Source: Chromatiales bacterium (lineage in GTDB: Bacteria; Pseudomonadota; Gammaproteobacteria; Thiohalomonadales; Thiohalomonadaceae). From it: DNA of 35,853 nt. The DNA lies in the NCBI GenBank assembly GCA_003251535.1, contig QKFD01000063.1:1-35853 (forward strand). Reading direction: 5' to 3'. The notes beneath the pieces are model-generated. The model was not told where the DNA came from. It ran no database searches and saw only the letters and a program-made list of their open reading frames with translations. This document shows, piece after piece, positions 1 to 35,853 of the stretch. Position 1 is the first letter of the stretch. The number at the start of each line of letters is the position of its first letter. The position numbers and the translations under genes were made by a program.

Positions 1-3000
1 GGGGCGCGGCTGATCGCCGCCCGCGGCCGGCTGATGGCGGAGCGCTGCGGCCCCGGGGCGATGGTGGCGCTGCTGGCGGAGGAGGGGCAGGTGCAGGGGC
101 TGCTGGCCGATCTGCCCATCTCTTGGGCGGCGACCAACGGCGAGCGCAACCAGGTGCTCTCCGGGGCGAGTGAGGCCATCGATGAGTTGGTGGCGCGGGC
201 CGAGCAAGCCGGGGTGGAGTGGCGGCGGCTGGAGGTCTCCCACGCCTTCCACAGCGACCTGATGGAGCCGATGTTGGCGGAGTTCCGGGCGCTGGCGCAG
301 GGGATCCAATATCAGGCGCCGCGGCTGCGCTTTATCTCCACCCTGCGCGGGGCGGAGGTGAGCACAGAGCTGACCGATCCCGAGTATTGGGTGGCGCAGG
401 TGCGGGCCTGCGTGCGCTATCGGCAGGGGCTGGCGGCGCTGCGCCAGCAGGGGATAAACCACTTCTTGGAGATCGGCCCCAGCACCACCCTGGTGGGGAT
501 GGGGCGGGTGGATGATGCCGACGGGCGCGGGGTGTGGCTGGCCAGCCAGAAGGCGGGCCGCGAGGCGTGGGCCCAGCTGCTGGAGAGTCTGGGCCGGCTC
601 TATGAGGCGGGGCTGGAGATCGACTGGGCCGGTTTTGACCGCCCCTATGCGCGCCGCCGGGTGGTGCTCCCCACCTACCCCTTCCAGCGCCAACGCTACT
701 GGCTGGCGGAGTGCAGTGGTCGCGGGGCGCCGTCGCGCCCGGTGCCGGCGCCCGCTGCCCACCCCCTGCTGGGGCAGCGGCTGGAGTTGGCCGAGAGTAG
801 TGCCACCTACTTCAGCGCCTGGATCAGCCCCGACAACCCGGGCTACCTACAGGACCATCAGCTGTTTGGGGCGGTGCTGGTGCCCGGTGCCGGTTATGTC
901 GAGATGGCCCTCTCGGCCGGCGCCGAGCAGCGGCCGCGCTCCGCTGGCCTGACGGTGGCCGATATCGACTTCGCCCAGGCGCTGACCCTCAATGGTAGTG
1001 AGCCGGTGCAGATGCAGCTGCTATTGGAGGCGAGTGCGGGCGGGGCGCGGGCCTTCCGTATCCACACCCAGCGCAACGCCGAGTGGAGTCTGCACGCCCA
1101 CGGTCGGCTGCTGGAGGAGACCGCCAGCGCCCCCCAGACGGCGGTTGCGCTATCTCAGTTGACGGCCCGCTGCGAGCGCAGTGTGGCCGGGGAGGCGTTC
1201 TACGACGAGCTGGAGCGGGGGGGCGTCATCTTTGGCCCGGTCTTTGGGCCCGCCTTCCGCCGTATCAGCCGCTGTTGGTTGGGGCATGGCGAGGCGGTGA
1301 GCGAGATCACCGTGCCGCCCGATGCCGCTGCCTACGCCCTCCACCCCACTGTCATCGACGCCTGCTTCCAGACCATTGCCGCCACCATGGCGGCCGATGC
1401 CGATCACCTCTGCATCCCCGGCGGAGTCGGCCGCTTCCACCTCTACCGCAAGGCGCACGGCCCACTCTGGTGCCACGCCGTGGCGGCGCCGGGCCCCGCC
1501 AGCGGGGCGCGCTGTGATATCGGCGATATGCGGCTGTTCGATGCCAGCGGTCAGGTGGTGGCCGAGCTGAAGGGCTTTGAGGTGCTGCGGCTCCAGCGCG
1601 GCAAGCTGATGGGGAGCGCCGAGCAGGCGTGGAGCAGCTGGCTCTACCAGCTCGCCTGGCGGCCGGATGAGCTGGATGGCGCCGCTGGCGCCCTGGTCAG
1701 TCCGACGGAGATCTTCACCCAGCTCGCCCCCGAACTGGCGCAGATGGTGACGGGGGAGGGGCGCGAGCGAGGGCGCCAGGCGCTCCAGCAGATCGACCAC
1801 CTGGGGCTTGGCTATATCCTCGCTGCCCTCCAGCAGCTCGGTTGGCGCAGCGCGCTCGGGGAGCGCTTCAATATCCATCGGCTGGCCGACCAGTGGGATG
1901 TGGCGATTCAACATCGCCGGCTCTTTTTACGGCTCTTCCGCATCCTGGAGGAGGAGGGGATCGTCGAACGGGATGGGGCCCAGTGGCAGCTCTGTGGCGC
2001 GCCACCGGTGATCGATGTCGGCGCGGAATTGGCAGCACTACAGCAGCGCTATCCGGAGGTGGCGCCGGAGCTGACCCTCCTGGAGCGCTGCGGTAGCCGG
2101 CTGGCCGATGTGCTGCTGGACCGTTGCGATGCGCTGCAACTGCTGTTTGCCGGTGGTGATGCCGATGACGCCGCCCGGCTCTACGCCAACTCGCCGATGA
2201 ACGGCCTGGTGGCCAAGGCGGTGGCCGCGGCGCTGACCCAGCTACCCGCCGAGCGGAAGTTGCGGGTCATCGAGGTGGGGGCCGGCACCGGTGGCACCAC
2301 CGCCTCGGTGCTGGAGGTCTTGGCGACGCGCAATGTCGAGTACACCTTCACCGATCTCTCGCCCACCTTCCTCGCCCAGGCGCAGGCGCGCTTTAGCGAC
2401 CACCCCTTCATCGACTACCGGCCCCTCAATATCGAGGAGCAGCCGGCGGCGCAGGGCTTGGAGAGCCAGCGTTACGACCTGGTGGTGGCCGCCAATGTGT
2501 TGCACGCCACCCGTGACCTGCGCAAGACGGTGGGCAATGCCCTCTCCCTACTCGCCCCAGGGGGGATGTTGGTGTTGCTGGAGGTGACCAGCCGCTTGCG
2601 CCTGACCGATCTGGTGTTTGGGCTGACCGAGGGTTGGTGGCACTTCACCGATCTGGATCTGCGCCCCGATCACCCGCTGCTCAGCCAGCCGCAGTGGCAG
2701 GCGTTGTTGGCGGAGAGTGGCTGCGATGCGGTGCAGGTGTTGGCCCCGGCCGATGAGAGCGAGGGGCTGTCGGTCATTGTCGCCCGCCGGGCGGCCACCG
2801 CCAGCACCGCCGCGGAGGCCGCTTACCACTGGCTGCTGGTGGATGATGACGCCGGCAGCGGCCGCCGGTTGGGTCAGCAGCTGACCCAACTGGGGGCGGC
2901 CAACCACCTCATCGAGGCGGCACAGGTGGCGGCCGGCGGCGAGCCGCTGCGCGCCCAACTCGCCGCCCTGCTGGCCGAGCGCACCATGCCGACCCAGCTC

Positions 3001-4578
3001 ATCTACTTCACCCCAGCGGCGCCCGCGCTGGCGCCGGTGGAGGCGGCACTGGCGCTCTGCGGACCGCTACTCCAGTTGGTGCAGGCGCTGGCGGCCACTC
3101 CACGGGCGGCGCCGCTGGCACTGCGGGTCGTCAGTCGCGGCGCCAGCGCTGTCGAAGGGGCGCCGGTGGTGCCCCTCCAGGGGGCGATCTGGGGGATGGC
3201 GGGGAGTATCGCCGCCGAGTTCCCGGAGCTTGCCTGCAAACGGATCGACCTCGCTGAAGGGGATGAGGCGTGGCTGCTTGGGGCGCTGTGCCGCGAGGCG
3301 GTCAGCCGCTCGCGGGAGGAGCAGGTGGCGCTACGCAATGGACAGCGCTATGTCGCCCGCCTGGCCCGCCACCCCTTGGCGAGCGAGCTGTTGACCCAGC
3401 CGCTACAGTGCGCACGGGAGGGGAGCTATCTCATCACCGGTGGCCTGGGGGGGCTCGGTCTGCGGGTGGCCGAGCTGCTGGCCCAGCGCGGGGCGGGGCG
3501 GCTGGTATTGGTGGGACGCAGCGCCCCCAGTGCCGAGGCGGAGGCGCAGTTGGCGGCGATCCGCACCCAGGGGGCAGAGGTGGTGACGTTGGCCGCTGAC
3601 ATCTCCCAGCCGGCAGCGGTGGCGGAGCTGTTGGCCACCATTGATCGTACCGGCCCGCCGCTGCGCGGTGTGATCCACGCCGCGGGGTTGTTGCGCGATG
3701 GTCTGCTGGAGCGGCAGACGTTGGCCGACTTCGCGGCGGTATTTGCCGCCAAGATCGGCGGCGCCTGGAATCTGCACCAGGCCCTCATGGGGCGGCCGCT
3801 CGATCTCTTTGTGCTCTTCTCGTCGGCCTCTGCGCTGCTCGGTTCGCCGGCCCAGGCGTCCCATGCCGCCGCCAACTGGTTCATGGATGCCCTCAGCCAG
3901 CTGCGGCGGGCCGCCGGCCTGCCCTGTGTCAGTATCGACTGGGGGCCGTGGTCGGAGATCGGCGCCGCCAAGGGGGAGAAGGTGCAGTCCAACCTCACCC
4001 AGTACGGCATGAGCGCCATCGATCCGGCGGCCGGGATCGCGGCCACCGAATATCTCTTGCGCTCCAGCGCCACCCCGGTGGCGGTGATGCCCATCGATCT
4101 GCATCAGCTGGTGGCCCGCTTCCCCCTCGGGCAGGGGCCGCTGCTGTTTGCCGAGTTGACCGAGTTCTTTGGCGACAACGCCAAGGCGGGCGGGGCCGAG
4201 GCGGGGGTCGATCTCCTGGCGGCGCTGCGCAGTGCCGCACCCGAGCGGCGTCAGGCGCTGCTGGGGGACTTCCTCCGGGAGCGGGTCGCCTTTGTCCTCG
4301 GTATGGACTCGGCGGCCCTCGATGTGGGGGTTGCCCTCACTGCGCTGGGGCTCGACTCGCTCATGGCGCTGAAACTGCGCACCCTCATCGACCAGACCTT
4401 CCAGATCGATATCCCGGTGGCGAAGTTCCTCACCGGCATGTCAACCCAAGAGTTGGGGGAGCGGCTGTTGGCGGCCCTGGCGGCCCGTCTCGCCGATGAG
4501 GCGGCAGGTGATGGGGCGGCGGGGACCAACGCGGAGCCGGAGCGGCGGGAGCAGGAGTGGCTGGAGGGGGCGCTATGA
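1..4578 (+). CDS. Type I polyketide synthase module, 5' truncated (AT-DH-CMT-KR-ACP)
   Basis: The frame is open from base 1, so the KS and the start of the AT lie outside the window. Numbering from the ATG at 34: AT C-terminal half to about residue 226, with HAFHS at 70-74, the signature of malonyl-CoA-specific ATs; DH about 242-530, with HxxxGxxxxP near 275 and DACFQ near 442; C-methyltransferase about 540-925, with GAGTGGTT near 745 and the NVLHAT and GWW signatures of PKS C-methyltransferases; KR about 1050-1330, with GGLGGLG near 1134; ACP with the phosphopantetheine serine in GLDSL at 1442. No ER or TE is present, so the expected unit is an alpha-methyl, alpha,beta-unsaturated thioester. 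At the KR active site the usual Tyr is His1277 (SHAAAN). The chain ends in a short acidic tail and the stop overlaps the next start (ATGA), so PKS and NRPS are translationally coupled and probably adjacent in the assembly line. Confidence 0.95.
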   Translation, partial: GARLIAARGRLMAERCGPGAMVALLAEEGQVQGLLADLPISWAATNGERNQVLSGASEAIDELVARAEQAGVEWRRLEVSHAFHSDLMEPMLAEFRALAQGIQYQAPRLRFISTLRGAEVSTELTDPEYWVAQVRACVRYRQGLAALRQQGINHFLEIGPSTTLVGMGRVDDADGRGVWLASQKAGREAWAQLLESLGRLYEAGLEIDWAGFDRPYARRRVVLPTYPFQRQRYWLAECSGRGAPSRPVPAPAAHPLLGQRLELAESSATYFSAWISPDNPGYLQDHQLFGAVLVPGAGYVEMALSAGAEQRPRSAGLTVADIDFAQALTLNGSEPVQMQLLLEASAGGARAFRIHTQRNAEWSLHAHGRLLEETASAPQTAVALSQLTARCERSVAGEAFYDELERGGVIFGPVFGPAFRRISRCWLGHGEAVSEITVPPDAAAYALHPTVIDACFQTIAATMAADADHLCIPGGVGRFHLYRKAHGPLWCHAVAAPGPASGARCDIGDMRLFDASGQVVAELKGFEVLRLQRGKLMGSAEQAWSSWLYQLAWRPDELDGAAGALVSPTEIFTQLAPELAQMVTGEGRERGRQALQQIDHLGLGYILAALQQLGWRSALGERFNIHRLADQWDVAIQHRRLFLRLFRILEEEGIVERDGAQWQLCGAPPVIDVGAELAALQQRYPEVAPELTLLERCGSRLADVLLDRCDALQLLFAGGDADDAARLYANSPMNGLVAKAVAAALTQLPAERKLRVIEVGAGTGGTTASVLEVLATRNVEYTFTDLSPTFLAQAQARFSDHPFIDYRPLNIEEQPAAQGLESQRYDLVVAANVLHATRDLRKTVGNALSLLAPGGMLVLLEVTSRLRLTDLVFGLTEGWWHFTDLDLRPDHPLLSQPQWQALLAESGCDAVQVLAPADESEGLSVIVARRAATASTAAEAAYHWLLVDDDAGSGRRLGQQLTQLGAANHLIEAAQVAAGGEPLRAQLAALLAERTMPTQLIYFTPAAPALAPVEAALALCGPLLQLVQALAATPRAAPLALRVVSRGASAVEGAPVVPLQGAIWGMAGSIAAEFPELACKRIDLAEGDEAWLLGALCREAVSRSREEQVALRNGQRYVARLARHPLASELLTQPLQCAREGSYLITGGLGGLGLRVAELLAQRGAGRLVLVGRSAPSAEAEAQLAAIRTQGAEVVTLAADISQPAAVAELLATIDRTGPPLRGVIHAAGLLRDGLLERQTLADFAAVFAAKIGGAWNLHQALMGRPLDLFVLFSSASALLGSPAQASHAAANWFMDALSQLRRAAGLPCVSIDWGPWSEIGAAKGEKVQSNLTQYGMSAIDPAAGIAATEYLLRSSATPVAVMPIDLHQLVARFPLGQGPLLFAELTEFFGDNAKAGGAEAGVDLLAALRSAAPERRQALLGDFLRERVAFVLGMDSAALDVGVALTALGLDSLMALKLRTLIDQTFQIDIPVAKFLTGMSTQELGERLLAALAARLADEAAGDGAAGTNAEPERREQEWLEGAL

Positions 4579-7500
4579 CCGTTGATCAGCTGTTGGATGA
4601 GTTGGCCCGCCGCGGCGTGGAGCTGTGGATCGATAGCGGCCTGCTCCGTTTCAAGGCCCCCAAGGAGGCGCTGGACGAGGCGCTACTGGCGCTGCTCAAG
4701 GCGCGCAAGGCGGCGGTCATCGAGCGCTTGGCGAGCCGCGGCGGGAGTCAGCGCCGCCACCCGCTCACCTATGGCCAGCGGTCGCTCTGGTTTCTGCACC
4801 AGGTGGCGCCGACCACCGCCGCCTATAACGTCGCCTATCCGTGCCGCATCCGTTCGGCGATCGATCTGCCTGCCTTCAATCGGGCGCTACAGCAGCTGAC
4901 GGCGCGCCACTCTGCCCTGCGCACCGCCTTTGTGGTGAGCGGCGGGGAGCCGTTTCAGGAGATCGCCGAGCAGGTCGAACCCACCTGTAGCCTGGTGGAG
5001 GTTGCCGGTTGCACCCAGGCGGTGTTGGCGGAGCAGGTGGCCAACGCCTACCGTCAGCCGTTTGATCTCTCCCAGCCGCCGCTGCTGCGGGCCACGCTGT
5101 TCCGTCGGGCGGCGGATGATCAGGTGCTGCTGCTGGTGCTCCACCATCTGGTGTGTGATGGCTGGTCACTGATGCAGATCCTGGTGGATGAGTTAGGCCA
5201 GCTCTACCAGGCCGCGCTGACGGGGGTAGCGGCGGCGTTGCCGGCCGTCATGCCGCAATATGTCGATTACGTCCATTGGCAGCGCCACTACCTGACCCAA
5301 CCCGCCGCCGCGCAGGCGCTGGCCTATTGGCGCGAGCGGCTGGCGGGTGAGCTGCCGGTGCTGGACCTCCCCACCGATCGGCCGCGGCCGGCGGTGTCGG
5401 CGCTGCGCGGCGCCTCCTATGGCTTTGAACTCCCGCCGCCGTTGGCGTCCGCCATGCGGGCCGTGGCCCAGGCCCACAACGCCACCCTCTACATGTATCT
5501 GGTCGCCGCCTTGCAGCTGCTACTGGCGCGCAACTCCGCCCAGGAGGAGGTGCTGATCGGCTCACCCAGTGGCGATCGCAGTCGGCCCGACTTCGCCGCT
5601 ATGGTGGGGCACATGGTCAATACCATCGTGCTGCGCGCCCAGCTGGGTGATAACCCACCGTTTGCCGAGCTGCTACAGCGGGTGCGGAGTGAGGTGCTGA
5701 ACGCCCTGGAGCACCAGGAGTACCCCTTTGCCCTATTGGTGGAGCAGCTGCAACCGGAGCGGGATCTGAGCCGCTCGCCCATCTTCCAGGCGATGGTGGT
5801 GACCCACAAAGGGGAGGGGCGCCAGGAGCTGTTTGGTGGCACCGCGGCGGCCGGCCGCTGGGGCGGCATGGTGATCGAGCCATACACCATGCCGCAGCAG
5901 GCGGGGCAGTTTGACCTCACCCTGGAGGTGGCCGAGGTGGGTGAGGCGCTGGCCTGCGTCTTCAAGTACAACGCCGAGATCTTCACCCCTGAGCACATCG
6001 CCAATCTGGCCGAGCAGTTTCAGGTGTTGGTGGCCGCGGTCAACCGCGCACCGCAGACCCCGGTGGCGCTACTACCACTGCTCAGCGCGCAGGAGTTACA
6101 GCTCCAGTTGGAGCAGTGGAACGCCACCGCCGCCCCCTGGTTGTCAGACCAGTGTCTCCACCAGCTCTTCGCCGCCCAGGTGCAGCGCACCCCGGATGCC
6201 CCGGCCCTGGTCACCCCGACCGAGCGTTTGAGTTACCGCGAACTGGAGGCGCGGGCCGAGCAGCTGGCGGCCCAGTTGCGCCAGCTTGGGGTGGGACCGG
6301 AGCAGCTGGTGGGGGTCTTTCTGCCGCGCCAGAGTGCCCTCATCGTGGCGCTGCTGGCGGTATTGAAGGCGGGGGGGGCCTATGTGCCCATCGATCCCCG
6401 TTACCCGCCCCAGCGCATCGCCTTCATGGTGGAGGATGCCGCCGCCCGCATCATCATCACCGACTCCAGCCTGGTGGGGCGGCTGCCGGCCACCGCGGCC
6501 ACGGTGGTGCAGGTGGATGGGCCGCCACCACCGCTGCCGGCGGCAGCGGCGGATGAGGTGCGCCCGCCCCGCCCGGCCGATCTCGCCTACGTGCTCTTCA
6601 CCTCCGGCTCCACCGGCCGGCCGAAGGGGGTGCAGATCGAGCACCGCAGCGCGGTGGCCATGCTCTGCTGGGCACGGGATAGCTTCTCCGCGGCGGAGCT
6701 GAGTTGGGTGCTCGCCTCCACCTCGGTCTGCTTTGATCTCTCGGTGTTTGAGATCTTTGTCCCCCTGAGCTGGGGGGGCTGCGTGGTGCTGGCGGAGAGT
6801 GCGCTGGAGCTGCCGCAGCTGGCGCTGGCGGGGCAGGTGACCCTGATCAACACCGTGCCCTCGGCCATTGCCGAGCTGCTGCGTATCGATGGTATCCCCG
6901 CTGGGGTGCGTACCATCAATCTGGCCGGTGAGCCGTTGAAGGGGGCGCTAGTGCAGGCGCTCTATCGCCACACCGGGGTGGAGCGGGTGCTCAACCTGTA
7001 TGGGCCGAGCGAGGACACGACCTACAGCACCTGGGCCGTCATCCCGCGTGACGATAGCGCGGCGCCCACCATCGGTCGCCCCATCGCCAATACCCGCGCC
7101 TATGTGCTCTCGCCGCAGTTGCAGCCGGTCCCCATCGGCACCCCGGGCGAACTCTATCTGGCCGGGGCGGGCCTCTCCCGTGGTTACTGGCAGCGGCCGG
7201 ATCTCAGTGCGGAGCGGTTTCTGCCGGACCCCTTCGTCACCGATCCCGCCGCCCGCATGTATCGCACCGGCGATTTTGTCCGCTACCTGGCCAACGGCGA
7301 GCTGCTCTATCTCGGGCGGGCCGACAATCAGGTCAAGCTGCGTGGGTTCCGTATCGAGTTGGGCGAGGTGGAGGAGGTGCTCTCCCGCTTCCCCGCGGTA
7401 CAGGAGGTGGCGGCGTTGGTCCACAGCGACCATCAGGGGGCCAAGTTGGTCGCCTACCTCGCCGCCAAGCCGGGGAGCGACGCGCCGGTGCTGGCGGAGT

Positions 7501-9146
7501 TGCGCGAGTTTGCCCGTGCCCAGCTCCCCTACTTCATGGTTCCCACCGACCTCATCCTGCTGCCCCAGATGCCCCACACCCCCAACGGCAAGATTGATCG
7601 CGCCGCCCTGCCGGCCCCGGCGGTCGCCACTGCCCCACTGGCGGTGGCGGCGGGGAGTGCCCCCAGTGGGGCGCTGGAGCGGGTGGTGGCGGGGATCTGG
7701 GAGGAGGTGTTGGAGCGCTCCCCCATCGCCAGCGATGACAACTTTTTTGAGATCGGCGGCCACTCGTTGTTGGCGGCCAAGGTGAGCCACCGGCTCAATC
7801 AGATCCTCGGGACCCAGCTGGGGGCGGGGCTGCTATTCGAGTATCCCACCATCGCCGCCCTGGCCCGCGCCATCGACGCCATCCAGTCCGGGACGGTGCC
7901 CCACGGCGCAGGGGCGGCGGCGCTGGACCTCTGGGCGGAGGCGGAGCTGGATCCGGCGCTTGTCCCGCCCAGCGGCGGTCAACCGGCCAGCTTGGACGGC
8001 GCCCGCTCCGTGCTGCTCTCCGGCGCCACCGGTTTCATCGGCGGCTATCTGCTGTGGGAGTTGCTGCGCCACTCCAGCGCCGTGATCCACTGCCTGGTGC
8101 GGGCCGCCGACGAGGCGCAGGCGCTGGAGCGTATCGCGCTGTCGCTCCAGCGTCATGGGGTTGAGTTAACGGCCGCCCAGCAGGCCCGTATCCGGCCGCT
8201 GTTGGGGGATCTGGTGGCGCCGCATTTCGGTCTGTCGGAGGCGGTCTATGGGGCGCTGGCCGAAGAGGTGGATCTGCTGTTTCACAGCGCCGCGGCCCTC
8301 AACCTCGCTTACCCCTATCCGCTGCTCAAACCGACCAATGTGGATGGCACCACTGAGTTTATCCGCTTCGCCTGCACGGGGCGGATCAAACCGCTGCACT
8401 ACCTCTCCACCATCTCGGTATTCGACGGCAGCGGCTACTTTGACGGCCGGGTAATCCGCGAGACGGACGAGCCCGATGAGATCACTGGCCTCGACCATGG
8501 CTACGCCCAGAGTAAGTGGGTCGCCGAGCGCCGGGTGAAGGCGGCGGCGCAGCGCGGGCTGCCGGTCACCATCCATCGCCTCGGTTCGGTGATCGGCGCC
8601 AGTGATACCGGCATCTGGCACGCCGACGACATCATGCACCAGATGCTGGCCGCCGCCGTCGAGCTAGAGCAGTGGATCGATATCGATCTGGCCACCTATC
8701 TCGCGCCGGTGGACTACGTGGCGCGCTCTATTGTCGAGCTGGCGCGCCACCCCTCCGCCTTTGGCCAGACCTTCCATCTCATCGCCTCCAATGTGGTCCG
8801 TTCCGGGGAGGTGCGGGACTGGTTGCACGGCTGCGGTATCGACCTCGCGCCGGTCTCCTCCGCCGAGTGGCAGGGGAGCTTTGCCCGCCGCTTGGCCGAG
8901 GGGGGGGCCCCGCCACCCCGCTGGAGCGGGCTGCTGCCGCTGCTCGAACACCTCTTCTCCGAGGAGCAGTTGGCGAAGCTGCTGGATCGGCACGCCCGCA
9001 GCCCGCGCTTCGATTGCAGTGGGGCGGAGCGTGCGTTGCGCGCCGCCGCCATTGCCACCCCGGCGGTGGATGGGGCGTTGATGCGGCGCTTCCTCGCCAC
9101 TCGCGGCAACTTTACCGCCCCCGCTGACCTGGCGGCGGTGGAGTGA
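4575..9146 (+). CDS. NRPS: TubC docking-C-A-PCP-terminal thioester reductase
   Basis: ATG 4575 is chosen over the upstream GTG 4557 because it forms an ATGA overlap with the PKS stop and follows GGAGGGGG. The product is 1523 residues. Residues 1-55 match the TubC N-terminal docking fold (GVELW, LRFKAPK, LLALLKARK). The condensation domain follows, with HHLVCDG at 190-196. The adenylation domain has LFTSGSTGRPKG near 674, YGPSED, YRTGD and NGKID. By manual alignment its ten specificity positions read D-L-F-N-N-A-L-T-Y-K, which I associate from memory with alanine. The carrier domain has GGHSLL with Ser1064. The C-terminal third is a Rossmann reductase (SGATGFIGGY near 1150, catalytic YAQSK at 1310-1314), which releases the chain as an aldehyde or, after a second reduction, an alcohol. 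No TE or epimerase domain is present. One amino acid is therefore added to the acyl chain from the upstream PKS and released reductively. Confidence 0.95.
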   Translation: MTVDQLLDELARRGVELWIDSGLLRFKAPKEALDEALLALLKARKAAVIERLASRGGSQRRHPLTYGQRSLWFLHQVAPTTAAYNVAYPCRIRSAIDLPAFNRALQQLTARHSALRTAFVVSGGEPFQEIAEQVEPTCSLVEVAGCTQAVLAEQVANAYRQPFDLSQPPLLRATLFRRAADDQVLLLVLHHLVCDGWSLMQILVDELGQLYQAALTGVAAALPAVMPQYVDYVHWQRHYLTQPAAAQALAYWRERLAGELPVLDLPTDRPRPAVSALRGASYGFELPPPLASAMRAVAQAHNATLYMYLVAALQLLLARNSAQEEVLIGSPSGDRSRPDFAAMVGHMVNTIVLRAQLGDNPPFAELLQRVRSEVLNALEHQEYPFALLVEQLQPERDLSRSPIFQAMVVTHKGEGRQELFGGTAAAGRWGGMVIEPYTMPQQAGQFDLTLEVAEVGEALACVFKYNAEIFTPEHIANLAEQFQVLVAAVNRAPQTPVALLPLLSAQELQLQLEQWNATAAPWLSDQCLHQLFAAQVQRTPDAPALVTPTERLSYRELEARAEQLAAQLRQLGVGPEQLVGVFLPRQSALIVALLAVLKAGGAYVPIDPRYPPQRIAFMVEDAAARIIITDSSLVGRLPATAATVVQVDGPPPPLPAAAADEVRPPRPADLAYVLFTSGSTGRPKGVQIEHRSAVAMLCWARDSFSAAELSWVLASTSVCFDLSVFEIFVPLSWGGCVVLAESALELPQLALAGQVTLINTVPSAIAELLRIDGIPAGVRTINLAGEPLKGALVQALYRHTGVERVLNLYGPSEDTTYSTWAVIPRDDSAAPTIGRPIANTRAYVLSPQLQPVPIGTPGELYLAGAGLSRGYWQRPDLSAERFLPDPFVTDPAARMYRTGDFVRYLANGELLYLGRADNQVKLRGFRIELGEVEEVLSRFPAVQEVAALVHSDHQGAKLVAYLAAKPGSDAPVLAELREFARAQLPYFMVPTDLILLPQMPHTPNGKIDRAALPAPAVATAPLAVAAGSAPSGALERVVAGIWEEVLERSPIASDDNFFEIGGHSLLAAKVSHRLNQILGTQLGAGLLFEYPTIAALARAIDAIQSGTVPHGAGAAALDLWAEAELDPALVPPSGGQPASLDGARSVLLSGATGFIGGYLLWELLRHSSAVIHCLVRAADEAQALERIALSLQRHGVELTAAQQARIRPLLGDLVAPHFGLSEAVYGALAEEVDLLFHSAAALNLAYPYPLLKPTNVDGTTEFIRFACTGRIKPLHYLSTISVFDGSGYFDGRVIRETDEPDEITGLDHGYAQSKWVAERRVKAAAQRGLPVTIHRLGSVIGASDTGIWHADDIMHQMLAAAVELEQWIDIDLATYLAPVDYVARSIVELARHPSAFGQTFHLIASNVVRSGEVRDWLHGCGIDLAPVSSAEWQGSFARRLAEGGAPPPRWSGLLPLLEHLFSEEQLAKLLDRHARSPRFDCSGAERALRAAAIATPAVDGALMRRFLATRGNFTAPADLAAVE

Positions 9147-9170
9147 ACTGCGGTCCGCAAAGGAGATAGC

Positions 9171-9962
9171 ATGACCCTGACCCAAGCTGAGATCGCCCAC
9201 TGGTTCCATATCCCGCAGCCCCGCGAGCGCCCGCTGCTGCGGCTCTACACCTTTCCTTTTGCCGGTGGCACCGGCACCGCCTACCACGCCTGGGCCAAGC
9301 TGTTACCGCCCTCTATCGAGCTGTGCGCAGTGATGTTGCCGGGGCGCTTGGGGCGGCTGGAGGAGACCCCCTATAACCGCATGGCGCCGCTGGTGGCGGA
9401 GCTGGCCCGTCTTATCGCCCGGCGCGACCCAACGCCGTTCCTGCTCTTTGGCCACAGCATGGGGGCGGTGCTGGCCTACGAGGTGAGCCACCGGCTGTGG
9501 CAGCAGTTTGGCCGCCTGCCGCTGCATCTCATCGCCTCCGGCCACCGCGCCCCGCAGCTGCCCAATCGGCGCGCCGAGATCTATCGCCTGCCGCAGGCGC
9601 AGTTCATAGAGGAGCTGCGGCAGTTCAACGGTACCCCACCGCAGCTGCTGGCGGATCAGGACTTGATGGACCTACTGCTGCCGGCGCTGCGCGCCGATTT
9701 CGAGATGTTGGGCACCTTGCCCTATGTCGAACGGGCCCCCCTGCCGCTACCGATCACCGCATTTGGTGGACGTGAAGATGGAGAGGCGAGCCTGGCAGAG
9801 ATCGAGGCGTGGTCGATCCACACCGGTGAGCAGTTCAACTGGGAGCAGTTTGACGGGGGGCACTTTTTTGTCCATGAGCGCCGCGGTGAGGTGGTCGCCC
9901 GGGTGGGCGCCATCTGCATCGCCGCCACGGCAGCGCTGCCGCTCGCCCAGGGTGTCGGCTGA
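9171..9962 (+). CDS. Type II thioesterase (GrsT/SrfD family)
   Basis: A 263-residue alpha/beta-hydrolase. The N-terminal FPFAGGTGTAYHAW region and the nucleophile elbow GHSMG (Ser96) are diagnostic of external thioesterases of PKS/NRPS systems, and GGHFF near the C-terminus carries the catalytic His. Members of this family act in the cytosol to clear aberrant or stalled acyl groups from carrier domains; they do not normally release product. That fits here because the NRPS already ends in a reductase. The ATG follows AAAGGAGATAGC, a strong ribosome binding site. It lies 24 bp after the NRPS stop, so it belongs to the same operon. Confidence 0.93.
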   Translation: MTLTQAEIAHWFHIPQPRERPLLRLYTFPFAGGTGTAYHAWAKLLPPSIELCAVMLPGRLGRLEETPYNRMAPLVAELARLIARRDPTPFLLFGHSMGAVLAYEVSHRLWQQFGRLPLHLIASGHRAPQLPNRRAEIYRLPQAQFIEELRQFNGTPPQLLADQDLMDLLLPALRADFEMLGTLPYVERAPLPLPITAFGGREDGEASLAEIEAWSIHTGEQFNWEQFDGGHFFVHERRGEVVARVGAICIAATAALPLAQGVG

Positions 9963-9968
9963 GAGAGC

Positions 9969-9986
9969 GCCCAGGGTGACCTGGGC
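9969..9986 (+). other. Intercistronic hairpin between TEII and FAAL genes
   Basis: GCCCAGG and CCTGGGC form a perfect 7-bp stem with a GTGA loop, starting 7 nt after the TEII stop. No T-tract follows, so it is more likely an mRNA-stability or attenuating element inside the operon than a true terminator. Confidence 0.4.
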
Positions 9987-10021
9987 AGGGAGCTGGTCTA
10001 TGCAGCAAAGGAGAGATGGCA

Positions 10022-12151
10022 ATGGGCATTGAGGCGCAGAGCAGCAGCCTGGTGGAGCTGCTTCAACGGCGGGCGCAGGCAGCGCCGGAGGGGCTCGCCT
10101 ATGAGATGTTACGCGGTGAGGGGGAGGTGGAACAGCGCCTCACCTTTGCGGCGTTGGATAGGCAGGCTCAGGGGATTGCGGCGGCGCTGCTGGAGCGCGC
10201 CCGGCCGGGGGATCGGGCGCTGCTGCTCTACCACAACGGGGTGGAGTTTCTCGCCGCCTTCTTCGGTTGCCTCTATGCCGGGGTGATCGGCGTGCCGCTC
10301 TATCCGCCGCGCCTCAATAAGCACCTGAGCCGCCTGACGGCGGTCGCCCGCGACTGCGCGCCGCGGCTGATCTTGGCCTGTAGCGGCAACCAGCGACACA
10401 TGGAGTCGCTGCTGGCGACGCTGCCCCCCGCGGACCGTCCCAGCCTGCTGGAGGCCGATACCATCGCGCCGGCCGCGGCGGGTGAGGTGTGGCGCGGGAG
10501 CGCCCACGAGCTGGCCTTTTTGCAGTACACCTCGGGCTCCACTGGCATCCCCAAGGGGGTGATGGTGAGCCACGCCAATCTGCTGCACAACCTCGGCCAT
10601 ATGCAGCGCGGTTTCCGTTACGACGCCCACTCCCACATGGTGAGCTGGCTGCCGGTGCACCACGACCTCGGCCTCATCTTCGGTGTCCTGCTGCCGCTGT
10701 ATGGGGGCTTCCCCGCCACCCTGTTGCTACCGGCCGCCTTTGTCCAGCGCCCCTATCGTTGGTTGAAGGCGATCAGCGATAGCCGCGCCACCACCACCGG
10801 GGCACCCAACTTCGCCTTTGAGCTGTGTGTCGATGCGATTGGCGAGGAGGAGCGGCGCAGCCTCGATCTCTCTAGCCTGCGTCAGGTGTTGAATGCGGCG
10901 GAGCCGGTGCGTGCCAGCACCCTGCAACGCTTTGCCCACCACTTTGCCGACTGCGGTTTCCGCGCGGAGAGCTTCAATCCCTGCTACGGCATGGCCGAGG
11001 CGACGCTGCTTATCTCCATGCACCAGGGGCCCGATCGGTTGACCATCGATGAGGTGGCGAGTGCCGCCTTGGAGCGCGGTCAGGTGCAGCCGGTGGCCGC
11101 GGGGGAGGAGGGGCGCCCCTTTGTCGGCTGTGGCAGCGGTTTTGCCGATCAAGCGATCCGCATCGTCGATCCACAGACGCTGCAACCCCTCCCGGACCAG
11201 CAGATCGGCGAGCTATGGGTGCGCGGGCCGAGCGTCTGCCGCGGCTATTGGGGACGGGAGGAGGCGACCGCCGAGGCGTTTGGCGGTGCGCTGGCGGGGG
11301 CGGCGGCGGGTGCCCCCTTTCTGCGCACCGGGGACCTCGCCTATGTGCGGGAGGGACAGGTCTTCATCGCCGGTCGGCTGAAGGATCTCATCATTGTGCG
11401 CGGCAACAACCACTACCCGCAGGATATCGAGTACACGGTGCAGGATTGTTGGCAGGGGTTCCACTCCCAGCGGGGGGCGGCCTTTGCCATCGAGCGCGAT
11501 GGTGAGGAGCGGCTGGTGGTGGTGCAGGAGGTGGCGCGGGTATTCCGCGACAAGATCGATCCAGAGCAGATAGGTCGGCAGGTGGGCAATGCCATCGCCC
11601 AGGCGCATGAGTTGAAACTAGATCGGCTAGTGGTGGTACGGCCTGCCTCCATCCCGCTCACCAGCAGCGGCAAGATCCAGCGGCGACTGACCAAACAGCT
11701 GTGGTTGGCCGATGAGCTGGAGGTGATCGCCCAGTGGGGCGCCAAACCCGAGCCGGCCTTGGCGGCCACACCCCGTAGTCCGGCCCAGGGGGAGCTGTTC
11801 CGCAAGGAGCTGAAGGCGTGGTTGCGGGAGGAGTTGGCGGCGCAGTTCGCGGTGCCGCTGGAGGCGGTGCCGCTGAACGAGCCCTACGCCTACCTCGGCT
11901 TCGACTCCCTCATCGCCACCGCCGTCGCCAGCAAACTGGGCCGCTTCATCGGCCATGAGGTAGAGGCCAACTGCTTCTTCGACTACCCCACCCTGGAGGC
12001 GCTCAGCGGCTGGCTGGTGGTCGAGTATGGTGCCGATGGCGCGGGTCTCCCTCCACCGGTGCCGGCCAAGCGAGGGGGGCGGGGTCTCGATCTGGACGCC
12101 ATCGAACAGATGAGCGATGAAGAGGCCGAACTCCTGTTGCGGGAGTTGTGA
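10022..12151 (+). CDS. Fatty-acyl-AMP ligase fused to an acyl carrier domain (FAAL-ACP)
   Basis: ATG 10022 is preferred to ATG 10016: AGGAG at 10009-10013 is 8 nt from 10022 but only 2 nt from 10016. The product is 709 residues. The adenylation part has YTSGSTGIPKGVMVSH near 169-184, the SWLPVHHDLGL and NPCYGMAE motifs typical of FAALs, RTGDLAY, and the carboxy-terminal GRLKDLIIVRGNNHYPQDIE. A carrier domain follows, with GFDSL and its serine at 629. FAALs activate a free fatty acid as acyl-adenylate and pass it to an ACP instead of CoA, so this is the probable loading module for the truncated PKS. The last 20 or so residues (IEQMSDEEAELLLREL) resemble acidic C-terminal tails used for docking between assembly-line proteins. 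The substrate chain length cannot be read from sequence. Confidence 0.93.
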   Translation: MGIEAQSSSLVELLQRRAQAAPEGLAYEMLRGEGEVEQRLTFAALDRQAQGIAAALLERARPGDRALLLYHNGVEFLAAFFGCLYAGVIGVPLYPPRLNKHLSRLTAVARDCAPRLILACSGNQRHMESLLATLPPADRPSLLEADTIAPAAAGEVWRGSAHELAFLQYTSGSTGIPKGVMVSHANLLHNLGHMQRGFRYDAHSHMVSWLPVHHDLGLIFGVLLPLYGGFPATLLLPAAFVQRPYRWLKAISDSRATTTGAPNFAFELCVDAIGEEERRSLDLSSLRQVLNAAEPVRASTLQRFAHHFADCGFRAESFNPCYGMAEATLLISMHQGPDRLTIDEVASAALERGQVQPVAAGEEGRPFVGCGSGFADQAIRIVDPQTLQPLPDQQIGELWVRGPSVCRGYWGREEATAEAFGGALAGAAAGAPFLRTGDLAYVREGQVFIAGRLKDLIIVRGNNHYPQDIEYTVQDCWQGFHSQRGAAFAIERDGEERLVVVQEVARVFRDKIDPEQIGRQVGNAIAQAHELKLDRLVVVRPASIPLTSSGKIQRRLTKQLWLADELEVIAQWGAKPEPALAATPRSPAQGELFRKELKAWLREELAAQFAVPLEAVPLNEPYAYLGFDSLIATAVASKLGRFIGHEVEANCFFDYPTLEALSGWLVVEYGADGAGLPPPVPAKRGGRGLDLDAIEQMSDEEAELLLREL

Positions 12152-12152
12152 G

Positions 12153-13445
12153 ATGGCACTGGCCCAGTTATGGCGCGGGGCGGCCACCACGCGGCGGGTG
12201 GGCGAGGCCTATTTCATGGCGCTCTCCGCGCTGGGGGTGGGCAGCGACATCGTGGTGACCTGCGAGTTGCAGCGGCCACTGGCGGTAAGCCGCGCCATCG
12301 CGGCGTTTGGCGAGCTGCTGGAGCAGTGGCCAGCGCTGCGTTATCGCCGGGTGCGGCGAGGGACGGAGTGGCACTGGCGGCCACCCCAGGATGGGGCGTG
12401 GCGGCTGGCCTGGCAGCAGCTCAGTGACGCCCTGGCCAGGGGGGAGTCCCCCACCGCCGCGGACGGCGGCGATCAGCTGCCGTTGCGCCTCTCCGCCTGT
12501 AGCGAGGTCCGCCTGGTGTTTCGGCTGGACCACACCTTTGGCAATGGGCGCGCCGCGTTGGTGTGGATCGAACGCTACTTCCAACGGCTCTCCGCGGCGT
12601 CAACGGGGCCTGCCGAGGCCCCCTCCGGTCGGCGTCAGCGGTTGCAGGCCGGCGGGCCGTTGGCCCTCTTCCCGGCGCTACGCTACCTCTCCCGCCACCT
12701 GCGGCTGCGGCAGCGGCTGACGGCGACCGGTACGGACCTGCGGCAACCGCTCATGGGCGAGGCAACTGATGCGGCGCCAGGGTATTGGGAGGGGCGCTTT
12801 GTCTGGTCTCAGCAGGAGCTACAGCAGCGGCTACTACGCCACGCCGGGGCGGCGGAGAGCTTCTCCCAGGTGCTCACGCGGCGCCTGGTGGAGCACACCT
12901 TGGCGTCGTGTCAGGAGCTGCGGGGGCTAGGGATCGATGTGGTGGCCGATATGCATGACACCTACCGCATCCCGCCGCCTGGCATCGGCAACTTTACGGT
13001 GTCGCTGCTGGCCTATGTGGATCGCGCGGCGCCCATCGAGGGGCAGATCGGCGCGCTATTTGGTCACCTGCAAGCCGGCCTGCCGAGGGGGATCGGCCAG
13101 CTCATGCGCCTCCTCTCGCCCACCTTGCCCCGCTTAGCGGGGCGTCTGCGCGGCGATCTGGCACGCGCCATGGGCGGGGCGGGGGTGCCGATGCTGGACA
13201 ACCTCTATACCGTCTCCAGCGTGGGCCGCATCGAGGCGGGGTCACTGCGGCAGTGGGCCCGTACCCTCTCGCTACGCACCTATACCCACGCCATCTATGT
13301 CTCCGCTACCACCATCAACGGGGCGACCGCCTTTGAGGTGACCTATCCCGTCCAGCTCTTCGACTCGACGCGGGTGGAGGCGGTGATCCGCGGCTTCTTC
13401 GAGCCGGCGGCGGCGCCTCAGGAGTGCTTGCCCACGACGAAATAG
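12153..13445 (+). CDS. Stand-alone condensation-like acyltransferase
   Basis: ATG 12153 follows GGGAG and lies 1 nt after the FAAL stop; an in-frame ATG at 12117 lies inside the FAAL gene and is less likely. The product is 430 residues. The fold signature is that of the condensation-domain/CoA-dependent acyltransferase superfamily (also PapA and WS/DGAT proteins): an N-terminal strand with LEQWPALRYR, an active-site segment DHTFGNG at 126-132 in place of HHxxxDG, a later PPPGIGNFTVS segment, and a C-terminal NLYTVSSVGRI similar to the structural motif near the domain end. The second, catalytic His (127) is kept, while the first His is Asp and the motif Asp is Asn. It may esterify or amidate the released product or offload the chain to an alcohol or amine. 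The family assignment rests on motifs and cluster context; the exact reaction is unknown. Confidence 0.7.
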   Translation: MALAQLWRGAATTRRVGEAYFMALSALGVGSDIVVTCELQRPLAVSRAIAAFGELLEQWPALRYRRVRRGTEWHWRPPQDGAWRLAWQQLSDALARGESPTAADGGDQLPLRLSACSEVRLVFRLDHTFGNGRAALVWIERYFQRLSAASTGPAEAPSGRRQRLQAGGPLALFPALRYLSRHLRLRQRLTATGTDLRQPLMGEATDAAPGYWEGRFVWSQQELQQRLLRHAGAAESFSQVLTRRLVEHTLASCQELRGLGIDVVADMHDTYRIPPPGIGNFTVSLLAYVDRAAPIEGQIGALFGHLQAGLPRGIGQLMRLLSPTLPRLAGRLRGDLARAMGGAGVPMLDNLYTVSSVGRIEAGSLRQWARTLSLRTYTHAIYVSATTINGATAFEVTYPVQLFDSTRVEAVIRGFFEPAAAPQECLPTTK

Positions 13446-13948
13446 TGCCCCTCAATGACACCGTTCATCGAGGGCAGGTCATCGACATTGCCCGTTAGAC
13501 TCTTGCCATCGACATCCCACTGCCAGTGCCTGCGCCACCACTCTGGGGTCTCTGGGTCGTGGCAGCGGATGGCGGCCTGCTCATCTACCACGCCGGCGCG
13601 GAGGCTGGGGCCAAACGCCTTGCACCAGTAGAGCGCACTATTCCACCAGTGGATATCGGGCATGGCCGTGGCGCCTTGCTTGGTTGGCAGAAGCCAGATC
13701 CGGAGGGTGCCATCGTGCTTTCTGTAGAGCACCAGATCTTGCCCCGCTTGCCTTGGACCGGCGCCTGATGGCTGCCAGACCTCCCGTTGCCACTGGCCGG
13801 CCGGCAGGGCCGAAAGATCAATCCGCAGTAAGGTGGCATTGACCCGCTGGCTAGGCTGGAGGGCGGCGATGAAGGGCTGGGCCGCCAGGCCTACGCCTAG
13901 GCCGGTGAGCAGCAGGAGGGCGGTGCGGTAGAGAGTTCTGCGGTCCAT
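13418..13948 (-). CDS. Membrane-anchored protein with Rieske-like N-terminus, function unknown
   Basis: A 176-residue protein whose ATG follows AGGAGG (13956-13961) by 7 nt. Residues 7-30 form one N-terminal transmembrane segment after RRTLYR. The segment through QPFIAALQPS, then LLRIDLSALPAGQ and DLVLYRKHDG, resembles the anchor, hinge and first strands of cytochrome bc1 Rieske proteins. However, neither the CTHLGC nor the CPCHGS ligand motif is present; the only cysteines lie in WCKAF and IRCHD. If related, it has lost the [2Fe-2S] cluster. Most of the chain would be periplasmic. Its 3' end overlaps the convergent acyltransferase gene by 28 bp. Its relation to the biosynthetic cluster is unclear and I do not recognise a named family. 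Confidence 0.6.
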   Translation of the reverse strand: MDRRTLYRTALLLLTGLGVGLAAQPFIAALQPSQRVNATLLRIDLSALPAGQWQREVWQPSGAGPRQAGQDLVLYRKHDGTLRIWLLPTKQGATAMPDIHWWNSALYWCKAFGPSLRAGVVDEQAAIRCHDPETPEWWRRHWQWDVDGKSLTGNVDDLPSMNGVIEGHYFVVGKHS

Positions 13949-13978
13949 GGGAGAGCCTCCTGGGGTGAGAGGGAAGCG

Positions 13979-14452
13979 TTACTCGGGTGGGGCGATGGCG
14001 GCGATATCCTCCAGGTCCACCGGGCGTCCCAGGCGGCGCTTGTAGGCGATGAGATCAGCGCGCTCCATCAGCGGCACCTCGATGCCCAGGAGGGGCCGAT
14101 ATTGGCAGCGGGCAAAGTCCAACTCCAGGGCGACCCAACGCCCCACGGCGGTGTCCCAGATGCGGGCGTTGGCAGCGTTGCCAATCTCGATCTTGGTCGC
14201 CTGATAGCGGAACTGGACATACTCCAGATCCCACCCCTCCGCCGCCTCGCAGTAGTGTTGGGCTGGCTTGGATAGGTATTGCGCTCCCAGGGCCACCGCC
14301 TGTGCGAAGTGGTCGCCCGGTACAAAGAGATCGATGTCGTGCAGCGGTCGGCGCGAGCCGTAACCGATGGCGGCCAGACCACCGCAGATGAGAAAGGGGA
14401 TCCGCTGCCCCTGGAGTAGCCCCGCAATCCATCTAAGTGCCGCTTCTGGCAT
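13979..14452 (-). CDS. Nucleotidyltransferase-fold protein (MNT/AbiEii-like)
   Basis: The long open frame extends to 14671, but its upstream part is low-complexity; ATG 14452 follows GGAG by 5 nt and begins the conserved part, giving 157 residues. ICGGLAAIGYGSRRPLHDIDLFVP contains the GG and the DxD metal-ligand pair of the minimal nucleotidyltransferase fold, and the C-terminal ERADLIAYKRRLGRPVDLEDI resembles the end of AbiEii/MNT-type proteins (LIAxK...RPKDLEDI). Such proteins transfer a nucleotide to protein, RNA or drug targets; the target here is unknown. No adjacent HEPN or antitoxin partner is visible, so a toxin-antitoxin role is not supported. It lies 30 bp upstream of the Rieske-like gene on the same strand, so the two could be co-transcribed. 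Confidence 0.65.
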   Translation of the reverse strand: MPEAALRWIAGLLQGQRIPFLICGGLAAIGYGSRRPLHDIDLFVPGDHFAQAVALGAQYLSKPAQHYCEAAEGWDLEYVQFRYQATKIEIGNAANARIWDTAVGRWVALELDFARCQYRPLLGIEVPLMERADLIAYKRRLGRPVDLEDIAAIAPPE

Positions 14453-15022
14453 GGTCGCTCCGCCATCGCTGCCTCTGTCCGAGGGGCGCCCTCTCCGCTC
14501 ATTCCAGGTCCACAACGGCGCCCCACCACTCTGCCGGGAGCATAGCGGAAGTGGGTGCGGCCCACCAAGCTGGCCTATCCAAGGGGGAGCCCTCTGGCCA
14601 TGGTGCGACCGTTCTGTGGTGGTTTTCCTAGGTAAAAGGGGCACCGCAGGGATTTTTTTTCGCCCATTCAAACGCTGGGCTGGGCGGCTTGGGCGCCGCC
14701 CTCCTCGCCCTCCTTACCCGCCGCTGGCAGGCGAGTGTTTTGGGGGGAGTGGGATTGAATACAGTCCATCCGCTGGGCGGGCGGTTGTGGCTCGATCTGG
14801 TTCGAACGCGCTGCATTGGTGGGGATATTGCCAACAATTCGGCGTGTGGCGCGGGGAATTGCTGCCGCCATTTGGCGGCGCTGGCTGTCGCGCTTGGGCG
14901 GCCGTGCCAGCCGGCCAATGGGGGGCGTGGGCCGGCCAGGGTTTCACCCGGAGAGGGCGCTTGAGGTGGAAATAGCAGGCTAAAAAAGGGGTGGGAGGGG
15001 CTGCCACGGGGAGGTCATGGGG
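14453..15022. other. Intergenic region without a supported gene
   Basis: About 570 bases between the divergent nucleotidyltransferase and DUF2147 genes. Open frames here are short, arginine/proline-rich and lack ribosome binding sites or recognisable motifs. There is a T8 run at 14653-14660 with no hairpin in front of it and a GC-rich GGCCGGCC-containing inverted repeat near 14911-14939. I see nothing else I can name. Confidence 0.5.
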
Positions 15023-15052
15023 TTGACACCAACGGCTCACGATCTCTAAATT
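15023..15052 (+). promoter_or_regulatory. Putative sigma70 promoter for the DUF2147-like gene
   Basis: TTGACA at 15023-15028 and TAAATT at 15047-15052 are separated by 18 nt. The -35 box is a perfect match to consensus and the -10 box agrees at four of six positions. The region down to the ATG at 15136 is AT-rich, unlike its surroundings, and would form a leader of about 75 nt. Confidence 0.55.
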
Positions 15053-15135
15053 CCTCCCCGCTTGCCGTAGGGCTATTGGGCCACGGTGGGCAGGATATAC
15101 CTATAAAACAAATTGAATATGGAGGATTGAGGGTA

Positions 15136-15504
15136 ATGAAAGCGCTGAAGATGCTGGCGGGGATGGTGATGGCTTGTGGTGTTTACGCGGCCCCGGCTGC
15201 TGCTGCCAACCTGGAGGACATGGTGGGCAAGTGGAACTGGAGTGAGTTCACTGTTGTGGTGACCCAGTGCGACGCCACCGGCGTCTGCGCCGAAGTGGTC
15301 GCCGGCCCCAAGAACGTGGGGATGCAGATGATCAAGTCCAAGCTGGAGTCCAAAGATGGCGGCTTTGTTGGCCAGATCGCCCACCCGATGACCGGCGACA
15401 CCTACAACGCCATGATGAAGTTCACCGACGCCAACACCTGGCACATGGATGGCTGCACGCCGCAGAATGTCTGCGCCAGCGGCGATTTCACCCGCATCCA
15501 GTAA
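15136..15504 (+). CDS. Secreted DUF2147-like small protein
   Basis: The frame opens at 15076, but ATG 15136 follows GGAGG/GAGGG and starts a clear signal peptide (MKALKMLAGMVMACGVYAAPAAA), so it is chosen; 122 residues. The mature part has GKWNWSEFTVVVTQC near its start, GGFVGQIAHPMTGDTYNAMMKF in the middle and GCTPQNVCASGDFTRI at the end. This layout (G-x-W, then a repeated beta pattern with 'I..P.tG..Y...m...', ending in a W/F-T-R) resembles DUF2147 proteins, which are small periplasmic beta-barrel proteins of unknown function. Four Cys in the mature chain could form disulfides. It has its own promoter-like sequence and a strong hairpin after the stop. The family match is by pattern only. 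Confidence 0.7.
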   Translation: MKALKMLAGMVMACGVYAAPAAAANLEDMVGKWNWSEFTVVVTQCDATGVCAEVVAGPKNVGMQMIKSKLESKDGGFVGQIAHPMTGDTYNAMMKFTDANTWHMDGCTPQNVCASGDFTRIQ

Positions 15505-15526
15505 CACGACGTAGCGGCACTGCCGT

Positions 15527-15556
15527 CGGCGGGCGTCCCACTCCGGACGCCCGCCG
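15527..15556 (+). terminator. Strong hairpin after the DUF2147-like gene
   Basis: CGGCGGGCGTCC (15527-15538) pairs perfectly with GGACGCCCGCCG (15545-15556) across a 6-nt loop. Only a short ATTT follows, so it would be a weak intrinsic terminator or a processing/stability element that lets some transcription reach the small membrane protein gene. Confidence 0.55.
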
Positions 15557-15580
15557 GATTTAAGCGCGAAGGAGCACAGC

Positions 15581-15796
15581 ATGAAGAAGGCACTGCGCTG
15601 GCTGGGCGGTCTGCTCGCCGTGTTTGGCATCCTGTTCCTGCTGGGTGATGGTGTGGCCCAGCTGATGGATATGGGGGCCAACATCAACCTCGGGGACGCG
15701 AGCAAGTTCGAGTTCATTCTCGTCCGTTTCTGGCAGGTCGGCCTTGGGCTGTTGATTCCGGGGAGCATTCTCTGGTTCGCAACCAAGAAGGCCTAA
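15581..15796 (+). CDS. Small two-helix membrane protein, function unknown
   Basis: A 71-residue protein with AAGGAG 6 nt before its ATG. Residues 5-26 and about 49-66 are hydrophobic and form two predicted membrane helices joined by a loop with acidic and lysine residues (NLGDASKFEF); the C-terminus is KKA. It lies 76 bp after the DUF2147-like gene on the same strand, separated by a hairpin, and may be expressed from the same promoter. I recognise no family. Coding status rests on the good ribosome binding site and membrane-protein composition. Confidence 0.65.
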   Translation: MKKALRWLGGLLAVFGILFLLGDGVAQLMDMGANINLGDASKFEFILVRFWQVGLGLLIPGSILWFATKKA

Positions 15797-15837
15797 CAGA
15801 TTGGGAGAAGCGCCAGGCTTCCCAACCCAATTCCAAA

Positions 15838-15868
15838 CCGTACCGGGGCGGTTATCTACCCGGTACGG
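15838..15868. terminator. Inverted repeat downstream of the small membrane protein
   Basis: CCGTACCGGG (15838-15847) and CCCGGTACGG (15859-15868) form a perfect 10-bp stem with an 11-nt loop. A second, imperfect hairpin precedes it (TTGGGAGAAGC...GCTTCCCAA, about 15801-15825). No T-tract follows either. They are probable transcript-end structures for the 15136-15796 unit. Confidence 0.45.
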
Positions 15869-16022
15869 CCCCTTCCCGCCGCACCGCTGTCGCCTCCTCA
15901 TCTCCCTCGCCGGTCCCTCAGCCGCGCTCTAGTCCGTTTCTCGCCCTCCCCGTCACCTGCTTGCGGTGAGGTCCCCGTTTGTCCAGCGGGTGGGGGGCGC
16001 TGCGCTGCTTGGTTAGAGTTTA

Positions 16023-16038
16023 TGTGAGTGTCGTCACA
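16023..16038. promoter_or_regulatory. Perfect CRP-type binding site
   Basis: TGTGA-N6-TCACA at 16023-16038 is an exact match to the core CRP (cAMP receptor protein) half-sites with the correct 6-nt spacer, and the flanks are AT-rich. It lies 123 bp upstream of the CTERM protein start. A related Crp/Fnr-family regulator could bind instead. No clean -35/-10 pair stands out next to it. Confidence 0.6.
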
Positions 16039-16160
16039 ATTGTGGCGTGGTAGGGTACAGCCGCCTTTTTTTGCACCAGGGGCGGTATCACTCCCCCACC
16101 GCCGGGGTGCCTCCCTGGGAGCAACTAACAACAACCGTCTGAACCACAAGGGGATGAAAT

Positions 16161-16829
16161 ATGTTGCTTCGTATGCTGGCCAGCACCCTGGCGCTGGTCT
16201 CGCTGTTGGCCTCCGCCCAGGTCTCTGCCGCTGTGCCCATCACCACCACCACCAGTGACGGCACTGTCCCGGGTACCACCATCAACTACACCATCAGCGC
16301 CAGCGGGACCGCACGGGAGATCTTCTCCCCTGGCGCCACCGATGCCGATACCTGGTCTTGGAGCAACGGCTTTCCGGAGTTTGTGGGGGTCAACACGCAA
16401 ACCTTGACGGTCAGCTTCAGCGAGCCGGTCCCCATCAACCGGCTGGTGCTGGGGGTCAACAGCTTCAGCTCCTCCACCTTTACCCTCACCCTCAGTGGCG
16501 GCACGGCGGCCACCACCGACTTTGACCTGGCGGACGGCATCGCCACCTTCGGCGGCACGGCCACCTATGACGGCGCCTCGGGCACCTTCAACGCCCCCGG
16601 TACCAACCGCACCTTGATGATCGGCAGCACCTCCGCCGCCACCATCACCAGCTTCACCCTGAGCGGTAATAACGGCGCTGACGGCTACACCCTCTTCTTC
16701 GGCACCACCGACTCCGCCCCAGTCACCGCAGTGCCCGGCCCGGTTGGCCTGCCGCTGGCACTGCTCGCCATGGTGATGGCGGGGGGTGGCTACAGCGCCC
16801 TGCGCAAGGGCAAGCGTAACCAGGGCTAA
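16161..16829 (+). CDS. Secreted CTERM (PEP-CTERM/VPLPA-like) surface protein
   Basis: ATG 16161 follows AAGGGG; 222 residues. The N-terminal signal peptide ends near SAQVSAA (residue 24). The mature part is rich in Thr, Ser, Gly and Asn with alternating beta-strand patterns and no enzymatic motif, as expected for an extracellular adhesin or biofilm-matrix protein. The C-terminus has the three parts of an exosortase sorting signal: a short motif (AVPGPVGLPL), a hydrophobic helix (ALLAMVMAGGGYSAL) and a basic tail (RKGKRNQG). The motif is a variant of VPLPA/VPEP. Exosortase-type enzymes cleave such signals and pass the protein to the envelope; none is encoded in the window. A CRP-type site lies upstream and a strong hairpin lies downstream, so it is probably a single-gene unit. 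Confidence 0.8.
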   Translation: MLLRMLASTLALVSLLASAQVSAAVPITTTTSDGTVPGTTINYTISASGTAREIFSPGATDADTWSWSNGFPEFVGVNTQTLTVSFSEPVPINRLVLGVNSFSSSTFTLTLSGGTAATTDFDLADGIATFGGTATYDGASGTFNAPGTNRTLMIGSTSAATITSFTLSGNNGADGYTLFFGTTDSAPVTAVPGPVGLPLALLAMVMAGGGYSALRKGKRNQG

Positions 16830-16852
16830 CGCCCTCTGGTAGGCGCATCACA

Positions 16853-16882
16853 GCGGCCTCCCCCAGCCTTGGGGGAGGCCGC
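16853..16882 (+). terminator. Strong hairpin terminator of the CTERM gene
   Basis: GCGGCCTCCCCCA (16853-16865) pairs perfectly with TGGGGGAGGCCGC (16870-16882) across a GCCT loop: a 13-bp GC-rich stem 24 nt after the stop. There is no U-tract, so termination may be L-shaped/Rho-assisted, or the structure may protect the 3' end. Confidence 0.6.
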
Positions 16883-16927
16883 CGCCCCACAGTCAGTAGC
16901 GGCCATCGAACAGAAAAAAACCGCATT

Positions 16928-17093
16928 GTCGGTTGGGTTAGCGCAGCGTCACCCGACGATCCCCACCCCGGCACCACCGTTACAAACGCAGCAGTGGAAT
17001 CCCCATCTCTGGCAAAACCAACAGTCCCAGTGGAATGTGGTTGTGCCCCTGCGGGGGATTGTCGGGTTACGCTGCGCTAACGCCGACCTACAT
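16928..17093 (-). repeat. Palindrome-bounded dispersed repeat, copy A (inverted orientation)
   Basis: Bounded by two GTCGGGTTA/TAACCCGAC-type palindromes (about 16931-16957 and 17061-17087). The interior aligns, as the reverse complement, with the units at 33258 and 35651: shared blocks include ATCCCCACCCCGGCAC, CAGCAGTGGAA, ACCAACAG, CAGTGGAATG and GTGCCCCTGCGG. It is more diverged than those two. It carries no coding frame and looks like a BIME/MITE-type element. Confidence 0.75.
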
Positions 17094-17170
17094 CGGATAG
17101 CGTCCACTTCGAGGGGCTTGCCTGAATAACCCATCCCGGAGGAGGTCCCACTCCGGCGATGATGAGGGTA

Positions 17171-17240
17171 GGTTGGGTTAGCGGAGCGTCACCCAACCAT
17201 CCCCACCCCGGCACCCGCTGTAGTGGATTCCCGCTGTGGG
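17171..17240 (-). repeat. Partial copy of the palindrome-bounded repeat
   Basis: A palindrome with arms GGTTGGGT/ACCCAACC (17171-17198) is followed by ATCCCCACCCCGGCAC, the same order as the start of copy A, and then diverges. Compensating changes keep the arms paired, suggesting selection on the hairpin or descent from a different REP subtype. Confidence 0.6.
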
Positions 17241-17263
17241 TAGGTGGTCCACGTGTGGCGGCG

Positions 17264-18664
17264 CTAAACCGAGATAAATAGCGCCAGTGTGATGACGCCT
17301 AGCAGAACGCTGACGATGATGGCACCGGTGATTGCCGCTGCCAGCCAAGGGGGGGCTGCCTCTTGGCAGCTGCGGCCATGGGTGGGTTGGTGGGGGAGTC
17401 GGCTGCCTAGATAGGTCAGTAGCAGATCGACATGGCGATCTCCCTTGATGCCATCCCCCACGATAAAGCAGCGGCCATCTTGGGTGTGGAGGCGGATGGC
17501 ATATTCGATCTCCGAGTGGGCCCCTTGATCCGTTTGGGTGCTAATCCGCTTGTCGAAGCCGTAGATATCGCGGGTGCTCAGGGTTCGGCTGAAGCGCTTC
17601 TGGAAGAAGTGGCGGGTGATGGTGAGCTGGTCTCCCGTCAGCTCCACTTGCAGCCGATTGACCAGGTAGTAGAGCCCCCCCAAGAGCATGGCGCTGCCGG
17701 CAAACGCCAGGCCAAGGAATAGCACCAGCTTGGTCAGCAGCGCGAAGAGCGGTGGCTGGTCAGGGCCAAAGCTCTGATACAGGACATAGAGCATGAAGAG
17801 GGAGCCGGCATCGGCGGCGGCGCCGAAGGCGAGTAGTAGTTGACCGAAGGAGCGCTCTCTTCCCGGGGGGTAGTCGATGGTGAAGCCGTTGGCGCGCTCC
17901 TCCACCCGCGCTATCTCCGCTGGCAGCGTCGCAATCTCGGCCCGGGTAGGGGCGGTCTCGGGCGATGCCGGCGGCTCTGTATCGCGCGCTGTCTCGTTGC
18001 CGAGCCGGAAGACGGGGATGGTAAATGACTCGTCGAATCCCACGGCGGGGACCTGCACCCGCACCATCCAGACGATGGCCACCTTGAGATTGCGGCTCTC
18101 CTCCACATGCTGGAGGGAGGCGTCGGGTTGATCGGCATCGACTAAGGCGTTGAAGCGGACCTCGCTGCCGAGGTGGGCGGGGGTGACGTGGGCCTCTGCC
18201 TGGCGGCGCCAGAGCACCTGCTGGGCCGAACTCTGCCCTCGGGTATCACGGATGCAGTTGAGATCCACGCTGGCCTGGCTGCCCGCTGGCAGGCGGTAGG
18301 GGAGGCTGATTCTGCCGGCCACTTGGCCCCCAATCCGTCCTGGGTAGGGTTCAAGGGTGAGGCGGAGTTGGCGGTTTTTTTGCCACTTGAACCAGGCCTT
18401 GAGGACCAGCGGGAGCTGGATCACCACCAACAGGAGTAGAAAAAGTAGTAGTAGATAGCCGTCGAAGTGGTGGAACCCCTCCTGTAGCACCCGCTGCACG
18501 CTGGTACTGATCTCACTCCGCTTGAACAGCACCAACGGGATGATGATGAGCCCGGAGATGAGCAGACTGGCGATCTGGGCGTAGAGGTTTAAATCGACGT
18601 TGTTGGCGCGGATCTGGCCATTTTTCCAGGCCTGGCGCGCCAGCCAAGGGGCAGCGGTTGTCAT
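17264..18664 (-). CDS. Large membrane protein of unknown function
   Basis: 466 residues. Predicted transmembrane segments lie at about 29-47, 68-90, 283-303, 308-335 and 443-464. Between the second and third is a roughly 190-residue soluble beta-rich region (GRIGGQVAGRISLPYRLPAG, CIRDTRGQSS, VRFNALVDAD), and a second soluble part with a PH-like pattern (LTGDQLTITRHFFQKRFSRTL) sits between the fourth and fifth. The alternating membrane pairs and beta domains resemble DUF3592-type membrane proteins, but I cannot assign a family. The ribosome binding site is weak (GGGT, 9 nt from the ATG). The stop codon lies inside a 7-bp inverted repeat (GGCGCTA...TAGCGCC, 17260-17285). It is flanked downstream by the repeat copies and upstream by the hairpin-containing gap before the lipoprotein gene. 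Confidence 0.8.
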   Translation of the reverse strand: MTTAAPWLARQAWKNGQIRANNVDLNLYAQIASLLISGLIIIPLVLFKRSEISTSVQRVLQEGFHHFDGYLLLLFLLLLVVIQLPLVLKAWFKWQKNRQLRLTLEPYPGRIGGQVAGRISLPYRLPAGSQASVDLNCIRDTRGQSSAQQVLWRRQAEAHVTPAHLGSEVRFNALVDADQPDASLQHVEESRNLKVAIVWMVRVQVPAVGFDESFTIPVFRLGNETARDTEPPASPETAPTRAEIATLPAEIARVEERANGFTIDYPPGRERSFGQLLLAFGAAADAGSLFMLYVLYQSFGPDQPPLFALLTKLVLFLGLAFAGSAMLLGGLYYLVNRLQVELTGDQLTITRHFFQKRFSRTLSTRDIYGFDKRISTQTDQGAHSEIEYAIRLHTQDGRCFIVGDGIKGDRHVDLLLTYLGSRLPHQPTHGRSCQEAAPPWLAAAITGAIIVSVLLGVITLALFISV

Positions 18665-18760
18665 TATATTTTACCCAGGGGCTGTCGGATGGAGCGGTTC
18701 AGTCTACCGCACTAGGTAGTGACCTCTGTCGCTCATGCCCACGCGCTGGGTATCCGCGGA

Positions 18761-18861
18761 GGAGGGGCTATGTGCCCCTCCCGGCCGCTGTCGCCACCAC
18801 CGCATCTTGGTGAGGTGGTGTGGTCTGGATGTAACTGTAATAGAGGGGCGCTGGCGCCCTC
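18761..18861 (-). terminator. Hairpins downstream of the lipoprotein gene
   Basis: Two stem-loops follow the lipoprotein gene on the - strand: one with a bulge right at its stop (GAGGGGCGC...GCGCCCTC, 18843-18861) and a perfect 8-bp one (GGAGGGGC-TATGT-GCCCCTCC, 18761-18781). Neither has a clear T-tract. They separate this gene from the membrane protein gene. Confidence 0.4.
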
Positions 18862-19518
18862 CTACGGCACTACCTCAACCACGGGCTGCCAGTTAAACAT
18901 CCCATCAAAATCCGTGCAGCCGAGCATGGCGGGCGAGGCGTCATCGACATAGATCTGATACGCCGCATTGGTCGGATAGGAGAGGTATTCGCTACACCAG
19001 ACACTCTGGCCGGTACCGATGACCACCTTGGCGCCGGGCTTGAGGGTGCAGCGGGTCAGCTTGTCGAGGGGGGAGAACTGGTAGCAGATCTCATAGTTGT
19101 TGCGGTACTGGGCGACCTCGCCGGTCGGTTTGTGGAAGGCCCACCACTTACCCAAGCGGCTGTAAGGGTTGGTGCTGTTCCAGGCGCGAAAGAGGGTGAC
19201 CGTCGCGGTGGCTTGATAGACCTGGCCTTGGCACAACCCCCCTTTATCCGGGGCCCCCAGCGCCTTAGTCAGCAGCGTCTCATCCTGGACCGGCTGGAGC
19301 AGGCCACGGTACTCCGCGGGGAGGGTGGTGGTGCCGCTACAGGTCGCCCCGGCGCTACTGGCGGCAACGGGGGGCGATGTCGTTGCGGGCTGGGTGGCTG
19401 AATCCTGCACGGGCAGGTGGGTACAGCCGCCGAGCGTGAGGAGGGCGAGGATTGCCCAGTGGCGTGGGCGCAGTTGCCGGCCACAGTGCTGCGGCCAAGA
19501 GGTGGCTAGTCTATTCAT
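18862..19518 (-). CDS. Outer-membrane-type lipoprotein of unknown function
   Basis: 218 residues with a basic N-region, a hydrophobic stretch and the lipobox LTLGGC (lipidated Cys32), so it is exported and lipid-anchored; residue +2 is Thr, which does not match the inner-membrane retention rule. A Thr/Pro/Ser/Ala-rich linker (33-60) leads to a globular part with at least seven cysteines (for example GGLCQGQ, YEICYQF, TRCTLKPG, VWCSEYLS, MLGCTDFDG), consistent with several disulfides. No enzymatic motif is recognised. AGGGATG precedes the ATG. It lies about 140 bp downstream of the response regulator gene on the same strand, so co-transcription is possible but not evident. Confidence 0.75.
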   Translation of the reverse strand: MNRLATSWPQHCGRQLRPRHWAILALLTLGGCTHLPVQDSATQPATTSPPVAASSAGATCSGTTTLPAEYRGLLQPVQDETLLTKALGAPDKGGLCQGQVYQATATVTLFRAWNSTNPYSRLGKWWAFHKPTGEVAQYRNNYEICYQFSPLDKLTRCTLKPGAKVVIGTGQSVWCSEYLSYPTNAAYQIYVDDASPAMLGCTDFDGMFNWQPVVEVVP

Positions 19519-19655
19519 GACTCATCCCTGTGTAGTGGGCCGGGGCCCTATTCATCCATGGGTACGATACGGCTCTCCGCGATGATAGCGTCTCTAGCGG
19601 GATCTGCAATCAGAACGCCTGGGGGGGCGCCGGCGTCTCGCTAAATGGGTGCCGC

Positions 19656-20342
19656 TCAGCCCTCCGCCTCCTCCGGCAGGCTGCGCTGGAGCTTGCCGTT
19701 GAAGGCAAAACCGGCGCCGTAGATGGTGCGCAGGGGGTCGCCATGGGCCTTGAGTTTGCGGCGGAGGCGGTGGACCAGAGCATCGATGGAGGCACCGGCA
19801 TTCTGTTCCAGCATCAGGTCGCGGGAGATCTGCTGTTGGGGCGACTCTATCAAGGCATTCATGAAGAGCAGCTCGCGGTGGGTGAGGGGGATGACCACGC
19901 CATCAGGGGTGGTGAGTTCGCGGCGCGAGTAGGCCAGCTGCCAGCTGTTGGGGGTAGTCGTAGGCGCGGGATTGAGGCGGCGCCAGACGGCGCTGACCAC
20001 CGCCGCCACTTCGGCCAGGGGCACCGGCTTGACCAGATAGACATGGGCGCCGCTCTCCCAGCCGGCGAGACGCTCTTCCAGCTGGTCACGGGCGGTCAGG
20101 ATGACCAGACCGAGCTGTGGGCGGCCGGCGAGCCGGCGGGCGATGGTGAGGCCATCCTCGCCGGGCAGGCCGAGGTCCAGGATCACCACGTCACACGGGG
20201 TGGTGGCAAGGTGCTGATCGAGGCCGCGGCCATCCTCCAGCCCGCAGGCGTGGATACCGGCCGAATTGAGGTAGAAGACCAGGTCCTCCCGCAGGCGCGG
20301 ATTGTCCTCCACCACCAGACAGTGGAATGCACTGCTGTTCAT
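19656..20342 (-). CDS. OmpR-family response regulator
   Basis: 228 residues. The receiver domain (about 7-120) has the acidic pair ED at 12-13, phospho-acceptor Asp56 in ILDLGLP, the T in LTARDQ and Lys in KPV. The C-terminal winged helix (about 135-222) ends in RRKLKAHGDPLRTIYGAGFAF, typical of OmpR/PhoB DNA-binding domains. It is a DNA-binding transcription regulator driven by the kinase encoded immediately upstream: its ATG overlaps the kinase stop (ATGA), so the two are translationally coupled. Targets are not evident; the lipoprotein gene next downstream is one candidate. Confidence 0.93.
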   Translation of the reverse strand: MNSSAFHCLVVEDNPRLREDLVFYLNSAGIHACGLEDGRGLDQHLATTPCDVVILDLGLPGEDGLTIARRLAGRPQLGLVILTARDQLEERLAGWESGAHVYLVKPVPLAEVAAVVSAVWRRLNPAPTTTPNSWQLAYSRRELTTPDGVVIPLTHRELLFMNALIESPQQQISRDLMLEQNAGASIDALVHRLRRKLKAHGDPLRTIYGAGFAFNGKLQRSLPEEAEG

Positions 20343-22297
20343 TGCGCCTCCTGCGGCACGATGAGGGTGAAACGGCTGCCTTGGCCAGGGCTCGATTCTA
20401 CCCGTACTGAACCGCCATGGGCCTCCAGGATGCGGCGTACCAGGTAGAGACCGAGACCGGCCCCGGTGGCGCCGATGCCGCGCCCGCGCCAGTAGCGGTC
20501 GAAGGCGCGTGAGAGGGTCTCATCATCCATCCCGATGCCCTGATCCCCCACCGCGATGGTGACCCCCTCCTGCTCGGCCTGTAGCTCGATGCTGACCTCG
20601 CTCCCCGTTGGGGCGTATTTGAGGGCGTTGTCGATGAGGTTGGCGAGGGCCACCCGCAGATACTCCGGGTCACCCCACACCAGGGGCAGCGGGCCTTTGA
20701 TCTCCAACAGTAGGGCGTGGCTGTGGCGGCCGCGGAAGGTCTCCTGCACCGCACGGGCGAGCTGGGCGAGGTCCAGTGGGCGGCGCACCAGGTGGACCTG
20801 CTCCAGGCCTTGGCGGTCCCGGGCCAGGGAGTGTTCCACCAGTTGGTTGAGCCGCTCGACGGCGCCGTGGATGGTGTCGTAGCGCGGGCCGGTGGCCTGG
20901 CATCTGCCGTCATCCAGCTGCTCCAGCACGGAGGTGGCTGACTCGATCTCGGCGAGCGGGGTCTTGATCTCATGGAACAGCATGGCCACAAAGTCGGCCT
21001 GCTCGCGCCGGGCCGCCCGCTCCCGCTGGGCCAGCTCCGCCGCCTGTTGGGCGGCCCGCTCGCTGGTGGTCTGGGCCTGTTTGATCTCCAGTACTCGGAT
21101 GGCGACGGCGAAGTGGAGGGTGAGCACGGTGGCCACCGAGGCGAGCTGACTGCCGTAGAGATCCGCCGTCAGGCTGGTGTGGATACCGAGGCCGGAGAGG
21201 GCGGTGAGAGCGAGGCCGGTGACCTGTAGCAGGATGGTCACCAGCAGTAGGCCGCCGAGGGGGCGGCGCTGGCGGAGGTGGTTGATGGCGGCGATGATGC
21301 CCGCCAGATTCAGCAGCAGGACGATGAGGCTAAGTATCTCCCCCAGCCGGGCGAAGTAGCCGGTGAAGACGCTGAGGGCAATGGCGGTGGCGATGGCGCC
21401 CAACCCCCAGCAGAGGCGGGCGAGCCGTGGGTAGAAGCGGGGCATATCGAACACCCGTACCTGCACCAGGGAGATGCTGGCCACTGTCAGCGTCAGGGCC
21501 AGGCGCAGGATATCCCGCACCAGCAGGGGGTGGTCCGGCAGTAGGTATTGGAACAGCAGACCGTCGTAGGAGAAGAAGAAGAACCAGCGCAGGGCGAGAT
21601 AGAAGCTGAACTCGGCAAAGAGCAGCTCGCGCAGGGTGGCGAAGTGGAGCAGGTTGATGGCGAGGAGCACCGTGATGGTGCCGAAGTAGAGGCCGAACAG
21701 CATCCCCTCGCGCACCAGCAGCCGCTGGTGCGCCGCCGGGGTGTGGAGGGAGAGATAGGCGTTGAAGTTGCCGTCGTGGCGCAGGCGGAGATAGAGGGTG
21801 TAGGGCTCTCCCAGCGGCAGCTCCAGCGGAAAGACCACCGCCCGGTCATCGATAGCGCGCTGATTGAAGGGGCGCATATCGCCGCCGCTGAGCTGCCGCC
21901 AGCCGGTGGCGCTGGGGAGGTAGAGTTCGGCGCTGTCCAGATAGGTGGGGAGGATGCGCAGCCGCCACTCGGTGGTGTCGGTCGCCGTGACACTGAAGCG
22001 TAGCCAGGTGGTCCGGCCGGGCCCAAAGCCCGCGACTAAATGGCCCGAGAGCGGTTGAAAGGGGCCAGCCAGCCCCCTGGCCACCTGCTCAATCCCCAGG
22101 TTGCCTGCGTCCCCCTCCAGTCGCTCCAGGTGGCCGGCCAGCTCTACGGAGGTGCTCTGGCCTTCGAGGTACAGGTTGGCCATGGCCGGCACGCCCCAGA
22201 GGAGCAGCAGCAGGAGACCCAGAAGGCGGCCCCAGCGGCGGCCGGTGGGTTGGCTTGGGTTGTGGCGCGCAGGGGGACGCAGGGGGGTGGGGATCAT
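20339..22297 (-). CDS. 7TMR-DISM sensor histidine kinase
   Basis: 652 residues. A signal peptide (about 22-41) is followed by a periplasmic beta-sandwich sensor (about 42-190; WLRFSVTATDTTEWRL, LYLRLRHDGNFNAYLSLHTP), which fits the 7TMR-DISMED2 domain. Seven hydrophobic helices follow (about 200-410), then a short coiled coil (SERAAQQAAELAQRERAARREQ) and the kinase core: H-box FHEIKTPL with His442, N-box NLIDNALKYAP, G1 DQGIGM, F-box and G2 GAGLGLYL. DISMED2 sensors are thought to bind carbohydrate-like or envelope ligands; the ligand here is unknown. The gene precedes its regulator, with an ATGA overlap. The start is uncertain because no good ribosome binding site is visible before ATG 22297. 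Confidence 0.92.
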   Translation of the reverse strand: MIPTPLRPPARHNPSQPTGRRWGRLLGLLLLLLWGVPAMANLYLEGQSTSVELAGHLERLEGDAGNLGIEQVARGLAGPFQPLSGHLVAGFGPGRTTWLRFSVTATDTTEWRLRILPTYLDSAELYLPSATGWRQLSGGDMRPFNQRAIDDRAVVFPLELPLGEPYTLYLRLRHDGNFNAYLSLHTPAAHQRLLVREGMLFGLYFGTITVLLAINLLHFATLRELLFAEFSFYLALRWFFFFSYDGLLFQYLLPDHPLLVRDILRLALTLTVASISLVQVRVFDMPRFYPRLARLCWGLGAIATAIALSVFTGYFARLGEILSLIVLLLNLAGIIAAINHLRQRRPLGGLLLVTILLQVTGLALTALSGLGIHTSLTADLYGSQLASVATVLTLHFAVAIRVLEIKQAQTTSERAAQQAAELAQRERAARREQADFVAMLFHEIKTPLAEIESATSVLEQLDDGRCQATGPRYDTIHGAVERLNQLVEHSLARDRQGLEQVHLVRRPLDLAQLARAVQETFRGRHSHALLLEIKGPLPLVWGDPEYLRVALANLIDNALKYAPTGSEVSIELQAEQEGVTIAVGDQGIGMDDETLSRAFDRYWRGRGIGATGAGLGLYLVRRILEAHGGSVRVESSPGQGSRFTLIVPQEAQ

Positions 22298-22372
22298 AGG
22301 GGTAAGGCTTACTCTACGCCATGGACCTTGGCCAATCCTGACAACATCTTTCCTCCCCTCTCATGGTGGGGT

Positions 22373-23059
22373 CTATCTACCCCAGGCCAGTGGCGGTAGG
22401 TGCAGGTGCTCGCCCACCTGCTCCGCGCTTGGCGGGGAGGGGAAGTGGGGCACCACCCCCAGCAGCGGGGCCGGCAGGCGGGCCCGCAGGGTGGCGATAT
22501 TCTCTGCCTCCAGCGCCATGCTGGGCCCCACGCTGTTGGCCACCCAGCCGGCCAGCGATAGTCCCATGGCGCGGATGCTGGCGGCGCTTAGGAGGGCGTG
22601 GTTGATGCAGCCGAGCCGCAGCCCCACCACCAGCACCACCGGTAGCCCGAGGGCGACCGCGAGATCGGCCAGCGACTCCTGTTCGTTTATGGGGACTAGA
22701 AACCCACCCGCCCCCTCCACCACAACGGTGAGCCCCTGCCGCTCCAGGGCCTGCACCGCTGCCACCAGCGGCCGCAGGGCGATGCTCTGGCCGGCGCGGG
22801 CAGCGGCCAGGTGGGGGGCGACCGGCTCCGCCAGGGCGTAGGGGTTCACCTGCTCGTAGGGGAGTGCCTGTGAGGCGGCCGCCTGGAGGGCGAGGGCATC
22901 GTCGTTGCGGGGCCCGGCCGGGGTGGTGTGGCAGCCGGCGGCGACCGGTTTGACCCCCGCCACCGCTATCCCGCGGCCTTTGAATTGCGCCATCAACCCC
23001 AGGCTGATGGCGGTCTTGCCGACCTCGGTGTCGGTGCCGGTGATGAAGAGGCCTGCCAT
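22373..23059 (-). CDS. bioD: Dethiobiotin synthetase BioD
   Basis: ATP-dependent carboxylation of 7,8-diaminononanoate to dethiobiotin, the penultimate step of biotin synthesis, in the cytosol. 228 residues. The P-loop GTDTEVGKT lies at residues 8-16; KPVAAGC follows strand 2, and VEGAGGFLVPINEQ is the conserved BioD segment. ATG 23059 is chosen because it overlaps the bioC stop by one base (TGATG), follows GGAGGGGG and puts the P-loop at the usual position; the longer open frame to 23092 adds 11 residues with no support. The gene ends with TAG 75 bp before the sensor kinase start. Confidence 0.95.
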   Translation of the reverse strand: MAGLFITGTDTEVGKTAISLGLMAQFKGRGIAVAGVKPVAAGCHTTPAGPRNDDALALQAAASQALPYEQVNPYALAEPVAPHLAAARAGQSIALRPLVAAVQALERQGLTVVVEGAGGFLVPINEQESLADLAVALGLPVVLVVGLRLGCINHALLSAASIRAMGLSLAGWVANSVGPSMALEAENIATLRARLPAPLLGVVPHFPSPPSAEQVGEHLHLPPLAWGR

Positions 23060-23943
23060 CACCCCCTCCGGCGCGGTAGTAGGGGTTGCCAACCCGCTCC
23101 TGGCGCCTGGGCAGCGGGTGCCTGGACGGCGGGTTCGGTACCGAAGGCGTGGCCGTAGACCACCTCATAGGTGGCCGGGATCCGCCCGCTGGCGGTGCGC
23201 TGCTGCTCATAGGCGGCCAGCATCGCCTTCAAGCGGCCCTTGCCGGTGAGTCCGGCGGGGCGCTCGGTGTTGATGTTGTGGGCACCGATCCCCTTCAGGT
23301 CGCGCATCAGGCCCGCCACCTCTTGGTAGGTCACCACCAGCCGCTCGGTGTCGAGCACCGGGTCGGCCAGGCGGGCGCGTATCAGGGCGTCCCCGACCTC
23401 GTGCATATCGATGAACTGATTGACGTGGACCGCCGGATCGGCAGCCGCCCAGGCGCCGCGTAGCTCCTTGAGGGTGTCCGGGCCGAGGGTGGCGAACTGT
23501 AGCAGGCCACCGGGACGCAGCACCCGGGCGAGGCCGCGGTAGAGGGGATCGAGGCCATTGCACCACTGCAAGGTGAGGCTGGAGAAGATGAGATCGAAGC
23601 TGCCGGCGGCAAACGGCAGCTGTTCGGCATCGGCGGCGATAAAGGCGTGGCCGCGGCGCCAGCGCTGCCAGCCGGAGAGGCGGGCGCGGGCGCGGTGCAG
23701 CATGGCTGGGGCGAGATCGATGGCGATGATGGTCGCCTGCGGATAGCGGGCGGCGAGGGCGGCGGTGCAGTAGCCGGTACCGGCGCCGACGTCGAGGATG
23801 CGTTGCGGTGTCAGGCGCACCAGCTCCAGCCGCTCCAGCAGCTGGTCGGCCACCTCCCGCTGGAGGGCGGCGCAGGCGTCGTAGGTGGCGGCGGCGCGCT
23901 CAAACGCCTCCCGCACCCGTCGCTTGTCGTAGGTGTCAGGCAT
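23059..23943 (-). CDS. bioC: Malonyl-ACP O-methyltransferase BioC
   Basis: BioC methylates malonyl-ACP with SAM to start pimeloyl synthesis by the fatty-acid pathway. 294 residues from ATG 23943, which begins MPDTYDKRRVREAFERAAATYD, the usual BioC N-terminus; the open frame extends to a GTG at 23997 with no ribosome binding site. The SAM-binding motif ILDVGAGTGY lies at 49-58, then IDLAPAML, DAEQLPF and SLTLQWC (BioC-typical LQWC). The C-terminal Ala/Pro/Gln-rich tail (AVQAPAAQAPGAGW) is an extension without homology that I can see. It forms a coupled pair with bioD; no bioB, F or H is in the window. The pair sits between two two-component systems on the same strand. Confidence 0.95.
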   Translation of the reverse strand: MPDTYDKRRVREAFERAAATYDACAALQREVADQLLERLELVRLTPQRILDVGAGTGYCTAALAARYPQATIIAIDLAPAMLHRARARLSGWQRWRRGHAFIAADAEQLPFAAGSFDLIFSSLTLQWCNGLDPLYRGLARVLRPGGLLQFATLGPDTLKELRGAWAAADPAVHVNQFIDMHEVGDALIRARLADPVLDTERLVVTYQEVAGLMRDLKGIGAHNINTERPAGLTGKGRLKAMLAAYEQQRTASGRIPATYEVVYGHAFGTEPAVQAPAAQAPGAGWQPLLPRRRG

Positions 23944-24025
23944 GGCAGCGGGGATCTCGCTGGGGTGGAGGGCGGCTATTATCCTGGAATCTGACACCGA
24001 TCGACACGGCCGCGCCGACAGCGCT

Positions 24026-25405
24026 TCAAGCCGTGCGGGGGTGGAGCAGGTCCTGGGGCAGGGTCACGGTGGCGCAGAGCCCCCCCTCCGGCCGATTGGC
24101 AAACTGGAGCTGGGCGTCGTGCAGCTCGGCGATACGGCGGGCGATGGAGAGGCCGAGCCCGGCCCCCTCGATGGTGGGGTTGAGGCGGTGGAAGCGGGCA
24201 CCGATGCGGGCCAGCTCCTCCTCCGGTACCCCGGGGCCGCCGTCACAGACGGTGCAGCAGATGAGATGTTCGGTGGCGCTGATGGTGACGGTGATCTCGC
24301 CGCCGGCTGGGGTGTAGCGCACGGCGTTGTCGATCAGGTTGCGCAGTAGCGCCCCCAGCAGCTCCGGCCGCCCCACCACCGGCGCGGCGCCGTCGCGCAG
24401 GAGGGATAGCTCCTGCCCCTTGGCGATCGCCATCACCCCTACCTCGGCACACACCTCCTCCGCCAGCCGCCCCAGGTCGGTCGGGACCAGGGTAACGCGG
24501 GTGCCCGCCCCCTCCAGCCGCGCCAGGGTGAGCAGCTGGCCCACCAGGTGCTCCAGCCGGTGGCCGCCATGCAGCACCCGCTTGAGCCCCTGGCGCAACG
24601 CCTCCGGTTCCCCCGCCAGGAGCGCCGACTCCGCCTGGGCGCGGAGCGCCGCCAAGGGGGTGCGTAGCTCGTGGGCGGCGTCGGCGGTGAAGCGGCGCTC
24701 GTTGTCGAAGGCGGTGGCCAGCCGTACCAGCAGGCGGTTGATCCGCTCCGCCAGCGGCAGCAGCTCCCGCGGCAGCTGGGTGGTGGCCAGGGGGCGCAGG
24801 TGATCGGCGGAGCGGCTATCCACCTCCTTGGCCAGGTTACGCAGCGGGCGCAGGCTGAGGCGCACCAGGATGATGGCTATCAGCGCCAGCAGTGGCAGGC
24901 CGAACAGGTAGGGGGCGAGCGACTCGGCCACCACCTCGGAACTCACCTCATCGCGCGCCTTGTCGGTCTCGCCGACCAGCACCTCCAGGCTGCCGCGGGT
25001 CTCGCGGAAGAAGCGCATGGTGCGCCCCTCCCAGCTGCCGTAGCTGAAGCCATTGGGCGGGAGGGGGGCGATGAGGAGTTGGGGGGCGTCGATGGAGCGT
25101 AGGAGCACCTCTGGGTCGCCGCGTTGCCAGAGCTGGAAGATCAGCTCTGACTGGTAGCGGTGGGCGGGGGTCTTGGGGGGCTGGATCGGGTCGTGGCCGA
25201 GTTCGCCATTACGGCCCAGTCCGTAGGCGTCGCCGATGGCGAGCAGGCTCTGGCCGGCTTGGGCGAGCTGGGCGTCGAACAGCTCCTCCGCCTCGTGGCG
25301 GGCCACCTCGGCGCTCTGTTTGGCGGCGGTGACGCCAAACAGCGCCACCGCCAGCACCAGCAGCGCCACCAGGCGCCGTTCGAGGGAGCCGGGGATGGGC
25401 CTCAA
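24026..25405 (-). CDS. QseC/PmrB-type sensor histidine kinase
   Basis: 459 residues starting at TTG, whose first bases overlap the regulator stop (TTGA) and which follows GAGGAGGGG; no nearby ATG fits. The first membrane helix lies at about 10-29, a periplasmic sensor at 30-165 (WEGRTMRFF and GSLEVLVGETDKARDEV, the pattern of QseC-type N-terminal sensors), the second helix at 168-186, then HAMP and the kinase core: DAAHELRTPLAALRAQAE with His245, N-box NLIDNAVRYTP, G1 DGGPGVP and G2 GLGLSIA. Kinases of this family respond to cations, Fe(III) or cationic peptides and phosphorylate an OmpR-type partner. The operon order (LtaS-like enzyme, regulator, kinase) recalls pmr/ept loci that remodel the envelope. 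Confidence 0.93.
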   Translation of the reverse strand: MRPIPGSLERRLVALLVLAVALFGVTAAKQSAEVARHEAEELFDAQLAQAGQSLLAIGDAYGLGRNGELGHDPIQPPKTPAHRYQSELIFQLWQRGDPEVLLRSIDAPQLLIAPLPPNGFSYGSWEGRTMRFFRETRGSLEVLVGETDKARDEVSSEVVAESLAPYLFGLPLLALIAIILVRLSLRPLRNLAKEVDSRSADHLRPLATTQLPRELLPLAERINRLLVRLATAFDNERRFTADAAHELRTPLAALRAQAESALLAGEPEALRQGLKRVLHGGHRLEHLVGQLLTLARLEGAGTRVTLVPTDLGRLAEEVCAEVGVMAIAKGQELSLLRDGAAPVVGRPELLGALLRNLIDNAVRYTPAGGEITVTISATEHLICCTVCDGGPGVPEEELARIGARFHRLNPTIEGAGLGLSIARRIAELHDAQLQFANRPEGGLCATVTLPQDLLHPRTA

Positions 25406-26073
25406 CGCCCCTCCTCATCACGCGGGATGAGGTAGCCGATGCCCCGTAAGGTCCTGATGAAGTCACTCCCCAGCTTGCGCCGCAGGTGGTGGATGAACAC
25501 CTCTACGGTGTTGCTCTCCGCCCCCTCATCCCAGCCATAGAGGGTCTCATCGATACGCGAGCGGGTGACCACGCGGCCGGCGTTCTGCATCAATAGTTCC
25601 AGTACCGTCAGCTCCTTGCCCGAGAGGGCCACCTCCTCCCCCTTACGGCGTACACGGCGGGCGGCGAGGTCCAGCTCCACCTCGCCGCAGCGCAGGCAGG
25701 GGGAGGCCCAGCCGCCGGCCCGCCGGGCCAGGGCGGTTAGGCGGGCGGCCAGCTCCTCCACCGCCACCGGCTTGACAACATAGTCGTCGGCGCCCGTGGC
25801 GAAGCCGGCCAGTTTGTCGTCGATGGCGTCGCGGGCGGTGAGGATCAGCACCGGCACCGGCACTCCCCGCTCCCGCGCCCGGCGCAGCAGCTCCAGGCCG
25901 GAGCCGTCCGGTAGGCCGAGGTCGAGCACTACGGCGGCGTAGTCATCGTGGTCGAGCGCCTGGGTGGCGGCGCTAATGCCCTCCACCCAGTCGGCGTGGA
26001 TACCAAGGCGAGAGAGGCCAAGTCGCAGGCCATCGCCGATTAGGGGGTCGTCTTCTACCAATAGCACGCGCAT
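25402..26073 (-). CDS. QseB/PmrA-type response regulator
   Basis: 223 residues from MRVLLVEDDP, the usual start of this family. The receiver has EDD at 7-9, phospho-acceptor Asp51 in VLDLGLP, LTARDAIDDKL and KPV; the winged-helix domain ends with VEVFIHHLRRKLG...IRTLRGIGYLIPRD. The open frame extends 27 residues further to ATG 26154, which overlaps the stop of the LtaS-like gene (ATGA); neither start has a strong ribosome binding site, so the longer, coupled form cannot be excluded, although its extra residues (His/Pro-rich) look unlike the family. It regulates transcription when phosphorylated by the kinase encoded immediately downstream. Confidence 0.93.
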   Translation of the reverse strand: MRVLLVEDDPLIGDGLRLGLSRLGIHADWVEGISAATQALDHDDYAAVVLDLGLPDGSGLELLRRARERGVPVPVLILTARDAIDDKLAGFATGADDYVVKPVAVEELAARLTALARRAGGWASPCLRCGEVELDLAARRVRRKGEEVALSGKELTVLELLMQNAGRVVTRSRIDETLYGWDEGAESNTVEVFIHHLRRKLGSDFIRTLRGIGYLIPRDEEGR

Positions 26074-26150
26074 CGTCGAAGGTTGGGGCAGGGGGTGGGT
26101 GGCCGCAGCGGGATGATAGAGCAGACGGTGGGTGTCGGCACGTGGAGGGC

Positions 26151-28049
26151 TCATAGCGGATTGGCCGATTGGAGTTGTGTGTTGATCAGGGGATCAAACT
26201 GCTCGGTGTGACCACTGAAGAGCAGCCACTGCGAGAGTTGGGTAAACACCTTGGCGCGTTGGCGGGCCGCCTCGGCGTTGGGGCCGCAGGGGATCGGCGC
26301 AAACGCCTGGTGGGGATCTAGGCACTCGGTGGCCCCCGCACCGCGCAGGGGGAACTCCACCGCTACGCCGTTCTCCACCCAGCCGAGCCGGCCGCTGTGG
26401 TAGTAGTCCGCGGCGCTGGGGCCGCCGCCGAGCAGGGAGTGGCCGGTGAAGCTGGGCGGGCGCGGCAGCCCCAAGAGGGCCGCCAGGGTGGGGGCGACAT
26501 CCCGCTGGGAGGCCACGCTGTTGAGGTGGCGCGGTGGCAGGCCGGGGGCGTGGAGGGCAAACGGGATGAGATAGCGCTCCACCGGCCGCTCCGGGGCGAG
26601 TCCGGCGTGGTCGGCCAGGGCGACCACCAGGGTGTCACTGAGCTGGGGGTCGGCGGCCAATTGATCCAGAAAGTGGCCAAAGGCGGCATCGGCAAATTTG
26701 AGCGTGCTCAGGTAGCGGTGCAGGCGGTCATCGCCAGGGAAGGCCGGCACCTCATCGGGGGGGAGTTCCGAGCTGTGGGTGGAGTTGGTGTTGACGCCGA
26801 TAAACAGGGGCTGGTCAGCACTGCGCAGCCGTTGCAGGACGTAGTCGTAGATATCCGGGTCGTGCAGCCCCCAGCTGTGCAGCGGTAGCCGGTGTTGGGG
26901 CAGGGTGTCGAGCCCCCAGCTCTCCTCAAAGCCGAGCAGGCGGGCGAAGTCGCCGGTGCCGCTGGTGTTTTCATGGGTCCCCTGGACGAACAGGGTGCGG
27001 TAGCCGGCCTGAGTGGCGAGGCGGGGCAGGCAGTTATAGCGGAACTCCTGTAGCTGGGTCTGGGCGACGGTGGCGCCGAGCGGGTTCTGCTCTGAGCAGA
27101 AGGTGGCGAACATCCCCTCGGTGGTGCGGTGGCCACCGGCCAACATCGCCTCCACGGAGAGCCCCTGGGACATCCACTGGGCAAAGCGGGGGGTGGTCTC
27201 CTGCTCATAGCCGTAGGCGGACATATAGCGGGCCGACCAGCTCTCCAGCAATAGCACCACCACGTGGCGCGGCGCTGGGGTGGGGACCTCGGTGGCGATG
27301 GTCGGGCGATAGAGCGGGGCCAGTTGCGCCAGCGCCTCGGGGGTGGGGCGGGTGAGCGGCAGTAGGGGTTTGGCCTGTTTGCCGCTGGCCAGGGCGTGGA
27401 GGGCGTTGTAGCCACCATTGAGCGCCAACGCCGCCCGATTGGGCCCCCCCAAAGATTGGGCGTGGAGCGGCTCTAGGGGGATCGACTGCAATCCGCCGCG
27501 TACCAAGATCACCCCGAGGATGAGCACGGGTAACAGCGCCAGCTCCGCGCCGAAGCGGCGCGGTGGATCGGCCGGGGGGCGTAGGAGGAGGTGCAGCAAG
27601 GCCAAGGCACCGACCAGGAGCAGTAGCTGCACCGCTAGCTCGTGTCCATAGGTGGTGACCAGATCCATCAACAGGGCGCCGCCCGAGTTGGCCCCCTCCC
27701 GCAGCTCATAGCCGAGGTGGCGGCCCGCCTCACCGTAGTAGATGAGATCGGCCCCTTGGAGTAGCAGCGCGGCGGTGAGGATGGGGTAGGCGCTGAGGCG
27801 CAGGGTGGTGGTGAAGGGGCGGCGGGTCAGCCACGCCAGCGGTAGTGCCACCAGGTAGGCCAGCAGGGTGAGTTCTGCCGCCAGGGAGAGGTCAAAGCGC
27901 CAGCCGGCGAGGAGCGCCTGGGCCAGCTCCCCGTAGCTGAGGGGGGCGGTGAGTTGCGGGTAGTGGGCGGCGAACAGCAGCCGTTCGGTAAAGGCGACCA
28001 GCCAAAGGAGCAGCAGCAGACGCAGGGAGAGGCGTAGCGATGGTTGCAT
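26151..28049 (-). CDS. LtaS-like sulfatase-family phosphotransferase
   Basis: 632 residues from ATG 28049 (MQPSLRLSLRLLLLLW); the frame opens at 28121 without support. Five N-terminal membrane helices (about 8-25, 55-73, 85-103, 135-155, 168-185) precede a periplasmic catalytic domain of the alkaline-phosphatase/sulfatase fold: VVVLLLESWSARY (metal ligand Glu), GGHRTTEGMFATF with the candidate nucleophile Thr309/310, FVQGTHENTSG, TNSTHSS and VVALADHAG (C-terminal metal site). This is the layout of LtaS and related phosphoglycerol or phosphoethanolamine transferases. In Gram-negatives such enzymes decorate periplasmic glucans or lipid A. The sequence supports the family but not the acceptor. 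It sits upstream of, and may be co-regulated with, the adjacent two-component system. Confidence 0.85.
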   Translation of the reverse strand: MQPSLRLSLRLLLLLWLVAFTERLLFAAHYPQLTAPLSYGELAQALLAGWRFDLSLAAELTLLAYLVALPLAWLTRRPFTTTLRLSAYPILTAALLLQGADLIYYGEAGRHLGYELREGANSGGALLMDLVTTYGHELAVQLLLLVGALALLHLLLRPPADPPRRFGAELALLPVLILGVILVRGGLQSIPLEPLHAQSLGGPNRAALALNGGYNALHALASGKQAKPLLPLTRPTPEALAQLAPLYRPTIATEVPTPAPRHVVVLLLESWSARYMSAYGYEQETTPRFAQWMSQGLSVEAMLAGGHRTTEGMFATFCSEQNPLGATVAQTQLQEFRYNCLPRLATQAGYRTLFVQGTHENTSGTGDFARLLGFEESWGLDTLPQHRLPLHSWGLHDPDIYDYVLQRLRSADQPLFIGVNTNSTHSSELPPDEVPAFPGDDRLHRYLSTLKFADAAFGHFLDQLAADPQLSDTLVVALADHAGLAPERPVERYLIPFALHAPGLPPRHLNSVASQRDVAPTLAALLGLPRPPSFTGHSLLGGGPSAADYYHSGRLGWVENGVAVEFPLRGAGATECLDPHQAFAPIPCGPNAEAARQRAKVFTQLSQWLLFSGHTEQFDPLINTQLQSANPL

Positions 28050-28117
28050 GGCGCGCGGATCTCGTGCAGTACGGCAGGGGGCGCGCGACTGCCGCGGCAC
28101 CCCCTTCCGATGGGGGA

Positions 28118-29395
28118 TCAACCAAAACTGTCGGTGAACAGGTTGGCTCCCCAGTCGAACATCCGCTGGAAGTTGCGGCTGCTGATGGTGGGGGACTCCA
28201 CCAAGCTCTCCGGGACCACCCGCATGGTGCCGCTGGCGGCATCGTAAGCGTAGACCGCGGTTAGCCAGCCGGCAGTGGAGTGGGTGACCGGGCTGAAGCA
28301 GGCGGAGGCGGTCTTCGGCGCCGGATCTGGTGCCAGGCCGGAGAGGGAGCGCAGGATGGCGTCGGCGCAGACCTTGGCCTGGGCGTTGGCCATGTGGCCA
28401 GACTTCGGCTGGCTACTGTTCTGGGCATCACCGATGATGTGGATCCCGCTCACCATGGTCGATTCGTAGCTCAGGGGATCCACCGCTACCCAGCGTTGGC
28501 CCGTTGGGACCAGCGGCGCCACGACTTGGGAGGCGCCGTGGGGCGGGATGACATTGAGGACGTCGGCCTGGTACGCCCCTTGATCGGTGTAGGCAATGCG
28601 TTGGGCGGAGTCAACCGACTCCAACTGGACCCCAGGCTGGTAGTCGATCACCCCGGCGTGGATGGTGTCGAAGGCGGTTTGGAAGGTGTGGGCCTCGGCG
28701 ACGATGGCGGGGTTGGCATCCAGTATCACCACCCGCGCCCCAGGCCGATTGGTCTTCAACCAGTCGGCCACAAGGCAGGCGCGCTCATAGGGGCCGGGGG
28801 GGCATCGGTAGGGGGCGGGGGGGATGGTCATCACAAAGGTGCCGCCGGCCGGCATGGCGAACAGCTGCTGCTTGAGCAGCTCGGTCTGGGGGCCCGCCTT
28901 CCAGGCGTGGGGGATGAGGTTGCTATCGAGACCCGGTACGGCGTCGAAGTCGATCCCCGGGGCGACCACCAGCCGGTCGTAGTCGATGCGGCTACCGCCT
29001 GCGGTGACGATATAGCGGGCGACGGGATCGGCATCCACCGCCCGGTCCTGCACCACATTGACGCCGCGTGCGGTCAGGCTGTCGTAACCGAGGGTGAGCA
29101 GGCTGAGATCGATGGCACCTGTCACCGCCAGATTGCTGCCGATGCAGGCGACATGGTTGGGGTTGGGCTCCACCAGGGTGACCGCCAGTGAGGGGTCCCA
29201 AAGCCGCAGATATTTGGCCACCGAGGCGCCGCCGAAGCCACCGCCCACCACCACCACCCGCGCACTGCTGGCGGCGCTGCTGCGCCGGCTCACCAGCGGC
29301 AGACTGCCCACGGCAGTGCCGGCGAGTACCGCTTTGAGCAGACGGCGGCGCGCCATTGAGGGTTGCTGTCCGTAGAGCCGATCAATCGCCCTCAT
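28118..29395 (-). CDS. fccB: Sulfide dehydrogenase [flavocytochrome c] flavoprotein FccB
   Basis: Periplasmic FAD subunit that oxidises sulfide to sulfur/polysulfide and passes electrons to the FccA haem. 425 residues from ATG 29395, overlapping the end of fccA by 14 bp; the frame opens further upstream inside fccA. MARRRLLKAVLAG gives a twin-arginine signal (RRxLLK), as for the known enzyme. The FAD motif VVVVGGGFGGA follows at about 47-57. CPPGPYERAC carries the redox-active Cys of FCSD/SQR proteins, and the later ACFSPV is the likely disulfide partner. GIHIIGDAQN and PKSGHMANAQ are the C-terminal FAD segment. Together with fccA it marks a sulfur-oxidising metabolism. Confidence 0.95.
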   Translation of the reverse strand: MRAIDRLYGQQPSMARRRLLKAVLAGTAVGSLPLVSRRSSAASSARVVVVGGGFGGASVAKYLRLWDPSLAVTLVEPNPNHVACIGSNLAVTGAIDLSLLTLGYDSLTARGVNVVQDRAVDADPVARYIVTAGGSRIDYDRLVVAPGIDFDAVPGLDSNLIPHAWKAGPQTELLKQQLFAMPAGGTFVMTIPPAPYRCPPGPYERACLVADWLKTNRPGARVVILDANPAIVAEAHTFQTAFDTIHAGVIDYQPGVQLESVDSAQRIAYTDQGAYQADVLNVIPPHGASQVVAPLVPTGQRWVAVDPLSYESTMVSGIHIIGDAQNSSQPKSGHMANAQAKVCADAILRSLSGLAPDPAPKTASACFSPVTHSTAGWLTAVYAYDAASGTMRVVPESLVESPTISSRNFQRMFDWGANLFTDSFG

Positions 29396-29714
29396 GGTCG
29401 CTCCCTCCGGCACTGCTACCCTTGGGAAGGGTGGCGAGATATTGGGCAATGAGTCGCACCTCGGCGTCGGTGAAACCGTGGGCCTGGGCAGTCATGATGT
29501 CGTTCGCGGTCTCGCCGCGCATCTCACGCATCTCTTCAATGATCTCGTTTTCGCTCTCACCGGCCAGCCCTTCGATACCGGAGACAGAGATACCGTTGGT
29601 GCCGTGGCACTGAAAACATTGGGAGGCGAGCAGCCGGCCGGCAGGTGGCTCTGCGGCCTGGCAGGGGAGGGCGCTGCCGAGCAGCAGCGCCAGGGCGATG
29701 GCAGTGGGTCTCAT
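29382..29714 (-). CDS. fccA: Sulfide dehydrogenase cytochrome subunit FccA (monohaem)
   Basis: 110 residues from ATG 29714, which follows AGGAG; the upstream in-frame ATG 29732 is less likely. The signal peptide ends at LPCQAA-EPP. One haem c site, CFQCH, lies close to the mature N-terminus, with Met in DIMTAQAHGF as the probable distal ligand and a C-terminal helix (EVRLIAQYLATLP). This is a class I cytochrome c of the FccA type. There is a single CxxCH, so it is the short monohaem form, unlike the dihaem subunit known from Allochromatium. It accepts electrons from FccB and gives them to a soluble cytochrome. First gene of the pair; the 14-bp overlap with fccB indicates coupled translation. 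Confidence 0.92.
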   Translation of the reverse strand: MRPTAIALALLLGSALPCQAAEPPAGRLLASQCFQCHGTNGISVSGIEGLAGESENEIIEEMREMRGETANDIMTAQAHGFTDAEVRLIAQYLATLPKGSSAGGSDHEGD

Positions 29715-29783
29715 CACATGCTCCTGGGTCATGGGTAGGCCGGTTACCGAGCTGGTAGTGGCGCGGAGCAGGATGGGGAGGTT

Positions 29784-29793
29784 CGATTAATCG
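29784..29793. promoter_or_regulatory. AT-rich palindrome upstream of fccA
   Basis: CGATTAATCG is a perfect 10-bp palindrome in an AT-rich stretch (29781-29815) 70 bp upstream of fccA, in the divergent region shared with the CHAT-STAND gene. TATTAATG on the - strand next to it could be a -10 box. This is a candidate operator/promoter for fccAB, by position and composition only. Confidence 0.3.
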
Positions 29794-29846
29794 GACATTA
29801 ATAGCGGTTATTGGCTGGGCTGGAGCCCTGACTCAGCGCGGGGATT

Positions 29847-29872
29847 GTCGGGTGACGCTGCGCTCACCCGAC
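29847..29872. repeat. Solitary REP-like palindrome
   Basis: GTCGGGTGA and TCACCCGAC arms (9 bp) surround an 8-nt CGCTGCGC centre. This is the same 26-bp design as the palindromes at 33258, 33386, 35780 and 17061, with a paired T-to-G/A-to-C change in both arms, so pairing is conserved. It is preceded by the GGGGATT seen in the other copies. It lies between the divergent fccA and CHAT-STAND genes. Confidence 0.7.
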
Positions 29873-29980
29873 CAACTCATTAACTGACCCCATTTATCCC
29901 CTGCTCTACCGCCTCCCTATGCCGTGCAATAGCGCACTAGTACCGGAATAATGCCGGCAGATCCCGCATGGAGCCGCCGC

Positions 29981-32900
29981 ATGATCGACCCTCTCACCGT
30001 GCTTTCGCTGTCCCAGGGCCGCCTCACCCTGGAGCACCATAGCCGCTATCTGGAACGCCCTTTTGATGTCACCGATCGCGGCCTGCTCACCGATCTGGCC
30101 GAGCGTTACCGCGCCACCCTGAAGCGCCATGACCCCTTGGCGCTGTTGGCCATCGGCCAGGCGCTCTATCAGTGGTTGGATAGGGAGCGCTGGCTGACCG
30201 ATCTCACCCCTGCGCCACGGCCACCCTGGCTGTTTGAGGTGCGGAGCGAGGCGACCCCGGGGAGTGATGGCCGTGCCCTGTTGGAGGCGCCGTGGGAGCT
30301 GTTGGCGGATACCCAGGGCCATCTCAGCGCCCGTTTCAACCGCCAGTTCACCCCGTACCGCCGCCTGGGTCTGCCAGAGCCCCCCGCCCCGCCAGGGCGC
30401 CACCGGCTGGGGTTGCTGTTTATGGCCGCCGCCCCCTGGGGTGAGACGACTCTCGCCTTTGAACAGGAGGAGGCGGCCATTCTGGCCGCGGTGGGGGAGA
30501 CGGAGGTGGAGTTGACGGTGGAGGAGAGCGGCAATCTGGCGCTGCTGGCCGCCACGGCGGCAGAGCTGGCGCGCACCGGGGAGGGGGGGCACGCCCCGGC
30601 GGAGGTGGTGCACCTCTCCTGTCATGGCGGTTTTATCGACGGTGAGCCGCGGCTGCTGCTGGAGGAGGAGACCGGCGAGGCGGCGCCGGTGGGGGTGCTG
30701 GAGCTGATGCAGCAGCCGCCACTGCGCCAGGCGCGGCTGCTGTTTATCTCCGCCTGCCACAGTGCGGAGGGGGCGGCGCCAGAGGCGGCCACGGACTCCC
30801 TGGCCCAACAGCTGTTGCAGTGCGGTTTTCCCGCCCTGCTCGGTTGGGGCGGTGCGGTGCGGGACGATGAGGCGATAGCGTTTGCCGCCACGCTCTACCT
30901 CGCCTTGGCGCGGCGTACTGCGCTGGAGCAGGCGGTGGGGGAGGCCCGTTTTGCACTGCAATATAGTCCCCGTGAGGGGGGCTCCGAGTGCTGGCACCTG
31001 GCGCGGCTCTTCCTCGGGCCAGAGGGGGGCGGTCCACTGGCGGCGGGGGGGCCGCCACGGCGGCCGGTGGGAGTGGCCCATGGGATAAAGGAGTATCTGG
31101 ACGCCAAGGGGCAGCAGGTGCCGGTGGCGCGGCGCAGCGAGTTTGTCGGCCGCCGCCGCCCGCTCCAGCAGGCACTGCGGGAGCTGCGGGGCCAGGCGTA
31201 TGCCGGGGTGGTGATCCACGGCATGGGGCGCCAGGGTAAGTCGAGCCTGGCGGCGCGCATCGCCAACCGGCTGCCCGGGCTGCGGCCGGTGGTGCTCTAT
31301 GGCGACTACCGTGCCGAGCGGCTGCTGCGCGCCTTTCTCGATGCCGGCCTGGGGGCGGAGGTCAACCGCATTGTGCGGGAGTATGAGCCGCTGGTGCGGC
31401 GGGAGCCGGAGCGGTTGGCCGATCCGCTCCAGGCGCTACTGCACGGTCCCTGCGCCGAGCGCCCGGTGCTGCTCATTATTGATGACCTGGAGCAGGTGCT
31501 GGAGGCGCACCCGGTGGGGCTCCATCTGCCGCGGGCGCCGGAGCGGGCGGCGCTGCTGGAGGTGGTGCGCGCCTTCAGCAGCCAGCACGGCCCCTCCCGG
31601 CTGCTCCTCACCTCCCGTTACAACTTTCAGCTGCCGGATCGGGATGGTCGTGATCTGGCATCACGCCTGCTGTCGCTACCGCTGCCCCCCATGGACACCA
31701 CTGAACAGCGCAAGCAGCTGGCACAGCGGCGGAAGACGCTGTTAGCGGAGCTGGGTGGCCAGCTGTTGGTGGAGGATAGCGAGCGGACGGCGCGCCTCTT
31801 GGCGGTTGCCCGAGGCAACCCGGGGCTGCAAGAGCTGCTCTATCGTCTCTCCCGCAGCGACACCGCCGGCTGCGATCGCACCCTCACCGCCCTGGAGGGT
31901 TGGCTCGCTGGCCGGGCGTTGGGAACGGAGCTGGATGAGGGGGTGCGCAGCGTCTTGGAGGGGCTGGCGCTGGGGCAGATCTACCACACCGTGTTGGCGC
32001 CCGAGGAGCGCTACTGGTTGGGGGTGAGTAGCCTGTTTGAGCTGCCGCTGCCGGCGGCGTTTGTGCAATGGCTGGCGCCGGAGGCGCCCCACCCCAAGCG
32101 GCTGCTGGCCCTCGGTCTGTGGGATAGCTGGCCCGACCCAGTGATACCTCAGCGCCCGGCCGTGGCACTCAATCCTCTGGTGCGGGCGGTGCTGCCGCCG
32201 CTGGCGGCGGCGGAGCAGCAGGCACTGGCCTGCCGGGTGAGTGGGCCACTATTGGCGGCGTGGGCCGCAGAGGGCCGCCCGCCTCTCGCCACCCTGCAAC
32301 TGGCCCGGCTGGCGCTGTTGGGGGCGGTGCCGGAGGTCGCGGCCGCCACCGCGGGGGGGGCCGTGGAGTGGCTCTACAACGTCGATCGCTACCACGCGGC
32401 GGCCGAGTTGGGGCAGGGGACGGTGCAGCTGCTACAGGGGGCGGGCCAGCTCCCTCCTCTACCGCTGCTGCGGGCCAGCAGCGATGCCCTAGTTAGATTG
32501 GGGGAGATAGGCGTGGCGCGTGAGCTGATGCAGCTGGGGCTGGAGGGGCACCCGCCAGCGGCGCAGCCCCATGCCTACGCCGCCCTACTCCTCTCCTGGG
32601 CGCGGCTGTTGGGGGAGGAGGGGGAGCCGGAGCTGGCACTGCGGCGCCTGGAGCAGGTGCAGGGTTACTTCACACTGGCGGAGTCTCCCCGCGAATATGC
32701 CATCGTCTCTGGGGATATAGCGCGCATCCGGGTAGGGAGAGGGGAGGTGGATGCGGCGCTGGAGCTGCATGAGGAGAGGCTGGGTGTGTTCGAGCGTCTA
32801 GGAGACCAGCGTGAGCGAGCGGTGACGTTGGGGGATATAGCGCAGATCCGCATCCAGGCGGGCGCCGTTGAAGAGGCTCGGCACCTCTGTGAAGAGCAGC

Positions 32901-33235
32901 TGGCCATCGCCGAGCGTTTGGCCGATGTGGCTACTGCTGCCCACGCCCGCTGGTCTTTGGGGCGCCTCGCCCTACAGCGGGAGGCTTGGCAGGAGGCGTT
33001 GAACCAGCTGGTTGAGTCCTACCGCTTAAACCAACAGCTGCGGCGACTCGATGGCATCGTCTTTGTCGGCCTCGACCTGGGTCAGCTCCTCTGTGACGCC
33101 GGCCTCCATGCCGAGGGACGGGAGGTGCTACAGCGCTCCTACGAGGGGCTGCTCACCCTCGGTCAACCCCAACTAGCGGCGCAGGTGGCAGAGTTGATGG
33201 CAAAGTGTGAGCCGGCGGCGGGCGAGGAACAGTGA
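29981..33235 (+). CDS. CHAT protease-STAND ATPase-TPR protein (predicted immunity/cell-death effector)
   Basis: ATG 29981 is chosen because GGAG lies 7 nt upstream and the frame then starts MIDPLTVLSLSQGRL; ATG 29951 has no such site. 1084 residues. CHAT caspase-like protease domain at about 60-345, with the His of HLSCHGGF (215) and Cys of FISACHSAEG (259) as the catalytic dyad. STAND/NB-ARC-type NTPase at about 375-700: P-loop GMGRQGKSS near 414-422, Walker B LLIIDDLE near 500, then a sensor-like LLTSRYNF and a winged-helix-like region. The C-terminal half is helical, with TPR-type repeats from about 860 to 1075 (for example ALELHEERLGVFERLGDQRERAVTLGDIAQIR). By analogy with characterised CHAT and STAND systems, TPRs would sense a trigger, the NTPase oligomerises and the protease is activated. 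It stands alone, so target and trigger are unknown. No membrane segment or signal peptide, hence cytosolic. Confidence 0.85.
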   Translation: MIDPLTVLSLSQGRLTLEHHSRYLERPFDVTDRGLLTDLAERYRATLKRHDPLALLAIGQALYQWLDRERWLTDLTPAPRPPWLFEVRSEATPGSDGRALLEAPWELLADTQGHLSARFNRQFTPYRRLGLPEPPAPPGRHRLGLLFMAAAPWGETTLAFEQEEAAILAAVGETEVELTVEESGNLALLAATAAELARTGEGGHAPAEVVHLSCHGGFIDGEPRLLLEEETGEAAPVGVLELMQQPPLRQARLLFISACHSAEGAAPEAATDSLAQQLLQCGFPALLGWGGAVRDDEAIAFAATLYLALARRTALEQAVGEARFALQYSPREGGSECWHLARLFLGPEGGGPLAAGGPPRRPVGVAHGIKEYLDAKGQQVPVARRSEFVGRRRPLQQALRELRGQAYAGVVIHGMGRQGKSSLAARIANRLPGLRPVVLYGDYRAERLLRAFLDAGLGAEVNRIVREYEPLVRREPERLADPLQALLHGPCAERPVLLIIDDLEQVLEAHPVGLHLPRAPERAALLEVVRAFSSQHGPSRLLLTSRYNFQLPDRDGRDLASRLLSLPLPPMDTTEQRKQLAQRRKTLLAELGGQLLVEDSERTARLLAVARGNPGLQELLYRLSRSDTAGCDRTLTALEGWLAGRALGTELDEGVRSVLEGLALGQIYHTVLAPEERYWLGVSSLFELPLPAAFVQWLAPEAPHPKRLLALGLWDSWPDPVIPQRPAVALNPLVRAVLPPLAAAEQQALACRVSGPLLAAWAAEGRPPLATLQLARLALLGAVPEVAAATAGGAVEWLYNVDRYHAAAELGQGTVQLLQGAGQLPPLPLLRASSDALVRLGEIGVARELMQLGLEGHPPAAQPHAYAALLLSWARLLGEEGEPELALRRLEQVQGYFTLAESPREYAIVSGDIARIRVGRGEVDAALELHEERLGVFERLGDQRERAVTLGDIAQIRIQAGAVEEARHLCEEQLAIAERLADVATAAHARWSLGRLALQREAWQEALNQLVESYRLNQQLRRLDGIVFVGLDLGQLLCDAGLHAEGREVLQRSYEGLLTLGQPQLAAQVAELMAKCEPAAGEEQ

Positions 33236-33257
33236 CCTTGGCTCTTATGCAGTGCAT

Positions 33258-33458
33258 GTCGGGTTAGCGCAGCGTAACCCGACAACCCTCCGCAGGGGCA
33301 CCACCGCATTCCACTGGCGCTGTTGGTGCTGCGTGGTGTGGTTGTTCCACTGCTGTGTTTGAGGGTGTGTGCCGGGGTGGGGATTGTCGGGTTACGCTCC
33401 GCTAACCCGACCTACGAAACGACGAAACTCATCGCCGAGGTGGGGCGCTATTCGCTGT
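33258..33458 (+). repeat. Tandem repeat unit B (left of the IS21 insertion)
   Basis: A unit of about 200 bp with two 26-bp palindromes (33258-33283 and 33386-33411, arms GTCGGGTTA/TAACCCGAC), a GT/TG-rich middle and a tail ending GGGGCGCTATTCGCTGT. It is nearly identical to the unit at 35649-35844, except for a few substitutions and 8 extra bases after GACCTACG. It starts 22 bp after the CHAT-STAND stop. Confidence 0.85.
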
Positions 33459-33509
33459 TGTCAGGCGACATGAAAAACTGCCCCCCTGACGACACGAAAA
33501 TTGACCCCC
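33459..33509 (+). repeat. IS21 left terminal inverted repeat
   Basis: The left end begins TGTCAGGCGACAT and ends TTGACCCCC. It pairs with 35593-35643, with seven mismatches over 51 positions. Confidence 0.85.
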
Positions 33510-33525
33510 TTGGAGAGGGGGACCA

Positions 33526-34800
33526 ATGAGCGAAATGGGGTATAGCTGCACCCTTGTCAAAGAGACGCAGGGGGAGCAGTTGCAGAGGGTAGACGAGGTT
33601 GCGGCGATGCTGCGCCTGGCGAAGTTAGGCTGGGGTGCGAAACGCATCGGGCGGGAGTTGGGGGTGAGCCGGAACACGGTGAAGCGGTACCTGCGCCAAG
33701 GGGGCTGGGCGCCCTATGCCAACGGGCAGAGGGGACGGGCGTTGGCGGGACTGGAGGTGTGGCTGAAAGAGCGATTTCACCGCCACCGTGGAAACGCGGA
33801 CGTGATCCGGCAGGAGCTGCTGGCGGAGCATGGAGTGAAGGTATCGCTGCGGACGGTGGAGCGAGCGGTGGTGCCGCTGCGGCAAGCGTTATTGGCGGAG
33901 GCCAAAGCGACGGTGCGCTATGAGACGGCCCCGGGGGAGCAGATGCAAATCGACTTCGGGACGACCAGTGTGGTCATCGGCGGTGAACAGGTGAGGGTGC
34001 GGCTGTTCGTGGCGACGCTCGGCTACTCGCGACGGCTGTATGTGGAGGCATTCGAGCACGAGCGGCAGTCGGCTTGGCTGTCGGGGCTGGAGGGGGCTTT
34101 CCGCCACTTTGGGGGCGTGACGGCCGAGGTGTTGGTGGACAACGCCAAGGCGCTGGTCAGCAAGCACGACCGGCAGACGCGCAAGGTGGAGTTCAACGAG
34201 CGCTTCCTCGCCTTCTCGGCTTACTGGGGCTTCGTGCCGAGGGCCTGCGCGCCGTATCGGGCACGGACCAAAGGGAAGGACGAATCGGGGGTGCGCTACG
34301 TCAAACGCAACGCCATCGCCGGACGCATGTTCGACAGCTGGGAGGCCCTTGCGGCCCACCTCCTGTGGTGGATGCGGGAAGTGGCCGACCAGCGGATCCA
34401 CGGCACAACCTTCGAGCCACCGGCCGTGCGCTTCGAGCAGGAGCGGGCGCAGCTCAAGCCGGTCGACGGCAAGGTCCCGTTCGCCCCGGTGCGCGCCCTC
34501 AAACGCCAGGTGAACAACGAGTCCTGCGTGGAGGTGGACACCAATCACTACAGCGTCCCCTGGCGCCTGCTGCGTCAGGAAGTGATTGTCGAGGTCGAGA
34601 ACGGCAGCGTGCGCGTGCTGCATGGCGGCCAGATTGTGGCGTGTCATGTCGAATGCCTTGAGCGCCATAAATCGGTCATTGAACGCAGCCATCTGGAGGG
34701 CATTGTCGGAGCTGGGCGACGGGAGGCGGAGGTCGTCCCACCGCCGGCGCTCTTGCGGTCGCTCGATATCTACGAACAGGCGGTGGGAGGCGGCTTCTGA
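33526..34800 (+). CDS. istA: IS21-family transposase IstA
   Basis: 424 residues; ATG 33526 follows a GGAGAGGGGG tract. An N-terminal helix-turn-helix (about 25-55; LAKLGWGAKRIGRELGVSRNTVKRYL) binds the terminal repeats. The DDE catalytic core has Asp143 in QIDFG, Asp205 in LVDNAKALV and Glu253 in KGKDESGVRYVK, all present. The C-terminal beta domain has EVDTNHYSVPWRLL, typical of IstA. The enzyme cuts and joins the element ends and works with IstB. The stop overlaps the istB start (TGATG). Length and motifs indicate an intact gene. Confidence 0.96.
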   Translation: MSEMGYSCTLVKETQGEQLQRVDEVAAMLRLAKLGWGAKRIGRELGVSRNTVKRYLRQGGWAPYANGQRGRALAGLEVWLKERFHRHRGNADVIRQELLAEHGVKVSLRTVERAVVPLRQALLAEAKATVRYETAPGEQMQIDFGTTSVVIGGEQVRVRLFVATLGYSRRLYVEAFEHERQSAWLSGLEGAFRHFGGVTAEVLVDNAKALVSKHDRQTRKVEFNERFLAFSAYWGFVPRACAPYRARTKGKDESGVRYVKRNAIAGRMFDSWEALAAHLLWWMREVADQRIHGTTFEPPAVRFEQERAQLKPVDGKVPFAPVRALKRQVNNESCVEVDTNHYSVPWRLLRQEVIVEVENGSVRVLHGGQIVACHVECLERHKSVIERSHLEGIVGAGRREAEVVPPPALLRSLDIYEQAVGGGF

Positions 34801-35579
34801 TGCTCGACCACGACCGACTCGATGCCATGCTGACCCGCCTCAAACTCACCGCCATCCGCGAGCGCCTCGATGCCCTCCTGGACGAGGCCGCCCGGCGCGA
34901 GCTGACCCTGCGGGAGACCCTCGCCTTCCTGTGCGAGCAGGAGATGGCCCACAAGGACCAGCGGCGGGTACAGATGGCCGCCAAGATTGCCAAGTTCCCG
35001 ATGCTCCGCACCCTGGAGAGCTTCGACTTCGACGCCCAGCCCTCCATCGACCCGCGTCAGGTCCGGGAGCTGGCGACCAGCCGCTATGTCGCCAACGGTG
35101 ATGCGGTGCTGCTGCTCGGACCACCGGGGGTCGGCAAGACGCACCTCGCCGTCGCCCTTGGCCGCGAGGCCATCGTCCAGGGCTATTCGGTGCTGTTCAC
35201 CACCGCCACCGCCCTGGTCACACAGCTGGCCCGCGCCCACGCCGAGGGACGGCTGGAGGACCGGCTCATCCACTTCAGCAAACCCAAGCTGCTCATCATC
35301 GATGAGCTGGGTTACCTGCCGCTCGAAACCAACGCGGCACACCTGTTCTTTCAGCTCGTCTCACGGCGCTACGAGCGCGGCAGTCTGCTCGTCACCAGCA
35401 ACCGCAACGTGAGCGAGTGGGGCGGTGTCTTCGGCGACCCCGTCGTCGCCACCGCCATCCTCGACCGCATGCTCCACCACAGTCACGTCATCACCATCCG
35501 TGGCGAGAGCTACCGACTGAAAGAGAAGCGGCGCTCCGGCCTCCTCAAGGCCGAAGTCGCCATGACTTCCAACCACTAA
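34800..35579 (+). CDS. istB: IS21-family helper ATPase IstB
   Basis: 259 residues, coupled to istA by a 1-base stop/start overlap. It is an AAA+ ATPase related to DnaC: Walker A GPPGVGKTH at 107-115, Walker B LLIIDELGY near 165, sensor VTSNRNVSEWG near 200. A helical N-terminal domain (about 1-80) contacts IstA or DNA. IstB assembles on target DNA and stimulates IstA strand transfer. It ends in a basic tail (LKEKRRSGLLKAEV) and the stop lies 13 bp before the right terminal repeat. Confidence 0.96.
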   Translation: MLDHDRLDAMLTRLKLTAIRERLDALLDEAARRELTLRETLAFLCEQEMAHKDQRRVQMAAKIAKFPMLRTLESFDFDAQPSIDPRQVRELATSRYVANGDAVLLLGPPGVGKTHLAVALGREAIVQGYSVLFTTATALVTQLARAHAEGRLEDRLIHFSKPKLLIIDELGYLPLETNAAHLFFQLVSRRYERGSLLVTSNRNVSEWGGVFGDPVVATAILDRMLHHSHVITIRGESYRLKEKRRSGLLKAEVAMTSNH

Positions 35580-35592
35580 CCGAACACCTCGG

Positions 35593-35643
35593 GGGGGTCA
35601 GAATTCGTGTCGTCAGGGGGTCAGTTTTCGATGTCGCTTGACA
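35593..35643 (-). repeat. IS21 right terminal inverted repeat
   Basis: Read on the - strand it begins TGTCAAGCGACAT and contains CTGACCCCCTGACGACACGA, the same block as the left end. The element ends at 35643, directly followed by the GCTGT duplication. Confidence 0.85.
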
Positions 35644-35648
35644 GCTGT

Positions 35649-35853
35649 AGGTCGGCGTTAGCGCAGCGTAACCCGACAACCCTCCGCAGGGGCACAATCG
35701 CATTCCACGGGCGCTGTTGGTGCTGCGTGGTGTGGTTGTTTCGCTGCTGTGTTTGAGGGTGTGTGCCGGGGTGGGGATTGTCGGGTTACGCTCCGCTAAC
35801 CCGACCTACGCAACTCATCGCCGAGGTGGGGCGCTATTCGCTGTAGGTCGGCG
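35649..35853 (+). repeat. Tandem repeat unit C and start of a further unit (runs off the window)
   Basis: Starts TAGGTCGGCG right after the target duplication. It has palindromes at 35651-35677 (one base insertion in the left arm) and 35780-35805, and ends ...GCTATTCGCTG. At 35845 TAGGTCGGCG starts again, 196 bp after 35649, so the unit is tandemly repeated and continues beyond the window. Confidence 0.85.

Follow-up and report, generated by a model that had tools for sequence, protein, structure and literature searches.

The window, which is the whole stretch of 35,853 nucleotides analysed here, comes from a Chromatiales bacterium and makes up one entire contig (C54) of a genome of 4.6 Mb in 130 contigs. 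Five genes, all on the + strand, fill positions 1–13445. The first is a type I PKS gene of which only the 3' part is present (1–4578), with the domains AT-DH-C-methyltransferase (CMT)-KR-ACP recognised from Pfam domains and motifs. It is followed by an NRPS (4575–9146) in which a TubC_N docking domain precedes C, A, PCP and thioester reductase (R) domains, as judged from Pfam, TIGR01746 and motifs. Then come a type II thioesterase (TE) with the motif GHSMG (9171–9962; PF00975, E 2e-47), a FAAL-ACP (10016–12151; PF00501, PF23024 and PF00550) and a stand-alone protein of the condensation superfamily (12153–13445), which was recognised by profile–profile comparison. Within the FAAL-ACP gene, the FAAL part covers about 10037–11737 and the ACP part 11819–12016, and the protein ends in a C-terminal docking motif of PKS type, LDLDAIEQMSDEEAELLLREL, encoded at 12086–12148. 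In the stand-alone protein, the motif DHTFGNG (12528–12548) replaces HHxxxDG.

In a Pfam profile search the main domains score far over the cut-offs, and the domains lie where the first-pass annotation, made from the letters of the DNA, had placed them. The five genes that it named, their common strand and their tight spacing are all confirmed. The PKS and NRPS genes are tightly packed, with the stop of the first overlapping the start of the second (ATGA at 4575), and the gaps after the NRPS gene are 24, 53 and then 1 bases. Two of the starts deserve a comment. The listed reading frame of the NRPS opens at GTG 4557, but the better ribosome site belongs to ATG 4575, which is probably the true start. 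For the stand-alone gene the longest reading frame (442 aa) runs from 12117, and ATG 12153 is the likelier start.

Other parts of the window contain genes of different kinds. Two reading frames on the - strand, of 466 aa (17264–18664) and 218 aa (18862–19518), have no Pfam match at E 0.1. Genes for a flavocytochrome c sulfide dehydrogenase and a c-type cytochrome are found at 28118–29732 on the - strand, and judged from these flavocytochrome c genes, a sulfur-oxidiser setting is plausible. A CHAT-AAA-TPR protein of 1094 aa is encoded at 29951–33235 on the + strand, and after it lies an IS21-type transposase pair (33526–35579).

Position 1 of the window is a contig end lying inside an acyltransferase, and this has direct effects on how the locus is read. 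Another contig, C122, ends in exactly the 125 bases with which the window begins, and when the two are joined a single open frame of 2203 residues results, with the domains KS-AT-DH-CMT-KR-ACP. C122 thus supplies the missing KS-AT half as well as the end of the preceding module (AT end-DH-KR-ACP). A second physical join, with an overlap of 144 bases, connects C20 and C77. Parts of window 1–709 are moreover 93–98% identical at the DNA level to the ends of C120, C20, C8, C92, C115 and C122. KS domains are found on C8, C44, C120, C77 (two), C92, C115 and C122. Each of them has the active-site Cys motif, and in a tree that includes two KS from a second line in the same genome, on contig C58, they cluster apart from the latter. 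These KS domains are only 49–67% identical at the protein level, against the 93–98% DNA identity of the AT segments. Since the KS domains have diverged while the AT DNA has stayed nearly identical, it is suggested that the ATs have been homogenised by recombination, likely gene conversion, and that the assembly was broken by just this.

Because near-identical AT segments recur on the further contigs, we count about eight PKS modules in the putative line, i.e. about seven beyond the one in the window. The count depends on contigs of which only the C122–window and C20–C77 pairs are joined physically; the others are placed by near-identical AT or KS-AT linker segments and are unordered, and as C44 has no upstream partner, one piece of the line is missing. 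An early view, in which the contig ends could be linked up in only one way, was dropped after C44 turned up. The processing domains vary across the modules (DH-KR, DH-ER-KR, KR only and DH-ER-CMT-KR), and two modules of the line contain C-methyltransferases. Between two PKS genes on the C92 locus lies a carbamoyltransferase gene (1586–3370, - strand; PF16861 and PF02543), whose product probably decorates a hydroxyl.

The first-pass annotation had described a minimal line, in which one PKS module, one NRPS module, a FAAL and a reductase make an alpha-methyl-enoyl fatty amide whose amino part is an amino aldehyde or amino alcohol. The window does contain exactly those domains. However, the left end of the window is an assembly break, since the window spans an entire contig; an upstream module is physically joined to it through C122; and the same genome has about six further KS modules whose AT or linker segments are nearly identical, together with the carbamoyltransferase on the linked or matching contigs. 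The annotation had itself named extra upstream modules as the finding that would count against a minimal line, and since they are present the minimal line is contradicted; we give this reading hardly any credence. The KS and most of the line lie beyond the window on other contigs, which the letters of the window could not show. In our preferred reading, which we consider probable, the window carries the 3' end of a single large type I PKS-NRPS line that is primed by the FAAL and releases its product reductively.

In that large line the modules would extend the chain with malonyl units, and the AT in the window has the malonyl-type motif VSHAFH. The DH and CMT motifs of the window's module are intact. 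An alignment to the KR of mycocerosic acid synthase (MAS) shows that the KR of the same module has His at the position of the catalytic Tyr, and for this reason the alpha-methyl-enoyl unit proposed at first pass is uncertain. The same Tyr to His change is seen in three KRs of the line (window 3820–3912, C44 277 and C77 6844). From the last PKS module the chain would be handed on to the NRPS at its TubC docking domain.

The single NRPS module of the first reading stands as a C-A-PCP-R gene. Its C domain has the motif HHLVCDG and would join the chain to one small amino acid. By eye, from core motifs and reference positions, the pocket of the A domain reads D L F N N A L T Y K, which we take to be alanine-like; tentatively, the A domain may thus accept a small, alanine-like amino acid. 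A literature search found no confirmation of the alanine assignment of this pocket code. The R domain reaches 292 bits with TIGR01746 against a cut-off of 213 (PF07993, E 1e-58), and it keeps the Rossmann glycines (GATGFIGG) and the YxxxK motif, here YAQSK. Reductive release to an aldehyde or alcohol, as had been proposed, is therefore supported by an intact R domain. The closest solved structure is the R domain of MxaA from the myxalamid line (4u7w, E 4e-68, 233 bits; the next match has 189), and in myxalamid synthase the R domain is reported to give an alcohol by four-electron reduction (PMC2835699), a parallel that is suggestive. Given an MxaA-like R domain and an alanine-like pocket, the product is likely to end in an amino alcohol, with an aldehyde as a possibility; the R domain would then release an N-acyl amino alcohol or aldehyde. 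A proofreading role is probable for the type II TE, which would clear stalled chains.

In the myxalamid line of Stigmatella, a multi-module type I PKS passes its chain to a C-A-PCP-R NRPS. The line described here has the same architecture, and its R domain is more similar to that of MxaA than to any other solved structure; the two lines may also have an alanine-like residue and an amino alcohol end in common. Priming in myxalamid biosynthesis differs from a FAAL-ACP acting in trans, and this kind of priming, the stand-alone condensation-superfamily gene and the carbamoyltransferase set the window's line apart. It is nevertheless a recognisable relative of lines such as that of myxalamid. Among the titles and abstracts listed by literature searches on the release of alaninol or myxalamid, on FAAL lines releasing a primary alcohol and on free-standing ester-forming C enzymes, no cluster of this composition was described.

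The FAAL itself is readily recognised, as it matches FAAL structures along its full length. Its best PDB match is 7r7g (E 4e-151), followed by 3kxw (E 6e-125) and FadD23/FadD32, over about 560 residues, and PF23024 is over its cut-off. The FAAL would activate a fatty acid as acyl-AMP and load its own ACP, and this ACP would pass the chain to a KS by way of the C-terminal docking motif. The end of the FAAL-ACP (LDLDAIEQMSDEEAELLLREL) resembles the C-termini of PKS proteins on C77, C115 and C122. A regular expression for the motif, devised after the sequences had been seen, matches three of 890 six-frame reading-frame segments (C44, C122 and the FAAL-ACP) and missed the looser forms on C77 and C115. 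FAAL priming, which was part of the first-pass proposal, is in this way supported by the PKS-type docking motif.

The KS that would take over the FAAL chain is uncertain, as two docking ends, the N-terminus of C8 and the C-terminus of C92a, are unusual (docking classes were judged by eye). One could imagine two interacting lines at the locus, a monomodular PKS protein with such odd ends (C8, possibly with C92a) making a side chain and the FAAL-ACP priming the rest through C92b, and matching by docking class does pair the FAAL C-terminus with the N-terminus of C92b and the C-terminus of C92a with the N-terminus of C8. But those classes are again the ones assigned by eye, the contigs are unordered and the join of C8 and C92 was never observed, so that we regard such an arrangement as very improbable.

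A different role for the FAAL was also weighed. Here the FAAL-ACP and the stand-alone condensation-like enzyme would form a tailoring pair, with the polyketide primed in some other way: the FAAL would load a fatty acid, and the second enzyme would use it to esterify or amidate the released alcohol or a polyketide hydroxyl, in the manner of SgcC5 and PapA5, which are free-standing C-fold enzymes that esterify polyketide hydroxyls. The genes are direct neighbours, a single base lying between the stop of the first and the likely start of the second; a low-confidence model of the stand-alone protein has a fold that matches SgcC5 and PapA5; and relatives of this protein follow R-terminated NRPSs in Paenibacillales. 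On the other hand, the FAAL-ACP carries a PKS-type C-terminal docking motif, the line on C58 has its FAAL-ACP fused to a KS, and in a 31-kb region round a homologue on a Paenibacillus plasmid no FAAL is annotated. The idea of the FAAL as a tailoring enzyme was lowered owing to the docking motif, and we now consider it unlikely. With this motif in the window and the FAAL–KS fusion on C58, starter loading is preferred to tailoring, and most likely the FAAL-ACP primes the line.

The line on C58 (3486–32191, - strand) is a second FAAL-primed line of the same genome, leading from FAAL-ACP-KS to C-A-PCP-R. Like the window's line, it has a FAAL-ACP start, PKS modules, a C-A-PCP-R NRPS and an adjoining TE gene, and the two A domains are 52% identical. 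There are also clear differences: on C58 the FAAL-ACP is fused to a KS in one protein, and a FabD-like/NMO protein of trans-AT character and a PPTase gene are present. It is without a condensation-like protein, that of the window being the only stand-alone one in the genome. The two FAAL lines also have a repeat of ~92% identity in common, lying close to the end of each (window 16931–17215 and C58 33280–33849).

The freshest part of the line is this stand-alone protein, an unusual and unclassified enzyme of the condensation superfamily. A Pfam search up to E 1, PF00668 included, gave no match, and PDB sequence searches with the protein or its alignment returned nothing useful. Compared with C domains by hhalign, however, it aligns over 306 columns with a probability of 93%, DHTFGNG falling on HHLVCDG, and its score is 47.5, while none of 40 column-shuffled or reversed controls exceeds 21.6. 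By this profile evidence it is a divergent condensation-superfamily enzyme. The canonical HHxxxDG is absent, with DHTFGNG (DHxxxNG) instead, and H139 (the His after the Asp of the motif), N143 and G144 are invariant among its relatives. The predicted structure is poor (AlphaFold pLDDT 46); with this model Foldseek has SgcC5 as its top match (E 3.8e-4), while a second aligner has PapA5 (Z 8.5 over 110 residues), and with a model of this quality the fold matches serve as support only. Both are stand-alone C-fold enzymes of polyketide pathways, but they are too far away in sequence for any PDB match, and the DHxxxNG motif sets the window's protein apart.

A search for homologues covered 20 genomes from the order, 369 from the class and 398 from the phylum, and only the protein itself and one chance-like match of 38 residues were found. 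Relatives are known from the searches only in Paenibacillus and its order, Paenibacillales. In an order-wide search, nine of 395 Paenibacillales genomes have a homologue, and all eight full-length copies follow an R domain. A degraded copy, in genome G1136, has no R-domain match within its short locus. On a plasmid and at three named Paenibacillus loci the homologue's gene lies directly 3' of an R-terminated NRPS. As an example, on plasmid pHD03 and in P. panacisoli a homologous protein of about 20% identity comes right after the R domain; these NRPSs differ from the window's in having two amino-acid modules and, in the gene checked, no PKS domains, and in the plasmid region no FAAL is annotated. 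The Paenibacillales clusters are interrelated and, next to the window, amount to a single independent case, and because of this the tie between the stand-alone protein and reductive release is only suggestive. The protein would probably act in acyl-transfer tailoring, on the reductively released chain or just after release. A bolder proposal is that the DHxxxNG protein founds an undescribed acyltransferase family, dedicated to reductively released chains in two phyla, and that here it attaches an acyl chain as an ester to the terminal amino alcohol or to a hydroxyl of the polyketide, giving a product with two lipid parts. We rate this as rather unlikely.

Taken at this strength, the locus shows two parallel FAAL-primed lines, both ending in reductive release, in a bacterium that also has genes for flavocytochrome c sulfide dehydrogenase. 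The size of the window's line could be corrected by tracing the assembly breaks, which lie at AT repeats that are nearly identical. Should the stand-alone enzyme indeed act after reductive release, it would offer a sequence handle for acylated peptide or polyketide alcohols in distant phyla.

What the first reader, a model, noticed from the sequence alone, without database searches (positions are those of the whole stretch)
16928..17240. Dispersed palindrome-bounded repeat family with paired arm changes
At least seven 26-28-bp palindromes with the same design (arms GTCGGGTTA/TAACCCGAC or the GTGA/TTGGG variants) occur in the window, alone, in pairs around a conserved ~100-bp core, or in tandem. 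Arm substitutions are compensated (GTCGGGTGA/TCACCCGAC; GGTTGGGT/ACCCAACC), so the fold seems conserved. This is the pattern of REP/BIME elements mobilised by RAYT transposases, or of a MITE.
Basis: seen in the sequence. Interest (0 to 1): 0.55.

Follow-up and report, generated by a model that had tools for sequence, protein, structure and literature searches.

The report
REP palindromes of a RAYT-type family
These palindromes belong to a large population of short repeats of a well-known bacterial kind (REP elements, mostly in inverted pairs) that a small transposase is thought to copy; that transposase sits beside the same palindrome in related bacteria but was not found in this genome's assembly, so the finding is mostly ordinary with a few lineage-specific twists.

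Summary
The repeats are real: eight full palindromes plus one cut by the contig end lie in the window (8 matches against 0.05 expected), and at least 101 in the genome. Each is a 9-bp stem with an 8-nt loop, usually after an unpaired GTAG. Neighbours within 250 bp alternate in orientation: 37 head-head pairs (gap 92-108), 27 tail-tail, 0 head-tail. They are extragenic: 0 of 101 inside ORFs of 250 aa or more, which cover 0.50 of the same DNA. These are GTAG-type REPs in REPIN/BIME units.

The transposase link was tested: in 7 related genomes the same palindrome flanks a RAYT gene and those RAYTs form one clade; in 67 of 80 named RAYT loci it lies within 600 bp.

Against it: no cognate RAYT is in this assembly, and arm compensation is clear across species (10 of 25 positions, 0.7 by permutation) but not within this genome (3 of 14, 2.0 by permutation).

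Local twist: a bulged C in one partner, absent from relatives, recurs at the same stem position in the REPs beside the resident, non-cognate RAYTs.

The parts
16926..16962 (+). REP (perfect-arm class, decayed tag GTCG, unbalanced arms); outer end of head-head unit 1
   Evidence: CM hit 50.6 bits; sequence
16963..17055 (.). 93-bp spacer ('core') of unit 1
   Evidence: gap; unit aligned with 36 others, main spacer group
17056..17093 (-). REP with bulged C in the 5' arm and GTAG tag; other end of unit 1
   Evidence: CM hit 62.9 bits; sequence
17166..17202 (+). REP, arms GTTGGGTTA/TCACCCAAC, tag GTAG; start of a second, incomplete unit 240 bp on (tail-tail gap 72)
   Evidence: CM hit 52.4 bits
29842..29878 (-). 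Single REP, arms GTCGGGTGA/TCACCCGAC (compensated pair)
   Evidence: CM hit 54.7 bits; sequence
33252..33417 (.). Head-head unit 2: REP 33252-33288 + (tag decayed to GCAT), 92-bp spacer, REP 33381-33417 - (tag GTAG)
   Evidence: folds as ssDNA with z -7.14
35645..35811 (.). Head-head unit 3: bulged REP 35645-35682 +, 92-bp spacer, REP 35775-35811 -
   Evidence: 96% identical to unit 2
35843..35853 (+). Start of a ninth REP (GTAGGTCGGCG), cut by the contig end
   Evidence: sequence; contig ends at 35853

Best explanation
This is a population of GTAG-type repetitive extragenic palindromes (REPs) organised as REPINs/BIMEs. One REP is an unpaired GTAG, a 9-bp stem (GTCGGGTTA/TAACCCGAC) and an 8-nt loop (GCGnAGCG). 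Two inverted REPs with the tags outside and a spacer of about 92-100 bp form the unit, which as single-stranded DNA can fold into one long hairpin. Proposed working: a RAYT (TnpA-REP, a Y1/HUH single-strand transposase of the clade that is flanked by this same REP in relatives) recognises tag plus hairpin in single-stranded DNA, cuts beside it and transfers the unit to new extragenic sites without target duplication. Tandem arrays with steps of about 190-250 bp then arise by ordinary local duplication. Shown here: anatomy, copy number, extragenic position, the RAYT association and the REP/RAYT co-segregation in relatives. Inferred from published work on other enzymes: recognition, cleavage and mobility. 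Not shown: a cognate RAYT in this genome; it is lost, lies in an assembly gap, or a resident RAYT of another clade has taken over.
For: 101 copies on 29 contigs, 68 of 96 full-length ones with exact GTAG; 37 head-head (gaps 92-108), 27 tail-tail (21-83), 0 head-tail neighbours. 0 of 101 in ORFs of 250 aa or more against 0.50 coverage. No target duplication beyond shuffled flanks in 37 units. Same REP beside RAYT genes in 7 related genomes from 5 families, the 7 RAYTs forming one clade (90/88; one change against 6.6 shuffled, 0 of 500). 67 of 80 named RAYT loci carry it within 600 bp, 77 of 80 some GTAG hairpin. Those 7 RAYTs share Thr15, the H57-x-H59 motif, Tyr128 and NPVKHG, the hallmarks given in PMC2817692.
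Against: No cognate RAYT in the window genome: best hits C6 (50% identity) and C27 (47%, in-frame TGA) belong to another clade with other REPs. Compensation within the genome is 3 of 14 variant positions against 2.0 by permutation. Tag decayed in 28 of 96. Transposition itself was not observed. The sister RAYT L052 (G051) has a near-identical palindrome that my pattern did not count, so the clade border of the label depends on the pattern.
Confidence: 0.93

Rival explanations
1. Same kind of element, but at present mobilised in trans by the resident RAYTs of another clade (C6/C27 type), which were matched to the window REP by the bulged C.
For: The REPs beside C6 and C27 carry a bulged C at the same stem position (GTAGG-AT-GGcGT against GTAGG-TC-GGcGT), while RAYT loci of relatives have 0 bulged copies (14 and 8 perfect ones of that REP; 34 and 136 perfect ones of the window REP). 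Of the other 4 listed bulged places of that family, 3 lie 59, 121 and 307 bp from a window-family REP (two loci, C89 and C65). Cross-activity of E. coli TnpA-REP on Marinomonas group 2 REPs is reported (PMC8266576, passages).
Against: Stems and loops differ; that family has few exact copies (2 perfect-arm, 5 with the bulged arm and the same loop), so its RAYT looks weak as a spreader. C27 has an in-frame TGA and C6 is cut by a contig end. RAYT and REP otherwise go together by clade. Two hybrid loci are few; at C89 the other REP is followed by DNA like that behind the C6 RAYT (by eye), so nesting of one element in another's cluster is possible.
Confidence: 0.2
2. Classical MITE: a deleted DNA transposon with terminal inverted repeats, moved by a DDE transposase.
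For: Dispersed inverted-repeat-bounded ~167-bp units with a conserved core.
Against: Target duplications no more frequent than with shuffled flanks; ends are self-palindromic hairpins with an unpaired tag; single REPs exist; the same palindrome flanks RAYTs.
Confidence: 0.03
3. Intrinsic transcription terminators or other RNA elements that look alike because of shared function, not mobility.
For: Hairpins behind or between genes: first cluster between convergent ORFs, unit 2 just behind the stop of 29951-33235.
Against: No T-run after the palindrome in 0 of 97 copies on the tag strand (the other strand was not counted); no Rfam family at gathering score in the window; conserved ~93-bp spacers and tandem arrays. 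A role in RNA ends after insertion stays possible.
Confidence: 0.04

Closest known systems
GTAG-tagged REPs with RAYTs (Nunvar et al. 2010, PMC2817692: abstract and Results read; Di Nocera et al. 2013, PMC3733652: abstract and the sections on GTAG families, dimers and tyrosine transposases read; figures not held)
   Same: GTAG tag, imperfect palindrome, high copy number, extragenic, head-head and tail-tail dimers with conserved head-head spacers, RAYT flanked by inverted cognate REPs, compensated arm variants between lineages.
   Different: This stem sequence was not found as text in that paper or as a REP in the library searches; the figure with the 24 consensus sequences is not held, so it may be among them. 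Here the cognate RAYT is missing from the assembly.
REPINs (Bertels and Rainey 2011, PMC3116915: abstract and passages read)
   Same: Inverted REP doublet as the unit, folding into one hairpin; tandem arrays of near-identical units including flanks; single REPs as remnants.
   Different: Longer unit (about 167 bp; 92-108 bp between REPs) with one partner bulged in the main group.
E. coli y/z REPs and BIMEs with TnpA-REP (Corneloup et al. 2021, PMC8266576: abstract, passages and one section read)
   Same: Heterodimers of two REP types, GTAG tag, stem irregularity.
   Different: In E. coli all three REP types carry a two-base mismatch bulge needed for cleavage; here only one partner has a single bulged base and REPs beside cognate RAYTs in relatives are perfect palindromes.

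Membership tests
GTAG-type REP element | Unpaired GTAG (or GTGG) next to a short palindromic stem-loop | tested here: met
   68 of 96 full-length copies have exact GTAG, 3 GTGG; 96.3% of stem cells pair on 54 copies
GTAG-type REP element | High copy number and extragenic position | tested here: met
   At least 101 copies; 0 of 101 in ORFs of 250 aa or more, 2 at 200 aa, 7 at 150 aa
GTAG-type REP element | Cognate RAYT gene flanked by the same REP in inverted orientation | tested here: met
   In 7 related genomes and 67 of 80 named RAYT loci
GTAG-type REP element | Cognate RAYT in the same genome | tested here: not met
   None in the assembly; 58 of 101 REPs lie within 600 bp of contig ends, so a gap is possible. 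Published REP populations without RAYT exist (PMC3733652, PMC8049555), so this does not exclude membership
GTAG-type REP element | RAYT-dependent cleavage and transposition | not testable with these tools
   needs biochemistry or comparison of sister strains
REPIN / BIME | Two REPs in inverted orientation with a spacer, able to form one hairpin; alternating arrays | tested here: met
   37 head-head and 27 tail-tail neighbours, 0 head-tail; one unit folded, z -7.14
Classical MITE | Target-site duplication of fixed length | tested here: not met
   32 of 37 units none, 4 of 2 bp, 1 of 4 bp, as with shuffled flanks

The most novel reading that the evidence does not exclude
A REPIN population that lost its own RAYT and was adopted by a RAYT of another clade: the cognate transposase is gone, the resident C6/C27-type RAYT has REPs with a bulged C at one fixed stem position, and the window family gained the same bulge at the same position in one partner of its largest group (23 of 25 units), so that two unrelated-looking REP families converged on one recognition mark.
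Probability: 0.15. Interest if true: 0.5.

Novelty: new member of a known kind. Interest (0 to 1): 0.22.

Why it matters
It adds a REP/RAYT pair whose palindrome is nearly unchanged across many Gammaproteobacteria and Betaproteobacteria (by record titles), with arm variants that follow RAYT lineages, and a genome where the population is large while its transposase is missing from the assembly. If the shared bulge reflects adoption by a foreign RAYT, it would give a natural test of what RAYTs recognise and of how REPINs persist without their own transposase.

Tried and rejected
PF01797 on the own genome found only the distant C38 protein, with no window-type palindrome around it; NF047646 was needed to see the C6 and C27 RAYTs. 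Those two were first taken as candidates for the cognate RAYT and set aside: other clade, other REP; the shared bulge brought them back as a rival. Rfam has no family at gathering score in the window. Classical MITE was rejected for lack of target duplication, intrinsic terminator for lack of T-runs. The 159-bp unit in 20 genomes of the family (own included): 11 have a match, and the listed matches of relatives cover 27-50 bp at the REP ends; the list was cut. Library searches for the REP string gave no REP paper. Whether the IS21 element prefers REPs could not be tested: one copy.

Rows dropped: of 134 model matches, the 33 at 19 bits or below, which by coordinates are opposite-strand shadows of kept hits. 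RAYT tree: of 72 loci scanned 1 had no hit, 9 were duplicates, 19 scored under 100 bits; 43 kept. Of 191 RAYT relatives the tool kept 80. In the arm-blind test only copies with exact GTAG, exact loop frame and no bulge enter, identical arm pairs counted once: 14 in this genome, 78 in named loci.

Full report
OBSERVATION. The window is contig C54 of a 4.63-Mb, 130-contig assembly, 95.6% complete. A loose palindrome pattern finds 8 sites in the window against 0.05 expected and 99 forward sites in the genome against 7 for the reversed control. A ninth copy is cut by the contig end at 35843-35853. A covariance model, R1, was built from 54 distinct copies. Over 35 stretches (window, 31 REP regions, 3 RAYT regions) it gives 134 matches; 33 at 19 bits or below are opposite-strand shadows, leaving 101 on 29 contigs. 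This is a lower bound, since listings and scored candidates were capped, and the copies that built the model match it by construction.

ANATOMY. Each copy is GTAG (exact in 68 of 96 full-length copies), a stem GTCGGGTTA/TAACCCGAC and a loop, most often GCGCAGCG or GCGGAGCG. Two forms exist: 28 copies with a bulged C or T in the 5' arm (GTCGGcGTTA) and 73 without. Neighbours within 250 bp alternate without exception: 37 head-head (tags outside, gaps 92-108), 27 tail-tail (gaps 21-83), 0 head-tail; 7 copies are single. Head-head pairs are 23 bulged+perfect, 14 perfect+perfect, 0 bulged+bulged. Aligned, the 37 units fall into spacer groups of 25, 5, 4, 2 and 1 at 70% identity; all 23 bulged units are in the group of 25. 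The 159-bp unit has many full-length copies in this genome. In the 20 genomes of the family searched (own included) the matches listed for relatives touch only REP ends; that list was cut. Arrays repeat with a step such as the 240 bp from 16928 to 17168. One unit, folded as single-stranded DNA, reaches -52.6 kcal/mol, z = -7.14 against shuffles; the inverted REPs alone would make much of that.

POSITION. 0 of 101 REPs lie in ORFs of 250 aa or more (2 at 200 aa, 7 at 150 aa) although such ORFs cover 0.50 (0.62, 0.71) of the same stretches. In the window the first cluster lies between convergent ORFs (16161-16829 + and 17264-18664 -), and unit 2 follows the stop of 29951-33235, a protein with CHAT, AAA and TPR domains. 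Target duplications are as rare as with shuffled flanks, and no palindrome of 97 is followed by a T-run on the tag strand.

COMPENSATION. On the 54 copies 2 of 9 column pairs have double changes, 7 cells against 2.1 shuffled (0 of 500), and 96.3% of cells pair; but column pair 15/26 is unpaired in 13 of 54. An arm-blind test, anchored only on tag and loop, gives in this genome 3 of 14 variant positions compensated (2 wobble, 9 not) against 2.0 by permutation: no evidence beyond chance. In the 80 named RAYT loci it gives 10 of 25 compensated (3 wobble, 11 not, 1 other) against 0.7, maximum 4 in 1000. Six of the ten are the one variant GTCGGATTA/TAATCC, so the independent events are fewer: besides it GTCGGCTTA, GTTGGGTTA and arms ending in CCGCC.

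TRANSPOSASE LINK. R1 finds sites in 25 of 56 genomes, own included. In G016, G017, G018, G033, G034, G040 and G047 they sit beside RAYT genes (NF047646). Of 43 RAYTs in a tree, the 7 with this REP within 700 bp form one clade (90/88), one change against 6.6 shuffled, 0 of 500. The sister of that clade, L052 (G051), has a palindrome with the same arms that my pattern missed. The seven proteins share a Thr near the N-terminus, an H-x-H motif, Tyr128 and NPVKHG, the RAYT hallmarks named in PMC2817692. A scan of one genome for each of 84,980 species with that alignment kept 80 of 191 relatives, mostly Gamma- and Betaproteobacteria by title, with a few others. 67 of 80 have the window-type REP within 600 bp and 77 of 80 some GTAG hairpin; of the 13 without, several have the same arms with another loop or a lineage variant such as GTCGGGCA/TGCCCGAC, two have none. 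Two genomes of the window's family match MAGs deposited as Thiohalomonas denitrificans, so the host is most likely a gammaproteobacterium near Thiohalomonadaceae (inference; lineage).

THE MISSING RAYT. The only RAYTs over the NF047646 cut-off in the own genome are C6 (cut by the contig end) and C27 (in-frame TGA). They are 50% and 47% identical to the cognate protein, lie in another clade and adjoin REPs with GATGGGTT-type arms. 58 of 101 REPs lie within 600 bp of a contig end, at 21 ends, where about 3 would be expected from 260 ends (my arithmetic), so a REP-flanked RAYT could be lost in a gap. But a one-contig relative, G008, has 30 R1 sites and no good match to the cognate RAYT (best E 1.6e-8, 31% identity), so REP populations without it do occur in this family.

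THE SHARED BULGE. The bulged C is absent from the window-type REPs of relatives: 0 against 134 distinct perfect arms in the named loci, 0 against 34 in the other RAYT loci. The second REP family of this genome, beside C6 and C27, has a bulged C at the same position (GATGGcGT), also absent from relatives (0 against 14 and 8 perfect copies). Its exact-arm copies are few: 2 perfect, 5 bulged with one shared loop and 1 unlike match. Three of the five lie 59-307 bp from a window-family REP, at two loci, C65 and C89. At C89 the DNA behind that REP resembles the DNA behind the C6 RAYT (by eye), so it may be a remnant of that element. A resident RAYT that reads the bulge and has adopted the window family is therefore possible, not shown.

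VERDICT. GTAG-type REPs in REPIN/BIME arrangement, cognate to one RAYT clade. The mechanism (single-strand recognition of tag plus hairpin, cleavage at a CT dinucleotide, strand transfer) is taken from E. coli, Stenotrophomonas and Marinomonas enzymes (PMC8266576, passages) and is inferred here. Local points are the spacer found only here, the one-sided bulge and the absent RAYT: a new member of a known kind.

Noticed in passing
window 33459-35643: An IS21 element (IstA 33526-34800, IstB 34800-35579) has inserted between two REP units with an apparent 5-bp duplication GCTGT (33454-33458, 35644-35648) that overlaps the GT of a REP tag; ends and duplication read by eye, single copy in the genome.
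   Followed up: partly
window 34-13445: A non-ribosomal peptide synthetase cluster: adenylation and thioester-reductase domains in 4557-9146, a thioesterase at 9171-9962 and an AMP-binding/carrier protein at 10016-12151.
   Followed up: partly
window 16161-16829: A 222-aa ORF whose C-terminus (VPGPVGLPLALLAMV... KGKR, by eye) looks like a PEP-CTERM-type sorting signal; no Pfam or NCBIfam hit.
   Followed up: no
window 29951-33235: A 1094-aa protein with CHAT, AAA and TPR domains, the architecture of some signalling or defence proteins (recalled).
   Followed up: no
L077 (C27) 3199-3861, L078 (C6) 4058-4654, L257 (C65) 1312-1685, L249 (C89) 1656-1774: A second, low-copy GTAG REP family with its own RAYTs, one with an in-frame TGA and one cut by a contig end, and hybrid clusters with the window family.
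   Followed up: partly
G008 (one contig): A one-contig relative with 30 REP sites of the window type and no good match to the cognate RAYT: a clean case of REPs without their transposase.
   Followed up: partly
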